Of a stretch of DNA of 62,255 bases, positions 1-62,255 are shown one piece after another. The DNA is from Bacteroidia bacterium (GTDB taxonomy: Bacteria; Bacteroidota; Bacteroidia; J057; JANWXU01). The stretch spans positions 1 through 62,255 of the forward strand of contig JANWXU010000007.1 of NCBI GenBank assembly GCA_025057395.1, given 5' to 3'. The notes beneath the pieces are model-generated. The model had not been told where the DNA came from and did no database searches. It was given only the letters and a program-made list of their open reading frames with translations. A program made the translations under genes and the position numbers. Positions within the stretch are counted from its first letter, which is position 1. Every line of letters begins with the position of its first letter.

Positions 1-74
1 AGTACTCTTACCCTTATCACGCAAGAGTCAACAAAAATTTTTTACCTATACTACCAGACTTGTACTATGGGATA

Positions 75-551
75 TTAAAGGTCATCACTACCCGCCGCAT
101 TTACTTTTATACTTGGTTGAACTGAAACAGAAGCTCTTAAAGTTGCAAATCGACTAGAATCAAAGTTCGTAATCTCCAAAAAAAGTTTAAAGATATTATC
201 TTCTTGTTCATGATAATCTCCATCCCCATAAGCCATAATTAGCCCCGCTATGAGTGCCTGCTCCTGTACCTCAGTAGGATGTTCTCGTAGTTTTTCTAAC
301 ACAGTTATAAGGGCAACTCGGTCTTTATCGTGCGTAAATATCTTTATTAGTTCATTTTTTAGGCTTGGATCCAAGCCATTAACCGTTATAAAGGTATTGA
401 GAATAATAGACTCCTGGATATCTACATTACCATCCGCAACCATAATATAGCCTAGAAAAAGGCAAATTATTTCAAGTGCATCTTTTTTAGCGTCCGTCTT
501 CTGCCTCGACATATAATCCAATGAAAAGCTCGTCAACTTATATGAATACAT
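75..551 (-). CDS. TerB-like (tellurite-resistance/DjlA-N fold) protein
   Basis: This 158-residue soluble protein has no signal peptide. From about residue 25 to 140 it reads like a TerB-type helical domain. It shows a helix containing a VADGNVDIQE motif, with acidic residues after an A-D-G turn, and a second AYGDGDYHEQED motif about 75 residues later. These paired acidic turns, each following a hydrophobic helix, are the usual signature of the TerB/DjlA N-terminal fold, which is thought to bind metal. The ATG at 551 is used; an in-frame ATG at 512 is an alternative start. The gene lies 62 bp downstream of mntA on the same strand, so it could be co-transcribed with the toxin-antitoxin pair, although a weak hairpin lies between them. 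Its cellular role is unknown, and a link to tellurite should not be assumed. Confidence 0.6.
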   Translation of the reverse strand: MYSYKLTSFSLDYMSRQKTDAKKDALEIICLFLGYIMVADGNVDIQESIILNTFITVNGLDPSLKNELIKIFTHDKDRVALITVLEKLREHPTEVQEQALIAGLIMAYGDGDYHEQEDNIFKLFLEITNFDSSRFATLRASVSVQPSIKVNAAGSDDL

Positions 552-565
552 TTGAAATGTAAAAC

Positions 566-596
566 TCTACGCAAAAATTTATTAATTTGTCGTAGA
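566..596 (-). terminator. Weak hairpin between mntA and the TerB-like gene
   Basis: TCTACG (566-571) pairs with CGTAGA (591-596), and the inner stem is extended by A/T pairs around a bulge. On the minus strand it lies just after the mntA stop and is followed only by a short T run, so it may be a weak terminator or a processing hairpin rather than a full stop. Confidence 0.3.
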
Positions 597-613
597 ATAA
601 AATAAACAAAAAC

Positions 614-916
614 TTACCTTTTATAGAGTATCTTACCTACTTTGTTAATTTGCTCAATTAAACTATCCGACTGAAGGTGGTGGTAAATTGATAGGTCTAC
701 GAGATATGGAATATTCGAATTTTCTAATTCTTGTCGAATTTTTGAACTAATTTCATTATTTAATTCTTCCCCTTTCAGAGTAATATCAATATCACTGCTC
801 TCTCTATAATTGCCTTTTGCACGAGATCCATAAATAATAGCTTCCTCCACCTCAGGGTACTTGGCAAAAATGGAATACAACTTTTGAATAGTTTTTTCGC
901 TAAGCCCAAAATTCAT
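614..916 (-). CDS. mntA: MntA-type minimal nucleotidyltransferase antitoxin
   Basis: This 100-residue protein is a minimal nucleotidyltransferase (MNT). The GSX10DXD motif is complete: Gly30-Ser31, ten residues, then Asp42-Ile-Asp44. A third candidate acidic residue is Asp74, in the strand LVDLSIY. In characterised type VII toxin-antitoxin pairs of this family, MntA transfers AMP to a tyrosine of the partner HEPN ribonuclease HepT and so neutralises it. The ATG at 916 overlaps the TGA of the upstream HEPN gene as ATGA (4 bp), which predicts translational coupling. The toxin-first order with an overlapping antitoxin fits the family. Assignment as an active antitoxin is inferred from motifs; a housekeeping nucleotidyltransferase is unlikely at this length. 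Confidence 0.8.
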   Translation of the reverse strand: MNFGLSEKTIQKLYSIFAKYPEVEEAIIYGSRAKGNYRESSDIDITLKGEELNNEISSKIRQELENSNIPYLVDLSIYHHLQSDSLIEQINKVGKILYKR

Positions 917-1314
917 AAGTATAACTTCATCTTTTGCGAAAACTGCTCAAACAAAAAGAAATATTTATCTCTTATACGAATTTCCACTGACCGAGCCATA
1001 TTTTCATTATAAGTATGGACAGTTAAAATACGATCCTCTACCATTTGCATCCACATCTCTCCGTTGCTAATCAAACCATAATGAAAAGCTTGTCGAATGG
1101 CGTCGCGGCTACCAGCTATATTTGTTATACCTTGGTAATACAAAAAGTCTTTCATAGTATTCCAAGCTAGTTCATATGTGTACTCAAAACATTTTATAAG
1201 GCCTTGAGTTTCTAGCTCGTTAAGTACTTCGTTTTGCAAAAAACGTTTAAGCTGTCCCAATGCTTTCTCATAATTTTGAAAGCGCTGCTTCCACCGTACT
1301 TCTGCATTTATCAT
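913..1314 (-). CDS. hepT: HepT/HI0074-type HEPN toxin
   Basis: This is an all-helical HEPN protein of the HI0074 (nucleotidyltransferase substrate-binding) group. The ATG at 1314 gives 133 residues. A longer reading from a TTG at 1365 is possible but adds a poorly conserved tail. Helices around FEYTYELAWNTMKDFL and the segment SRDAIRQAFHYGLI are typical of the group. The toxin active-site motif RX4HXY is present as Arg95, His100 and Tyr102 (RILTVHTY), with the tyrosine that MntA proteins AMPylate still in place. HEPN proteins of this type act as RNases, and tRNA cleavage is known for the HepT family. It overlaps mntA by 4 bp. Because both partners keep their catalytic motifs, the pair is probably functional; the RNA target is unknown. 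Confidence 0.78.
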   Translation of the reverse strand: MINAEVRWKQRFQNYEKALGQLKRFLQNEVLNELETQGLIKCFEYTYELAWNTMKDFLYYQGITNIAGSRDAIRQAFHYGLISNGEMWMQMVEDRILTVHTYNENMARSVEIRIRDKYFFLFEQFSQKMKLYL

Positions 1315-1534
1315 CTTCAGATATGTATAATTACATTTTGAATATTTTTGTATACTTCTTTGCAATAGTCGAAACTCAATAAATACAATAAATTAAAAAC
1401 TTGAAGAGTACAAATAATGAACCAACAAAAATGAAATCAAAGAAGGTTGACTACTTAACGAGAAACCAACCCTTCAAGTATAATTGTTGCATATAGACCA
1501 TCTCATAATAAATTTTTTTAATTCCTTGAAAAGC

Positions 1535-2245
1535 ATGCTTACTCGTCTATTTCTGTTAAAACTAGTTTTTATTGTAACTCTAGGGCAAATAAGCGCCATT
1601 TTTAGTCAAACCTTGCAACCTACTGAAGAAAAAGCTCTTCTTATCCTTACAGTTACTGATATGCAAGATAAACCTCGACCCAACGAAATTATTCGCATTC
1701 ATGGCATTGAAAGTAAAATAGTCTCAAAGCACATTACTAATAAAGAGGGTAAAGTAGAAGTTTTGCTTCCTAAAGGCAGTAGGTATCAAGTAGAATATTT
1801 AGCTTTTGTAGAGTGGACCAAAAGTCAAACATTTGAAATACCCAACCAACCAGGGCATCTAATAACACGAGTAAATATTGGTTTTGATTACGAAGCCACC
1901 CGCGTACAATTAAAAAATGTCTATTTCGATACGAACAAAGCTATCTTACGCCCAGAGTCCTATGCCCAATTAAATGAATTAGCTGAGGTAATGAAAATAC
2001 GTAAAAACCTTAAAATCATTGTAGAAGGACATACAGATAGCGTAGGAAATGAGAAAGCTAACCAATTGCTTTCTCAAAAAAGAGCTGAGGCTGTAAAAAA
2101 TTACTTAGTAGCACAAAAAATAGACCCAAGTCGCATTCAAGCAATTGGATATGGCGAAAGCCGGCCTGTAGCTGAAAACGGTACTCCTGAAGGTCGTCAA
2201 AAAAACCGACGTACAGAAGTAGTAGTTGTTGAAGGCTTTGAATAA
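1535..2245 (+). CDS. OmpA-family outer-membrane protein
   Basis: The protein is about 236 residues long from the ATG at 1535, whose N-terminus (MLTRLFLLKLVFIVTLGQIS) is a good signal peptide ending near FSQ. A TTG at 1484 would place 17 polar residues before it and is less likely. After the signal comes a small beta-sandwich region of carboxypeptidase-regulatory-like character (TVTDMQDKPRPNEIIRI... with NKEGKVEVLLP). The last 110 residues are an OmpA-like peptidoglycan-binding domain: VYFDTNKAILRPES, VEGHTDSVGNEKAN, LSQKRAEAVKNYL and GYGESRP, ending RQKNRRTEVVV. The Asp and Arg residues known to bind diaminopimelate in this fold are conserved. It probably anchors an outer-membrane or periplasmic assembly to the wall. 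The next gene starts 56 bp downstream. Confidence 0.85.
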   Translation: MLTRLFLLKLVFIVTLGQISAIFSQTLQPTEEKALLILTVTDMQDKPRPNEIIRIHGIESKIVSKHITNKEGKVEVLLPKGSRYQVEYLAFVEWTKSQTFEIPNQPGHLITRVNIGFDYEATRVQLKNVYFDTNKAILRPESYAQLNELAEVMKIRKNLKIIVEGHTDSVGNEKANQLLSQKRAEAVKNYLVAQKIDPSRIQAIGYGESRPVAENGTPEGRQKNRRTEVVVVEGFE

Positions 2246-2301
2246 TTTACGTAAGTTCAGCGAAGCTAAAATTAGCTAGCACGTTTTAAAAGGCAATACA
2301 A

Positions 2302-4470
2302 ATGACTTACTTCTGGGCTCTAAAAATTAGCTTGCTATTCTTAACTATACCTTTAGTAGGGCAAATTATTCAAATTCAAGATGCCCAGCAACGCACACTC
2401 AAATATCCTTTTAGTGGCGGACTAAACAACCCACAATTTTCAAATATCGATATTGATCAAGATGGAAGATTAGACTTATTCATTTTTGATAAATCAGATC
2501 GAGCAGTTCTTATCTTTCAAAATAACGACAGCGGATATACATGGCAGCCTAGTTGGTCTTCATTCTTCCCACTTAATGAATTAGAAGATTGGGTATTGCT
2601 TAGAGATTTTAATTGTGATGGAAAGATAGACATTTTTACTGGCAATAATAGCCAAGTGAAAGTCTTCAAGAATGTGTCTAGCGAAAGAATATTCCCTCGC
2701 TTTGTGCTATACCAAGATGCTTTACCCTGTCGTTATTTAGATGAAGACTCATGGGTATATATTGCAGGTTCCGATATACCTGGAATTGCTGATATAGACG
2801 AAGATGGAGATTCGGACATTATCGCCTGGGATGTTACAGGCAGTTGGGTAAATGCTTATAAAAACTTTGCCCAAGAACTTTATAATCGTTGTGATACTTT
2901 AGTAATGGTACATACTTCTTCTTGCTGGGGTAACTTCCAAGAATTTTATAATGCTGATTCAAATTACTATGATGTTCGTCTAGAATTAGAGCCATGCTCC
3001 CATAATTACAAAATATCCCATATTGGAGGAGCACTTCTTCCTATTCATTTGAATGGAGATAGTCTTATTGACGTACTAATTAGCGATAACGGCTTGCCAG
3101 AAGTAGTAGGGTTATTTAACGGTGGCACTCGCCAAATTGCCAAAATGGTAACTAAAGAGACGCAATTTCCTAAAGAAAGTAAAAAGATTAATATTCATTA
3201 CTTTCCAGCATTATTTTCTGTTCAGTTAGGAAAAGATACACTTTCTAGCCTTATTGCAGCTCCCAATCAGCTAGATATTTTGGAAGATAGAATTGCCACC
3301 TGGCTCTATCGAAATTATGGCAGCAAGCGAAAACCAGTTTTTATATTTCAAGACTCTGCATTTTTGCAAAAGGATATGTTAGACTTTGGCACAGGTTCCC
3401 TGCCTGCAGTAGGCGATCTAAATGGTGATAGTTACTTAGATATATTGGTAGGAACTGCAAGCACCTATCTAGGAGGTAATCAATCAGCTGCTACTCTGAA
3501 CGTATTATTACAAAAACCTACTATTAAAGATAGCCTTATTTTTTACCTTTTTCGCCAAGATTTTCTAGATTTATCCAGGGTAGGCCTTTCTTACTTTTGT
3601 CCCACTCTTGCCGATTTGGATGCAGACGGAGACAATGACCTCCTTCTAGGAATAAACAGCGGAGAAATGTATTACTATGAAAATATTGCTACCAAGGGGC
3701 AAATGGCAAACTTTTTACTTCGCAGCCGAAATTACTTGCGCAAAGCATTTAACGAAACTATAGTTTCCCCTTGTCCTACCCTTTGGGATCTAGACGGAGA
3801 TAAAGATCTAGACCTCTTAGTAGGTACAGCTAAAGGAACAGTTTGGCTATATGAAAATACAGGTACTTCCAAAGCCCCTTTCTTTGTAAAAAGAACAGAA
3901 CGATGGGGACAAATTTCGGTTACTGACTGGGATAATACTCAGCTAGGTCGAGCAAGACCCCTTTTGCAGGACTTTGACCAAGATGGTGCTCCAGACCTAC
4001 TAATAGGTAATGCTAGTGGAAAGCTCTTATATGCTTCTCCGGTTTGTCTTTTGCCTACAAGCAAATTACATCTAGATACACTCCCCGTATCACTACATAC
4101 GCAAAACATAGCTCCTGCCTTTTTACGCAATCAGAGTAGCTCATTTTTACTTTTAGGTACACAAAGAGGGGGAATCTCTTTCCAGTCTCTACCTTCTCTA
4201 AGAAAAAATAATTCTAGTGCCTGTCCTTATGAAGTTTCTACACTAGAATGGCAAGTATATCCTAATCCAGCTCGAAACGAGATTACTATTAAAGCTAGTG
4301 CCGGAAGTAAAATTGAGTGGTACAATACACTAGGGAAAATTATACAAACTACTGAATTACTCCACCAAAACGAAATTACAATACCTACTCATAACCTGCC
4401 TAATGGTATTTATTTTCTAAAAAAACAAAAAAATGACTACCAAAAAGTAGTGATAATTAATGATTTATAA
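2302..4470 (+). CDS. FG-GAP/VCBS-repeat surface protein with T9SS type A sorting domain
   Basis: This 722-residue exported protein begins with a signal peptide (about residues 1-20). The body carries a series of Asp-rich FG-GAP/VCBS loops that resemble calcium-binding beta-propeller blades: IDIDQDGRLD near residue 50, NCDGKID near 105, ADIDEDGDSD near 163, GDLNGDSYLD near 372, LADLDADGDND near 437, LWDLDGDKDLD near 494 and DFDQDGAPD near 557. The last 70 residues (YPNPARNEITI ... NLPNGIYFL) form a T9SS type A sorting domain, so the protein is predicted to reach the cell surface or be released. Substrate and partners are unknown; propellers of this kind often mediate adhesion or binding. It is followed after only about 90 bp by the M43 protease, another T9SS substrate, in the same direction. 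Confidence 0.85.
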   Translation: MTYFWALKISLLFLTIPLVGQIIQIQDAQQRTLKYPFSGGLNNPQFSNIDIDQDGRLDLFIFDKSDRAVLIFQNNDSGYTWQPSWSSFFPLNELEDWVLLRDFNCDGKIDIFTGNNSQVKVFKNVSSERIFPRFVLYQDALPCRYLDEDSWVYIAGSDIPGIADIDEDGDSDIIAWDVTGSWVNAYKNFAQELYNRCDTLVMVHTSSCWGNFQEFYNADSNYYDVRLELEPCSHNYKISHIGGALLPIHLNGDSLIDVLISDNGLPEVVGLFNGGTRQIAKMVTKETQFPKESKKINIHYFPALFSVQLGKDTLSSLIAAPNQLDILEDRIATWLYRNYGSKRKPVFIFQDSAFLQKDMLDFGTGSLPAVGDLNGDSYLDILVGTASTYLGGNQSAATLNVLLQKPTIKDSLIFYLFRQDFLDLSRVGLSYFCPTLADLDADGDNDLLLGINSGEMYYYENIATKGQMANFLLRSRNYLRKAFNETIVSPCPTLWDLDGDKDLDLLVGTAKGTVWLYENTGTSKAPFFVKRTERWGQISVTDWDNTQLGRARPLLQDFDQDGAPDLLIGNASGKLLYASPVCLLPTSKLHLDTLPVSLHTQNIAPAFLRNQSSSFLLLGTQRGGISFQSLPSLRKNNSSACPYEVSTLEWQVYPNPARNEITIKASAGSKIEWYNTLGKIIQTTELLHQNEITIPTHNLPNGIYFLKKQKNDYQKVVIINDL

Positions 4471-4557
4471 TACAACTGCAAAAAACTACGCTTGCAGAAT
4501 ATACTAATTTTTTTATCTTTGTATAGAAAAGATAGAAGAATAATTATTATAAATTCC

Positions 4558-6720
4558 GTGAAAAAGTATTTTTTGTACATATTTTTTTGCTATCTAGGAG
4601 TAAAGTTTACAAATGCTCAAAAAAATACCCCTTGCTTTACAGACGAGTATCATGCACTTCAAATAGCCAAAGACCCATCTTTAGTAAAAGAAATAGAAAA
4701 CTTTGAGAAAGAAATACAAAACAGAATACAAAAAAATAAATTTTACAAAATACAGTCTGATTTTCTTAAAACAAGGTATGTAATTCCCTGTGTGGTGCAT
4801 GTAATTCATAATAGAGACATTGCTCCTCAAGATACTGCAAGTATCATACAACAAATTGAAAGTCAGTTTGATGCACTTTTTAACGACTACCGAAAAGTGC
4901 CTGGTACTAACGGCATAGGTGCAGGTGTAGATATGGAAATCGAATTTACTCTGGCCACCAAAGACCCACAAGGCAAACCTACAAAAGGAATTAATTTTAT
5001 AAAAAACTCTGCGCTAGCAGACCTAGAACCCGCCACAGAAGATATAGAACTAAAACGAACTAACGTATGGCCACGCAATAAATACCTAAATATCTGGCTA
5101 GTAGATAAAATTGGTAACGACCCACAAAGACCAACTCTAGGCTATGCTCAATTTCCAAGTTTTCCCCCTGGTACAGACGGTGTAGTAATTCGCCGAGATT
5201 GCTTTGGTACAAAGGGTCGCATAGGAGGACCAGGTGGAAGCAATGACTTGGGACGCACCGCTACGCATGAGCTTGGGCATTGGTTAAATTTATTTCACCC
5301 TTTCCAGGGGGGGTGTGGCAATACCAGTTGCTTAAATTCAGGAGATCAGATCTGTGATACTCCCCCCACCGCAGAAGATAACTATGGGTTAGGCTTGGAA
5401 AGAAAAAATACTTGTACTAATGATACACCCGATATACCAGATAATCCACGCAACTATATGGACTACTTGGATGACGCAGGCCTTAATTACTTTTCACAAG
5501 GGCAAAAAGCTCGAGCTTTAGCTACCCTTGAAAGTCGGAATTTCATGCAACGCTACAACCTTTGGCAAGAAAGTAATTTAAGGGAGACAGGAGTAGGGAA
5601 ATACAAGGCTCCTGTTGCCAACTTTTTTGCTAATAATCGCTTTACATGTACAGGAGTTCCTGTTACATTTATAGACTATTCAACAAATCAACCTACTGAA
5701 TATCGATGGGAATTTCCAGGCGGTACTCCTACCACTTCAACAGAAGCAAATCCTAAAGTAATATACAATACTCCAGGTATTTACGACGTACAATTAACCG
5801 TTTCTAACTTATCAGGACAAAGCCATACAATCACAAAAAAAGCATTTATTCAAGTTATAGCTGAGACAAAGTCTTTACCTTTTACTGAAGGTTTTGGTGC
5901 TATTACTTTCCCGCCAGCAGGTTGGTATATCGAAAATCCAGATTCTGCAGCTGCCCTTAAAGCTCTTACCTGGACGTGGCGAAGGCTAGCTACCCGAGGT
6001 GGCTTTGGACGCTCGCAGGGCTGTGCTACTATGCCTTGCTTTAAGTACTCTGACTACAATCAAATAGACGGACTCAGAACCCCTCCCCTTGATTTGAGTA
6101 AAGTAGATGCCGCCCACCTTACTTTTTCTATAGCCTATTTACCATATAACTTTTCTTATGCTAGTAATAAATCCATTCTGCTAGGAGATACTCTTTCTGT
6201 TCTTGCTTCTACCGACTGTGGCGCCACCTGGCAAACTCTTTATAAAAAAGGAGGATTACAGCTTTCTAAAGTAGGAAAACCTGTTAATGTAGAAATTAAT
6301 CTGCCAGAAAATAATGACTGGCGAACAGATACCGTGCGTTTGGATAAAGTAATTGGAAACAACAGAGTAGTTCTTAAATTCGAAGTAAAAAATAATTTCG
6401 GAAATAACATTTTTATTGATGATATAGTAGTAGAACGTACTACTCCCCTATCTCTAACCCCACCTATACTCGTCCATCCACCTGTAGTGGCGCCCAACCC
6501 AACTCAAAATAATACACAAGTTTTCTATCATCTTTTGCAGCCGCAAAAGTGTAGCTATGAGGTAATAAATATACAAGGAAAAATTATCTTCGCTTCCAGC
6601 CCCACCTATTGTGAAACAGGCGAACATTCTGTTAACATTCCTCTACCTAGTAAAGGCGTATATATCGTAAGTATTAATATCGGCGAACAAAAGTTTTACA
6701 GTAAAGTAGTATGTTACTAA
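4558..6720 (+). CDS. Secreted M43 (pappalysin/cytophagalysin-like) metalloprotease with PKD and T9SS domains
   Basis: The GTG at 4558 is preferred because it opens directly on a signal peptide (VKKYFLYIFFCYLGV...TNAQ). A TTG at 4492 would add 22 residues. The zinc site HELGHWLNLFH is complete (His codon at 5266), and the downstream NYMDY provides the Met-turn typical of metzincin family M43. Cys residues around GGCGNTSCLNSGDQICDTPP match the family. A PKD domain follows (PVANFFANNRFTCTG... to LTVSNLSG), then a jelly-roll-like region ending near VVERTTP, and finally a T9SS type A sorting domain (VAPNPTQNNTQVFYHL ... GVYIVSI). It is predicted to be an extracellular endopeptidase, perhaps for nutrient proteins or for processing surface proteins. 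A strong terminator follows directly. Confidence 0.9.
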   Translation: MKKYFLYIFFCYLGVKFTNAQKNTPCFTDEYHALQIAKDPSLVKEIENFEKEIQNRIQKNKFYKIQSDFLKTRYVIPCVVHVIHNRDIAPQDTASIIQQIESQFDALFNDYRKVPGTNGIGAGVDMEIEFTLATKDPQGKPTKGINFIKNSALADLEPATEDIELKRTNVWPRNKYLNIWLVDKIGNDPQRPTLGYAQFPSFPPGTDGVVIRRDCFGTKGRIGGPGGSNDLGRTATHELGHWLNLFHPFQGGCGNTSCLNSGDQICDTPPTAEDNYGLGLERKNTCTNDTPDIPDNPRNYMDYLDDAGLNYFSQGQKARALATLESRNFMQRYNLWQESNLRETGVGKYKAPVANFFANNRFTCTGVPVTFIDYSTNQPTEYRWEFPGGTPTTSTEANPKVIYNTPGIYDVQLTVSNLSGQSHTITKKAFIQVIAETKSLPFTEGFGAITFPPAGWYIENPDSAAALKALTWTWRRLATRGGFGRSQGCATMPCFKYSDYNQIDGLRTPPLDLSKVDAAHLTFSIAYLPYNFSYASNKSILLGDTLSVLASTDCGATWQTLYKKGGLQLSKVGKPVNVEINLPENNDWRTDTVRLDKVIGNNRVVLKFEVKNNFGNNIFIDDIVVERTTPLSLTPPILVHPPVVAPNPTQNNTQVFYHLLQPQKCSYEVINIQGKIIFASSPTYCETGEHSVNIPLPSKGVYIVSINIGEQKFYSKVVCY

Positions 6721-6747
6721 AAAATCTAATTTCATCAACAGTCAAAC

Positions 6748-6784
6748 AAAATTAGCCCTTTTATTTATAGGGCTAATTTTTTTG
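6748..6784 (+). terminator. Rho-independent terminator after the M43 protease gene
   Basis: A perfect 12-bp stem pairs 6748-6759 with 6769-6780 around a 9-base loop, with core ATTAGCCCT / AGGGCTAAT. It is followed by a run of Ts on the plus strand and preceded by As, so it could also serve the convergent minus-strand gene ending at 6849. Confidence 0.85.
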
Positions 6785-6848
6785 TGCATACCTACTTTTC
6801 TTACTAATTCTTACTAAACAGAAAGACCACACCACATTCTAGATAATC

Positions 6849-8090
6849 CTAGTTGAGTAATTTTTTCTCAGGTGTTAGACTTTGTTTTTTTAATCGCGTT
6901 GCTTTTAATAGATTGGTAGGGCCCCACCCAGCCTTGTAGCCAAGCCCAAAGTCTACAGGCCGGATAGTAGTATCTGAAGCATACGCTCTATCTAAATCGA
7001 GCTGATATTTACTAGCAAAAATAGGAATAGGAGTTGTATATTTTCCATAAAGCTGAATTTTCCATTGCTGAGGGTCAAACATGCGGTAGGGTATGCCAGT
7101 ATCATCCTGTAAAATCATAGCACTGATGCTTATAAGCCTATTGCGGATCAATTCAAAATCATAGCCGTGTAGTAAATAGGAAGCAGCCTTAATGTAAGTA
7201 TATGCTGGCTCCAGGGAAAGAAAAAAAGCATCTAGCTCGGGACGACTCTTATAATAACCATTCGAAGCATCAAAACAAAGAAAATGTAAAGTCTGAATAG
7301 GAGCACTAGGTTTTTCAAGGGAGCGAAACAAAATTTCGACTCCTGTGATTATGGTATCTCGAGTTTGCTGTACAAAATTTACCGAATCTGGATAATATTC
7401 AATTCTTCCTTGGGAATTAATCTTAAAGTGCTTTACTTCTAAAACTTCATTATTACAACGACTAACAAAGGCAAGCAAAATAGGCAAAACACCACGAAAA
7501 GAAGTTCGATAAAGATCAGCACTCATATTTAGAGTAAAGAAAAAAGATTTATTGAAAATAGCGTCCAGCGAAAAGGCTAAGTTTTTGAGATTCTGGGATA
7601 GCTCGGCTGGGGGTAAACTGGAAGGTTTGGGAACTTTTCCTTCTAACTCCAAACCAAACATAACGTACCTACTAGCGTCTGGAAAAAGGGTATGGATAGT
7701 CACAAAATCAGGGCCACTAAACGGATACAAAACAGTATGAGCTCGCTTCCTTTCTTGCTCAAGTTCTATTTTTGACCAACGACTCAATTTTTTAAGCAGA
7801 ATACTATCTTTAACAGACCAATTTTTCTCAAAAAAGTCTCTATGAGCAATTGCATCCGGCCTATATTCTACACTATCTAAAACACTACCCTCTTTTGGCG
7901 GTAACCCACCTAGATAGCGAGCTAAATCATTCCAGTAACGATTATAGGCAACTTCTTTTTTAAGAACCGTATCCTGCCGAGAAGAAACATTTTGCAATAT
8001 ATTTTTCTTTTTTACTCCATTACATTCCAGAAATAAAAACAGAGCTGGAAGTAATACCCTGAACACTCTATTTAATCTATTAAATACCAT
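6849..8090 (-). CDS. Unrecognised exported protein, 413 residues
   Basis: I do not recognise this family. The N-terminus is basic then hydrophobic (VFRVLLPALFLFLECNG), suggesting export. A Cys sits at the end of the hydrophobic stretch, but the residue before it is Glu, so it is not a canonical lipobox. The rest is a soluble alpha/beta-like sequence with conserved-looking aromatic patches such as YPFSGPDFVTIHTLFPDASRY (about residue 120), a Cys in FLCFDASNGYY, and a C-terminal GIPYRMFDP segment. YPFSGPD and LEPAYTYIKAASYLLHG look like motifs from a conserved Bacteroidota family of unknown function. It stands alone, convergent with the protease gene and divergent from the large kinase gene 360 bp away. 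Nothing in the sequence shows an enzyme active site. Confidence 0.6.
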   Translation of the reverse strand: MVFNRLNRVFRVLLPALFLFLECNGVKKKNILQNVSSRQDTVLKKEVAYNRYWNDLARYLGGLPPKEGSVLDSVEYRPDAIAHRDFFEKNWSVKDSILLKKLSRWSKIELEQERKRAHTVLYPFSGPDFVTIHTLFPDASRYVMFGLELEGKVPKPSSLPPAELSQNLKNLAFSLDAIFNKSFFFTLNMSADLYRTSFRGVLPILLAFVSRCNNEVLEVKHFKINSQGRIEYYPDSVNFVQQTRDTIITGVEILFRSLEKPSAPIQTLHFLCFDASNGYYKSRPELDAFFLSLEPAYTYIKAASYLLHGYDFELIRNRLISISAMILQDDTGIPYRMFDPQQWKIQLYGKYTTPIPIFASKYQLDLDRAYASDTTIRPVDFGLGYKAGWGPTNLLKATRLKKQSLTPEKKLLN

Positions 8091-8450
8091 GTATAATTCA
8101 ATTCAGACCAGAGAAATATCTAGGGTATTCTCAAAAACAGAACAAATAAAAATTTTAGAGTTTGAACTTTTATAAGTTTATTTAAGTACAAATTTAAAGC
8201 ACAATTTTGCTTAACTAAAATGGAAATTCAGTTATTCTTAGAAAGCTTTATTAGTTTTAAACAACTAATAACAAAGTCATCCAAAATATCATTTGCTTAG
8301 TGCAAAAAGTTTTTAATTCTAAAAGTAATTTGCTAGTTTTACTATTGGCATGTTAAGTTATTGATAAATAAAACAATAGTATATAGAGAAGCTCCTATAA
8401 AAGTTTTTTCTCAAAGCTCTAACTAACAAAAGAAATAAGGCTTCAATAAA
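8091..8450. promoter_or_regulatory. 360-bp AT-rich divergent intergenic region
   Basis: This region separates the unknown protein gene (minus) from the giant kinase gene (plus). It contains one minus-strand TAAATTTG at 8196-8189 that matches the Bacteroidota -7 element TAnnTTTG, about 100 bp before the 8090 start. No convincing -33 partner was found. No equally good element was found for the kinase. No tRNA, hairpin terminator or small gene was seen. Confidence 0.35.
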
Positions 8451-11400
8451 ATGACTAAGAAATCAATTACATTAACCATAACTATCTCAGATGAAAGCGA
8501 AAGCTTTCAGACGGTGCAACTGAATACTGACGCAAGTGCACCCATTATAGTACAGGGAGTAGAAGATTCTAGCCGCCCTATAGCTACCTCGGTAGAGACT
8601 TCCCAAAAAAGTCTGCCTTCTTCCTCACCTCCCGTTCTTAGTCAAGTACTTTCTCCTAACTTACGATTTTTAGATGTTAATGGAGAATGGTTTTCTCTAA
8701 TGGGCTATAATTCGGGAGAACTTTTTTCTCTTACTTTTCTAGATGTGGTCCGAACAGAAGACCAACCTAAGATACTAAGCCACCTAGGAAATCTAGCGCT
8801 AGGAAAAGAGGTTCAAGACTTAGAATTTGATTTGCAAACCAAAAATGGCAAACTTATTCCTGTAAAAGCCAATTTGCAGCCTGAACTCATTTCAGGGCGC
8901 CTAAGCGCAATTCATGTTTTCCTAACTCCTCTTAAGCAGGAAGGCGAAGTAATTAGCGGCGGCGGAATTTCAATGATGTCTTTAGTGGCAAGTAAAATAG
9001 ATAATCCTATCGTAATCACAGACGCTGATGGGGCCATAGAATTAGTTAATGAAAGTTTTACTCGCCTTACAGGGTTTTCGATAGCAGAAGTAAAAGGACG
9101 AGAACTCGCATATGTACTACAGGGTCCTGGTTCAGACCCAGAAACGGCACGACGTATTCATCAAAAACTTCGCAGCCTTCAAACTTTTACTGAAGAAGTA
9201 CTTATATATCAAAATAACAAGCCCTACTGGCTCACTTTAAAAATTTCGCCTATATTCAATGAAAGTGGAGAAGTAGAAAAATACATTGCTATTGAAACTG
9301 ATAGCAATACAAGAAAAGAACTTGAAATACAACTTCGAAGAAGTGAAGAAAGATTTCATGCCTTTCTAGATTATGCACCTATAGGAGCCGCCATTCTTAA
9401 CTCAGAAGGGAAATTTGAGCTTCTCAACCCCGCATTTTGCAAAGCAGTGGGCAAAAGTAGTGAAAGTCTATTAAACCAACCATTATCTGCCCTGTTAGGA
9501 AATATAGAAAAGAATCCATTTTTAGCTAGCTGGCAAAACTTACTCTCTAGCGTAGAGCCACACAAAACTAAGTGGCTAATACAGCCAGAAAACAAAAATG
9601 TTGCTGTAAGTATTCATCGAATTGTAGGCAAAGATAATTTACCACGTCTACTCATCTTTATTGAAAATACACAACCAACCCCAACTACTTCTACACCATC
9701 CTTACCTGAATTAAATTTTTTAAATGCCCTTAGCCTGCCTGCCTGGGCCCTTGATAACAAAGGGCAAGTCCGTTTCGCCAATAGCGCTCTAGCTAACTTA
9801 CTTGGATATACAATAAGCGAAATATTAAATAAGCCTTATCATTCGTTCATTGAAGAAAGCTCCTTAAAATTACAGGAAGAAAGACTACGTGCCGCTTTTC
9901 GCGAAGAAAGTCTTGTACCCCAAGTAGTCTCCTTAAAAACTAAAAATAATAATACTATTTCTTTGCGTGCAGATAGCCTACTTTGGCCGGTTTCTACCAA
10001 TGAAAAGCTACTCCTTACCTTCTGGCAATCTGATAGTCTGCCAATTGCTAAGTCTATAGAAAACTTACAGACTCAACAAGATCTATTGCAAAATCTAACT
10101 GATAGTCAACAGCAGGTTCATGCCTTGCGAAAGAGTGTTTTAGTAGTAGAGCTCACTCCTGAAGGAATTATTACTTATGCCAATGAAAATTTTCTTGAAT
10201 TAGTAGGCTATACTTTGGAAGAATTAAAGGGCAAGCCACATAACCTACTTCTTTTTCCAGAAGACGCTGCCTCTCAAGAATACATTTTATTCTGGAAAAA
10301 GCTACAGGGCGGTAGCTTTGTGAGGGGTGAATTCCGTAGAAAAACCAAAACGGGCAAAGCCATCTGGATAAATGGAGCTTATACTCCAATTATAGAAAGT
10401 GATGGCAATATTCAAAAAATTCTAAAAATTGCTACTGATGTAACTGAAAAAAATGAGCTGACGCGCCAAATGCAAGATTACATAGAGGAGCTAAAGGCAC
10501 AAGAAGAAGAACTACGCCAGAATGCCGAAGAACTGCAAGCTATAAATAATCAAATGGCCCTAGTACAACTCCAACTACAAAATCAAGTAAACGCTCTCAA
10601 TAACTCCGCTATTGTCTCTGAAACAGACTTACAAGGAAATATCATTTTTGCAAATGATATGTTTACTGAAATTTCCAAATACTCAAAAGAGGAACTCCTA
10701 GGGAAAAATCATAGAATTCTAAAATCGGGCCACCAGCCGCAAGAAATTTTTATCGACCTCTGGCGTACTATCAGTTCGGGTAAAGTATGGAAGGGAATAA
10801 TTAAAAATCGAGCTAAAGATGGTTCTTATTATTGGGTAGCCACTACTATTACGCCTAAATTAGGCCCAGATGGAAAACCAGAAAAATATATTGCCATTCG
10901 CTTCGATATCACTAGACAAAAAAACCAGGAAATTGAACTGCAAAACTATATTGAGCAGCTCAAAACCCAAGAAGAAGAAATAAGGCAAAACGCAGAAGAA
11001 CTACAAGCAATCAATACCCAACTCTCAGCCGCTCAGCTCCATTTACGTAACCAAATCACCGCTCTCAATAACTCCGCTATTGTCTCCGAAACTGATTTGC
11101 AAGGTAATATTACTTTTGTAAACGAAATGTTCACTCAAATTTCCAAATACTCAGAGCAAGAATTACTAGGACAAAATCACAGAATCTTGAAATCGGGCCA
11201 CCAGCCGCAAGAAATTTTTATCGACCTCTGGCGTACTATTAGCTCGGGTAAAGTATGGAAGGGAATAATTAAAAATCGAGCTAAAGATGGTTCTTATTAT
11301 TGGGTAGCTACTACTATTACGCCTTTCTTAGGTGCAGATGGTAAGCCTACAAAGTATATCGGAATACGTTTCGATATTACTAGACAAAAAGAGCAAGAAA

Positions 11401-14400
11401 ACCAGCTAGAATCCTATATTTTTCAACTCAAGTCTCAGGAAGAAGAACTACGTCAAAATGCTGAAGAGCTGCTGGCAATCCAAGAAACATTACAGCAAAC
11501 CAATGCCGAGCTTAAAACTCGCATGAATGCAATTGATAGAGCTAATATTGTTATCGAATTTGACCGCACGGGCCATATCTTAAAGCTCAATGAAAATGCA
11601 CAAAAGCTGCTTAAACGCAATTCTAATGAGTGCATAGGAATGCACCATTCTATTTTACTTTTTAGAGAACAACTAAATTCTTTAGATTATCAAACATTTT
11701 GGCAACGCTTGCAGGGTGGAGTCGTTATAAGCGGCGAATTTAAATTAAAAGATAGAGAAAACAATGCAGTATGGATTTCTGGTAGCTATGCGCCGCTAAT
11801 GGATAAAAATAATGAAGTTTACAAAATTCTGCTAATCGCTAATGATACTACAGAGCGCAACCTGATGGCAAAGCAGCTAGAAGAGTATCTTGAAGAAATG
11901 CGCGCACAAGAAGAAGAATTACGTCAAAATGCAGCTGAACTTGAGTCTATTAATCGAGAACTAAAAAAGACGCAAATCCGCCTAAAAGGTCAAATTAATG
12001 CGCTTAATAACGCAGCAATTGTTTCAGAAACAGACCTGGAAGGGAATATTACTTTTGCTAATGAAATGTTCTGCAAAGTTTCGCAATACTCTGTAGAAGA
12101 ACTTATTGGAAAAAACCATAGAATTTTGAAATCAGGGCTCCAGCCCCAGGAGCTATTCGAAGATCTATGGCGTACTATTAGTCAGGGCAAAGTATGGAAG
12201 GGAGTGATTATAAATAAAAAGAAAGACGGTACTTTTTATTGGGTAGCATCAACTATTACCCCAGAAATTGGCGAAGATGGTAAGCCACAAAAATATATCT
12301 CGGTTCGCTTTGAAATTACTACTCAAAAGCAGCAAGAGGAACAATTACAACAGCTAGTGGATGAATTAAAAGCCCAAGAAGAAGAACTTAGGCAAAATGC
12401 CGAAGAGATGCGAAGCATCCAAGAAGCCCTTCAACAAGCAAATGCTGAACTTGATAACCGAATGGCAGCTATTGATTCTTCTAGTATTGTACTAGAGTTA
12501 GAAACTAATTCGGGTAGAATTATTCGCTCTAATCTTAATGCAATTCAATGCTTGGGATATACAGAAGAAGAATTCAAGGAGCTCACATTCACCCATTTAT
12601 TAAGAAATAACCAAAGTATCACTAAGTTTAACGCTGCCTGGCCTAAACTACTAGCGGGCATACCCGTACGAGAAGAATTTGAATGCTCCTCCAAAAATCG
12701 AGAGTCTAAATGGGTATCCGCTACTCTTTCTCCTATACTTAATAGACTTAAACAAATAGAAAAGATACTAGTAATTGCCCAAGACATAACTAGCCAAAAA
12801 CAAATTAATGAACAAATAGAAGCCTTCAACAAAGCCATTCGGGAAAGTGAGGCTAGGTTTAAACGCTTGGCCCAAAACATTCCGGGTTTATTATATCAAT
12901 TTAAGTATGCGCCTGATGGCAAGATGGGCTTCACTTATATTAGCGATAAGGTCCTTGAACTATTAGGATATACTCCTGAAGAAATTACTACCCTGGGAAA
13001 CAACTTAGTAATTCAAATTTACCCTGAAGATGTTGAAAGTTTTAATCTTAAACTGCAAGAATCTATAATTACTCTAAAAAAATTTAACTGGACAGGACGC
13101 CTTATTACCAAGAGTGGAGCTTTTCAGTGGATAGACGCAATTTCAATACCTGAAAAATTAGAAGATGAAAGTATAATTTGGGATGGTATTATGCTCGATG
13201 CTACAGAGCGTATCAAGGCCCAAGAAGAAATTGCCAGAGGTGAAGCACGCTTACGTAGAACAATAGAAACAGCTCCTATTGGCATTTGCGTTACGAATGA
13301 ATACGGCGTTTTTGAATTTGTTAACCAAGCCTATTGCCACATCTACGGATATACCCAAGAGGAACTTATCGGGCAACATTTTACTAAAGTTGTGCCTAAA
13401 GATGGGGTGCAGTACTGGAAGGATAAACACACCAGCTTTTTAAATTCTAAAGAAATCGTACGCGGAGAATTTGAAGTAATTACAAAAGACGGTCGATTGC
13501 TTACCATTTTGGCAGATGCCGCAATCATCCAAGGAGCAGATGGAAGACCTCGCAAAGTAACTTATGTTATTGACATTACTGAACGAAAAAAATTTGAGGA
13601 AAACTTAAAACAACTTTCTTTAGTAGCAAGTAAAACAGATAATGCAGTAATTATAGCCAATAGAAGAGGAATTATTGAATGGGTCAATGATGGGTTTACA
13701 CGAATTTCGGGCTATACTTTAGAAGAGGCTATTGGTAAAAAACCGGGTAGCTTTTTACAGGGACCTGCCACTAACCCAGAAGATGTGCGACGTATCCGCG
13801 AAGGACTCGCTAGTAAACAACCTTTCACTGCGGAAATACTCAACTATCATAAAAGTGGCAGAACTTACTGGATTAATATTTCAATGACCCCTATTTTAGA
13901 TGAAAATGGAGAAGTAGATAAATTTATTGCTATTGAATCAGATATTACCTATGCTAAGCAAACCCAAGAAGAACTACAAAGACTATCTCTAGTAGCAAGT
14001 AAAACAGATAACATAATTATTATTACCAACAAATACGGTGCTATTGAATGGGTAAATGATGCCTTTACTAAGCTTACCGGTTATGCATTAGAAGAAGTAC
14101 GGGGTAGAAAGCCAGGAGCTTTCTTACAGGGTCCTGGTACAAATCCAGATACTGTTCGCACAATTCGTAATGCTCTGAATAATAAGCAAGGTATACAGGT
14201 TGAAATTCTCAACTATAAGAAGTCGGGGGAGCCCTACTGGGTTAATCTAAACATATCTCCTGTTTTTAATGAGCGAGGTGAATTAGAGAAATATATTTCC
14301 ATTCAGCAAAATATTACTGAGCGCAAAAAAGTAGAACAGGAAATAGAACTACTTTCTTTAGTAGCTTCTAAAACAGACAATGCCGTTATAATCACCGATC

Positions 14401-15761
14401 GATTCGGAAATATAGAATGGGTAAATGATGGCTTTGAAAGAATTAGTGGATACCGCAAGGAGGAAGTAATAGGGAAAAAACCAGGCTCATTCTTGCAAGG
14501 TAAAGATACAGACAAAGCAACGGTTGCTCGCATTGCAGAAAATCTGCGCAAAAAAATATCTTTTACTGAAGAAATCCTGAATTATACCAAAGATGGTAAA
14601 CCCTACTGGCTTCAGCTAAGCATTACGCCTATCCTAAACGAACGTGGCGAACTAGAAAAATTTATTGCTATTGAAAGTGATATTACAGAAAGAAAAGCTA
14701 ATGAACAGAAAATCTTGCAATCTAAGCAAGAGTTAGAAAAAACTTTGCAAGAACTCCAGATGACACAAAATCAACTAATCCTTTCTGAAAAAATGGCTTC
14801 TCTGGGCCAACTTGTTGCAGGAATCGCTCATGAAATTAATACTCCTATTGGTGCAGTAAAGGCATCCTCACGCAATATAATGAGTACCTTGCCAAGTATT
14901 ATTCATGATTTTCCTACACTATTATCCAAATTGCCACCCGACAAAATTACTTTACTTGAAGATATGATGAACCAATGTGTAAAAGCGGATACCTTCTTAA
15001 CTACCAAAGAAGAAAGAGCCAAGCGTAAAGAGATTGCTAAAATCTTAAAAGAAGCCAAAATCAAAGATGCAGAAGACATTGCCGGTAGCTTAGTAGAAAT
15101 TCGCGTGTTAGAAAATATTGAAAAATATATTCCTCTCTTCCAGGGAGAACATGCAAAAGAAATTTTAGATATGGCTTATAAATTAGGCCAAATGAAGGTC
15201 AACATCAGCAATATTAATATCGCTTCTGAAAAAACCTCTAAAATTGTTTATGCACTCAAAAATTATTCACACTTCCAAGTAATACGTGATAAACCTGTAG
15301 AAGTAAACTTAGCAGAGAATATTGAAAATGTTTTAGTACTTTACCATAACCAATTAAAACGCGGTATTGAAGTAGTTCGTAATTTTGAAAATGTTCCGCC
15401 TATCTATGCTTATGCAGATGAACTTGCACAAGTTTGGACCAACACTATCCAAAATGCTATCCATGCAATGAATGGGCAAGGAACTCTTACAATTGATATC
15501 AAAGACCGGGGAGACTTTATAGCCGTTTCTATTACTGATAGCGGCGCAGGGATCCCTCCAGAAATCATGGATCGTATATTTGAGCCCTTTTTCACTACCA
15601 AGCCCCAGGGAGAAGGCTCTGGTTTGGGCTTAGATATCACGCGTAAAATAATAGATAGGCATCATGGTAAAATTGAAGTTAACTCGCAGCCCGGAAAAAC
15701 AACTTTTACCTTCTTATTACCTAAAAACTTGCAAGAGCTTTTAGCAAACGAAAAAAAATAA
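8451..15761 (+). CDS. Giant soluble histidine kinase with about 15 PAS domains
   Basis: The protein has 2436 residues, no transmembrane segment and no signal peptide, so it is cytoplasmic. About 15 PAS domains can be read in tandem from residue 55 to about 2090. Several are separated by near-identical coiled-coil linkers rich in the heptad QEEELRQNAEEL. PAS domains 2 and 13-15 carry the LOV-related segment ending FLQGP but lack the photoactive Cys. The kinase core starts at SEKMASLGQLVAGIAHEINT with phospho-acceptor His2127. The usual second dimerisation helix (ASEKTSKIVYALKNYSHF) appears only after an insertion of more than 100 residues. The ATPase domain is complete (NTIQNAIHAMNG, DSGAGIP, GSGLGLD). 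A receiver-only regulator follows after 37 bp, almost certainly as cognate partner. Ligands are unknown; redox, oxygen or small molecules are possible PAS inputs. Confidence 0.93.
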   Translation: MTKKSITLTITISDESESFQTVQLNTDASAPIIVQGVEDSSRPIATSVETSQKSLPSSSPPVLSQVLSPNLRFLDVNGEWFSLMGYNSGELFSLTFLDVVRTEDQPKILSHLGNLALGKEVQDLEFDLQTKNGKLIPVKANLQPELISGRLSAIHVFLTPLKQEGEVISGGGISMMSLVASKIDNPIVITDADGAIELVNESFTRLTGFSIAEVKGRELAYVLQGPGSDPETARRIHQKLRSLQTFTEEVLIYQNNKPYWLTLKISPIFNESGEVEKYIAIETDSNTRKELEIQLRRSEERFHAFLDYAPIGAAILNSEGKFELLNPAFCKAVGKSSESLLNQPLSALLGNIEKNPFLASWQNLLSSVEPHKTKWLIQPENKNVAVSIHRIVGKDNLPRLLIFIENTQPTPTTSTPSLPELNFLNALSLPAWALDNKGQVRFANSALANLLGYTISEILNKPYHSFIEESSLKLQEERLRAAFREESLVPQVVSLKTKNNNTISLRADSLLWPVSTNEKLLLTFWQSDSLPIAKSIENLQTQQDLLQNLTDSQQQVHALRKSVLVVELTPEGIITYANENFLELVGYTLEELKGKPHNLLLFPEDAASQEYILFWKKLQGGSFVRGEFRRKTKTGKAIWINGAYTPIIESDGNIQKILKIATDVTEKNELTRQMQDYIEELKAQEEELRQNAEELQAINNQMALVQLQLQNQVNALNNSAIVSETDLQGNIIFANDMFTEISKYSKEELLGKNHRILKSGHQPQEIFIDLWRTISSGKVWKGIIKNRAKDGSYYWVATTITPKLGPDGKPEKYIAIRFDITRQKNQEIELQNYIEQLKTQEEEIRQNAEELQAINTQLSAAQLHLRNQITALNNSAIVSETDLQGNITFVNEMFTQISKYSEQELLGQNHRILKSGHQPQEIFIDLWRTISSGKVWKGIIKNRAKDGSYYWVATTITPFLGADGKPTKYIGIRFDITRQKEQENQLESYIFQLKSQEEELRQNAEELLAIQETLQQTNAELKTRMNAIDRANIVIEFDRTGHILKLNENAQKLLKRNSNECIGMHHSILLFREQLNSLDYQTFWQRLQGGVVISGEFKLKDRENNAVWISGSYAPLMDKNNEVYKILLIANDTTERNLMAKQLEEYLEEMRAQEEELRQNAAELESINRELKKTQIRLKGQINALNNAAIVSETDLEGNITFANEMFCKVSQYSVEELIGKNHRILKSGLQPQELFEDLWRTISQGKVWKGVIINKKKDGTFYWVASTITPEIGEDGKPQKYISVRFEITTQKQQEEQLQQLVDELKAQEEELRQNAEEMRSIQEALQQANAELDNRMAAIDSSSIVLELETNSGRIIRSNLNAIQCLGYTEEEFKELTFTHLLRNNQSITKFNAAWPKLLAGIPVREEFECSSKNRESKWVSATLSPILNRLKQIEKILVIAQDITSQKQINEQIEAFNKAIRESEARFKRLAQNIPGLLYQFKYAPDGKMGFTYISDKVLELLGYTPEEITTLGNNLVIQIYPEDVESFNLKLQESIITLKKFNWTGRLITKSGAFQWIDAISIPEKLEDESIIWDGIMLDATERIKAQEEIARGEARLRRTIETAPIGICVTNEYGVFEFVNQAYCHIYGYTQEELIGQHFTKVVPKDGVQYWKDKHTSFLNSKEIVRGEFEVITKDGRLLTILADAAIIQGADGRPRKVTYVIDITERKKFEENLKQLSLVASKTDNAVIIANRRGIIEWVNDGFTRISGYTLEEAIGKKPGSFLQGPATNPEDVRRIREGLASKQPFTAEILNYHKSGRTYWINISMTPILDENGEVDKFIAIESDITYAKQTQEELQRLSLVASKTDNIIIITNKYGAIEWVNDAFTKLTGYALEEVRGRKPGAFLQGPGTNPDTVRTIRNALNNKQGIQVEILNYKKSGEPYWVNLNISPVFNERGELEKYISIQQNITERKKVEQEIELLSLVASKTDNAVIITDRFGNIEWVNDGFERISGYRKEEVIGKKPGSFLQGKDTDKATVARIAENLRKKISFTEEILNYTKDGKPYWLQLSITPILNERGELEKFIAIESDITERKANEQKILQSKQELEKTLQELQMTQNQLILSEKMASLGQLVAGIAHEINTPIGAVKASSRNIMSTLPSIIHDFPTLLSKLPPDKITLLEDMMNQCVKADTFLTTKEERAKRKEIAKILKEAKIKDAEDIAGSLVEIRVLENIEKYIPLFQGEHAKEILDMAYKLGQMKVNISNINIASEKTSKIVYALKNYSHFQVIRDKPVEVNLAENIENVLVLYHNQLKRGIEVVRNFENVPPIYAYADELAQVWTNTIQNAIHAMNGQGTLTIDIKDRGDFIAVSITDSGAGIPPEIMDRIFEPFFTTKPQGEGSGLGLDITRKIIDRHHGKIEVNSQPGKTTFTFLLPKNLQELLANEKK
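10593..11390 (+). repeat. 468-bp tandem duplication inside the PAS kinase gene
   Basis: The stretch at 10593-10922 recurs at 11061-11390, an exact offset of 468 bp (156 codons). Over the 135-nt segment 10722-10856 against 11190-11324 I counted three mismatches, all synonymous. The flanking parts of the unit are more diverged. A third, clearly older relative starts near 12000. The unit is one PAS domain plus its coiled-coil linker, so the protein has grown by copying PAS-linker modules, with the latest copy recent or kept alike by gene conversion. Confidence 0.85.
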
Positions 15762-15798
15762 AAAGTAATTATTTGATACTTTATTAAAAATAAGTACT

Positions 15799-16203
15799 AT
15801 GAAACCTGTTATTTTGATGGTAGATGATGAGAAAGTAGTGCTAGAAAGTCTTACTAACCAACTTAAACGTGCATTTGGGTATACGTTCAAATATGAAACA
15901 GCTCTAGGAGTAGATGAAGCATGGGAAGTACTAGAAGATTTGCATGCAGAGGGAGAACCTGTCGCCCTTATTATTTCCGATTGGCTTATGCCTCCTGACA
16001 AAGGAGATTATTTTTTAATTCAAGTTACTCAAAAATACCCCAACATTCCACAAATTATGCTTTCAGGTTTTGCAGACGAAGCTTCAGTAGAAAGAGCAAG
16101 GCAAAACGCCAACCTCAAAGAATTCATCGCCAAACCCTGGGATGAAGAAAATTTAATTAACAAGATTAGACAAATTATTCCTCCCGAGGTATTTGCTAAC
16201 TAA
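15799..16203 (+). CDS. Receiver-only response regulator
   Basis: This 134-residue stand-alone REC domain is CheY-like in size. The acidic pocket Asp9-Asp10, phospho-acceptor Asp61 (IISDWLMP), Ser89 (MLSG) and Lys112 (AKPW) are all present, so it should be phosphorylated. There is no DNA-binding or enzymatic output domain. It starts 37 bp after the 15-PAS kinase gene and ends at a strong terminator, so the two form a bicistronic two-component unit. The signal probably leaves through protein-protein contact or a phosphorelay to a regulator outside the window. The W-L-M-P after the Asp and the AKPW segment resemble receivers of the RpfG/HD-GYP and hybrid-kinase groups, but no such output is fused here. 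Confidence 0.92.
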   Translation: MKPVILMVDDEKVVLESLTNQLKRAFGYTFKYETALGVDEAWEVLEDLHAEGEPVALIISDWLMPPDKGDYFLIQVTQKYPNIPQIMLSGFADEASVERARQNANLKEFIAKPWDEENLINKIRQIIPPEVFAN

Positions 16204-16212
16204 AACCTTGCT

Positions 16213-16250
16213 AAATTTAGCCCTACTTTCAAGTAGGGTTAAATTTTTTA
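16213..16250 (+). terminator. Rho-independent terminator after the kinase/regulator pair
   Basis: A 15-bp stem pairs 16213-16227 with 16232-16246, with one G-T wobble and a 4-base loop (TTCA). The core is AGCCCTACT / AGTAGGGTT, and a T run follows. It closes the kinase/response-regulator transcript. Confidence 0.85.
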
Positions 16251-16365
16251 TCAAGATATACCAATCTTCCCGGGCATGCTTTAGGGGAAAAGTTATTTCT
16301 TTGAATGCAAGGACCATAAATTTATGCCAAATTTACCTTCGACCAATTAACAAAGTTTATGGCAC

Positions 16366-16373
16366 TACTTTTG
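16366..16373 (+). promoter_or_regulatory. Candidate -7 element of the redoxin gene
   Basis: TACTTTTG matches the Bacteroidota -7 consensus TAnnTTTG and lies 47 bp before the ATG at 16421, downstream of a terminator where a promoter is expected. No clear TTG element was found at the usual distance upstream. Confidence 0.4.
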
Positions 16374-16420
16374 TTTAAGCAAACTTTAAATCACAAATAA
16401 CTCACCAATAAAAATTAAAA

Positions 16421-16897
16421 ATGAAGAAATTCTTTCTAACTATTATTGTCAGCTTTATAGGGGCATGGTGGTTAGGAGCTCAACCTACTACTTTACCTAA
16501 CTTTAAATTTAATAATGCTATCAATGGCGGCGCTTTCACTAAGACGAATCTTAAACAGGGGCTAGCCACTATTGTTATTCTATTTAGCCCTGACTGCGAA
16601 CACTGCCAACAGCAAGCTAAGTGGATACGAGAGGGAGCTAGTAAATTTGCTGATAATGTACAATTTATGTGGGTTAGTTTTGAAAGTAACATAGAGTTGA
16701 TAAGAAATTTTCCCAACAAGTTCTTGAGTGGAGTCAAAGCACCTATGTACTTTTTGCATGATCCTAACTTAGATTTCGACAAATACTTTGGTAACTCAGA
16801 AGTGCCTACTATTTTAGTATACGATAGCAAAGGTCAATTGGTAAAAGTCTTTCGTACAGAAGTGGAGGTAGAAAAGCTACTTCCTTTGATAAAGTGA
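16421..16897 (+). CDS. Exported thioredoxin-like (TlpA/redoxin) protein
   Basis: The 158-residue protein begins with a signal peptide (MKKFFLTIIVSFIGAWWLGAQ), so the mature form is periplasmic. A single thioredoxin fold follows. The strand IVILFSPDCEHCQQQAK carries the redox motif Cys-Glu-His-Cys, and SEVPTILVYD contains the cis-Pro expected opposite the active site. Fold and length match small TlpA/ResA-like proteins, which reduce or maintain disulfides or help cytochrome maturation. Its specific substrate is unknown. The window also encodes very Cys-rich surface proteins, and a role in handling their disulfides is possible but only an inference. It sits 36 bp before yqeY and may share its transcript. 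Confidence 0.85.
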   Translation: MKKFFLTIIVSFIGAWWLGAQPTTLPNFKFNNAINGGAFTKTNLKQGLATIVILFSPDCEHCQQQAKWIREGASKFADNVQFMWVSFESNIELIRNFPNKFLSGVKAPMYFLHDPNLDFDKYFGNSEVPTILVYDSKGQLVKVFRTEVEVEKLLPLIK

Positions 16898-16933
16898 TAA
16901 TATAGTTGCTTTGAAACCCAATATTTAACTACC

Positions 16934-17386
16934 ATGAGCTTAAAGGAAAAAGTAGACGCTGCAATTAAAGAAGCAATGAAACAAAAAAAAGAAGGGGCTC
17001 TTAGAGCCCTTAGAGCAATTAAAGCTGCCATATTGCTTGCTGAAACTGCTGAAGGAAGGTCCCCTGGCCCTCTCACCGAGCAGGAAGAAATGAAACTTCT
17101 CACCAAACAAGTAAAACAGCGAAAAGACTCCATTGAGCAATTTGAAAAAAATAATCGCCCCGATCTTGCTGCCCTGGAGCGAGAAGAACTAGAAGTTATA
17201 GAAGCATTTTTACCTAAACCCTTATCTGTAGAAGAAATTGAAAATGAAATTAAACTTATTATTACCGAAATAGGAAGTAGTAGCATTAAAGATATGGGCA
17301 AAATAATGAAAATAGCCTCAGAAAAATTAGCAGGAAGAGCAGAAAATAAACTAATTAGTGAAGTAGTAAAAAAACTACTTTCTTAA
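16934..17386 (+). CDS. yqeY: YqeY/GatB-domain protein
   Basis: This 150-residue cytosolic protein spans the whole YqeY family. It is helical throughout, with the N-terminal segment VDAAIKEAMKQKKEGALRALRAIKAAI, the central LTKQVKQRKDSIEQFEKNNRPDLAALEREELEVIEAFLPKPL region and the C-terminal KDMGKIMKIASEKLAGRAENKLISEVVK helix pair that define the family. YqeY resembles the C-terminal tRNA-binding part of the GatB amidotransferase subunit, but its own biochemical role is not settled. The length is usual. It lies 36 bp after the redoxin gene. The following 252 bp contain no gene. Confidence 0.9.
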   Translation: MSLKEKVDAAIKEAMKQKKEGALRALRAIKAAILLAETAEGRSPGPLTEQEEMKLLTKQVKQRKDSIEQFEKNNRPDLAALEREELEVIEAFLPKPLSVEEIENEIKLIITEIGSSSIKDMGKIMKIASEKLAGRAENKLISEVVKKLLS

Positions 17387-17638
17387 GGCTTCTTTAGTAA
17401 CTTAAACTCTTGATTTTCATACTAATATTGCAAAAAACTAATTTCTAATTTTCAAAAAAGTACAAAACTTCGATATTAGCTTCTGAAATTTTCGGGGAAG
17501 AAAGCGAATCTTCAAAGTTAGAAGGCTGTTTTTATGTATGAAAAGCAAAAAATCCAGCTTAAGCAAAATAACTATTTACTCCCCCTAAAAGTATAAACTT
17601 ATATAGAATTTTTGAAAGGATTTTTTCATTAGCCAGTT

Positions 17639-18406
17639 ATGAAAAATCTCGAAATTATTCAAGAAAGAGGATTCCAATATGTGGAAACGGGGAAGGGATC
17701 GCCAGTGGTTTTATTGCATGGGCTATTTGGTGCTCTGAGCAATTGGCTAGATACAGTAAACTTTTTAGCACCACGTTACACACTTTTTATACCTATAATT
17801 CCAGTATATGAAGCTGGTACTACAGCTGCTTCAGTAGAGGGTCTGGCTCACTTTGTTCAAGATTTTATACAATTCAAACAACTCAAAAATTTTACCTTAA
17901 TTGGAAATTCTTTAGGAGGGCATCTTGCCTTATTACTAGCCATTAACCCCCCAGCCGATATATATTCTTTAGTATTAACTGGTAGCTCAGGCTTGTTTGA
18001 GGAGGGAATGGGGGCAGGTTTTCCTAAGAGAGGAGATAGAAAATACATCCAGGAAAGAGTGGAGTACACCTTCTATAGTCCTCAAACAGCTAGCAAAGAA
18101 TTAGTAAACGAAATTTATAATATTGTAAACGACAATGCTAAAGCAATGCGTATACTTAAAATTGCAAGAAGCGCACAAAGAATGAACCTGCGCGAGGATA
18201 TCAAAAAAATTAAACTTCCTACTTGTCTTATATGGGGATTAAATGATAATATTACGCCTGCATACGTTGCCCATCAGTTCCGGCGCCTGATTCAGGGAGC
18301 AGAATTACACTTTATTGATCAGTGCGGACATGCCGCTATGATGGAGCAACCTCATATGTTTAACTCTATTGTAGCCCAATTTTTTCAAAAAATCAATTTT
18401 ACCTAA
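17639..18406 (+). CDS. Alpha/beta-fold hydrolase
   Basis: This 255-residue cytosolic alpha/beta hydrolase shows the oxyanion loop VVLLHGLFG near residue 28. The nucleophile elbow is GNSLGG with Ser91, the acid is Asp203 in WGLNDNITP, and the catalytic His231 lies in QCGHAAMMEQP, so the triad is complete. Overall it resembles the family of 2-hydroxymuconate-semialdehyde hydrolases, MhpC and related esterases. No degradation pathway is encoded nearby, so the substrate is unknown. It starts a likely operon with the CBS protein (11 bp gap) and thiE (6 bp gap). An in-frame ATG at 17639 follows a 252-bp non-coding stretch. Confidence 0.88.
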   Translation: MKNLEIIQERGFQYVETGKGSPVVLLHGLFGALSNWLDTVNFLAPRYTLFIPIIPVYEAGTTAASVEGLAHFVQDFIQFKQLKNFTLIGNSLGGHLALLLAINPPADIYSLVLTGSSGLFEEGMGAGFPKRGDRKYIQERVEYTFYSPQTASKELVNEIYNIVNDNAKAMRILKIARSAQRMNLREDIKKIKLPTCLIWGLNDNITPAYVAHQFRRLIQGAELHFIDQCGHAAMMEQPHMFNSIVAQFFQKINFT

Positions 18407-18417
18407 ATTAAAAAACT

Positions 18418-19068
18418 ATGCTTGCAGAAGCTTATTTATCACCTACCTTGCCAGCAGTGCACCCTGGCGATTCAGCAGCGCAAGTGTTGCGCTTGATGGA
18501 GCAGCACCAAACTCGGCACCTTGCTGTAATAGATGAAGCTGAACGCTTTTTAGGAATAACCGAAAAAAAAGAAAATACCGATTTCCCAATCCTCTCAATT
18601 ATTCCAGGCTCAGAGCAACTTTCCGTTACAGGTAGACAGCATATATTCGATGCTCTACAAATCTTTTATGAGCATGGGCTATCAATTATACCTGTAGTCT
18701 CGGAAAATCAACGCTATTTAGGAACTATAGGGCTCGAAGAATTAGCAAAATGTTTTGCAATAATGACAGGGGCTGAAGAAAAAGGAGATATTATAGTACT
18801 TGAAATGCAAAAACAAGACTACTCCCTTACGCGCCTAGCCTCTATCGTCGAAGCTGAGCAGTGTAAAATTATCGGTGTTTTTATTCATCCCGTTCCTGAC
18901 TCACTAGATATTTACGTGACCCTAAAGATTACGGGCTATCAGCTACATAGTATTGTTTTGTCGTTGGAAAGATTTGGATTTAAAATTGCCTACACTTTTA
19001 GTGATCAATCTTACCTCCTGCGTTCTCAAGATCGTTATGAAATTTTAATGCGTTTCCTGGCTATATAA
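18418..19068 (+). CDS. Tandem CBS-domain protein with C-terminal ACT-like region (AcuB-like)
   Basis: The protein has 216 residues. The first CBS motif (about residues 1-55) shows VHPGDSAAQVLRLMEQHQTRHLAVIDE and the second (about 63-115) SVTGRQHIFDALQIFYEHGLSIIPVV. Together they form a Bateman module that usually binds adenosine nucleotides. The C-terminal 90 residues (DYSLTRLASIVEAEQCKIIGVFI ... YVTLKITG) look like an ACT-type regulatory fold, an arrangement seen in AcuB-like proteins. It is likely a cytosolic energy- or metabolite-sensing regulator with no enzymatic domain of its own. It is packed between the hydrolase (11 bp) and thiE (6 bp), so is probably co-transcribed, but what it regulates is not evident. 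Confidence 0.82.
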   Translation: MLAEAYLSPTLPAVHPGDSAAQVLRLMEQHQTRHLAVIDEAERFLGITEKKENTDFPILSIIPGSEQLSVTGRQHIFDALQIFYEHGLSIIPVVSENQRYLGTIGLEELAKCFAIMTGAEEKGDIIVLEMQKQDYSLTRLASIVEAEQCKIIGVFIHPVPDSLDIYVTLKITGYQLHSIVLSLERFGFKIAYTFSDQSYLLRSQDRYEILMRFLAI

Positions 19069-19074
19069 AATAAA

Positions 19075-19719
19075 ATGTGGGCAAAAAAATTCCAGCTACA
19101 CCTGATTAGCGATACAACTATACAAAATAAGTTTACACACTTAGAACTAGCTCAATTTGCTTTTGCCGCAGGTGCAACTGTATTTCAATTCCGAGAAAAG
19201 AATTTACGTTCCAGCCATATTCGGGAACTAGAGCAAATAATTGCCCTTAGTCGGAACTATCCCACTAAAGTTATTATTAACGATTACTTGGAACTCGCCC
19301 TAGAACTGGGCGCTAATGGTGTACACCTAGGAGTAGAAGATATACCCTTAAGCCAAGCCATTTCCAGAGCAAGAGAAAAAGATAATTTCATTATAGGTGC
19401 CACTTGTCACACCTTAGAAGAACTACAAGACCTAAATAATTTTTATAAACATCAAATTCACTATATTGGGGTGGGCCCAATTTTTGGGTCAACCTCAAAA
19501 AAAATAAAATATCCCCCTTTAGGATTAGAAGGCTTAGCGCAATTTTGTAAACAGTCCCATTTTCCGGTTATTGCAATCGGTAATATTCAGCCCTTTAATA
19601 TACCTTCCCTTATTGCTGCAGGCGCTAGCGGAATTGCTGTGATTAAAGCTTTCTGTGGTCAAACTAGCCCACTTGCAGCTGCCCATGCACTTCAAAAGCA
19701 ATTAAACCAAGCTATTTAA
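19075..19719 (+). CDS. thiE: Thiamine-phosphate synthase
   Basis: This 214-residue TIM-barrel enzyme joins HMP-pyrophosphate and the thiazole phosphate to give thiamine monophosphate. Family motifs occur in order: FQFREK (pyrophosphate-binding Arg), INDYLELALELGANGVHLGVEDI (DxxxLA...VHLGQ-type), IGATCHTLEE, YIGVGPIFGSTSK, AIGNIQPFN and ASGIAVIKAF. No other thi gene lies in the window, and no TPP riboswitch was seen before this gene or before the operon start at 17639. It may therefore serve salvage or be regulated elsewhere. The gene is the third of a compact operon, and its last 4 bp overlap the end of the convergent aspartokinase gene. Confidence 0.93.
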   Translation: MWAKKFQLHLISDTTIQNKFTHLELAQFAFAAGATVFQFREKNLRSSHIRELEQIIALSRNYPTKVIINDYLELALELGANGVHLGVEDIPLSQAISRAREKDNFIIGATCHTLEELQDLNNFYKHQIHYIGVGPIFGSTSKKIKYPPLGLEGLAQFCKQSHFPVIAIGNIQPFNIPSLIAAGASGIAVIKAFCGQTSPLAAAHALQKQLNQAI

Positions 19720-21002
19720 TTTTCGAGCGCCATCATGCCTTTATCTTCTTTTACTACCCAGCGCAAATGATTGGAATATTTTTGCATAAAAACGAAGTCT
19801 TGTCCGCAGGGTGGAAAATTGTTCTTTCCTCCTAACTGAGAATATAAAGTAAATCCTTTTTCAATTTGGCAGTCTAGATTTTCATCTAATAAACCCTTTA
19901 AGTGATTTAGCTGGGCTTCAGAACCCTCGGTAATAATAAATAAGCATAAACCCTCTAGTTGGAGACTGTAAATAGGCAAGTCACTATTTACAAGGGCATC
20001 GAATATATGTTTGATAGTAACAGTATCCATAAATTGGGCTCCCTTGTAGCTGATAGAAAGCATTACCTGCCCCTGGCGATAGAGCAGTATTTCTTGCTGC
20101 AAGCTAGAAGATTTCTGGATGATAGTTCCTGGTGCTTGAGGAGTAAGGAAACTTCTCACTTGTAAGGGGATAGACAACTGAGCAAGGGGAGCAATAGTTT
20201 TGGGATGAATTACCTTAGCCCCCCAAAAAGTCATTTGGGCTGCTTCCTCATAACTTAGCTCATTTAATAAAAAAGCACCACCATAGCGAGCGGGATCGCA
20301 ATTCATAATACCTGGCACATCTTTCCATAAAATTACCTCCTGCGCTTTTAATAAACTGGCTAAAATAGCAGCGGTATAATCTGAACCTTCTCTACCCAGA
20401 GTAGTAGTTTGATTATCTAAAGTGCTGCCCAAAAATCCCTGGGTTAGGATAAGAGAGTATTGCGCACATAGGGGAAAGAAATTTTTTTGTATCCGTAGGG
20501 CAGTTTCATGGAACAAAATTCGAGCTTCGCGATAATTATCATCTGTCTTTAGGTAATTTCGAATATCTACCCATTGCGCATCAATACCTATTTGCTTGAG
20601 ATAAGCAGCAACAATTTTACTTGAAAGTAATTCCCCTATTGCAACCAAACGAGCATATTGCCGCAAAGAATATTCTTGAAGTGCTAAAATACCCTCTGCA
20701 GTTTTTCTAGCAAAAGTAATAAGTGCATTAAACTCTTTTACAAGGAATTCTTCTCCTTGCAGAGAAAGTTCCTCTAAAATTTTATAATGTTGAGAATACA
20801 GGTTATCTAAAAGAAGCTCTATTTTCTCCTCCTCCCCCTGGGCAGCCATCCTACCAATTTGGTCTAAGAGATTGGTAGTTTTACCAATTGCCGATATCAC
20901 GATTACTAGTGGTTCACTGCTCCACTGCTGAATAATAGCTGCTACTCGGCGTATTCTTTCTGCATTTTGCAGCGAAGCCCCGCCGAATTTCATTACCCGC
21001 AT
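19716..21002 (-). CDS. lysC: Aspartate kinase (monofunctional)
   Basis: This 428-residue enzyme phosphorylates aspartate, the first step to lysine, threonine, methionine and diaminopimelate. It opens with the signature VMKFGGASLQNAERIRRVA. Catalytic-domain motifs follow: VIVISAIGKTTNLLD, GFLGSTLDNQTTTLGREGSDYTAA, ILWKDVPGIMNCDPARY, ELSYEEAAQMTFWGAKVIHPKTI and QVRSFLTPQAPGTII. The final 110 residues form the regulatory ACT-like part, shorter than in many paralogues. No homoserine dehydrogenase is fused. The gene is 5 bp downstream of ymdB on the same strand, so is likely translated from the same message. It overlaps thiE tail to tail by 4 bp. Confidence 0.93.
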   Translation of the reverse strand: MRVMKFGGASLQNAERIRRVAAIIQQWSSEPLVIVISAIGKTTNLLDQIGRMAAQGEEEKIELLLDNLYSQHYKILEELSLQGEEFLVKEFNALITFARKTAEGILALQEYSLRQYARLVAIGELLSSKIVAAYLKQIGIDAQWVDIRNYLKTDDNYREARILFHETALRIQKNFFPLCAQYSLILTQGFLGSTLDNQTTTLGREGSDYTAAILASLLKAQEVILWKDVPGIMNCDPARYGGAFLLNELSYEEAAQMTFWGAKVIHPKTIAPLAQLSIPLQVRSFLTPQAPGTIIQKSSSLQQEILLYRQGQVMLSISYKGAQFMDTVTIKHIFDALVNSDLPIYSLQLEGLCLFIITEGSEAQLNHLKGLLDENLDCQIEKGFTLYSQLGGKNNFPPCGQDFVFMQKYSNHLRWVVKEDKGMMALEN

Positions 21003-21007
21003 ATACT

Positions 21008-21868
21008 CTAGCTCACCTTTGAACTTTGCTCGATTTCCCTAACTTCCTGAGGAGTTTCTTGTAAAACGGGCGGTTCATAGGGTAAAGATAACCTCAGTAC
21101 TTTTTGGGTCTTGCCCGTACGGGGTTCAATATAAAATAAAACACCGTGCAATTTTATATTACCCTCTGCTAGCTTATACTTTTGGGGGGTTTGCAATAAG
21201 AAACGGTTAATAGCTGTGGTTTTATCCATTCCTATTACTGAATCATGAGGGCCCGTAAAGCCTACATCTGTTATATACCCCATTCCCTGAGGAAAAATTT
21301 GCTCATCTCCTGTTTGCACGTGCGTATGAGAACCTGCCATTGCACTAATTCGTCCATCTATATACCACGCCATGGCCATTTTTTCAGCAGTAGCTTCTGC
21401 GTGAAAATCTAAGAAGATAAGGTTAGTTTGATTTCTTACCTCCTCCAAAACACGGTCTATAGTATAAAAAGGACAACGAATGGGATTATTGAAAAAAGAT
21501 TGGCCTCGCAAATTAATAACGGCTACCAAGGTATTAAGTTTCTCATAGGGATATACACCGTAACCATACCCTGGTGCCCCTTTAGGGTAGTTCATGGGAC
21601 GCAACAGGCGGTTATCTTTTGCCATATATGGGAAAATGAGGTGTTTATCAAAAGAATGATCCCCCCCGGTGATAACATCCACTCCTGAACGATAGAGTTT
21701 CTTCACTATTACCTCGTTAATTCCCCTTCCTTCATGCGCATTTTCGCCGTTAGCTACACAGAAATCGATAGTATACTGTTCTCTTAGAATGGGGAGTAAG
21801 TACTCCACAGCACTTACTCCCGCGTCTCCAACTATATCACCTATAAATAAAAGCCGAAAAATAGCCAT
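21008..21868 (-). CDS. ymdB: YmdB-type metallophosphoesterase (TIGR00282 family)
   Basis: This 286-residue cytosolic metallophosphatase belongs to the YmdB family, characterised members of which hydrolyse 2',3'-cyclic nucleotides and influence RNA turnover and biofilm development. Metal ligands are visible in order: LFIGDIVGDAG (Asp), CVANGENAHEGRGI (Glu/Asn/His), VITGGDHSFDK (Asp/His), FLDFHAEATAEKMA (His) and MAGSHTHVQTGDE (two His). The usual GNH is GGDH here. A 20-residue C-terminal extension is proline/glutamate-rich and probably disordered. It lies between the DUF3276 gene (upstream) and lysC (downstream), with short gaps consistent with one transcript. Substrate is inferred from the family only. 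Confidence 0.88.
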   Translation of the reverse strand: MAIFRLLFIGDIVGDAGVSAVEYLLPILREQYTIDFCVANGENAHEGRGINEVIVKKLYRSGVDVITGGDHSFDKHLIFPYMAKDNRLLRPMNYPKGAPGYGYGVYPYEKLNTLVAVINLRGQSFFNNPIRCPFYTIDRVLEEVRNQTNLIFLDFHAEATAEKMAMAWYIDGRISAMAGSHTHVQTGDEQIFPQGMGYITDVGFTGPHDSVIGMDKTTAINRFLLQTPQKYKLAEGNIKLHGVLFYIEPRTGKTQKVLRLSLPYEPPVLQETPQEVREIEQSSKVS

Positions 21869-21884
21869 CCTTGCTTTTCCCTAC

Positions 21885-22202
21885 CTAATCGTCATTATCA
21901 TTATCGTTCCAATCATCGTCATAATCGTCATCGTCTCTATTGTTGTATCTTTCAAAATCATAATTAGGCAATAGCTCCACTTTCACATAATCAATTGTTT
22001 CCGATAGGCAGCGCAGAAACTTATTAAAGTCTTCTTTATACAGAAACAACTTTTGCTTCTGAAAGCCACTGCCATCCAAGCGCCTTTTCCTTTCGGTAAT
22101 TGTGATGTAATAATCATTACCTTTAGTAGCCCGCACATCAAAAATGTAAGTCCTTTTGCCGGCTCTAATTTTTTGAGAGTAAATTTCTCTTTGTTCTTCC
22201 AT
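21885..22202 (-). CDS. DUF3276/PurA-like nucleic-acid-binding protein
   Basis: The protein has 105 residues from the ATG at 22202; a GTG at 22211 would add three. The core EIYSQKIRAGKRTYIFDVRATKGNDYYITITERKRR followed by KLFLYKEDFNKF is characteristic of the small Bacteroidota/Spirochaete PUR-domain family, which binds single-stranded nucleic acid. The tail (about residues 88-105) is almost entirely Asp and Asn and must be disordered and acidic. It heads the probable operon with ymdB (16 bp) and lysC, and has a well-placed promoter element at 22280-22287. It is divergent from the THX ribosomal gene 235 bp away. Its function in the cell has not been settled. Confidence 0.88.
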   Translation of the reverse strand: MEEQREIYSQKIRAGKRTYIFDVRATKGNDYYITITERKRRLDGSGFQKQKLFLYKEDFNKFLRCLSETIDYVKVELLPNYDFERYNNRDDDDYDDDWNDNDNDD

Positions 22203-22279
22203 AATCCCCACTTAAATTGACCTAAGTTACTCTTAGGTTTTTGCTCTCGAATAAAAAATTAACTATTCAAACTAGGAGC

Positions 22280-22309
22280 CAAAATTACTAAAATTTTATT
22301 ATCTTACAA
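22280..22309 (-). promoter_or_regulatory. Candidate promoter of the DUF3276-ymdB-lysC operon
   Basis: On the minus strand TAATTTTG (22287-22280) matches the -7 consensus TAnnTTTG. A TTG (22309-22307) lies exactly 19 bp upstream of it, the spacing expected for the Bacteroidota -33 element. The start codon at 22202 is about 78 bp downstream. The call rests on consensus matching only. Confidence 0.5.
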
Positions 22310-22387
22310 TTTATAAATTATTTTTTCTTCTTTTTTTGGAAGAATAAAAAATATTTGTCTACAAGCTCTTTATTTAAGAATATTCCT

Positions 22388-22395
22388 TATATTTG
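22388..22395 (+). promoter_or_regulatory. Candidate -7 element of the THX gene
   Basis: TATATTTG is a perfect TAnnTTTG match 41 bp before the THX start at 22437. The nearest TTTG (22354-22357) is 30 bp upstream of it, longer than the usual spacing, so the -33 partner is uncertain. Confidence 0.45.
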
Positions 22396-22436
22396 AGGCC
22401 ATTGTATTTTAGGTTATTAACTAATAGCAAAAATAA

Positions 22437-22577
22437 ATGGGAAAAGGAGACAGAAGAAGTAGAAGAGGTAAAATATGGCGCGGTACCTTTGGAAAAAGTA
22501 GACTGCGCCCTAAAGCCCTGAGAAAAAAAAGAAGAGAAGCAGCAGCTACCTCTAATGCATCAACTTTAAGCAACTAG
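22437..22577 (+). CDS. 30S ribosomal protein THX
   Basis: This is a 46-codon gene that is easily missed. The product begins [20 protein letters not shown] and continues with an Arg/Lys-rich stretch ([16 protein letters not shown]) and a short Ser/Thr/Asn tail. This matches the THX family of tiny basic 30S proteins, which sit in a pocket of the small subunit head in Thermus and have Bacteroidota homologues beginning with the same MGKGD motif and a G-K-I-W/F stretch. The ATG is preceded by a strong -7-like element. It is monocistronic, with RtcB convergent 62 bp downstream. Identification is by sequence pattern; the length is slightly above the Thermus protein. Confidence 0.88.
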
Positions 22578-22639
22578 AGAAAAAGCAAGTAAGCTTCCTT
22601 TTCCTTTAATGTTATTAACCTTTAGCCTTATTAATTAAT

Positions 22640-24091
22640 TTAGTCCTCTCTTGCCCAAGGCCTTCTATCGGGATCAGCCATCCGTGCTATGCGAGGCTGA
22701 AAGGTAGCTAATATGTCTACTAGTTCTGACTGCAAATGCATAACATGGCCAATATCTTTGTAGACCATTGGAGCCTCATCTAAGTCTCCACCAATTAATT
22801 TCACCTTATTCTCTGCAAGAAAATTTCGTAGGTAGTGATTATCCAGCTGCAAAAATGCTTGGCGGCGAGACATTTTTCTTCCCGCTCCATGAGCAGCAGA
22901 ATTAAGTCCTTTAGGATTTCCTCTGCCACGAACCAAAAAACCAGGCTGCGTCAAGGAGCCCGGTATAATTCCTATTTCCCCCTCTTTGGCAGGAGTAGCT
23001 CCCTTTCGATGAATAATTACAGTTCTTCCATCTGGCAACTTTTCTTTCCAGGCAAAGTTATGATGATTTTCGTACCTTTTAAGTACGGGTATGCCCAGAG
23101 CCTTGGTAATTTTTCGATGAATTTGATGGTGATTGGCGGAAGCATAATGACCTGCTAAATTCATAGCTAACCAGTACTCTTGACCTTCAGCACTATCTAG
23201 CTCTAGCCATGCTAGATGTTTCGCAGCACCCGGTAGTTTTACTTTCTGCATAGCTAATTTACTATAATAATTTGCAATACTTGCCCCAAACCCTCTTGAT
23301 CCTGAATGCGAAAGTAGCGCTAGATATTTTCCTTTTTCTAAGCCTAATTCGGGTACTTCCTGGTGTACTTTCAAAATTCCCCATTCTACAAAATGATTAC
23401 CCGTGCCTGAAGTTCCTAGTTGCTTCATAGCTTTAGGCTTGAGTTCTCTGATAATTGGGGTAGCATTCCATTCAGGACGGTCAAAAATATCATCTGGCAA
23501 AGGATTGGGGTTAGTTGCATTAATTCCAAAGTAAGTATTTTCAAAAATTATTTTTTCCAACCGAGCATGCTCTTTATCTAGAAATTCAGCAGGCCTATCA
23601 AAAACCGATAAGCACATTCGACAAGCAATATCCACCCCTACCGCATAAGGTATTACCGTATTTTTATCCGTTGCTAATACTCCCCCAATAGGTAACCCAT
23701 AACCTACATGGGCATCAGGCATAAGGGCTCCCGTAATAGCAATAGGAAGACGCATTGCATTTTCCATTTGCTCGATAGCAGCAGGATCAATGTCCTCTGC
23801 ACCAAAAATCGAATAAGGAAGAGCTTTTTCCTGAAGTTTAGGCGGCTCTATTATTAAATTTGATTCTGCTTTACTACTCAAAGTAGGCTCTCGCATAAGT
23901 TTAGCAAGCTCCTGAAAATAAATACCTTCGTAGGTTTCAGGGCTAGCAATTACCCAATGCAATTCCTGTAAAATTTCGTTTTTAGTCAATCGTTTTTTTT
24001 CTAATAATTGATTGCTTAATTCTACTGCTTTCTTTTGTAAAACAGCATCCTTAATAAAACCTAAGTCTTTAGCACGAATCATTCGCCCCAT
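22640..24091 (-). CDS. rtcB: RNA-splicing ligase RtcB
   Basis: This 483-residue 3'-phosphate/5'-hydroxyl RNA ligase is manganese- and GTP-dependent. Hallmarks are MPDAHVGYGLPIGGVLAT, VGVDIACRMCLSVFD (metal Asp/Cys), GTSGTGNHFVEWG (metal His), SHSGSRGFGASIANYY, HRKGATPA and SAAHGAGRKMSRR. The last contains the His that becomes guanylylated (His401 here). All metal ligands seem intact. The N-terminal about 90 residues extend beyond the E. coli-type enzyme, a difference known for the longer bacterial RtcB branch. No archease, RtcA or RtcR regulator gene is adjacent, so regulation is not of the sigma-54 type. It is likely used for RNA repair, since bacterial tRNA introns are rare. Confidence 0.94.
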   Translation of the reverse strand: MGRMIRAKDLGFIKDAVLQKKAVELSNQLLEKKRLTKNEILQELHWVIASPETYEGIYFQELAKLMREPTLSSKAESNLIIEPPKLQEKALPYSIFGAEDIDPAAIEQMENAMRLPIAITGALMPDAHVGYGLPIGGVLATDKNTVIPYAVGVDIACRMCLSVFDRPAEFLDKEHARLEKIIFENTYFGINATNPNPLPDDIFDRPEWNATPIIRELKPKAMKQLGTSGTGNHFVEWGILKVHQEVPELGLEKGKYLALLSHSGSRGFGASIANYYSKLAMQKVKLPGAAKHLAWLELDSAEGQEYWLAMNLAGHYASANHHQIHRKITKALGIPVLKRYENHHNFAWKEKLPDGRTVIIHRKGATPAKEGEIGIIPGSLTQPGFLVRGRGNPKGLNSAAHGAGRKMSRRQAFLQLDNHYLRNFLAENKVKLIGGDLDEAPMVYKDIGHVMHLQSELVDILATFQPRIARMADPDRRPWARED

Positions 24092-24218
24092 AGTAAAATT
24101 TTTTCAATGACTTCAAAAAATATTGTTTAAGGGTATCAGTTATCAGTTATAAGAAAAACGTTTCGAAATTAGTAGATTTGCTAAAAATTCTAACAACTAT
24201 CAATGAGTTGGTATCATT

Positions 24219-24226
24219 TATTTTTG
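24219..24226 (+). promoter_or_regulatory. Possible -7 element upstream of the polysaccharide operon
   Basis: TATTTTTG fits TAnnTTTG about 103 bp before the Wzz-like start. No -33 TTG is present at the expected distance, and the region is so AT-rich that chance matches are expected. Confidence 0.25.
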
Positions 24227-24328
24227 CTTAGTAAGCATTTTTATTTATCTAGATGAAGCTAACATTTTTTACCCTAAAATATAGAGCTGGCTTCTTTAAG
24301 AAGCTATACTAAAAAAGTTAAACACGCT

Positions 24329-25621
24329 ATGCAAGAGACCTCAGGTCCACTTAACTTGTTCACTTTGCTTCCTATTTTATGGCCATGGCGAAAACATATT
24401 ATCGTAGTAACTTTTATCGCTACGCTTTTAGGAATACTTATCAGCAGTCCACTCGTTATTCGACCTAAATACCGTTCAGAGTTGATTTTATATCCCCCCA
24501 ACACCAATTCTGCACGACAAATTATAGAAAAAGATGTCGAATTCGGCTCTGAAACAGATGCAGATGAGTATATACAACTCCTCCAGTCCGTTGCATTACG
24601 CGATTCTCTTGCCAAGCGCTTTAACCTTTTGCAACATTATGATATTGATACTACGGAAGAATACTTTCGCGAAGATTTTATTTACGAATACAATCAAAAT
24701 ATCAGCTTCGAGGTGACGCGGTACAACTCAGTAAAAATTTCCGTGCTTGATACCGACCCCTTTTTAGCAGCCCAAATTGCCAATGCTATTCCACAGATAG
24801 CCGATAACATGAAATCTGCCATTCTATGGCGCAATTATCATTTTGCTTATGAAAGTATAGCAGCAGAGTATAGAGCAAAATTGCAAAAAGTAGAAGCTCT
24901 ATTTGATAGCCTAAACCAAAAAAGAGCGCTAAACTTTTCTAAAGAAGTAGAAATAAAAAGAACTAAATATTACGAAAAAAAAAATAAAGTAGATAGTCTG
25001 ACTCGAGAAATTAATAAAATTCGCGCTGAACTAAATGTGCACGACTTGAGTGAGCAGATTAATATACTAAATGTTCAACTAGTAAAAGCCCAATCAGAAA
25101 TGATTCAAGATTCGGGCAAGCTAGAAATTCTAAAAACTAAATATTCTGTGGAAGATACTATTGTAAAAAACGCAGAAGCTAAATTTTTTGGTTCAAAGCT
25201 CAACTATCTAGCAATAAAGCAAAGACTACTCAAAAATAACCAAATTAATACTCTCTATGCGCAGCTTATAGAAAAATTAAAAATTGAAAAAAAATTATTG
25301 GAGGAATTAGAACTTGATTACCTGAAAGTCCTTAATTCTTACGAAGTCACCATTCCTACTTTAAGCTTCGAAAGCTTGAAATTAACTTATGAAGCCCAGT
25401 TAGAAGAACTTAATAAACTACGTTCTCGCTACGAAATGGCTTACAATAACCTCTATCAAATGCGGCCTAAGTCTTTCATCATTAGCCCTGCTGAAGTTTC
25501 AAAAAAGAAAGTTTATCCTATTCGATGGCTTATTACATTGCTAAGTGGATTTGGAGGCTTTTCCTTAGCTATCTTGTGGATTATAGCTTACCACCAAATA
25601 AAACGCATTCCAATCAATTAA
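24329..25621 (+). CDS. Wzz-type polysaccharide chain-length/co-polymerase protein
   Basis: This 430-residue inner-membrane protein has the Wzz topology. A short cytosolic N-terminus (GPLNLFTLLPILWPWRKH) is followed by a transmembrane helix near residues 24-44, then a long periplasmic coiled-coil region (about 150-340, rich in Glu/Lys/Leu with heptads such as VDSLTREINKIRAELNVHDLSEQ). A second membrane helix lies near residue 400. The segment SARQIIEKDVEFGSETDADEYIQLLQS is typical of Bacteroidota members. There is no C-terminal tyrosine-kinase domain, so it is a PCP-1-like regulator of chain length rather than a BY-kinase. It is followed directly by the O-antigen ligase/polymerase gene. Confidence 0.85.
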   Translation: MQETSGPLNLFTLLPILWPWRKHIIVVTFIATLLGILISSPLVIRPKYRSELILYPPNTNSARQIIEKDVEFGSETDADEYIQLLQSVALRDSLAKRFNLLQHYDIDTTEEYFREDFIYEYNQNISFEVTRYNSVKISVLDTDPFLAAQIANAIPQIADNMKSAILWRNYHFAYESIAAEYRAKLQKVEALFDSLNQKRALNFSKEVEIKRTKYYEKKNKVDSLTREINKIRAELNVHDLSEQINILNVQLVKAQSEMIQDSGKLEILKTKYSVEDTIVKNAEAKFFGSKLNYLAIKQRLLKNNQINTLYAQLIEKLKIEKKLLEELELDYLKVLNSYEVTIPTLSFESLKLTYEAQLEELNKLRSRYEMAYNNLYQMRPKSFIISPAEVSKKKVYPIRWLITLLSGFGGFSLAILWIIAYHQIKRIPIN

Positions 25622-25648
25622 TTAAAACTAGGAAGTTTGCGATCTTCA

Positions 25649-27184
25649 ATGAAAAAAATTCCAACTACTCCCAGTGTATTTACCTTCTATCTTTCTGTTC
25701 TAGGACTTTTGGGAACACAGTTTACTTTTTTCATTGAAAAAAAACTGCATAATCCATTTTTTCTTTTGGCATTACCGATACTTCTTTTATTGAGCCTATG
25801 CTTATTTTTTAGATACCACCTACTCTTCTATATTCTTATCTTTTGTATTCCTCTTTCTATTGCCTGGGAGTTTCCCAATCTTAAACTTTCAGTTCTTCTT
25901 CCTTCAGAACCTCTAATTGGATTGACCACCGTCCTATTTTTATTCCAATTCTTTTTTTGGGGTAATGCCTTACGCTCCCGTTTTCTACTAGAACCACTAA
26001 GTAGGATAGTACTTATTTATCTATTTAGCATATCTATTAGTACTATTTTTTCTCCTATGCCCGTTGTTTCTATTAAGGCGCTTATAGTACGTTTTTGCTA
26101 CGTAATTAGCTTTTTTATAGTAACACAACAATTAGGAAAACAATTTGAAAATTGGCGTATTTTTTATTCCGCTTATACACTTAGCTTCTTAGTGGTTATT
26201 GCTTGGGTTTGGCTCCAACATGCTTCATATGGTTTTAGTAAAGATACTTCCGGGCTTGTAACCCGTCCTTTTTATGCCGATCATACTATTTATTCTACCT
26301 GTGCCTCCGTACTTTTGCCCTTTTGGGTAGCTTTTTTTCTGCAAAAAAAAAGCCAGTGGTTTTATCGATTGGTCTATGCTATTATCGTTCTTGTTTTACT
26401 TTTAGCCATATTCTTAGCTGCAAGTAGAGCTGCATGGCTAAGTCTGGGAATAACCATTATTTTCTTTACTTACCTATTATTTAAATTACCGTTCCGGTAC
26501 ATTTTATACATAAGTGGAATAGCTGCAGTGGCATTAGGGTTGTTTAAAGATAACATCGCAGAAAAACTCAAGAGTAATCGCATCGACTCCAATGCTAAAA
26601 AATCGGGTGCCATAGAACAAATTCAGTCTATTAGTAATATTCGTTCAGATTGGTCTAATTTAGAAAGAATTAACCGTTGGAGTTGCGCTTTTCGAATGTT
26701 TCTAGAAAGGCCTATTACAGGCTTTGGAATTGGAACATACCAATTTACATATGTTTCCTTCCAAAGGGAAAAAGAAATGACTCCCATTAGTGTACGCAAC
26801 CCTTATTCTAGTCATATTATTAATGGGGGTAATGCGCACTCTGAATTTTTTAACCTTTTGTCTGAAGCCGGATTTTTAGGGGGCCTCAGTTGGCTTTTGT
26901 TATTTATCATTAGTATGAAGCAAGGCTTTGAACTTTGCTACCAAACTGCTATTCCTACACAAGAAAAAGGGTTAATTTACGCGTCTGTGTGCGGGCTCTT
27001 CATCTATTTCTGCAATGGCACCTTTAATAGTTTTTTGGATACAGATAAGGCTGCCTTTCTTTTTTGGAGTAACCTTGCCCTCATTGCTAGTTTTTGGCAA
27101 AGATATATAAAGTCCTCATATAATGAACAAAAAAATTTTTTTTCTTATTGGCTTCATGGGCTCGGGCAAAACAACACTAGGTAA
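25649..27184 (+). CDS. O-antigen ligase/polymerase (WaaL/Wzy family) membrane protein
   Basis: The ATG at 25649 gives 511 residues; a TTG at 25637 would add four. About 10-12 hydrophobic helices can be read. The O-antigen ligase core lies in a large periplasmic loop region containing NRWSCAFRMFLERPITGFGIGTYQ and, around residue 395, the family motif NAHSEFFNLLSEAGFLGG, whose His is important in WaaL-type ligases. The protein could attach polymer to lipid A or polymerise repeat units; sequence alone does not separate the two. It lies 27 bp after the Wzz-like gene, which supports polysaccharide export. Its 3' end overlaps the aroK start by 62 bp in another frame. Confidence 0.85.
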   Translation: MKKIPTTPSVFTFYLSVLGLLGTQFTFFIEKKLHNPFFLLALPILLLLSLCLFFRYHLLFYILIFCIPLSIAWEFPNLKLSVLLPSEPLIGLTTVLFLFQFFFWGNALRSRFLLEPLSRIVLIYLFSISISTIFSPMPVVSIKALIVRFCYVISFFIVTQQLGKQFENWRIFYSAYTLSFLVVIAWVWLQHASYGFSKDTSGLVTRPFYADHTIYSTCASVLLPFWVAFFLQKKSQWFYRLVYAIIVLVLLLAIFLAASRAAWLSLGITIIFFTYLLFKLPFRYILYISGIAAVALGLFKDNIAEKLKSNRIDSNAKKSGAIEQIQSISNIRSDWSNLERINRWSCAFRMFLERPITGFGIGTYQFTYVSFQREKEMTPISVRNPYSSHIINGGNAHSEFFNLLSEAGFLGGLSWLLLFIISMKQGFELCYQTAIPTQEKGLIYASVCGLFIYFCNGTFNSFLDTDKAAFLFWSNLALIASFWQRYIKSSYNEQKNFFSYWLHGLGQNNTR

Positions 27185-27650
27185 GCAAATTGCTCAAAAA
27201 TTAAGTTTCCATTTTATAGACCTTGATAATTTCATTGAGGTTCAAGAAAATCAAACCATTCATCAATTATTTATACAACTGGGCCATGAACTTTTTCGAC
27301 AAAAAGAACAAGAAGCCCTCATTAAAGTAATTACTTCAGCTCCAACTCCTCTAATATTAGCTTGTGGTGGTGGTACTCCTTGCTACCTCAATAATCTGTC
27401 TATTATGCAACAAAGTGGATACCTCATCTACCTTAAGGCTGAACCCCAAACACTAGCAAATAGAATTAGGCTACAACAAAAGCAGCGTCCTTTATTGAGC
27501 AACGTTACTCAAAGCCAGTTGCTCAATTATATAAGCCAGATGCTACAAAGTAGGGAGCCATACTACTGGCAAGCAGATTTCGTATTCACTATCGAAAAAG
27601 ATGACCCACTAGTACTGACAGAATTTATCCAAATATGTAGTAGAAATTAG
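27123..27650 (+). CDS. aroK: Shikimate kinase
   Basis: This 175-residue P-loop kinase phosphorylates shikimate in aromatic amino acid synthesis. The Walker A motif GFMGSGKTT is at residues 10-18. The shikimate-binding Asp lies in FIDLDNFIE, and Arg in ELFRQKEQEAL. The glycine-rich CGGGTPCY loop is present, and the lid Arg is in KQRPLL. Length is normal. The start at 27123 cannot move far downstream without losing the P-loop strand, so the 62-bp overlap with the preceding ligase gene is real unless that gene's end is mis-sequenced. No other aro gene is nearby. The convergent SirB1-like gene ends 15 bp away. Confidence 0.95.
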   Translation: MNKKIFFLIGFMGSGKTTLGKQIAQKLSFHFIDLDNFIEVQENQTIHQLFIQLGHELFRQKEQEALIKVITSAPTPLILACGGGTPCYLNNLSIMQQSGYLIYLKAEPQTLANRIRLQQKQRPLLSNVTQSQLLNYISQMLQSREPYYWQADFVFTIEKDDPLVLTEFIQICSRN

Positions 27651-27664
27651 CTTTTTGCCAAGGT

Positions 27665-28513
27665 CTATTCACCACCTGCCCAGAATTCTAATAACAAAGC
27701 AATCCGTTCAAAAGTAGAGGCTTTGCTAAATTTTTGCGCATGCGCATAAAGTTCGTATAGGGAGTAGGCAACTCTTGATATAGCCATTACATTATTCAAA
27801 GTCTCAAATTCTAATAAGTCTACATGAATATTATTCCTATTAAGAAAACTTTTCACCTGGTCGGGCGTAAGAAACAAACCTCGATTAAAAACATCTATAT
27901 AAAAGTGATTATATTCGGTATAGTATCGCAGAGCATAAAAACCCATGAAATTAACAAGCTTGAGATCTATTTCTAATTCTTGGCAAATACTCAAGTATAA
28001 TAAGCAGAGGCTTAAAGAATTACCTTTTTTATTATCAATCACCCGATTAAAGAAAAGTAAATCTGGGCTATCAAGCTCATCATAATTACCCTTATAATTA
28101 TCGAAAGTAAAAAGCTGACGATTAATTTCTCTTAACTTCCAATCCAAGGTCATTTGGGGAGAAAACTGAAGCCATATTTTATTATACAAACGATTCATTT
28201 CATTTTTATACACTGTATAATTTAAAGTAGGATATTGAAAGCGTGTTAATAATAGCCAGCCTTCTATAAGACTAGGAGAAGGTAGTTGGCTCCATTCTTG
28301 TAATTCCTTACTAAAGTGATCAAATTGAATTCTTTGGATTATATCCTCTATACGCTCCTGGGCAACTCTGCTACCTAGCCTTTCCCACGCACTTTCTAGC
28401 AGTTCTATTCCTCCTAAACCTAAATTATAGAGCTCCTTATCTACAGCCTCTACTACAGCTTCGTCTGAATCATCTAGTAATTGCAGTAGCGCCTCAAATC
28501 TTTTTGCATCCAT
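27665..28513 (-). CDS. SirB1/transglutaminase-like fold protein
   Basis: The ATG at 28513 gives 282 residues (MDAKRFEALLQLL); a TTG at 28543 is less likely. The N-terminal 90 residues are helical. The central part (about 150-230) is the SirB1-like core: FFNRVIDNKKGNSLSLCLLYLSICQEL, then VNFMGFYALRYY, then HFYIDVFNRGLFLT. Members of this family usually show a P-G-H-F segment after the first motif; here it reads M-G-F-Y, so the expected His is absent. The family fold is transglutaminase-like but often non-catalytic, and its function is unknown. The C-terminal helices (RVAYSLYELYAHAQKFSKASTFERIALLLEFW) resemble a TPR-like pair. Confidence 0.78.
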   Translation of the reverse strand: MDAKRFEALLQLLDDSDEAVVEAVDKELYNLGLGGIELLESAWERLGSRVAQERIEDIIQRIQFDHFSKELQEWSQLPSPSLIEGWLLLTRFQYPTLNYTVYKNEMNRLYNKIWLQFSPQMTLDWKLREINRQLFTFDNYKGNYDELDSPDLLFFNRVIDNKKGNSLSLCLLYLSICQELEIDLKLVNFMGFYALRYYTEYNHFYIDVFNRGLFLTPDQVKSFLNRNNIHVDLLEFETLNNVMAISRVAYSLYELYAHAQKFSKASTFERIALLLEFWAGGE

Positions 28514-28835
28514 TTTTTTAGCAATATAAACACACCTAATCAATAATAATTCATACTACCTACGCAAGTTTCTTGTTTTATTAGACTTCCTCCTATCCAA
28601 TAAGCCATAATAAGCCATGCAAAAACTAATTACGAATCTACACTTTTTAAGCAATAATTACCATAGTACATACAGATTTATGCTTAGTTATGTTAAAGAT
28701 TTAGTAATCAATTCTGTGTAGTATCGTTAGCAATTCAAAACAAAAAAACTTTTTTTATTAAGATAATTATACTATTTTGACCATTACTTTATGCAATTTA
28801 TATAAGCAATCCCACAATAAAAATGTAATAACCAC
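28514..28835. other. 322-bp AT-rich intergenic region
   Basis: This divergent region lies between the SirB1-like gene (minus) and the propeller T9SS gene (plus). No clear TAnnTTTG element, hairpin terminator, tRNA or small conserved reading frame was seen. A TACTATTTTGAC at about 28770 is a near match to the -7 consensus but has the wrong spacing between TA and TTTG. Confidence 0.4.
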
Positions 28836-30989
28836 ATGAATAAAAAAAAAGCCCGAGCTCATAAAAAAGAGCTGCTAGTACTAGCTATACTCCTACTAGT
28901 AGGAATACATCAGGGTAAAGCTCAAAGCCCTTTTTGGCACTCCCTTCGCTCTCTAGGGGGAGGCGATGTTTATGATTTGCTTCCTATTAACAACCAAGTT
29001 TGGGCCGCCACCAATAGGGGGGTATACATAACTTCCATATACTACCCTGAGTGGGTACAACAAACCGACAACCCCCTGATGCAACAATATACATATCAAT
29101 TAATTGCTAGCAGCAAGGGTACCGTTTTTGCTAATACTCAAAACGGTATATTTCGCTACCAAGCAGGAACTTGGAGTAATATTACAAAAAATCTTCCTAC
29201 CCACATAGCAAAAAGCTTAGGATACTTAGAAGGCGTGGGTCTTTTGGTACTTACTTCTAATTTCGGAATTTTTCGCTTTTCTGAAAATATTTCGCAATGG
29301 GAACCCATTATAATAGGTGAAGATTTAGGAGCTGAACCAACTTTGTTTTCCCACCTTTACTGCGATTCTCTAGGACGCATTATTGTAGTAGAGCAAAATC
29401 GACTCTATATTTCAGAAGATAGTGCAAAAACGTGGAAAAAAAATGTTCTGCGGCTAGATGAAAATGGAGCTCCTCCTATTATCTATTGCGTGGCAAGTAG
29501 AAAAGCGGGATACCTCCTGCTAGGTACTTCCACAGGAATTTGGGAAGCCACAGAACCAACGCTTACCAATTGGCAAAAATTGGGGAAACTCCAACTAGCA
29601 ATAGGCGAAACTCTAACACGAATTGGCTATCTACCCCAAGCAAAAATTTACTATGCTGCTAGCAGTTATGGGCAAATCTTTCAACTAAGTGCACCCTACG
29701 AAAACCTCGAGTGGCAGCCCTGGTTAAATACTCCTTTTGCCAATGCTATCACCTGTGCTATATTACCCTCTAACAATCAAATTTGGTTTGGAACCGAAAG
29801 TAACGGGGTTTGGGCATGGGATTTTAACAATGGCTACTGGCGTGCCTATTCCAATGGCTTAACTAATGCTTCTATCACAGCAATATGTGCTACTTCTAAT
29901 GCCTACTTTGCCAAACTTAGTGGAGCGGGTTTATGGACATCTCGGGATAAAGGTATTACTTGGCAAGCCTCCTCCTTACCAAATGAGCAAGTTCAGTGTT
30001 TTTTAACTCATCAAGATACCATTTGGGTAGGAGTTTTAGGAAATGGAGGGGTTTGGAGAAGTTTTGATGGGGGACGTAGCTGGCAAAAATCCCAGCAGTG
30101 GGCTGAAATAGGAGTTCGGCAGCTATTACGTGCTCCTAACGGCGAAATTTACGCCCTCACTTTTGTTTCTGGAATTTGGTATTCCAGGGATAAAGGCGTT
30201 ACTTGGCAACCACTACCGAACCAAGAAATCCAACAAAAAAACTTACTCTGTTTTGCTATTACTTCCAAAGGAGAAATTATTGCAGGATGCCAAAATAGTG
30301 GCGTATACCAATACCAGCCTTTATATAATCGATGGCGAGCTCTAGGAAATATATCCATGAGTGTTCAAGCAATCCTAAGTACCCAAACTAATCAACTCTT
30401 GGCGGCAACCTCTGGAGGAATTTATTTATATGCCCCTGATAAAGACGAATGGGTACATCTTTTTTCTCCCCCCGGCTTGCCTACCGCACTACTACAAACT
30501 TCTAGAGATTCCATTTGGATAGCAACTATTGGAGGGGGAGTATGGGTAGGCAATATGCAACACTGGTACCCTGTTAACGAAGGCTTAAGTAGCCTTAAAG
30601 TCAGCAGCCTTTGCCTTACCCCGCAAAACGAAATCCTAGCCGGAACTTTAGAGGCAGGACTTTATCGAAGCCAAGCTATAAAAATTACCAACGTTACTTC
30701 TAATTATGCTCACTCTACTAATCTAAAAATATACCCTAATCCTGCCTCTGATTTTATACAAATAAATTCCCCCCTTCCACTTCCTGAAAAGTGCCTAATA
30801 GAACTATTTTCAACGGACGGCACTTTAAAATATCATACTTACTTTTCCTTATTATCTTCCCAAGATAATTTTACCATCACGCTAACTTTACCCTATCATC
30901 TTCAGACAGGTATTTATCATTTGCGGATTAGAAGTATGAATTCCACATATTCTTCTGCCTCCTCAACAATTTTATTTTTGCAAAAATAA
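28836..30989 (+). CDS. Beta-propeller surface protein with T9SS type A sorting domain
   Basis: This 717-residue protein starts with a basic stretch and hydrophobic helix (ELLVLAILLLVGIHQGKAQ), a signal peptide cleaved near AQ. The body consists of repeated four-strand blades with motifs like NNQVWAATNRGVYI, GVGLLVLTSNFGIFRF, YLLLGTSTGIW and NQIWFGTESNGVWAW. Asp-box-like turns follow: TSRDKGITWQ, FDGGRSWQKS and SRDKGVTWQPLP. These are typical of sialidase/BNR or YCF48-like propellers. The last 85 residues (LKIYPNPASDFIQI ... TGIYHLRI) form a T9SS type A sorting domain. Fold and export are well supported; no catalytic residues of a sialidase or kinase are visible, so binding or display is more likely. 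The stop codon lies inside a 14-bp palindrome. Confidence 0.87.
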   Translation: MNKKKARAHKKELLVLAILLLVGIHQGKAQSPFWHSLRSLGGGDVYDLLPINNQVWAATNRGVYITSIYYPEWVQQTDNPLMQQYTYQLIASSKGTVFANTQNGIFRYQAGTWSNITKNLPTHIAKSLGYLEGVGLLVLTSNFGIFRFSENISQWEPIIIGEDLGAEPTLFSHLYCDSLGRIIVVEQNRLYISEDSAKTWKKNVLRLDENGAPPIIYCVASRKAGYLLLGTSTGIWEATEPTLTNWQKLGKLQLAIGETLTRIGYLPQAKIYYAASSYGQIFQLSAPYENLEWQPWLNTPFANAITCAILPSNNQIWFGTESNGVWAWDFNNGYWRAYSNGLTNASITAICATSNAYFAKLSGAGLWTSRDKGITWQASSLPNEQVQCFLTHQDTIWVGVLGNGGVWRSFDGGRSWQKSQQWAEIGVRQLLRAPNGEIYALTFVSGIWYSRDKGVTWQPLPNQEIQQKNLLCFAITSKGEIIAGCQNSGVYQYQPLYNRWRALGNISMSVQAILSTQTNQLLAATSGGIYLYAPDKDEWVHLFSPPGLPTALLQTSRDSIWIATIGGGVWVGNMQHWYPVNEGLSSLKVSSLCLTPQNEILAGTLEAGLYRSQAIKITNVTSNYAHSTNLKIYPNPASDFIQINSPLPLPEKCLIELFSTDGTLKYHTYFSLLSSQDNFTITLTLPYHLQTGIYHLRIRSMNSTYSSASSTILFLQK

Positions 30990-31575
30990 CCTAATTCAAT
31001 TTTTACACCCAGTATGAATCTAGAGAACATGTAACCTAACACCCGTTGTAACTTAAAATTTATTTATAATCGATTAATTATTTTTTCTATTACTATTTTT
31101 AGGACTTACCAGCTCCTACTACAAATTCACACCCTGTTGCTGCTCTGTCCTTAAAAGTACTATTTTATTTTTATAGAAACATTTCTTATTTCTATCTTAA
31201 AAGCAAAAAATAATATCTAAATTCAACTTTATATTAGTTTGTATTTTTGTATTTTATCCTTCTAGCTTCACCCTAGCCATCTAAAGTTAATAATTAAATA
31301 AAAAGCTAAAGATAGCTCCTTAGTAAGAGCCCACCCTAATTTAATCCTAAATTGAAGCTAAGGGACTTAATATTACCGCAATAATTTATTCATTTTAAGA
31401 AAGAGCCAATTATTACCCTTTAAGTAACCGGCGTACCCTTCGCTACAAAATTAATTATTTTGTTTTCGCATTAAATAAACTTTTGGCTTAACACTTTTTT
31501 CTGGCTTCTTGCATTAAAAAATTTAAATCCGTTTTCAGGCTTCTTGCTTTTTTGTGCATAAGTTATGTTTTATGT

Positions 31576-31625
31576 TTTATGAGATTACATCAGAAATAAA
31601 TTTATGAGATTACATCAGAAATAAA
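31576..31625. repeat. Perfect 25-bp tandem duplication
   Basis: Positions 31576-31600 and 31601-31625 are identical head-to-tail copies; each contains TGAGATTACATCAG as core. They lie immediately beyond the giant gene's terminator, and are preceded by a degenerate TTATGTTT repetition at 31563-31579. No second occurrence of the unit was noticed elsewhere in the window. Confidence 0.9.
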
Positions 31626-31649
31626 ATGGAGCCCTTTTAAGGGCTCCAT
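31626..31649 (-). terminator. Rho-independent terminator of the giant adhesin gene
   Basis: A perfect 9-bp GC-rich stem, ATGGAGCCC (31626-31634) with GGGCTCCAT (31641-31649), encloses a 6-base loop. On the minus strand it is followed by TTTTATTT. It lies 35 bp after the stop codon of the giant gene. Confidence 0.85.
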
Positions 31650-31683
31650 GATTTCAACTGTTTTAACAACGTTTTACATTATT

Positions 31684-34600
31684 TTATTCAAGAATGAGCT
31701 TCACATTTTGAGTTGTATTATTTAAGCTAACACTTAGACTATAGAAGCCTTTAGCAAGGTGACTTAAATTCATTAAAAACTCGTTTTCACCCTCTTTAGC
31801 TTGATACGTTTGCGTATAAACGACCTTTCCTTGCACGTCTCTAATTTGAATAGAGAGGGATTCACTTTGACTTACATTTAGTTTTAACGTCACCAGGCCA
31901 TGACTAGGATTAGGGTATATGGCTATGTCTCGCCAACCATTGAGGGTAGAAACACTACCTTTAGCTGGAGTAGTAATAAAGTGATAAGGTACAGAGGCCT
32001 GTGAACGATTACCAGATTGAATAGCACATACACTGCAATTGGCTCGGACTTGAACGGTATACTCCGTTCCAGGCTGCAGATTTTGCAGTTGCAAGGTAGT
32101 CGCAGGAACAGGCACTAGTTGACTTTGCCAAGTTTCAGCACCTCTTTCACGGTATTCCACTATATAGCAAAGTGCCTGCTGTACGGCATCCCAAGTAACT
32201 GTTGCCGCATTTGTAGTTACCCGATGAACTACTAAGTTACCCGGTATAGGACAAATATCCGTGCAATTTCGAACTACTACAGGTACTGCAACCATAGGCG
32301 AAGCACATCCCCCTACATAAGCCGTTACACTATAAACCCCACTCTGGGCAGTCCCTGCATTAGATATCACGGGATTTTGCTGGTTAGAGGAAAAACCTCC
32401 TGGACCTGTCCAAACATAAGTAGCCCCTAATATTGGAGAAGCAAACAATTCTATCTTTCCTCCCGTGCAGACAGTGCCGTTAGAGCTTGCAGATAGACCA
32501 CTTGGAGTAGGTATTACTACCACCTCCGTAGTAACAGGATTGCTATTGCATGCTCCTAACTTAACACTTACCTCATAAACACCAGCCTGCGCAGAACCAC
32601 TTATTAGCCTTGAGGGTGCTTGTTCATTTGAACTAAAACCATCTGGTCCTTTCCAGAGGTACTGAGCTCCAGGTATAGGTGTAGCAAATAATGATAAAGT
32701 TTGTCCCTCGCAAACGGGACTGCTACTCCCAGCTGTAAAGGCAGGGGGTGCTGGCCAAACTACTACATTAACAGCATTTACCTGTGAACTGCATTTGCCT
32801 ATCCAAGCTACTACACTATAGCTACCAGCATCACGCACAGTAACGTTAACTATCTGAGGATTTTGCTCATTACTACTAAAGCCATTAGGACCTCGCCAAC
32901 TATATTGTGCATTTGCAACTGTGCTGGCAGTTAAAGTAAGAGTTTGTCCTTCGCAAACGGGACCATTTGAGCCTGCTGTAATAGAAGTCGGGCTCGGATT
33001 AATAGTAACAACAGTGGTTGATACAGCTGAGCTACATCCTCCTAGCACAGCAATAACCGAATACACACCACTTTGAGAAGTAGTAGCATTGTAAATTACG
33101 GGGTTTTGCTCGTTACTAAAGTATCCTGCTGGCCCGTACCACGCATAGCTAGCCCCCGGAACCATGCTGCTAGAAAGCTGTAGCATATTGCCCGCACACA
33201 CGGGCCCGCTGTTGCTAGCAGTTATAGCACCCGGAGACGGATACACACTTACCGTAACAGTACGCACCTGAGAGGTACAACCATTTATTACAGCTATTAC
33301 ATTATACCTACCCGCCTGGGCGGAAGTTACGTTATTCAATACAGGGCTTAACTGAGTACTAGAAAATCCTCCGGGCCCTGTCCATAAGTAAGTAGCGCCC
33401 GGAATAAGGGTAGTAGACAGCTGCAAAGTTGAACCCGCACAAACTGGTGAATTACTAGAAGCTTGACTAAGTACCGGAATTGACTGTACTAGCACCTGAA
33501 CTAATGCTGGTTGTGAAGTACAGCCACTTGCTACTACTACTACACTATAAGTACCACTGTGCAAACTTGTAGCATTAGAAATAACAGGGTTCTGAATCGT
33601 GGAGCTAAATCCTTGTGGTCCACTCCAAATATAACGAGCTCCACTTTCTCCATTAGCATTTAGCCTAAGTTCACCCCCTTCGCAAACTAAAAGATTTGCT
33701 TGTACCTCAGGCCTTGCTGGAGATCTTCGTAAATTAACCATAGCAGTTTGAGCTCCCGAAGTACAGCCCTGAGAAATCGCTACGACTCTATATTCTCCTG
33801 CGTTATTACTCCCTATATTAGGTATACTGATTTGACTTGTTGTTGCAGAAAAACCATTAGGTCCTACCCACCAATAAGAAGCACCCGGTATTTCTACGGC
33901 TGCCAATTGAAGCGAAGTACCCTCACAAATAGTTGTATTACCTAAAATACCACCCATCACCGGACGTGGACGAACCTCTATACTAACGGTTCTTGCTTCT
34001 GAAGTACAATTTCCTGCAATAGCAACAACACTATAGTTACCTAGGGCGCTAGTTGTAATACCATTAAGTTGAACCACCCTATTTGTAGAAACAAAACCTG
34101 CAGGACCTTGCCAATAATAATTTACCCCGCTTGGCGAAGTAATACTTAAGATTGCAGTGTCTCCTGTACAGTAGAATGGACGATTTGCAGTAGCAACCAC
34201 ATTAGTAGGCCTTTGTATTACTGCTAGCTCGGTTACAGCTGCAGATGAAGTACAATTACCTACTACCGCTACTACTTCGTACCTACCTGCCTTCAAATTC
34301 ATTCCACTTAAAAGGATTTCTCGACCCTGTGCACTAAAGCCCGACGGCCCATTCCATAGGTAATTAGCTCCCGCTTGAGCATTCACAGCTAGAGTAGCCA
34401 CTCCATCATTGCAAACAGGACCAGAGTTGGTAACTACAGGAGTTTGTGGCGCCGGAGCTACTAGCACTGATACTGTAGTTTGGGTAGTACATCCTCCTAG
34501 TATTGTATTCAAGGAGTATACACCACTATGTTGAGTATTTGCATTATTAATTCTTACTTCTCTTTGGTCCCATACAAAGTTGTTAGGGCCTATCCAACGA

Positions 34601-37600
34601 TAAGATGCGCCTGCTACAGAGGTGGCATTTAGTACTATGCTTTGCCCTGCACACAACGGAGAGTTACTTGAAATTTCCACCATTGCCGCAGGTCTCACTT
34701 GAACTGTTGTTCTAGCTGTATTGGAACTACAATTGCCTAAGCGAACAGTAAGATTATAAGTGCCTGCATGTAAAGTGGTAACATTATCTATTCTAGGATT
34801 CTGCAAAGTGCTTATAAAGCCTTGGGGGCCAGTCCATTCATATGATGCACCTTCCACTGGAGAAGCAGTTAATTGTAAAGCTTGCCCTGCACATAGCGGA
34901 CCATTATTACCTACAGTAGGCGTTTGGGGAACGGGTAAAATTCTCACTTCAGCCAGAGCTGGGGCGGAAGTACACCCGTTCATAATAGTACGAACCGTAT
35001 AATTTCCTGCGTCCCCAATACCTACATTAATACGAACAGGATTTTGGAGCGCACTTGCATAACCACTAGGCCCTGACCATTGATAAGAAGCTCCCGGTAC
35101 CATGCTCGCATTTAACTGCAGATTACCTCCTACGCAAACCGGGGAGTTAGTTGATACATTAGGAGCCGGTGGAGTAGAACGAACAATTACATTAACAGAA
35201 GAAACTTCCGAAGAGCAAGCGCCTATGATAGCTCGAACACTATATTGCCCACCATTCTCAAGCTGCACATTTGAAATAACAGGATTTTGCTCGTTGGCAA
35301 AGAAACCTGCCGGACCTTCCCAGAAATATTGAGCACCCGGAATATTAGTTGCGAAAAGTTGTAGCGTACGACCTGTACAGATAGGACCATTACTAGAAGC
35401 TATCACTGATTGAGGACGTGGAAGTACTAATACACTTATTGGAAACGTACTTGCCTGACATGTGCCTACTGCTATGGTAAGCTCATATACCCCACTATGA
35501 GCCGTAGTCACATTAGCGATAGTAGGCATTTGTTCCGTTGAAGTAAAGTTACTAGGACCACTCCAACGATAAGTTGCGCCTACAATTAGCTCAGCTGTAA
35601 GGCGTAAAGTCTGCCCTGCGCAAACAGGTGAGTTACTCAGTAAATTAGGCATAGGAGGTATTCCTTGTACTATAACATCAGCAACTCCCTCATTAGAGCG
35701 ACAGCTGCCTCGACGTGCAACTACTGAATAAATTCCTCCGTCCAAGGGAGAATTTGCAACCCGAGAAATGCTTTTACCCGTTGCGCTAAAGCCACCAGGT
35801 CCTTGCCACTCAAATACAACATTATTGGTATAATCACCCTCGGCTGTAAGTATAATTGTTTGCCCTGCACATAAGGGAGAATTATGTACGATAGAAGGCG
35901 TAGCGGGAATATCAATTAATTCAACTCTGAAAATAGCTTCAGAAGAGTAGCAGTCTCCCACCCTAGACTTAACCTTATAAATTCCCCCCTGATCAACACT
36001 AGTAATCAATCGACTAATAGATACTCCCTCTGCCACAAAGCCATTGGGTCCAGTCCATTCGTAAGAGACTAAATTTTCTGGATTAGAAATAGTAAGCACT
36101 AAATTTTGACCTACACAAAGGGATGAGGTTCCATTAATGGAAGGAGTAGCGGGCAATGCACGAATCACAACGGGTATGCTTACGGGTAGGGAAGTACAGC
36201 CCCCTACTATAGCTACTACACTATAATTACCCGCATGAAGGGAGGTAACGGAGGGGATACGTAATATACTACCACCTGTAGTTACGTCTAAGCCGTTGGG
36301 TCCAATCCATCGATAAGTAGCTCCCAAGGGCCCGATTGCAGTGAGGTGTAAGGGTTCACCCCAACACCTTGGACTATCACTTGCCACTAAGGGCGGTTCA
36401 GGCTTAGATTTAACTTCTACTACTGTAGTAGCAGGCGTAGAAGTACATCCCTCTAAAATATATACTACACTATACGTTCCTGCTGAAGCAGGAGAAAGAG
36501 CCGGTACAACCACTGTGTTTCCTACACTTGCCATTCCATTGGGTCCTCGCCAATACAAAGTTCCTCCTACTCCACCACTCGCACTCAATTCTACAACTTC
36601 ACCTACACAACGGGGTCCATTATTTCTTGCAATTGGGGTTGGAGGAATAGACTTTACTCGAACCGGCACAGTAGCCTCTGCAGAGGTACAACCGCCTACA
36701 ATTGCAACTACACTATAAATTCCAGAAGTGACAATACTGATATTTGGACGTATCACAAAAGAACCAGTTTCCCTAAATCCTTCGGGTCCCTTCCATAAGA
36801 AAGCAGCATTTTCTTGTCCATCTGCGCTAAGCTTTAGAGTCTCTCCCTCACAAAGAGGAGCATTAGTTGCGGGTAAAGGAGACTGCGGAACTGGTTTTAC
36901 TATTATCGTTGTACTTGCAGGCAGGCCTTTGCAACCCTGTAGCGCAGGAATTACAGTATAAACCCCTTCCATTGCCATTGTTAAACTATCAATTTGTACA
37001 ACACTGCCGGTTGCACTAAATCCATTGGGTCCACTCCAGCTGAATACTACTCCTTGCTGAGGATTACGTACTCTTAGTACTGCAGTAGCACCTTCACATA
37101 AATTAGGAACTTCGACCAAACTTGGAATAGAAGGTCTACCTCTCACACTTATTGCTGCAGAAGCTGGCAAAGAAGTACAGCCATTCACGACCGCTCGTAC
37201 CCTGTAAATACCACTATCTGCTAAAGTCAATGAAGAACGTCTTACTGTTGCGGTAGTGCTTCCCCCATTCCACCCATTAGGTCCTTCCCATAACCACGTT
37301 GTATTTGCTCCCCCAACAGCTGTTAGCTCTAAAGTTTCTCCTTCGCATAAGGGGGAGTTATGCCGCAATATGGGAACGCTAGGAATAGGATTTATTTCTA
37401 GCCGTGTGGTAGCCACTCCTTCCGCTTTGCACCCTTCGGGTGAAATATATGTTAAACTATAAATTCCTGCAGCGCTCGGAAGGCCCGCCAAACTAACTAC
37501 CCTTCCTGTAGCACTGTAACCATTGGGTCCTGTCCAAATATAAGTGCCTGCGGGTTCCTCTACGATGCTGCCAAATAGCTGTGCAGTTTGCCCCCTACAC

Positions 37601-40600
37601 ACTGGCCCGTTATTAGTGGCTCTGGGAAGTTCAGGCAAAGGTAGCACATTCACGTCCACCCTACCAACCCCTGTAGTACATCCATCTAGCAAAGCCCGAA
37701 CATAATATTCACCCTCCTGCAGTTGTGTTACATTACTAACCGTTATTTGGGCAGAGGGACCTATTCTTCTAAAGAAGGAAGGACCTACCCACTCAAATTC
37801 AGTATTCAATGGAAAGTCAGCAATGTTAAGTAAGGATAAGTTAAAACTTTCTCCTACACATAAATTACGACCTTCTCGCCCCGGAATACTAACACGAGGA
37901 ATTGGAGTGGGCAATGAAACTTTTAAGCTAACACGTATAGTAACTACCTCAGAACTACAATTCCCGATGGTAGCATACACAGAATAAACCCCTGCCTTTT
38001 CTGGTGTATCTATAATTCGTGCTACTATTGGTCCTGTTGCTGTATAATTAGCAGGTCCACTCCAGTAGTATTGAGCCCCTGGCGTGCCTGTCGCAGTCAA
38101 GGAAACAAGCTCCCCCGGACACTTAGGTCCATCTTGCATTACTGTGGGAGGAATAGGCTGTGGATTAATCGTAGCGGTTACTGGTACCCTAGCGCTCGGA
38201 CACGATCCTCGAACACTCTCAATATAAAATACAGTAGTGGTTTGTAAACTACCAACAGAATAGAGATATGGCGGTAAATTAATATTTGCAATTGCTGCCC
38301 CCCCTTGTGGCTGAGTAAATACTTGAATGCGATCTCCAGCAGGCTCGGTCATAGCTATAGTAATAGTCAAAGGTCCTACACCACAGCGCGAGGCCGAAAG
38401 GGCAATGGGAGCTCCGGGCTGTAAGTCTACACGAACTACCGCCGGAACGCGCTCACTAGTGCAATTAGAAGAGGCAATGAAGCGCTCTAAGTAAAAAGTA
38501 GTAGTCTGTGTAATACTAGGCGTAGTTAAGGTTACATTTGAACTGGTAGCTCGATCTATAATTCCACCCCCCAATGGAGAGGTATAAAGCCTTATTTCAC
38601 TACCCCATTCTAATCCTTGACTCATAGTAAAAGTAGCTATTCCTGCACCGCACCTCGTGATAGCGGGCGCTACTGGTGGTTGGGGTTTGGGATGTAGAGT
38701 AACGCTAACTGCTTTACGCGGTCCTTCACATCCAGTTATTGCATCATAAGCAGCAACATACAAAACTGCACTGTTAGAAAGGCTTGGTGATTGGAGCATG
38801 TATGGCACCGTACTAGACTGGGCTAATACTGTTCCGCCCGCAGGAGAATCATAAAGATGCATGCGTGTACCTCCCGGATTGCCCATAGCTGCCGTAATTA
38901 TTACGGCTCCTTCTCCACATCGGCTAATGTCTGGTGCATCGGGCATACCTGGTAGTGGATGAACCTTAGCTACCACCTCCCTACGTTCACTACTACATCC
39001 TGTTTGAGTATTATAGCTTTCTAAGTAAAAGGTAGTAGTAGTAGCAATTACGGGTGTATTAACCAGATATGGAGAAACTATGCTTAAGCCTACAGGTATT
39101 CCTCCTGTAAGTTGTGTAAAAAGCCGTATTTGGTCTCCGGTTGGAACACCCATTTCGGCGCGGAAAGTTACAGATCCTGCGCCACACCGCTCTACAGCTG
39201 CTGCATTTGGAATACCCGGAGCAGGATATACGATTATCGTTAAGGGTATACGGCTAGAGCTGCATCCTGTAGCTGTATTTATGGACTGAAGATAATAAGT
39301 GGAGGTAGTATGAATAATAGGCGTCTCAAGAATATAAGGAGGAACTGCATCTTGCGAAATGGGATCCCCTCCTGTAACTGAACTGTAGAGCGCAATTAAG
39401 TTACCGGGAATAAGGCCCATTTGGGCTGTAATCATAGCGCTTCCCCTACCGCAACGGCTAGGTACTTGATAATCTGGCGGCGTTGGTAGTGGTAAAATAG
39501 AAGCAATGGCAGCTGTTTTCTCGCTTTCACACCCAGTTTGTGCGTCATAAACTGCAAAGTAAAAAGTGGATGTGCTACGAAGGTCTGGAATTTCGAAATG
39601 GTAAGGGGACTCGCTATCTACCCTTTCAGGTTCTGCAGCTGCTTGGGCTGTATATAACCGAAGCGCCGAACCCTGCGAGCTAGTCATAAATGCAGTAAAT
39701 CTTACAGATCCATTTCCACACCGTGACACGTCATTCACTAATGGAGAAGAGGGTAAAGGTTTTACCTCAGCTACTACTTCCAAACGAGGACTTGAGCAGC
39801 CCGCATTAGTACGACTTTCTACATAAAAAGTAGTAGTAGTTATGATAAACGGGGTAAAGAGTTCTCCGGGGTTAGACGCTGAAGTACTCACTGGCTCGCC
39901 TCCTTGGGGAGCTGTAAATAACCTAACAACATTACCCGTTGGACTTATCATCAGAACTGATAGCATTACTCTACCACTTCCACACCTGGGTATTGCCTGC
40001 ACTATTGGTACACTTGGTTGATTTTCTATAGTTATTCGAATAGGCTTTCGCTCCGAAGAGCAGCCAGTAAGAGTATTATAGCCTTCTAAATAATAAGTTG
40101 AAGAAGTATTTACAAATGGCAATTCTACCACGTAAGGTTCTTCAGTAGCAATAGATACCGGCACCCCCTCTTGGGGCAAGGTATAGATACGAATCTGATT
40201 ACCTCTTGGGTTCCCTTGCAGCACAGAAAAAGATATGGGACCCGCTCCGCATCGAACTTGGTCAGCTGCTAAAGGCAGTCCCGGATTATGGTTTACTATA
40301 GCTGTTACCTCCAGACGTTGACTTTCGCAGCGTGTAACGCTGTTGTAGGCTGCTAAGTAGAACTTAGTAGTAGTTTCTATAATAGGCGTTTCTACAATAA
40401 AGGGGTTATCACTGGACTCTGATAGGACTGCTATACCTGTAGGAGAAGCATATAAACGTAAAGTATTAGCCACAGGCTGTCCTAATAAAGCCGTAAAGAC
40501 AACTGTTCCTTTACCACACCGCATAGCACTTGAACTCGAAGGTAAGCCTGGAACAGGATTAATCTTAGCAAAAGCTGGCTGCCGTGCACTTGCACATCCT

Positions 40601-43600
40601 GTATTCATATCATATGCTTCAACATAAAAAGTAGTATGGGTGCTAATAAACGGCGCACTTAAATTGTAGGGTTCCGAGGCATCTTCTGATATGGGTGCCC
40701 CTCCTACTGGTACATTGTATAGCCTAACAGCATTTGCTGCAGGAGCGGTAAGTACGGGAGAATAAGTAACTACCCCCGGTCCGCAACGCCCCGCTTCATT
40801 AACTTGCGGAATACCCGGAACAAGATTGACTTTTACAACCACTGGAGAACGTTCTGAACTGCAGCCTGTATTATTCCTACTAGCAATATAAAAAGTAGTA
40901 GTGCTACTTATAGTAGGAGTAACTAACTCATAAGGGGGGTTATTATCTGCAGAAATAGCTACTCCTCCAGTAGGAAGAGAAAAAAGTTCAATTTGCCCCC
41001 CCTGCGGTGCCCCCATTTGAGCAGTAATAGTAACTTGCCCACTGCCACAGCGTTCAATACCACTAGCACTCGGGCGCCCCGGCAGCGGTAAAACACTAAC
41101 AAATACAGCCGTCCTTTCACTTACACAACCAGCTCCATTAGAAATAGCTTCAACAAAAAATGTTGTACTTTGGACAACAGAAGGAGTAATAATTTCAAAA
41201 GGTGGATTATTATCTAGAGCTATAGCCGAACCGCCGCTAGCAGTAGTATATAGCTGGATTGCACTTCCTGGAACGCTACCCATCGAAGCAGTAATTACCA
41301 CTTCTCCCTCTCCACAGCGGCTTACATTCGGCGCTATAGGTGGAGAAGGTTTTGCTACCACTGTGGCGACGGCTGCAATTCTTACACTTTCACACCCCGA
41401 TTGTTCGTCTCTACTTGCAAAATAAAAACTTGTGGTTGTAGTTATAATAGGAGTAGTTACCACATAGGGAGCACTATTAGCCGTAGCTATTGATAAGCCT
41501 CCAATAGGGCTGTTATACATATGAATTCTATCACCTGCTGGAGCTCCCATGACTGGCGTAAAAGCTACTGTACCTGCTCCACAACGCGTTACACCTGGCA
41601 CATTCGGGGCTGCAGGCAAAGGACTAATAACTGCACTAACAGCTAGTAGATCACTTGCACAGCCTGTTTGAGTATTATGAGCCGCTACATAGTAAATGGC
41701 ACTTGTAGACAATATAGGCGTTGTAAGAACAAAAGGAGCCTGCGATACTTTCTGTAAAGGTTCAATTGTATGAGGGTCCATAAAGAGTCTAATTTCGTCG
41801 CCTGGTTGTGCTCCCATTGTTGCAGAAAAGGTAACTATACCTGGTCCACATCTTCTGCCGCCGCTAATTATAGGTTGGGATGGCTTAGGCAGTATCCTAG
41901 CCTCTACCACCACTCTCTCACTCTCACAGCCCGTTTCCACGTCGTAGCGGCTAATGAAGTAATTTCTTATTACCGGCTGATTACCCGCTGTTATACTTTG
42001 GGTAGTAAGCTCCCATGGATATGTTTCATCATATGAAATTAGATTGTTACCTAAGGGACTATCATATAACCTTACACCGCCTATTGTTCCCCCACTGCCA
42101 CTTACGTAAAACGTTACTCTCCCTGTGCCACATCGAGATTCTGATTGAACTACTGGCGGTGGCGGAACTGGTTGAATAATAGCCCGTACAGCCACTCGAG
42201 GACTTTCACACCCTGTGATTGTATTTTTACTGCTAGCATAGAATAGAGTATTAGTACTTATATCATGAACTTGAAATTCATAGGGAATACTAGAGTCTGT
42301 CATTATGGACTGAGCTTCTTGGGGGCTAGTATAAAGTAAAATTTGGTTCCCTGCGGGTGTGCCCTGACTAGCAACAAAAGTTACACTTCCGCTTCCACAT
42401 CTCTTAGCATCACTTATCTGTGGAGTAGCGGGTATTGGATTAATAGTAACGATTACTGGCGTTCGAGGACTTTCACAACCTGTTACAGCACTAAAACTAG
42501 CTAAATAATACGTTCGATTTTGCGTAACAATGGGGGTAGTAAGCTCATATAAAGAAGAGGCATCTACCGCCAATGGTACCTGTGCTTCAGGAGTATCATA
42601 TAAACGAATTTCCGTACCTGGATTTCCAGACATAGAAGCCGTAAAAGTTACACTTCCACTCCCACATCTGGATAAATCAGAAGCCAGCGGAGCACCCGGA
42701 ACAGGCTTTATTGTTACAGTAATGGGAGTTCTTGAACTTTCGCAGTTTGAGCCATTTCGCCCTACAGAGATGTAATAAGTTGTATTAGTGCCAGTTTCCG
42801 GAGTTCGTAGAATAAAATGGGGCCCAAAATTTTCATCAATAACAGCTCCTCCACTAGGTACACTATACAGTCGAACATACTGCCCCCACAGACCGTTAGG
42901 GTTCACAGTAATATCTACTTTCCCTACTCCACATCTACTCGCTACCCCCACTACAGGCGGCGCTGGTACAGCTTCTACTACAGCTACTGCCGGAACGCGC
43001 TCACTCTCGCAACCGCTTACCAAATTTTTAGCAGCAACGTAAAAGGTAGTAGTCTGACCAATCATAGGAGTAGTTAATACATACGGAGCTATTGCATCCG
43101 AAGTAATACTTGTTACATCAGAGGGTCCAGCATACAAAAGAACAATATCGCCAAGTGTTAGCCCCATCGAGGCAGTAAATGTAACAGCCCCTACTCCACA
43201 ACGAACTACTTGAGGTACTTGCGGCGGTGAAGGAAGAGGATGCACAATTCCTGCTACAGGAGTGCGTTCGCTTACACAACCAGTTATTGTATTCACACTT
43301 TCCAAGTAGTAGATAAGGGTAGTAGTTAAATTAGGCACGCGTAAGTAAAATTCATAGCTAAAATCTTCATCAATAGGCGCCCCGCCTAGAGGAAGTGTAT
43401 ATAGTCGCATTAAATTTCCCAAAGGAGGAGTCATGAACCCCGTAAACTGAATTGGTCCGGCACCACATCTTGCTACATCTTGAGCTTGTGGTGGCCCCGG
43501 AATAGGATTAATAATTATAGGAACCGCTTTTCTTTGGCTTTCGCACCCCGTATTATTATTTCTTGAACTTACAAAATAAGTAGTACTTGTTGTAATAGTA

Positions 43601-46600
43601 GGAATTGTGAGCTGATAGGGAGAAGTATTATCACTTACCAAAAGTACTCCCCCTGTTGGCGCATCGTAAACACGCATTTCGTTACCTAGTGGAAAACCCG
43701 GCAGAACAGTAATCATAACGCTTCCTACACCACAACGGGCATTGGCCCCTACCTCTGGCATACCCGGTACTTCGTAAATTTCGGCTAGTACCTTACGCCT
43801 AGGACCAGAACAATTAAACTCGTCTTTTGCATTCAAGTAAAAATACTGAGTAGTAGTAATAAAGGGCGTTTCAATTTCAAAGGGAAGAACAGAATCAACA
43901 GCATAAGGAATAGTAGCTATTGCGGAAGTGTACAGTTCAATTTTATTACCTCCTATAGCTCCCATAGAAACCGTAAATATTACCTTACCAGGACCGCAGC
44001 GTACAACACCTGGTGCACTAGGAGGATCAGGAGGAATAATTACCGTGACTTTCACCGGAACGCGATTGCTAGCACAGCCTGTGCCACTAGCATAACTTTC
44101 TAGATAAAACACCGTACTTGCACTAACTACTGGGGTAACTACCGTATAGGGAGGTGTATTATCAGTAGCTATAGGTAAACCACCAGTAGGCAAAGTAAAT
44201 AATCGAATTTGATCGCCAGGAGGAGTTCCCATTTGTGCAGTAAAAGTAACCACTCCTTCACCACAAACCCTTAAGTTATCGCTCAGTGGAGTAGCAGGCC
44301 CAGGCTTAGGGTGCACCACAGCAGATACAGCCGCCCTATTACTTACGCATCCTGTTGCAGTATTAGTCACTTCTACATAAAAAGTAGAGTTGGTAGCAAC
44401 AATTGGAACGGTTAGCTCATAAGGTTCAGCTTGGGTTACACTGATAGGTACTCCCCCCTGTGAAGTAGAATAAATAGCAACCATATTACCACTAGGAGTG
44501 CCCGGCCTTACAGTAAAAATAACTGGCCCTTCCTCACAACGCGATACCGTCTTGCTTGTAGGTAGCCCTGGAATAGGATGAATAATGGCATTTACTGGAA
44601 CTTTTATACTCTCACAACCCGTGCCCGTATTCTTGTTAGAAACGTAATACGTAGTACTTACGCTAATATCCCCAGTTTTGAGTTCATACGGCGCAACTGC
44701 ATCCGAGCTTATAATTACTCCTGTATTGGGGTTATAGAGCAACGCCAAATTAGCCCCGTTTCCAATTTGCATGCTAAATGCTATTTCCCCTGCTCCACAG
44801 CGGCTAGCATTTGTTACCACGGGAGGTTCAGGAATAGGATTAATTTGCACCCTTACAGGCACCCTCTCGCTTTCGCAAGCAGAGTTACGGGAAGCTAGGT
44901 AAAAAGTAGAAGTTTGTAAAACACTACCCAAAACGAAACGAAATGGCTCAGTATCATCCACCAATATCGGGCTTCCTCCCTGTGGCTGATTAAACAAGGC
45001 AATATCTCTACCTGCAGGTAACGCCATTCCTGCAGTAAGCTCTACTACACCCGGCCCACAACGAGAAACATCATTAACAAGGGGTGGTGAAGGCCGATCA
45101 TATACATAAGCTACTACAGGTACTCGATTACTGCTACAGCCTGTTTGCCTATCTACTCCGCTTATGTAGTAGGTAGTATGAGAAAAAATAGGGGGCGTTG
45201 TTAGGATAAATGGATAAGAATTATCAGTATCTAGCACCGTTCCTCCTATTTGTTGATCGTGCAGTACAACCGAATCAGCCTGCGGAATACCCACCGGAGT
45301 AACAGAGAAACTAATACTACCTACTCCGCAGCGCGTAACATTCGATATTTCCGGCTCCTTGGGTATAGGATTAACTACTAAAACCACAGGAATTCTAGGG
45401 CTAACACACAATGTTTGCTCTCTTATACTTTGAATCCAAAAAGTAGTGGTCTGTGTAACTGTAGGAGTACGAAGTTCATAAGGAGCCACCTCATCTACAG
45501 CGATAGGATTGCCCCCTGCACTCTGGGTATATAGGTGAACATGAGTATTAGCAGTAGGACTATGTGCTGTGAAAACAGCATCTCCTATACCACAGCGAGT
45601 GATATTTTGCGCACTAGGAGGAGCAGGAGTTATGTACACGTGCGCTACATATTCTTGCCTTGCGCTTTCACATCCTGTTTGGCTATTATAGGCTGAGATC
45701 CAAAAAGTAGTAGTTTGCGTAAGATGCGGCGTTGTAACCATAAAGGGGGAAACAAAGTCTACGTCTATGGGCGAGCCTCCTACTGCCTGGCTATAAAGAT
45801 TAGCCTGTGTTCCAAATGGACCCATAGCTACAAAAAAGTTCACAGGGCCTGGGTCGCAGCGATATTCATCTCTTGATATAGGAAGGCCAGGAATAGGATT
45901 TATTGTCGCAATTATAGGAACCCTTGTTGTACATCCTGTAGCTATAATGCGAGATTGTAAGTAGAACACGGTAGTAGTAGAAACTAGAGGAATAGATAAC
46001 TCGGCAGGAATAACATTAGAAGATGCCAAGGGCACACCACCAGAGGGAACGTCAAATATAGCAAGCTCGTCTCCTGGCGGAATTCCATTTAAAGCAGTAA
46101 ATGTAACGCTTCCCGGTCCACAACGACTAATAGGAACAGCGGAAGGGGGACCCGGAACGATATTTACAGTTGCTGTAACTGGTACTCTATTACTTTCACA
46201 TTGTGTATTACTATTATAAGAAGAAACATAAAATACTGTGCTCGTGGTAATATTAGTACTTAAAGTTTCACTTTGATCATAAAAGTAAGCTATTGCTCCA
46301 GGGGTAGTATACCATCTTACCACATTACCATTGGTACCCACCTGTGTAGGTATATCTATAGGACCTGGCCCACATCTTTCTACATTCGTCACAGTAGGAA
46401 GGCTAGGAACAGGATGAACAGTAACCTCTACTGTATGGACAGGCGAGGTACAACCGCTGGGGTTATTAGTCACCTGTAGAGTTAAAGTTTTTGTTCCTGG
46501 CTGAGCCCAGTTAATTGTAAAAGGACCTGCTGTAGATGGTAAAGGAGCTTGAGCACAGCCTGCACAGTTCCAAGCAAAAGTTGCAGAAGTTGCTCCCGTT

Positions 46601-48840
46601 CCTGTGCCCCCATGACCTAAATATGTCATTGTCACATCAATAGGCCCTGCATTAGTATTAGCACAAATCTGCATGGGATTCACACTAAAGGGAGCATTTG
46701 GAACTCGGTTAATAGTAATAACAGCCGTACCTGTAGCAGAACATCCACTGCTCGTAACCTGCAAAGTTACCGTTTTCACACCGTGGTTAGCCCACGTTAC
46801 AATATGTGGCCCCTGCGTAGTAGCATCCGCAATACCCACACATCCATCACAACTCCAAGAGTAAGTGGTGGGGGGATTACCTGGGGTTCCGGTAAAGGAA
46901 AGTTGTGTACTTTGCCCTTCACACCTTTGTTGGTCTGCTATTGTTACCGTAGGAACTGGATAAGGATTTACTACTACCTCCACAGACGCTGTGGTAACAG
47001 ATGCGCAGCCTGCGCTTGAAATACTCAAAGTAACTGTTTTAATACCCGACGTGTTCCATACTAATTGATGAGGACCCTGTGTTGTGGGGTTGCTAGTACA
47101 ACCATCGCAGTTCCATGTATACACATGGGGTCCACTAGGGCCTAACTGACCTGTAAAAGAGACCGTAGCTGGAACACCTGTACAAACAGGTCCAGTAGCC
47201 TGCAGAGCTGGAATAGGAACAGGATTTACTGTAACTGTAGTAGTTACGGTTACGGGCCCGCAGCCCGGCGATACTTCTGTTAAAGATACCGTTTTTACAG
47301 AAGCAGTTGGGGGGTTAGAAGTATTACTCCATGTTACCTGGTAAGGCCCTGTACCGTTAGTAGTAGCAGGGTTTTGTGTGCCCCCATCAAAATTCCACGT
47401 GTAAGTATTATTAGGGGAAGTAGGAGTTGTTATTGATATAGTGGTAGATTGATTATGACAAACAGTTGCAGGGTTAGGGGAAATAGCAGGTTGCGGGGGC
47501 GGATTCACTACGACCGTCGCTGTTTGAGTAAAAGTACAAGCTGGGCCGCCGCCATCTGCTGTTAAAGTTATTGTTTTAGTACCTGCTGTAGTCCAATTTA
47601 CGTTTATTGTGTGAGGCCCACTGCTAGTAACAGTTTGCTGAGGATTAGCCCCCACATCAAAATTCCAAGTATAAGTCACTCCCGCCGCTCCCCCTCCTTG
47701 GGGTTGAAAAGTTTGTTGGGGTCCACCAGCACACAAGGGTCCTGCCGGCGCAGTAAAATTCGCCATAGCCGGCCCTCCGCCTACGTTCACCACCACAGAG
47801 TGAGTATATGTACAAGTTTGGGCTGGACCCCATTGGGTATTAGGACCCGAGCCGGCTGTAGTATTTGAGTTAAAATTTGTAACTGTATAGCTCGGATCAG
47901 GCAAATTTATAGTTGCACTTTGCAAATAGCCTAATCCTCCTCCAATTCCATCCAAAATGAGAAACTTCCAAGTTCCCGTCGCAGGAGAGCCAGCAAACCC
48001 AGCAAAATTTGTAATCGTGGGAGTTATACCACAATCAGCAGTAGTATTGCTAACGGGAGAATAAGTACCGGTGTAGGGCGCACATGGATTGAAAGTATTC
48101 CATAGCTGTATTCCTCCTCCATCTTGAAACGTAGCATTGTATCCTCCTGGAGCACTTCCACAAAAACCTGCCCACCCTGCTAGTCTCAAAATTTTACAGT
48201 CGGGAGAAACTAAGTATAGGCGTAAATCGTAAGTGAAACTCGGGATAACAGGATAGGGTAAGTTTACTTGTGCAGACATCGCTGCTGCTTGAGCAGCGGT
48301 CAAAGTTCCTGGGGGACCTGAAACATATACGTTGAATGTTTTTCCTCCTGTTGCACAGCAATTATTTCCGTCTGTAATAGCAGAGCCATTAGGTCGATGC
48401 TCACAAACAGTTAAAGTTATAGTCTTAGGACCGCAAGTAGGCCAGGATACATTGTGGGGTCCCATACCCGTAGCAGTCGCAGGAGAAGCGCCTGTACCAA
48501 AATTCCAATTGAAAGTGCGACAAGTTGTAACATTAGCATTACCAGGAGAGCAGGTTCCAGTAAGACCGTTAATTAAGGCGTTGTTACACCCTGCTCCACT
48601 AGATTGTGCGGGCACTTGTACCTGTACTGTTTGATTGAGAGTAGGATTAGTGTTACTTACAGTAAAATCAGCTGGTCCTGGGAAATTAGCAGGCGGTATA
48701 GATGGACAGTTATTATTCGTACACGGATTAGGGGGAGGACACGGCGAGGTAGAAAGTTGTGCCCGTATTCCCTGCCAGTTTAGCAATAATGATGCTAAAA
48801 TGATTATTAGTAGGTGGTTATTTAGAATAGACTTACACAT
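31684..48840 (-). CDS. Giant 5718-residue multi-repeat surface adhesin with T9SS type A sorting domain
   Basis: This single open frame of 17,157 bp encodes a protein with the following order, by reading. A signal peptide (about 1-28) is followed by a PKD-like domain (30-165) and a jelly-roll resembling the proprotein-convertase P domain (about 183-320). Five more PKD-like domains run to about 810. Then come 31 repeats of about 89 residues (810-3563) with signature RCGxGxVTFT ... IRLYTxPxGG ... TTTFYV ... GCESxR, and 24 Ig-like repeats of about 82 residues (3563-5520) with GPVCxGQTLxL ... YxWxGPxGFS ... GxYxVxAxxGxCxS. A fibronectin type III domain (about 5530-5625) and a type A sorting domain (5640-5718) close it. 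The middle repeats resemble the Ig-like domains associated with CHU_C proteins. In size it approaches SprB-type gliding adhesins. It is predicted to be exported by T9SS and anchored on the surface; the ligand is unknown. It has no operon partners. Confidence 0.93.
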   Translation of the reverse strand: MCKSILNNHLLIIILASLLLNWQGIRAQLSTSPCPPPNPCTNNNCPSIPPANFPGPADFTVSNTNPTLNQTVQVQVPAQSSGAGCNNALINGLTGTCSPGNANVTTCRTFNWNFGTGASPATATGMGPHNVSWPTCGPKTITLTVCEHRPNGSAITDGNNCCATGGKTFNVYVSGPPGTLTAAQAAAMSAQVNLPYPVIPSFTYDLRLYLVSPDCKILRLAGWAGFCGSAPGGYNATFQDGGGIQLWNTFNPCAPYTGTYSPVSNTTADCGITPTITNFAGFAGSPATGTWKFLILDGIGGGLGYLQSATINLPDPSYTVTNFNSNTTAGSGPNTQWGPAQTCTYTHSVVVNVGGGPAMANFTAPAGPLCAGGPQQTFQPQGGGAAGVTYTWNFDVGANPQQTVTSSGPHTINVNWTTAGTKTITLTADGGGPACTFTQTATVVVNPPPQPAISPNPATVCHNQSTTISITTPTSPNNTYTWNFDGGTQNPATTNGTGPYQVTWSNTSNPPTASVKTVSLTEVSPGCGPVTVTTTVTVNPVPIPALQATGPVCTGVPATVSFTGQLGPSGPHVYTWNCDGCTSNPTTQGPHQLVWNTSGIKTVTLSISSAGCASVTTASVEVVVNPYPVPTVTIADQQRCEGQSTQLSFTGTPGNPPTTYSWSCDGCVGIADATTQGPHIVTWANHGVKTVTLQVTSSGCSATGTAVITINRVPNAPFSVNPMQICANTNAGPIDVTMTYLGHGGTGTGATSATFAWNCAGCAQAPLPSTAGPFTINWAQPGTKTLTLQVTNNPSGCTSPVHTVEVTVHPVPSLPTVTNVERCGPGPIDIPTQVGTNGNVVRWYTTPGAIAYFYDQSETLSTNITTSTVFYVSSYNSNTQCESNRVPVTATVNIVPGPPSAVPISRCGPGSVTFTALNGIPPGDELAIFDVPSGGVPLASSNVIPAELSIPLVSTTTVFYLQSRIIATGCTTRVPIIATINPIPGLPISRDEYRCDPGPVNFFVAMGPFGTQANLYSQAVGGSPIDVDFVSPFMVTTPHLTQTTTFWISAYNSQTGCESARQEYVAHVYITPAPPSAQNITRCGIGDAVFTAHSPTANTHVHLYTQSAGGNPIAVDEVAPYELRTPTVTQTTTFWIQSIREQTLCVSPRIPVVLVVNPIPKEPEISNVTRCGVGSISFSVTPVGIPQADSVVLHDQQIGGTVLDTDNSYPFILTTPPIFSHTTYYISGVDRQTGCSSNRVPVVAYVYDRPSPPLVNDVSRCGPGVVELTAGMALPAGRDIALFNQPQGGSPILVDDTEPFRFVLGSVLQTSTFYLASRNSACESERVPVRVQINPIPEPPVVTNASRCGAGEIAFSMQIGNGANLALLYNPNTGVIISSDAVAPYELKTGDISVSTTYYVSNKNTGTGCESIKVPVNAIIHPIPGLPTSKTVSRCEEGPVIFTVRPGTPSGNMVAIYSTSQGGVPISVTQAEPYELTVPIVATNSTFYVEVTNTATGCVSNRAAVSAVVHPKPGPATPLSDNLRVCGEGVVTFTAQMGTPPGDQIRLFTLPTGGLPIATDNTPPYTVVTPVVSASTVFYLESYASGTGCASNRVPVKVTVIIPPDPPSAPGVVRCGPGKVIFTVSMGAIGGNKIELYTSAIATIPYAVDSVLPFEIETPFITTTQYFYLNAKDEFNCSGPRRKVLAEIYEVPGMPEVGANARCGVGSVMITVLPGFPLGNEMRVYDAPTGGVLLVSDNTSPYQLTIPTITTSTTYFVSSRNNNTGCESQRKAVPIIINPIPGPPQAQDVARCGAGPIQFTGFMTPPLGNLMRLYTLPLGGAPIDEDFSYEFYLRVPNLTTTLIYYLESVNTITGCVSERTPVAGIVHPLPSPPQVPQVVRCGVGAVTFTASMGLTLGDIVLLYAGPSDVTSITSDAIAPYVLTTPMIGQTTTFYVAAKNLVSGCESERVPAVAVVEAVPAPPVVGVASRCGVGKVDITVNPNGLWGQYVRLYSVPSGGAVIDENFGPHFILRTPETGTNTTYYISVGRNGSNCESSRTPITVTIKPVPGAPLASDLSRCGSGSVTFTASMSGNPGTEIRLYDTPEAQVPLAVDASSLYELTTPIVTQNRTYYLASFSAVTGCESPRTPVIVTINPIPATPQISDAKRCGSGSVTFVASQGTPAGNQILLYTSPQEAQSIMTDSSIPYEFQVHDISTNTLFYASSKNTITGCESPRVAVRAIIQPVPPPPVVQSESRCGTGRVTFYVSGSGGTIGGVRLYDSPLGNNLISYDETYPWELTTQSITAGNQPVIRNYFISRYDVETGCESERVVVEARILPKPSQPIISGGRRCGPGIVTFSATMGAQPGDEIRLFMDPHTIEPLQKVSQAPFVLTTPILSTSAIYYVAAHNTQTGCASDLLAVSAVISPLPAAPNVPGVTRCGAGTVAFTPVMGAPAGDRIHMYNSPIGGLSIATANSAPYVVTTPIITTTTSFYFASRDEQSGCESVRIAAVATVVAKPSPPIAPNVSRCGEGEVVITASMGSVPGSAIQLYTTASGGSAIALDNNPPFEIITPSVVQSTTFFVEAISNGAGCVSERTAVFVSVLPLPGRPSASGIERCGSGQVTITAQMGAPQGGQIELFSLPTGGVAISADNNPPYELVTPTISSTTTFYIASRNNTGCSSERSPVVVKVNLVPGIPQVNEAGRCGPGVVTYSPVLTAPAANAVRLYNVPVGGAPISEDASEPYNLSAPFISTHTTFYVEAYDMNTGCASARQPAFAKINPVPGLPSSSSAMRCGKGTVVFTALLGQPVANTLRLYASPTGIAVLSESSDNPFIVETPIIETTTKFYLAAYNSVTRCESQRLEVTAIVNHNPGLPLAADQVRCGAGPISFSVLQGNPRGNQIRIYTLPQEGVPVSIATEEPYVVELPFVNTSSTYYLEGYNTLTGCSSERKPIRITIENQPSVPIVQAIPRCGSGRVMLSVLMISPTGNVVRLFTAPQGGEPVSTSASNPGELFTPFIITTTTFYVESRTNAGCSSPRLEVVAEVKPLPSSPLVNDVSRCGNGSVRFTAFMTSSQGSALRLYTAQAAAEPERVDSESPYHFEIPDLRSTSTFYFAVYDAQTGCESEKTAAIASILPLPTPPDYQVPSRCGRGSAMITAQMGLIPGNLIALYSSVTGGDPISQDAVPPYILETPIIHTTSTYYLQSINTATGCSSSRIPLTIIVYPAPGIPNAAAVERCGAGSVTFRAEMGVPTGDQIRLFTQLTGGIPVGLSIVSPYLVNTPVIATTTTFYLESYNTQTGCSSERREVVAKVHPLPGMPDAPDISRCGEGAVIITAAMGNPGGTRMHLYDSPAGGTVLAQSSTVPYMLQSPSLSNSAVLYVAAYDAITGCEGPRKAVSVTLHPKPQPPVAPAITRCGAGIATFTMSQGLEWGSEIRLYTSPLGGGIIDRATSSNVTLTTPSITQTTTFYLERFIASSNCTSERVPAVVRVDLQPGAPIALSASRCGVGPLTITIAMTEPAGDRIQVFTQPQGGAAIANINLPPYLYSVGSLQTTTVFYIESVRGSCPSARVPVTATINPQPIPPTVMQDGPKCPGELVSLTATGTPGAQYYWSGPANYTATGPIVARIIDTPEKAGVYSVYATIGNCSSEVVTIRVSLKVSLPTPIPRVSIPGREGRNLCVGESFNLSLLNIADFPLNTEFEWVGPSFFRRIGPSAQITVSNVTQLQEGEYYVRALLDGCTTGVGRVDVNVLPLPELPRATNNGPVCRGQTAQLFGSIVEEPAGTYIWTGPNGYSATGRVVSLAGLPSAAGIYSLTYISPEGCKAEGVATTRLEINPIPSVPILRHNSPLCEGETLELTAVGGANTTWLWEGPNGWNGGSTTATVRRSSLTLADSGIYRVRAVVNGCTSLPASAAISVRGRPSIPSLVEVPNLCEGATAVLRVRNPQQGVVFSWSGPNGFSATGSVVQIDSLTMAMEGVYTVIPALQGCKGLPASTTIIVKPVPQSPLPATNAPLCEGETLKLSADGQENAAFLWKGPEGFRETGSFVIRPNISIVTSGIYSVVAIVGGCTSAEATVPVRVKSIPPTPIARNNGPRCVGEVVELSASGGVGGTLYWRGPNGMASVGNTVVVPALSPASAGTYSVVYILEGCTSTPATTVVEVKSKPEPPLVASDSPRCWGEPLHLTAIGPLGATYRWIGPNGLDVTTGGSILRIPSVTSLHAGNYSVVAIVGGCTSLPVSIPVVIRALPATPSINGTSSLCVGQNLVLTISNPENLVSYEWTGPNGFVAEGVSISRLITSVDQGGIYKVKSRVGDCYSSEAIFRVELIDIPATPSIVHNSPLCAGQTIILTAEGDYTNNVVFEWQGPGGFSATGKSISRVANSPLDGGIYSVVARRGSCRSNEGVADVIVQGIPPMPNLLSNSPVCAGQTLRLTAELIVGATYRWSGPSNFTSTEQMPTIANVTTAHSGVYELTIAVGTCQASTFPISVLVLPRPQSVIASSNGPICTGRTLQLFATNIPGAQYFWEGPAGFFANEQNPVISNVQLENGGQYSVRAIIGACSSEVSSVNVIVRSTPPAPNVSTNSPVCVGGNLQLNASMVPGASYQWSGPSGYASALQNPVRINVGIGDAGNYTVRTIMNGCTSAPALAEVRILPVPQTPTVGNNGPLCAGQALQLTASPVEGASYEWTGPQGFISTLQNPRIDNVTTLHAGTYNLTVRLGNCSSNTARTTVQVRPAAMVEISSNSPLCAGQSIVLNATSVAGASYRWIGPNNFVWDQREVRINNANTQHSGVYSLNTILGGCTTQTTVSVLVAPAPQTPVVTNSGPVCNDGVATLAVNAQAGANYLWNGPSGFSAQGREILLSGMNLKAGRYEVVAVVGNCTSSAAVTELAVIQRPTNVVATANRPFYCTGDTAILSITSPSGVNYYWQGPAGFVSTNRVVQLNGITTSALGNYSVVAIAGNCTSEARTVSIEVRPRPVMGGILGNTTICEGTSLQLAAVEIPGASYWWVGPNGFSATTSQISIPNIGSNNAGEYRVVAISQGCTSGAQTAMVNLRRSPARPEVQANLLVCEGGELRLNANGESGARYIWSGPQGFSSTIQNPVISNATSLHSGTYSVVVVASGCTSQPALVQVLVQSIPVLSQASSNSPVCAGSTLQLSTTLIPGATYLWTGPGGFSSTQLSPVLNNVTSAQAGRYNVIAVINGCTSQVRTVTVSVYPSPGAITASNSGPVCAGNMLQLSSSMVPGASYAWYGPAGYFSNEQNPVIYNATTSQSGVYSVIAVLGGCSSAVSTTVVTINPSPTSITAGSNGPVCEGQTLTLTASTVANAQYSWRGPNGFSSNEQNPQIVNVTVRDAGSYSVVAWIGKCSSQVNAVNVVVWPAPPAFTAGSSSPVCEGQTLSLFATPIPGAQYLWKGPDGFSSNEQAPSRLISGSAQAGVYEVSVKLGACNSNPVTTEVVVIPTPSGLSASSNGTVCTGGKIELFASPILGATYVWTGPGGFSSNQQNPVISNAGTAQSGVYSVTAYVGGCASPMVAVPVVVRNCTDICPIPGNLVVHRVTTNAATVTWDAVQQALCYIVEYRERGAETWQSQLVPVPATTLQLQNLQPGTEYTVQVRANCSVCAIQSGNRSQASVPYHFITTPAKGSVSTLNGWRDIAIYPNPSHGLVTLKLNVSQSESLSIQIRDVQGKVVYTQTYQAKEGENEFLMNLSHLAKGFYSLSVSLNNTTQNVKLILE
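32280..38155 (-). repeat. 24 Ig-like repeats of about 82 residues in the giant adhesin
   Basis: Each unit runs from a Pro-rich hinge through (N/S)GPxCxGQxLxL, YxWxGPxGF, an asparagine-containing strand near QNPxIxN, and GxYxVxAxxGGCTS. Almost every unit carries two Cys about 50 residues apart, probably one disulfide across the sandwich. Units 11-24 are more alike than units 1-10, suggesting later expansion at the C-terminal side. Copies differ widely at DNA level, so they are not recent duplications. Confidence 0.85.
38155..46401 (-). repeat. 31 RCG-type repeats of about 89 residues in the giant adhesin
   Basis: Units begin after a P(x)PxPP hinge with RCGxGxV, then FTAxMGxPxGxxIRLYTxPxGGxPI, PYELxTPxI, TTTFYVxSxNxxTGCESxRVPVxA. 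The Cys of RCG and the Cys of GCES are kept in nearly all units, suggesting one disulfide per domain. Unit 17 has an altered length and unit 9 a shifted RVCG, so the array is old and drifting rather than freshly copied. Confidence 0.87.
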
Positions 48841-49073
48841 AGCCTAGTTTTAGATTAAAGACTCAATAATTATAATACACTTTATTGTATTTTATCGAGT
48901 AAATTTACTCTGGATTTACGATTCTGCCAAAAAAAGGTAGCTACATTGGTACAAAAAAATCAAGCTTTCAAATTTTTTTGAGATAATGTTTTGAAAATTT
49001 CCTATACTAAATCCTATAAAATTATAGTTTTTTAATTTGCACTAGTAAAAACGCAATAAGTGAGTAATTAAGT
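48841..49073. promoter_or_regulatory. Upstream region of the giant adhesin gene with palindromes
   Basis: This 233-bp AT-rich region holds the presumed promoter of the giant gene (minus strand) and the end of polA. A perfect 14-bp palindrome, GAGTAAATTTACTC, lies at 48897-48910, about 57 bp upstream of the start codon. A short hairpin with AATACA / TGTATT arms lies closer to the gene near 48873-48890. No good TAnnTTTG match was found on the minus strand here. The palindrome is a candidate operator. Confidence 0.4.
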
Positions 49074-51914
49074 TTAATGCGCATCTAGCCAGTTCTTTCC
49101 TATACCCAAATTTACTTCCACTGCCACACCTGGCAAAGGCAGAGCATTTTCCATTTCACTTTTTACAATTTCCTCTACTGGCTCTAATTCTTGAAACGGA
49201 ACCTCAAAAAGAAGCTCATCATGCACTTGCAAGATCATTTTAGTTTTGAATTCTCGTAGGCAGGCATGAATATGAATCATGGCCAATTTTATCATATCCG
49301 CAGCCGTTCCTTGAATAGGCGTATTAATAGCATTTCGCTCTGCGACTCCCCGGGTAACGGTACTTTTAGATTGAATATCTTTCAAATAATGGCGCCTACC
49401 TAAAAGCGTTTCTGCATAGCCTTTTTTTCTAGCCTCCTCCTTACAACGCTCCATAAAAGCTGCTACACCTGGGTATTTTTCAAAATAACTTTTAATAATA
49501 ATTTGAGCCTCAGTTCTACTAATCCCTAAGCGAGAGGCTAAACCAAAAGCAGAAATTCCATAGATAATACCAAAATTTACTGTTTTAGCCTTACGACGCA
49601 TTTCGCTGGTGACTTTATCAAGAGGAACGCCAAAAATATTAGCAGCAGTAGCCTGATGAATGTCTAGGCCATCTTTAAAAGCTTGACATAAATTTTCATC
49701 CTGACTTAAAGCCGCCATGATTCGCAATTCAATTTGTGAATAGTCTGCAGAAAGAAGAACATATTCAGGAGAAGGTGCAATAAAAGCCTTTCTTACTTCT
49801 TTACCTTGCTCTGTACGAACGGGAATATTTTGCAAATTAGGATTGTTCGAGCTAAGACGCCCTGTTACTACCACAGCCTGATTAAAACTAGTGTGTACTC
49901 TTCCAGTTTTAGGGTTCACCATTTGGGGCAAAGCATCTACATAAGTAGACTTTAATTTCATCAGCTGACGGTATTGAATGATCTGCAAGGGCAATTCATG
50001 ACCCTCTTCAGCAAGTTCAATTAAAATTTTTTCGCTTGTAGCATACTGCCCTGTAGCTGTTAAAGTAGCTTGCTTACGCAAACCTAGTTTTTCAAAAAGT
50101 ACCTCCCCTAATTGACGTGGAGAATTGATATTAAAAGTAGTACCACTTAGCTGATAAATATTTTGCTCTATACGCCCAAGCTCCTTTTCTAACTCTAAAG
50201 AATATTCCCTTAAGAAATCCACATCGATGCAAACTCCGTTTTTTTCCATTTCAACCAAAACAGGCACAAGGGGCATCTCTACCTGATCAAAAAGTTTGCG
50301 AAGTCCTAGTTTTTGCATTTCCTCTTGCAACGGTACCATCAGCTGTAAAGTAATGTCGGCATCTTCAGCTGCATAATCTTTTACTTTTTCCACAGGCACT
50401 TCTCGCATAGAGATTTGCTTTTTGCCCTTAGGGCCAATTAGTTCCGAAATAGGGATGGGAGAATAACCTAGGTAGCTACGAGCTAGAGCATCCATATTCC
50501 GGGGCTGATCTGAATGGCAAACATAATGAGCCAACATAGTATCAAATAAGGGTGGGCATACCTCTATACCATACTGATGCAAAACTAGAATATCAAACTT
50601 TAGATTTTGACCTATTTTCAAATGTTTAGAGCTTTCTAAAACCCCCTTGAAAAAAGAAAGCTTTTTCTGAACTTCTTGAAAATCAGAAGAAAATGGTACA
50701 TAATAAGCTTTATGCGGCTCTATTGCAAAAGCAATTCCTACAATTTCAGTTTGGTGTACTTCTAAGGAAGTAGTTTCAGTATCAAAACAAAAAGCATTTG
50801 TGTTTTCTAACAATAGTGCTAATTCCTGCAATTCTTCAGTACTTTGGCAAAGCCGATAATCAGGTTTTATGTCTTGAATAGTTCTATAAGTTGAATTACT
50901 TGAAGCAGAAAGTTCTTGCTGAGCTTCTTCTTTTGAAGACTCTTGTTTTGAAGACTCTTGAATATTCTGCGAAGAAACATTATTATCATTGCCTCGAGAA
51001 AAATCAGGGCTAGGAAAAATACTTTGCTGGATTCCTGCCGCCTCTTGCGGCGGGAAAAGGCGACTAATGATCGAACGAAATTCAAGCTCCTCCAAAACTG
51101 ATTTTAGAGCTTTAGAATCAGGCTGTTTGAAAACTAAGGCTTCAGCATCAAAAGTAATAGGCGCATTGGTAATAATAGTAGCAAGTTCTTTAGATAATAT
51201 TCCCTGCTCCTTATGCGCCACTAAAGTCTCTCGAATAGCCTTTTTAGAAATATACTCTGCTTTTGCTAAAATTTCTTCCAAAGAGCCATATTCTTTCAGC
51301 AGCGCCAAGGCTGTCTTTTCTCCAATTTTAGGAATTCCTGGAATATTATCCACAGAATCTCCTACTAACCCTAAGTAGTCGGTAATTTTATCAGGAGGCA
51401 CTCCATATGTTTCAAGTACTGCAGCAGCATCGAAAATCTTATTAGGCTCTTTACTACGACCTGGTTTAAATAAAAAAATAGAATCATGCACTAATTGAGC
51501 GTAATCTTTATCGGGAGTAACCATATAGACCTCAAATCCTTGCGCTGCAGCTTGATTAGCAAGTGTGCCAATTACGTCATCTGCTTCATATCCATCTAAC
51601 CACGTGTAATATATTTGCATAGCCTGCAAAACACGCATTATCCAGGGTACAGAATTAGTAATATCTTCAGGTACTTCGTCTCGGTGAGCTTTATAATCAG
51701 GAAATTTTTCATGCCGAAAAGTAGGAGTTGTTGATTCAAATATTACTCCAAGATGAGTAGGGTTTTCCTTTTGTATGATTTCTAGCAAGGTATTAGTAAA
51801 ACCAAAAATAGCAGAAGTATTTTGTCCTTTACTATTAATCCGGGGTGTACCAATCAAAGCATAGTAGGCGCGAAATATAAGCGCCATAGCATCCAGTAAA
51901 AACAATTTTCGCAT
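49074..51914 (-). CDS. polA: DNA polymerase I
   Basis: This 946-residue enzyme has all three domains. The N-terminal 5'-3' exonuclease (1-300) has LLDAMALIFRAYYAL, FPDYKAHRDEVP and LVGDSVDNIPGIPKIGEKTA. A Ser/Gln-rich linker (about 305-345) is probably flexible. The 3'-5' exonuclease (350-530) keeps Exo I DTETTSL, Exo II NLKFD and Exo III YAAEDAD, so proofreading should be active. The polymerase (550-946) has motif A DYSQIELRIMAALS, motif B RRKAKTVNFGIIYG and motif C QVHDELLFEVP. It fills gaps in repair and replaces RNA primers. The ATG at 51914 leads straight into the exonuclease strand. It lies downstream of the UPF0173 hydrolase, separated by a strong terminator, so has its own promoter. 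Confidence 0.97.
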   Translation of the reverse strand: MRKLFLLDAMALIFRAYYALIGTPRINSKGQNTSAIFGFTNTLLEIIQKENPTHLGVIFESTTPTFRHEKFPDYKAHRDEVPEDITNSVPWIMRVLQAMQIYYTWLDGYEADDVIGTLANQAAAQGFEVYMVTPDKDYAQLVHDSIFLFKPGRSKEPNKIFDAAAVLETYGVPPDKITDYLGLVGDSVDNIPGIPKIGEKTALALLKEYGSLEEILAKAEYISKKAIRETLVAHKEQGILSKELATIITNAPITFDAEALVFKQPDSKALKSVLEELEFRSIISRLFPPQEAAGIQQSIFPSPDFSRGNDNNVSSQNIQESSKQESSKEEAQQELSASSNSTYRTIQDIKPDYRLCQSTEELQELALLLENTNAFCFDTETTSLEVHQTEIVGIAFAIEPHKAYYVPFSSDFQEVQKKLSFFKGVLESSKHLKIGQNLKFDILVLHQYGIEVCPPLFDTMLAHYVCHSDQPRNMDALARSYLGYSPIPISELIGPKGKKQISMREVPVEKVKDYAAEDADITLQLMVPLQEEMQKLGLRKLFDQVEMPLVPVLVEMEKNGVCIDVDFLREYSLELEKELGRIEQNIYQLSGTTFNINSPRQLGEVLFEKLGLRKQATLTATGQYATSEKILIELAEEGHELPLQIIQYRQLMKLKSTYVDALPQMVNPKTGRVHTSFNQAVVVTGRLSSNNPNLQNIPVRTEQGKEVRKAFIAPSPEYVLLSADYSQIELRIMAALSQDENLCQAFKDGLDIHQATAANIFGVPLDKVTSEMRRKAKTVNFGIIYGISAFGLASRLGISRTEAQIIIKSYFEKYPGVAAFMERCKEEARKKGYAETLLGRRHYLKDIQSKSTVTRGVAERNAINTPIQGTAADMIKLAMIHIHACLREFKTKMILQVHDELLFEVPFQELEPVEEIVKSEMENALPLPGVAVEVNLGIGKNWLDAH

Positions 51915-51977
51915 ACTCTATAGACAAAATACAAGTAGGTTAAGAATTGAGAATAGAGATAAATAAATTAAATAAAA

Positions 51978-52020
51978 ATTGACCATCCTTTTTGTATAAA
52001 ATAAAAAGGATGGTCAATTT
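51978..52020 (-). terminator. Rho-independent terminator of the UPF0173 gene
   Basis: A perfect 17-bp inverted repeat, arms 51978-51994 and 52004-52020 with core TTGACCATCC / GGATGGTCAA, encloses a 9-base loop. On the minus strand the hairpin is followed by TTTTTATTT. It lies 30 bp after the hydrolase stop and upstream of polA. Confidence 0.85.
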
Positions 52021-52049
52021 ATTCAAATTCTTAAATTTATTTCCTATTC

Positions 52050-52736
52050 TTAAATCTCTATAGAACTTCCAATATCCATTAGTATTAATTCTTTTCCTGC
52101 ATTCTTAAATGTAGCAAGAGCAGCCTCATGGTCAATTTTGATAGGGTCAAAAGTATCATAGTGCAGGCCAACTACCTTATTAGCGCCTACAAAATCAGCA
52201 GCTAAAACAGCATCATGGTAATCCATAGTAAAATTACCTCCAATGGGAAGGAAAACCACATCAAATTGATATTTATATACCTCCTTAAGTAATTTCATAT
52301 CATACGTAAGAGCTGTGTCTCCCGAATAATAAAAAGTCTTGCCCTCTGTTTGAACCACAAACCCTACTGGATTTCCTGCATAGCTACCATCGGGAAAACT
52401 ACTCGAATGAACAGCGTTTACAACATGTACCCACCCAAAATTAAAGTGCCACCTGCCACCTGTATTCATAGGGTGAGCATTAGCATGGCCTTGGGAAGTT
52501 ACCCACACATATATTTCCCAAACCCCTATCACAATTGCATTCGTCCGCTGCGCAATCTGCATTAAGTCTGCTAAATGGTCCTGATGCCCATGAGAAACCA
52601 AAATAAATTCTGCTGGAATAGTGTTAATATCAATTTTATTAGCTAACTCATTAGGCGTAATAAAAGGGTCAAAAAGTAAATCGTGCTTGCCCGTGTGTAC
52701 CCCAAAACAGGAATGTCCGTAGTAAGTTATTTTCAT
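52050..52736 (-). CDS. UPF0173-type metal-dependent hydrolase
   Basis: This 228-residue metallo-beta-lactamase-fold protein starts with the family hallmark KITYYGHSCFGVH followed by LLFDPFITPN. The metal-binding HxHxDH motif appears as SHGHQDHLAD. Further ligands are NAVHSSSFPDG, YSGDTALTYDMKLL and GLHYDTFDPI. It has the full length of UPF0173 family members (YtkL-like). No signal peptide is seen, so it is cytosolic. Substrates of this family remain undefined, although related folds hydrolyse phosphoesters and lactones. It is monocistronic, with its own hairpin terminator downstream. Confidence 0.9.
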   Translation of the reverse strand: MKITYYGHSCFGVHTGKHDLLFDPFITPNELANKIDINTIPAEFILVSHGHQDHLADLMQIAQRTNAIVIGVWEIYVWVTSQGHANAHPMNTGGRWHFNFGWVHVVNAVHSSSFPDGSYAGNPVGFVVQTEGKTFYYSGDTALTYDMKLLKEVYKYQFDVVFLPIGGNFTMDYHDAVLAADFVGANKVVGLHYDTFDPIKIDHEAALATFKNAGKELILMDIGSSIEI

Positions 52737-52872
52737 AGTCCTTTATAATTTAACCAGTAGTGTTGTAAAAATGCAGAATTACGCCCTCAAATGCAAAAAA
52801 AACTCTATTTTTAAGTCCAAGTTTCAGTGCAAGTAAAAATAGACAAGCAGATAGGCAAGCAGGATTTAAAAA

Positions 52873-52918
52873 TAAAAAAGTTGGGGGACTCAAGCGCTTA
52901 GCGCGAATCAACCCCAAC
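52873..52918 (-). terminator. Large hairpin terminator after the type B sorting-domain protein gene
   Basis: GTTGGGG (52880-52886) pairs with CCCCAAC (52912-52918). The 25 bases between contain a GCGC TAA GCGC inner stem. On the minus strand the hairpin is followed by TTTTTTATTTTT. It lies 112 bp after the stop of the 1148-residue protein, a rather long 3' UTR. Confidence 0.75.
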
Positions 52919-53029
52919 CCTTGCTCTTTCTGCCACAAAAGTAAATAATCTATTTAGCGTCGAAAATCGGTACTAACTCAGCAGTTAAAATTAGAGTCTT
53001 AAGTCTTAATTCGGTGTCCTGAATAGAAT

Positions 53030-56000
53030 TCAGCGTAAAATTGTTACTTGCCCTGTTCTTTCAATACTTTTATCTTCGTTAGTAATAGCAGATATTTTAT
53101 AAAAGTAAGTTCCTGGAGGACAGGGCTTACTTACGCAAAATCCCTCCCAAAAATCATTCAGATGGTAGGTTTCCCATACTCTACTCCCCCATCTATCAAA
53201 AACAACTATCCTAATCTCCTTTATTCCTTCAGCTACAATTACCCATTTATCATTAACGCCGTCTCCATTAGGAGTAAATACATTAGGAACAATTAAATTC
53301 AAGGGATAAACTACTAAGACTTGCGAAGTAGTATCGGGGCAGGGAGTATTAGTCCCAGCAATTAGAGTGATGGTATAGGTGCCGGCTTTTGTAAAAGTAT
53401 AAATAGGGTTAGGCTCTGTGCTTTTTTCCCCCTGCATAAACTGCCACACCAAGCCTTGAGTAGTATTACTCTGGTTGAAAAAAGTCACTTCCAAGGGGGC
53501 TGTTCCTGAGTGCGGCGAAAAAGAAAATCTGGAATAAGGAATAAAATCCTGAACTGTTATCTTGAAACTATCCTTTGCCTGACAAAAATCATTAGTCACT
53601 ACTAGGGTGTAGGTTTGTGTAACTTGTGGAGAAAAAATAGGAGAAGAACTCGTTTCACTATTAATTCCCACATTAGGCTTCCAAAGATAAGATATCCGTT
53701 CACTACTTAAGTTTTCTATCTTAGGAGTAATTTTTATTTCTTTTCCCTTGCAAATAGTTGTATCTGCTAAGGGCAACAAACGTATTGGCGGCTGCACATA
53801 AACAGTAAAATTGCCCTGCTTCTGACAAATGCCATCAGTTACAGTAACGGTATAGATTGTAGTACTTAAAGGCCGGGCTAGACTCTGAGCACTCTGCGGA
53901 GTTTGCAAAAATTCAGCAGGACTCCATTGGTAAGTATATTTTGTTGAGTCACCCCCACTTACCTGAACTACAACTTTTGCCCACTCTCCTTTACAAATAT
54001 GAGTATCTCGAGCAAATATCAAATTCAGCTTATTAGGAACTACAATTATGTTCGCTGTGGCTTGCGCCTGACAAATTCCATCACTTGCTACTAATGTATA
54101 AATGGTAGTTTGTTTTGGTATTGCCGTTGGATTTAAAGTTTGTATTCGAGCAAGAGAAGAATCAGGAAACCACTGAAAGGTGTAATTTCCTAAACCACCT
54201 TTTATCGTGCCTCTTAGCATTACACTTTGCCCTTGGCAAATAGTAGTATCGGGAGAAACAGCTACCTCAAAATCATCAATTATGCGAATATAAATAGTAT
54301 CCTGTTTATGGCAAACACCGTCACTAGCTCTAAAGATGTAAGCTAAGCTTTTAGGCGGTTGCAAAGTGGGATTGCGCTCCGTAGGATCTATTAACCCCAT
54401 CTGTGGAAGCCAATAATAAGTATAAATGCCGCTTCCTCCTTTAATCTCGGGAAATAAAGTAAGCCTTTGCCCTATGCAAAGAGTAGTATCTTTACCAATA
54501 AATACGTCAAAATCCGTAGTAACATTTACCTCTACTGTTTGTTCTTTAGAACAAATACCGTCGGTAGCATGTAAAGTATAGGTAGTATTTTGACTAGGAT
54601 AAGCTTTAGTAACTGGATTTCGAATTGAAGCTAAGCCCATGCTCGGTTGCCAAACCCAACGCAGCGGAAAACCCACACTCGTATCTTCTGCCAAAGCACT
54701 CAGTACAATTGTATCACCTAAACAAATTGCTTGTTTCTCTGGTAAAATTAGCTTAAAAGGAGAATGAATAAATATTTGTACTGTAGCAATTTTTTCACAA
54801 ACGCCATCCGTTACACTAAGGGTGTAAACCCGGTTCTCTCTAAGCATTGCAACGGGAGTAAGGCTATTAGGATTATCTAAACCTTCAGTAGGCTTCCACT
54901 CGAAAGTATAATTACCTGCTCCTCCTTTTACCTTCGCCCAAAGGGGCACATTTTGCCCTAGGCATACAATAGTATCTTTACTAATTTCAATATTCAAGTC
55001 ACTTTCAATCACCTCAATAGTAACACTGCTTTGATGGCGGCAGCCTTTTTGGTCTACTACGTCCAAAGTATATGTAATGGAATGTAAAGGTGTTGCAAAG
55101 GGTTGAAGCTGCGAAGAATCGCTTAGGTATAGAGCAGGTCGCCAACGGTAGATATATGGCGGTGTCCCATTATTTACCTCGCCCTGCAGCTGATAAGAGC
55201 TTCCTTTACATAAACGAATATCGTCTCCGGCTTTTACCACGGGGTTAGGGGAAATAGTTATTGAAGTTTCATAATTTGCTTGAGCGCTGGCGGTTCTCAC
55301 TTGTAGCCGCACTTTATAAGTGCCTGGCAAGGGATAACACACAGGCCCAGGATTTCGAACATTAGCAAAACTAGGAGTTCCGCCCTCAAAGTACCAGCTC
55401 CACTCAGTAGGAGTACCTATAGTACTATCCGAAAAAATAACACAACTTTGGGCACAAGCGCGGGTCGGACCCTTGATAAATACTTTCAAGGGTTCCTGCA
55501 CTACCGAACCACTAAAGCCAAAAGAACAATTGGCACCCGACTCACCATCTACCGCCAGAATATATTTACCATTAGGCAAATTAGCAGGCGTAGCGGTTAC
55601 CGTCACACTGCCTACCCCGGCTGCACAACCATGGTAAGTAAGCGGATTATTTCCACCAATGCCGTTGCAATTAACCCCATTCCATTTATAGATTGCCAAC
55701 TGAATATTTCCTCCGCCTCCTGTACAACGAACATTATCAATAGTGATTCTTACAGGACGAGGAGTAGCACTAGTTACTTCAAAATAATAAAAAACAGAAT
55801 TATCCGTGCTTGACCAACCACACTCGTCAGGTGGCGGAATATCTCCTCCTCTTGCTAACATATTACAGCCATTAGGGGTGAGGGGCAAAGGCGTAAGGCA
55901 ATTGTCATTGATAGGCGGATCTATGGCTGTACTAATTGCTAATTTCATTTGAATCCGATTGTTGTTTCGTTCCCATATTCGTATCCAGATAGTTTCACCT

Positions 56001-56476
56001 GGAACCAAATTGCGATAAGTAGCATTAACAGGGTCAGTGGCAATAGTAAATGGAAAGGTTATAAGTGTAGCTTCGTGGCACCCCAAAAGTTGCAAATTGC
56101 TGCAATTAGTACCTCGATAAATTGCCATATTTACCGCCCACGCTTGCTGAGATATATCTAAAGGATTGGTAAGTACCCTACTCAAGGAAAAACTCAGCCC
56201 CTGCACATTATTAGGAACTTGAAATTTAACCCAGCGGTCATTTGTATTTGATCGGAAATTACCACAAGTAGGAGCAGGATTTTGCACATCTGGGCGAGAT
56301 CCAACCATATTGATATCATGAATATCTCCGATGCAAGTATTATCAAGGTTGAGGGTAAGAAAAGTAGCAGTAGCACAATCTTCTCCCCCCTGTGCCCTGA
56401 GTTCAAAATAAGTACCTACAAACAAAATCAAAAAAGCAAGTATAGTAAAATTTATAATTGGCGTAATTAAAATCAT
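53030..56476 (-). CDS. Multi-PKD/Ig repeat surface protein with T9SS type B (gliding-associated) sorting domain
   Basis: The protein has 1148 residues. A signal peptide (residues 1-30, LILFVGTYFELRAQ) is followed by two Cys-containing jelly-roll-like modules (about 30-325; DCATATFLTLNLDNTCIGD and DNCLTPLPLTPNGCN). A PKD domain (330-415) comes next, then seven repeats of about 80 residues with CxGxxxxL, YxWxPxxGL, YTLxxxDGxC. A second PKD domain (PYSRFSFSPHSGTAPLEVTFFNQS) lies near 970. The last 85 residues (VPNVFTPNGDGVNDKW ... FDRWGSRVWE ... CPPGTYFYKI) are a textbook CHU_C/gliding-motility-associated C-terminal domain, the type B signal of T9SS. Type B cargo is often attached by a dedicated partner similar to SprF; none is encoded nearby. 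It is probably a surface adhesin. Confidence 0.93.
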   Translation of the reverse strand: MILITPIINFTILAFLILFVGTYFELRAQGGEDCATATFLTLNLDNTCIGDIHDINMVGSRPDVQNPAPTCGNFRSNTNDRWVKFQVPNNVQGLSFSLSRVLTNPLDISQQAWAVNMAIYRGTNCSNLQLLGCHEATLITFPFTIATDPVNATYRNLVPGETIWIRIWERNNNRIQMKLAISTAIDPPINDNCLTPLPLTPNGCNMLARGGDIPPPDECGWSSTDNSVFYYFEVTSATPRPVRITIDNVRCTGGGGNIQLAIYKWNGVNCNGIGGNNPLTYHGCAAGVGSVTVTATPANLPNGKYILAVDGESGANCSFGFSGSVVQEPLKVFIKGPTRACAQSCVIFSDSTIGTPTEWSWYFEGGTPSFANVRNPGPVCYPLPGTYKVRLQVRTASAQANYETSITISPNPVVKAGDDIRLCKGSSYQLQGEVNNGTPPYIYRWRPALYLSDSSQLQPFATPLHSITYTLDVVDQKGCRHQSSVTIEVIESDLNIEISKDTIVCLGQNVPLWAKVKGGAGNYTFEWKPTEGLDNPNSLTPVAMLRENRVYTLSVTDGVCEKIATVQIFIHSPFKLILPEKQAICLGDTIVLSALAEDTSVGFPLRWVWQPSMGLASIRNPVTKAYPSQNTTYTLHATDGICSKEQTVEVNVTTDFDVFIGKDTTLCIGQRLTLFPEIKGGSGIYTYYWLPQMGLIDPTERNPTLQPPKSLAYIFRASDGVCHKQDTIYIRIIDDFEVAVSPDTTICQGQSVMLRGTIKGGLGNYTFQWFPDSSLARIQTLNPTAIPKQTTIYTLVASDGICQAQATANIIVVPNKLNLIFARDTHICKGEWAKVVVQVSGGDSTKYTYQWSPAEFLQTPQSAQSLARPLSTTIYTVTVTDGICQKQGNFTVYVQPPIRLLPLADTTICKGKEIKITPKIENLSSERISYLWKPNVGINSETSSSPIFSPQVTQTYTLVVTNDFCQAKDSFKITVQDFIPYSRFSFSPHSGTAPLEVTFFNQSNTTQGLVWQFMQGEKSTEPNPIYTFTKAGTYTITLIAGTNTPCPDTTSQVLVVYPLNLIVPNVFTPNGDGVNDKWVIVAEGIKEIRIVVFDRWGSRVWETYHLNDFWEGFCVSKPCPPGTYFYKISAITNEDKSIERTGQVTILR

Positions 56477-56684
56477 AGCTAATTAAAATTTTTTCTATCT
56501 GTATTAATTTATAATTTACTAGAATTTATTAATCAAAATAAAAAATAATGATTCTTTGCATAATTTTTTTAATAGTTGCCATACTAAAATTAAGCAAATA
56601 ATCTATGAACTAGAAATAAAAGGAAACAATAAAGGGCTTTAGAGAGTTTTAATTATTTTCGTAGCAAAAAACTAGCAAAATAAG

Positions 56685-57665
56685 GTGGCTGAAAATATAG
56701 AACAGGTTATTTTTCAAAAAAAGGAGAAAATAGAGCAGCTCAAAAGAGAAATTCATAAGGTGATTATAGGACAACATGAAATGATAGACCGCCTTTTAAT
56801 TGGACTATTCACGAATGGACATATATTACTAGAGGGTGTACCAGGGCTAGCTAAAACCTTAACTATCAGCACTCTAGCGGCTGCTTTAGATTTAAAATTT
56901 CAGCGAATTCAATTTACCCCTGACCTGCTGCCTTCAGACCTTATTGGTACTCTCATTTATAACCAACGTGATCAAGTTTTTGAGGTCAGAAAAGGACCTA
57001 TTTTTACTAACATTGTTTTAGCAGACGAAATTAACCGCTCGCCTGCTAAGGTGCAAAGTGCATTATTGGAAGCTATGCAAGAAAAGCAGGTAACAATTGC
57101 TAATACCACCTACAAGCTGCCCTCGCCTTTCTTGGTACTTGCCACACAAAATCCACTCGAGCAAGAAGGTACTTACCCTTTGCCCGAGGCTCAAACCGAT
57201 CGATTTATGATGAAAATATTTGTAAATTATCCCTCTAAAGAAGAAGAGCTAGCCATTATGAGATTAATGGCACATCCAGAAGTAGAGATAAAAGTACAAC
57301 CTGTTTTCAGTGTTGAACAAATCAAGGAAATACGTAAACTGATTGATAAAGTTAACTGCAACAGTCGGCTAGAAAATTATATTATTGAAATAGTTACAGC
57401 TACCCGTTTTCCAGCAAAATCGGGCTTACCTAAGTTAGCTTCCTATATTGAGTATGGAGCTTCTCCCCGAGCAAGTATTGCACTCAATTTGGCTTCCAAA
57501 GCATATGCCCTCATGCAAGGGCGTTCCTATGTTTTACCCCAAGATATCAAAGACGTAGCCTACGACGTATTAAACCACCGCATTTTACTTACTTATGAAG
57601 CAGAAGCCGAAGGGATCCATACTCGTTGGTGCATAGAACAAATCTTAAATACTCTTCCTATTTGA
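56685..57665 (+). CDS. moxR: MoxR-family AAA+ ATPase
   Basis: This 326-residue cytosolic AAA+ ATPase starts at a GTG (56685). Motifs are the N-terminal helix and KVIIGQHEMIDRLLIGLF, Walker A EGVPGLAKT near residue 52, FTPDLLPSDLIGT, Walker B NIVLADEINRSPAKVQSALLEAMQE, sensor 1 LVLATQNPLEQEGTYPLPEAQTDRF, and the sensor 2 region GASPRASIAL. MoxR proteins act as chaperones that insert metals or assemble protein complexes, commonly alongside DUF58 and von Willebrand factor (Bat) proteins. None of these is adjacent here; the next gene converges and overlaps its tail by 8 bp. The partner is therefore unknown from this window. Confidence 0.92.
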   Translation: MAENIEQVIFQKKEKIEQLKREIHKVIIGQHEMIDRLLIGLFTNGHILLEGVPGLAKTLTISTLAAALDLKFQRIQFTPDLLPSDLIGTLIYNQRDQVFEVRKGPIFTNIVLADEINRSPAKVQSALLEAMQEKQVTIANTTYKLPSPFLVLATQNPLEQEGTYPLPEAQTDRFMMKIFVNYPSKEEELAIMRLMAHPEVEIKVQPVFSVEQIKEIRKLIDKVNCNSRLENYIIEIVTATRFPAKSGLPKLASYIEYGASPRASIALNLASKAYALMQGRSYVLPQDIKDVAYDVLNHRILLTYEAEAEGIHTRWCIEQILNTLPI

Positions 57666-58503
57666 GGGGCTCTATCCAGCCAGCCGTTTCTAAGCTTAAT
57701 TTTTCTAACTGAAAATGGACATCCAAAAAAGAAGAAGCTATATGTAAAAAATTTGTATTAAGATCAGAAACATAAAATCTATCAGGTAAAGAAGCAGAAT
57801 CTGAGTTTAGCAGGTGCTGCTCTTCTAGTAAATTTGCTAGGTAATAAGCTGCAGGGTATGAAGAATTCACAACCTTTACCTGAAATTCAAAATTTTGTGC
57901 AAAATAACTCTCTATTTCTTTTTGAATAACAGGATAGTGGGTACATCCTAAAATTAGTGTATCAATATGTCGAAAGCCTGTATCCGAAAGGTAAGCCTCT
58001 ATCACGTGGCTACAAAAAGGTTGATTTTGCCACCCTTCCTCTATTAAAGGTACTAATAAAGGAGTAGCCTTTTCTACCACTAGAGCATTAGGTGCTTTTT
58101 CTAATATTTTTTTTAGGTAAATATGAGATTGAATAGTAGTTTTAGTACCAATTACGCCGATGTTACGCCTAGCACTGTACCTTAACGCCTCCTGTACAGC
58201 AGGTGTTATTACTTCCACAACCGGAATATTTTGACATACTGAATAAAACTCTTCATCAAGCACTGCAGAGGCTGTGTTACAAGCTACTACAATAGCCTTT
58301 ACGCCCTCAGATGCCAAAAAACGTGCAATTCTTCTAATGTAAGAACGCACCACCTCTGGTGATTTATCACCATAAGGTAAGTGAGCAGTATCTCCATAGT
58401 AGAGAACAGATTCCTTGGGCAAAAGCTCTTTAATAGCTTTCACAATGGTTAGTCCTCCTAAGCCCGAATCAAAAACACCAATAGCTCGATTTAACTGGTG
58501 CAT
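57658..58503 (-). CDS. murI: Glutamate racemase
   Basis: This 281-residue enzyme makes D-glutamate for peptidoglycan. IGVFDSGLGGLTI (Asp12) and YYGDTAHLPYG are the substrate loop. The two catalytic cysteines are Cys75 in VVACNTASAV and Cys187 in LILGCTHYPVI. Cofactor-independent racemases of this family need both, and they are intact. It is the last gene of the bamA-skp-skp-murI set: the upstream skp stop is 2 bp away, so it is translated as part of the operon. Its end overlaps the convergent moxR by 8 bp. Length is normal for the family. Confidence 0.95.
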   Translation of the reverse strand: MHQLNRAIGVFDSGLGGLTIVKAIKELLPKESVLYYGDTAHLPYGDKSPEVVRSYIRRIARFLASEGVKAIVVACNTASAVLDEEFYSVCQNIPVVEVITPAVQEALRYSARRNIGVIGTKTTIQSHIYLKKILEKAPNALVVEKATPLLVPLIEEGWQNQPFCSHVIEAYLSDTGFRHIDTLILGCTHYPVIQKEIESYFAQNFEFQVKVVNSSYPAAYYLANLLEEQHLLNSDSASLPDRFYVSDLNTNFLHIASSFLDVHFQLEKLSLETAGWIEPLK

Positions 58504-58505
58504 AT

Positions 58506-59093
58506 TTAATTTTTAGGTACTGCACTGGTACTATTGGGTGTTTCCTTGAGTTCAACACCTAGTTTCTTAGCTACTTTAGCGGTTAAATCATCCTCTTTAG
58601 GAGCTTTTATGAGCGTCGATAGCATAGCAGTAGTGCCCGAAGTACTCTTATTAAATACATAAGTGTATCCTTCCTCATTGGCTACAGCATCTACAGCAGA
58701 TTGTATTTTTTCAATAATAGGCTTCATTAATTCCTCCTGCTTTTTAAGAATATTTTTTTCTGCCTCCTCTTGAAAAGTTTCTACCTCCTGTTGGAGTTTA
58801 CGCAGCTCCTCTTCTTTGGCTTTCTTATCTTGTTCTAAAATTTTAGAACCTTCCATCAATTTCACGTATTCTTGATATTTTTCTTCAAAATAGTTTTTGC
58901 GAACAGCCAATTGCTGGGCTAATTTATCACGATGAATCATCAAAGTTTGTTGCATACTTTTGAATTCACTCATATTCGAAAGAATCAATTCTACGTCTAC
59001 ATAAGCAAGACGCTGTGCTTTAGGTTGTCCCTTAGCATTGAAAGTAAGGCCTAAAAAGAAAAGATAAATACTAGCTATCAAAAATACTTTCAT
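58506..59093 (-). CDS. skp: OmpH/Skp-family periplasmic chaperone (second copy)
   Basis: The ATG at 59093 gives 195 residues starting with signal peptide MKVFLIASIYLFFLGLTFNA. A longer reading from 59159 adds 22 non-signal residues and overlaps the preceding gene, so is rejected. The mature part begins QRLAYVDVELILSNMSEFKSMQ, the usual Skp start. It is followed by a long coiled coil (about 45-130; EEKYQEYVKLMEGSKILEQDKKAKEEELRK...) and a C-terminal ANEEGYTYVFNKS segment typical of OmpH. A short Ser/Thr/Pro tail follows. As a homotrimeric chaperone it shields outer-membrane proteins on their way to BamA. It lies between the first skp copy and murI. Confidence 0.88.
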   Translation of the reverse strand: MKVFLIASIYLFFLGLTFNAKGQPKAQRLAYVDVELILSNMSEFKSMQQTLMIHRDKLAQQLAVRKNYFEEKYQEYVKLMEGSKILEQDKKAKEEELRKLQQEVETFQEEAEKNILKKQEELMKPIIEKIQSAVDAVANEEGYTYVFNKSTSGTTAMLSTLIKAPKEDDLTAKVAKKLGVELKETPNSTSAVPKN

Positions 59094-59118
59094 AAAGTAA
59101 ACACTTTCAAAATAAAAA

Positions 59119-59670
59119 TTACCTAGAGGGCTTGCCAGGCTCTGTTGCGGGTGCAGCATTAGGGTCGATACCTAATTTTTTTAAAACATCACTGCTGTAA
59201 TCAAATTTAGGATCAGCAAATACGATAGAAGCACCCGCTGCCTTATCAAACATGAAATTAAGATTTTTTTCTTTAGAAACTTCTTCTACCGCTTTATATA
59301 ACTTTTCTTGTACCGGACGCATCTTTTCTTCGCGAATTTTGAAAATATCACCATTGTACCCAAAGCGTTTTTTTTGATATTCTTTAGCTTTGGCCTCGTC
59401 TTCCATAATTTCATTTTGCAGCTTTTCTATATCTTCCTTGCTAAGCAACACCTCTTTAGCCTTATAATCAGAATATTTTTTTTCTATTTTCTTATACATT
59501 TCCTCAAGCTCTCTTTGCCACTGTTGCGAAAGTTGCTCTACCTCTTTTTGAATACTCTGGTATTCCGTCATTTTCTCTAAAATAAACTGCGTATCAATAA
59601 TGCCAAAGCGTTGGGCCTTCAAAGTATACACTAGCCCTAGGAGTAACCAAAAAAAAATAATTTTTTTCAT
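59119..59670 (-). CDS. skp: OmpH/Skp-family periplasmic chaperone (first copy)
   Basis: The protein has 183 residues with signal peptide MKKIIFFWLLLGLVYTLKAQ. The mature start RFGIIDTQFILEKMTEYQSIQKEVEQLSQQW is the Skp head motif; coiled-coil arms follow (ELEEMYKKIEKKYSDYKAKEVLLSKEDIEK...). The C-terminal EKNLNFMFDKAAGASIVFADPKFDYSSDVLKKLGI closes the body. Together with its neighbour it forms the tandem pair common in Bacteroidota, where two Skp paralogues lie between bamA and other envelope genes. It starts 21 bp after the bamA stop. Sequence differences between the two copies are extensive, so they are old paralogues that may prefer different clients. Confidence 0.9.
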   Translation of the reverse strand: MKKIIFFWLLLGLVYTLKAQRFGIIDTQFILEKMTEYQSIQKEVEQLSQQWQRELEEMYKKIEKKYSDYKAKEVLLSKEDIEKLQNEIMEDEAKAKEYQKKRFGYNGDIFKIREEKMRPVQEKLYKAVEEVSKEKNLNFMFDKAAGASIVFADPKFDYSSDVLKKLGIDPNAAPATEPGKPSR

Positions 59671-59691
59671 AGCAAAAAATAAAATAAAAGT

Positions 59692-62255
59692 TTAGAATTG
59701 CTGTCCTATCATAAAGTGCCAGTTTCCTCCGTTTATATTACGTAAAGAGGAACCGCCATCATCAAAACCATAACCGTAATCCACACCCAATAATCCAAAC
59801 ATAGGTAAAAATATCCGAATTCCTAATCCCACAGATCTTGCCAAGTTAAAAGGATTAAAATTTCTAAAATTGGGCCATGCATTCCCTGCCTCACCAAATA
59901 CATGTAGCCAAACAGTTGCCGTAGGTGCCAAAGATAAGGGCTGCCGTAATTCGAAAGTAATTTTGCTAAAAATAGCAGCTCCCTCGCCATCTGGCATTCC
60001 TACTGTAGGCAGTCGATAGCCCCGAAAGGCAATTATTTCTCTTCCATCTAATACAAAACCTGAAAGGCCATCGCCGCCTAGATAAAATCTCTCAAAAGGA
60101 GAAAGCCCTTTACGGTCTGTATATGAGCCTAAAAAGCCATACATTACACGCGTATACAAAACCATGGGTAATTTATTGCGTGTAATTTTGGAGTAAGTTT
60201 CAGCGCGAAACTTCCACTTATGAAATTCTAACAAACGATAGCGATCTTTACTACCTGCAGCATAATCTTCTTGAATAAAAGAAGACCAAGGAGGCGTTGC
60301 CTCCACCGAAAAATTAAGAGAGGAACCACGTGTAGGAAAAATAGGCACATCTATACTAGTTCTATCAAAGGCTTGCCGGATACTTATAATGTTGGCATAA
60401 GCATCCGTAGTTAATTCTGGGAAAATATTGCGAGCATTAGTAGCTGCTAAATAGGAATAACGAAGGGTGGTAAATGAACGGAAAAAATCGTCTGGGAATT
60501 TCATGCGCTGCCCCCAGTCGATATGCACGTTGACCATATCAATACGATTACCTGTGAAAATAGAACGTTGCAAAGAATAATTCACCCCAACACCAAAAGA
60601 ATTAGGTCGCCTCCCCCCAAACCAAGGCTCTAAAAAAGAAATAGCATAATTTTGAAACGCTACTCCATTAGTTTGAATTCGTAGACTTAGCTTTTGACCA
60701 TCCCCCGAGGGTAACGGACGCCAAGCCTTAGCATTAAAAATTTTACGTGTAGAAAAATTATTAAACTGGATTCCTACTGTCGCAATTAAACCACCACCTA
60801 CTATGTTATTGTTTGCGTCCCGAATGCGTCCGCCCCAGCCGCCCTGCAAAAATAATTGGTCCGAAGGCTTTTCTTCCACTATATATTTGATATCTACTGT
60901 TCCTCTTTCAGGATTAGGAATAGGAATTATTTGAAAGTTCTCTTGACTAAAAAATCCTAAATTTAAGAGTTCTCGCTGAGTACGAATCACTTCCGAGCGA
61001 CTAAACTTATTGCCAGGTAAAGTTCGAATTTCACGTAGAATTACATGGTCACTAGTTTTGGTATTACCCTCTATAATGATTTTATCATATCGAGCTTGAG
61101 GACCTTCATAAATTCGAATATGCAAGTCTATAGAATCACTATCCACATTTTCAATAGGGTCGGCTCTAAAAAATAAATAGCCATCATCTAGATATAAAGT
61201 ACTTACATCAAAGCCCGAAGGATCACCATGTAACCGCCTTTCTAATAAAGATTTATTATAGGGGCTACCTCTCTTAATACTTAGCACAGTATCCAAGTAG
61301 CCACTAGTGTATTTTGTATTGCCAGACCAGGTAATATTTCTAATGTAATATTTTTTGCCCTCATGCAACTTGATTTTGACATTTATATTTTTTTCATCTA
61401 CTTTATAAAAAGTATCTGCTAATAATTGTGCATCACGGTAGCCCTTATTATTATAGTACTCTATTAAATTCTCTAGGTCTTTTTTAAAGTTTGCAGAAAT
61501 ATATTTAGAGCGTTTCCAGAAACGGTAAAATCGCTTTTCCTTGGTTTCCTTTAACTGCCTTTTTAATTTACTGGCCTTTATCTGTATATTTCCGTCTATA
61601 AAAATCTGTTGAATTTTTACCCTTGGCCCTTTATTTACCGTAATAATAATAGTAACACCATTAGGCACTGATTCATCGGGTTGAGTTTTGATTTCTACTT
61701 TTGTGTTTAAATATCCCTTTTCTTCAAAGAAATTTTTTATTGTTCGAATAGCCGAGCGTTTTTTGGCTTCCGTAAGGCGCTGTCCCCGGATAAATTTAAT
61801 CTTTTCTCTTAAATCATCTGCCTGACTTTTAGTCACTCCAACAAAAGTATACTTTGAAATTCGAGGACGCTCAGTAAGGTGCAGAAGAATATATAGCCTA
61901 TCTCCTACAATCTTTTCTACACTAATTTCAACATCTGAGAAAATATTTTGCCGCCATAACTTTTTTATAGCATTACTAAAATCTTCTCCTGGTACTTTTA
62001 TAGTTTGTCCAATTCTTAAGCCCGATAAAGCAATTACCGAGTTTTTATCTGTAAATTCTATTCCCTCCACACTAATACCTGAAAGAATATATTCACCTTC
62101 AGGCAGAGCCTTCAAATTGCCCTGCGCATACAGAAGAAAAGGCATGCAAAACAAAGTTCCCCAAAGAGCAATACCATACCCCCCACACACATCTCCACTT
62201 GCCCTAAAAGTTAAGTTTTTTAGCTTATTAGAAAATAGGGATAGGGAAAGAGTGT
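59692..62255 (-). CDS. bamA: Outer-membrane protein assembly factor BamA (5' end possibly outside the window)
   Basis: This is the central barrel of the BAM complex, which folds beta-barrels into the outer membrane. POTRA-like repeats run from about residue 35 to 440 counted from a GTG at 62190: GISVEGIEFTDKN, YTFVGVTKSQADDL, QQIFIDGNIQIKASKLKRQL, RNITWSGNTKYTSGYL and KIIIEGNTKTSDHVILREI. The barrel (about 460-832) includes WGGRIRDANNNIVGGGL, FLEPWFGGRRPNSFGVGVNY and the L6-type region GGDGLSGF. It ends in the required aromatic residue (HFMIGQQF). The GTG opens onto a hydrophobic stretch ending YAQ, but upstream codons stay open to the window end, so the true start may be outside. Two skp genes and murI follow. 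Confidence 0.93.
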   Translation of the reverse strand, partial: TLSLSLFSNKLKNLTFRASGDVCGGYGIALWGTLFCMPFLLYAQGNLKALPEGEYILSGISVEGIEFTDKNSVIALSGLRIGQTIKVPGEDFSNAIKKLWRQNIFSDVEISVEKIVGDRLYILLHLTERPRISKYTFVGVTKSQADDLREKIKFIRGQRLTEAKKRSAIRTIKNFFEEKGYLNTKVEIKTQPDESVPNGVTIIITVNKGPRVKIQQIFIDGNIQIKASKLKRQLKETKEKRFYRFWKRSKYISANFKKDLENLIEYYNNKGYRDAQLLADTFYKVDEKNINVKIKLHEGKKYYIRNITWSGNTKYTSGYLDTVLSIKRGSPYNKSLLERRLHGDPSGFDVSTLYLDDGYLFFRADPIENVDSDSIDLHIRIYEGPQARYDKIIIEGNTKTSDHVILREIRTLPGNKFSRSEVIRTQRELLNLGFFSQENFQIIPIPNPERGTVDIKYIVEEKPSDQLFLQGGWGGRIRDANNNIVGGGLIATVGIQFNNFSTRKIFNAKAWRPLPSGDGQKLSLRIQTNGVAFQNYAISFLEPWFGGRRPNSFGVGVNYSLQRSIFTGNRIDMVNVHIDWGQRMKFPDDFFRSFTTLRYSYLAATNARNIFPELTTDAYANIISIRQAFDRTSIDVPIFPTRGSSLNFSVEATPPWSSFIQEDYAAGSKDRYRLLEFHKWKFRAETYSKITRNKLPMVLYTRVMYGFLGSYTDRKGLSPFERFYLGGDGLSGFVLDGREIIAFRGYRLPTVGMPDGEGAAIFSKITFELRQPLSLAPTATVWLHVFGEAGNAWPNFRNFNPFNLARSVGLGIRIFLPMFGLLGVDYGYGFDDGGSSLRNINGGNWHFMIGQQF

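Follow-up and report, generated by a model that had tools for sequence, protein, structure and literature searches.

A giant T9SS-type protein with a two-part Ig-like stalk and its many paralogs in the genome of a Bacteroidia bacterium

The window, that is, the whole stretch of 62,255 nucleotides analyzed here, carries on its reverse strand (31684-48840) a gene for a giant protein that is probably exported by the T9SS and held at the cell surface as a single-chain stalk, where it would show a P-domain-like head about 200 nm out for binding. The frame, the domains and their order, the paralogs and the presence of SprA and PorU were computed. The gene belongs to a genome-wide family in which a fixed order of repeat classes is combined with swapped heads, and this family is more interesting than the giant gene alone. 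No report of this giant gene set was found in the literature.

The translated frame comprises 5,718 amino acids with zero internal stops, which bears out the single uninterrupted frame of more than 17 kb described in the first-pass annotation. All of its parts lie on the reverse strand. A putative signal peptide was recognized by eye at aa 1-27 (48760-48840), with a Lys, the hydrophobic stretch LLIIILASLLLNW and the junction IRA/Q, and is followed by an N-terminal head (aa 28-345; 47806-48759) that resembles a proprotein-convertase P-domain near aa 158-313. The domains proposed earlier for this end, PKD and P-domain-like, fared differently. The PKD-type domains (about aa 346-814; 46399-47805) matched PF18911 PKD_4 with 64.3 bits in three stretches, but the P-domain PF01483 reached 12.3 bits in the head, under its cut-off of 21. 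Homologous proteins of another genome (G001) scored 49 and 69 bits with PF01483, and the P-domain-like nature of the head is suggested through these homologues only. Next comes the class-1 array (aa 815-3562; 38155-46398; RCGxG...TGCxSxR), in which an Ig_7-type unit of about 89 aa recurs 31 times, and then the class-2 array (aa 3565-5527; 32260-38148; NxPxCxGxxL...WxGPxGF...GxY...GCTS), where an Ig-like unit of about 81 aa is present in 24 copies. At the C-terminus, the FN3 and sorting signal annotated previously correspond to a fibronectin type III domain (aa 5541-5602; 32035-32220; PF00041, 38.5 bits) and a T9SS type A sorting domain (aa 5641-5716; 31693-31920; PF18962 Por_Secre_tail, 58.9 bits).

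The gene is probably transcribed alone, since an intrinsic-terminator-like hairpin (31626-31649, reverse strand) lies about 35 bp past its stop codon and a gap of 233 bp (48841-49073, reverse strand) separates it from polA on the 5' side. The hairpin, whose 10-bp stem contains 6 G-C pairs and whose tail is rich in T, is a consensus match only, as are the weak sigma-70-like promoter matches within the gap. Immediately past the hairpin there is a perfect 25-bp direct repeat (31576-31625).

The numbers of about 31 and then about 24 repeats given earlier proved to be exactly 31 and 24 when counted with HMMs built out of the protein's own class-1 and class-2 repeats, and the two blocks did not overlap. 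Mean pairwise identity was 36% among class-1 repeats and 35% among class-2 repeats. The Pfam family Ig_7 (PF19081), described as 'Ig-like domain CHU_C associated' (Pfam), matched, well outside chance expectation, the halves of the class-1 array with E = 4e-121 and 1.5e-127 and the halves of the class-2 array with E = 1e-39 and 2.8e-40, while the four array quarters scored 396, 417, 135 and 137 bits against a curated cut-off of 27.3. Besides, each repeat carries two Cys in class 1 and two in class 2. A joint doublet alignment, later superseded by separate triplets per class, placed both classes on one register with the two Cys of every repeat sharing columns, and in the profile-profile comparison the class-1 and class-2 triplets aligned in register with a probability of 95% (E = 2.6e-8). 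AlphaFold2 models of the triplets, for which repeats taken from the window itself were aligned, were all-beta, with a mean pLDDT of 95.8 for class 1 and 95.5 for class 2. Thus, the two checks that had been proposed for the repeat units, a Pfam search and a three-repeat structure prediction, gave scores over the Ig_7 cut-off and confident all-beta models for both classes, which are two branches of one Ig-like fold or superfamily. The switch from a Cys-containing type to an Ig-like type suggested previously stands as an ordered switch; the contrast does not, both types being Ig-like and bearing two Cys.

Comparison with other genomes shows a different distribution of the two branches. The triplet profiles of the two classes were built alike and share an equal bias towards their own genome; of 100 genomes searched, 96 gave a match to the class-2 profile, the best score elsewhere being 273 bits vs 294 bits in its own genome, and the class-1 profile reached up to 319 bits in its own genome and did not exceed 138 bits in any of 99 relatives. 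Class 2 is a widespread type and class 1 a lineage-specific branch. None of the other relatives sampled belongs to the family of the host lineage. In a loose first look, done alike for 395 genomes of the class, the genome of the giant gene had the highest number of Ig_7 candidates (1,825), the next one having 321.

The giant gene of the first-pass annotation is not a singular one in its genome. In this assembly (G000; 4.08 Mb, 244 contigs, 96% complete, with the giant gene on contig C222) at least 57 giant frames were present (57 were read), and 22 of them, the 5,718-aa protein included, have class 1 ahead of class 2 in their main blocks. These were all the two-class giants obtained when repeats had to score at least 35 bits and each class had to occur five times or more. 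The two classes were cleanly separated in 16 of the 22; five had one to three class-2-scoring domains before the class-1 block, and in the remaining one (L054) the classes were interleaved at the start. Since the order is common to related paralogs, these 22 giants do not represent 22 independent events. Sorting-domain matches numbered at least 150, all above the cut-off, from 248 first-look candidates, and at least 56 frames with this domain are no shorter than 2,000 aa and sum to 654 kb, or 16% of the genome, the largest being a frame of 7,941 aa (C167:33334). A comparison of 41 upstream stretches revealed no conspicuous motif in common.

One paralog is a protein of 6,343 aa (L049, contig C180), which pairs with the giant repeat by repeat through 31 class-1 and 24 class-2 repeats; this pairing extends for about 5,500 aa, with an identity of about 47%. 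No repeat-sized indel was seen between the two arrays and no repeat was gained or lost; past the shared arrays, the paralog has about 690 extra residues, including two class-2 repeats, and then its CTD. This collinearity, together with a head that is unlike that of the giant, indicates that array length has been fixed across deep divergence while the head was swapped. Other stalk compositions also occur in the genome. Four giants (L032, L038, L050, and L055) carry class-1 repeats only, in 32-39 copies, and have heads that start alike (WYVD/WFVN...NGTQQ), with a weak beta-helix match in L038. A giant of 7,635 aa with a DUF7948-like start (L070/L071; G000:C88:18436-41551) has repeats of the PAGGTFSGPGI type that match neither class HMM and constitute a third stalk type.

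The head of the giant had a single match, in a fragment ended by the edge of its contig (C92). This locus (L085; G000:C92:3640-5808) repeats the N-terminal part of the giant with 71% identity and runs off the contig end, and it is probably a second giant cut by assembly. The head is the best-conserved part of the two proteins, with 72-88% identity over most windows of the comparison, vs 40-67% in the PKD domains. At the same end, other giants carry subtilase, trypsin-like, M43 or matrixin, CUB, and P-domain heads, as well as DUF7948 with a propeller, beta-helix, DUF2341, and LTD. A smaller frame of 2,290 aa (L084; G000:C167:2564-9644) combines an N-acetylmuramoyl-L-alanine amidase, CUB and FN3 domains and a sorting domain.

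To our knowledge, the P-domain is not among the adhesive domains listed for fibrillar adhesins. Monzon et al. (2021) described these proteins as having stalk repeats, a C-terminal anchor, for which Por_Secre_tail is listed, and a head distant from it (PMC8286594), features that the giant protein shares, although no adhesive domain from their list was identified in it. By criteria that differ from ours, the same authors reported a maximum of 21 FA-like proteins per proteome and of 73 stalk domains per protein (PMC8286594).

The export by the T9SS proposed in the first-pass annotation is supported by the class of the sorting domain, which is type A (TIGR04183, 45.3 bits for a cut-off of 23; the PF18962 score compares with a cut-off of 27), and by the presence in the same genome of SprA (C63, 2,147.8 bits) and of the PorU sortase (C184, 1,225.2 bits). 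A type B CTD (TIGR04131) gave no match in the giant at E 0.1, and the neighboring protein P0005 scored 53.7 bits in the same search. In Porphyromonas gingivalis, type A cargo is cleaved by PorU and linked to A-LPS (PMC9143113). The surface anchoring, extension and binding role that we infer for the giant protein would come about in a similar manner: after Sec secretion, it would be passed across by the SprA translocon, PorU would cut the type A CTD, and the new C-terminal end would be held on surface lipopolysaccharide. The 24 class-2 domains would then be cell-proximal and the 31 class-1 domains outside them, followed by several PKD domains, and from the end of these 55 Ig domains plus PKDs the P-domain-like head would attach to surfaces, polymers or other cells. 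Type A cargo may alternatively be released. Across the paralogous set, one two-part stalk plan is probably reused with many different heads, proteases included. The extended length of about 200 nm put forward earlier appears reasonable when scaled from GhlA of Litorilinea aerophila, a beads-on-a-string hook protein of about 6,600 aa with 49 domains and about 180 nm (PMC13319060), whose spacing of about 3.7 nm per domain is applied here to the 55 Ig domains. GhlA is likewise a giant domain chain, but it is made of DUF11 domains, belongs to a member of the Chloroflexota and is likened here by description only.

For both repeat classes, the nearest relative with a solved structure is grappling hook protein A (GhpA) of Aureispira sp. 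CCB-QB1 (PDB 9FLP and seven further entries), a protein of 5,898 aa that extends through its filament and assembles as a heptamer (PMC13319060); according to a review, the hook protein is secreted by the T9SS and the T6SS is the reported weapon of ixotrophy (PMC11205867). GhpA was the best PDB match of the class-2 profile (E = 0, 3,154 bits, 30 stretches) and of the class-1 profile (E = 5.8e-88), and its fragments ranked first in Foldseek for the models of both classes. The idea that the giant forms an undescribed type of surface filament was therefore not sustained: the kind of filament has already been described, while novelty seems to lie in the two-part stalk and in its expansion. These matches, the similar lengths of the two proteins (5,718 vs 5,898 aa) and the alignment of the class-2 array along GhpA 1143-4647 would suit a multi-chain filament like that of GhpA, in which copies of the giant would bundle along class 2 and leave class-1 arms and heads distal for grappling or capture. 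Such an assembly is possible but unlikely, given several differences between the proteins. The N-terminal head of the giant (aa 1-400) had no clear match in GhpA, its PKD part aligned weakly with GhpA Ig repeats, and GhpA was absent among the best 60 matches of its C-terminal piece. The best class-1 stretch fell in the same Ig region of GhpA as class 2, and no dedicated class-1 counterpart or separate class-1 array was seen in GhpA. Among three heads of other giants compared with GhpA, two (L052 and L054) had no match and the third (L057) matched only its Ig repeats, so that none of the three carries the GhpA head. Moreover, the T6SS sheath VipB (PF05943) had no match in the 96%-complete genome, although a divergent T6SS may have escaped this search, and class-2-type repeats are so common among the genomes searched that Ig likeness alone does not denote a hook. 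The Ig chain of the giant is GhpA-like, from which membership of the hook family does not follow.

Two further readings have a slightly lower probability, similar for both. In one, the CTD would be cut and the chain shed into an extracellular matrix or sheath, with the Ig stalks acting as fibers. Release of T9SS cargo into the medium is known (PMC9143113) and the huge number of giants suits a matrix, but a conserved head, a stalk of fixed length and the variety of enzymatic heads fit display better, which makes shedding rather improbable. The other, equally doubtful, is a combinatorial display, in which a fixed two-part stalk would be offered with dozens of swappable heads, some of them proteases, the GhpA-like class 2 bundling at the base while free class-1 arms carry mixed tips, so that the filaments would be multi-armed.

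Compared with these, a role in gliding, as a mobile adhesin like SprB, is far less plausible. SprB of Flavobacterium johnsoniae is also a T9SS-exported giant repeat protein of similar size, with about 6,500 aa and a filament of about 150 nm (PMC13104615), but it is a type B protein with a SprF partner (PMC9143113), whereas the giant described here is type A and has no such partner. The first-pass annotation used the missing SprF as an argument for novelty, which loses its force because SprF/PorP-like proteins serve type B cargo (PMC9143113), so that their absence beside a type A protein is expected; of five PorP/SprF genes in the genome, none was located in the contig of the giant gene. The suggested likeness to SprB-type adhesins may be further weakened by GldJ, for which this draft genome gave only partial matches below the cut-off that adjoin a PorP gene and look GldK-like, and this might speak against a gliding role.

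An assembly or gene-calling artefact is hardly conceivable: the genome is a draft in 244 contigs and several giants reach contig ends, but the 5,718-aa frame is intact, its most alike repeats share at most about 56% identity, and dN/dS was about 0.10 against the paralog fragment on C92 (N-terminal 697 codons, with dS near saturation). Since Tandem Repeats Finder detected no DNA-level tandem array inside the ORF, it is very improbable that the assembly has collapsed or created repeats here. Both repeat arrays are old and not collapsed. Homogenized or expanding repeats were also considered and rejected, as identity did not rise above 76% for any pair of the approximately 1,490 repeats in the genome set. 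The same applies to horizontal transfer as the source of the raised GC of the region: GC at codon position 3 (0.283) equals that of neighboring genes, and the excess sits at codon position 2, i.e., in composition.

Other genes of the window include one for a 2,436-aa protein that joins numerous PAS domains to the ATPase domain of a histidine kinase (8451-15761, forward strand), within which lies a 468-bp tandem DNA repeat with 83% matches (10592-11467). Four further T9SS cargo genes (2302-4470, 4492-6720, 28836-30989 (+), and 53030-56476 (-)) comprise FG-GAP, M43 peptidase and propeller proteins with type A CTDs and one protein with a type B CTD. Besides, an RtcB-type RNA ligase adjoins a Wzz-type chain-length determinant (22640-24091 (-) and 24329-25621 (+)).

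Overall, the devotion of at least 16% of a 4-Mb genome to giant stalk proteins is exceptional among bacteria, and no other of the 395 genomes examined in the class stands out as strongly for Ig_7. If the two-part stalk is indeed a holder of fixed length with exchangeable heads, these paralogs would provide a natural set for investigating how stalk length, domain class and head act in adhesion or capture, and for asking whether grappling-hook-like filaments extend past Aureispira.
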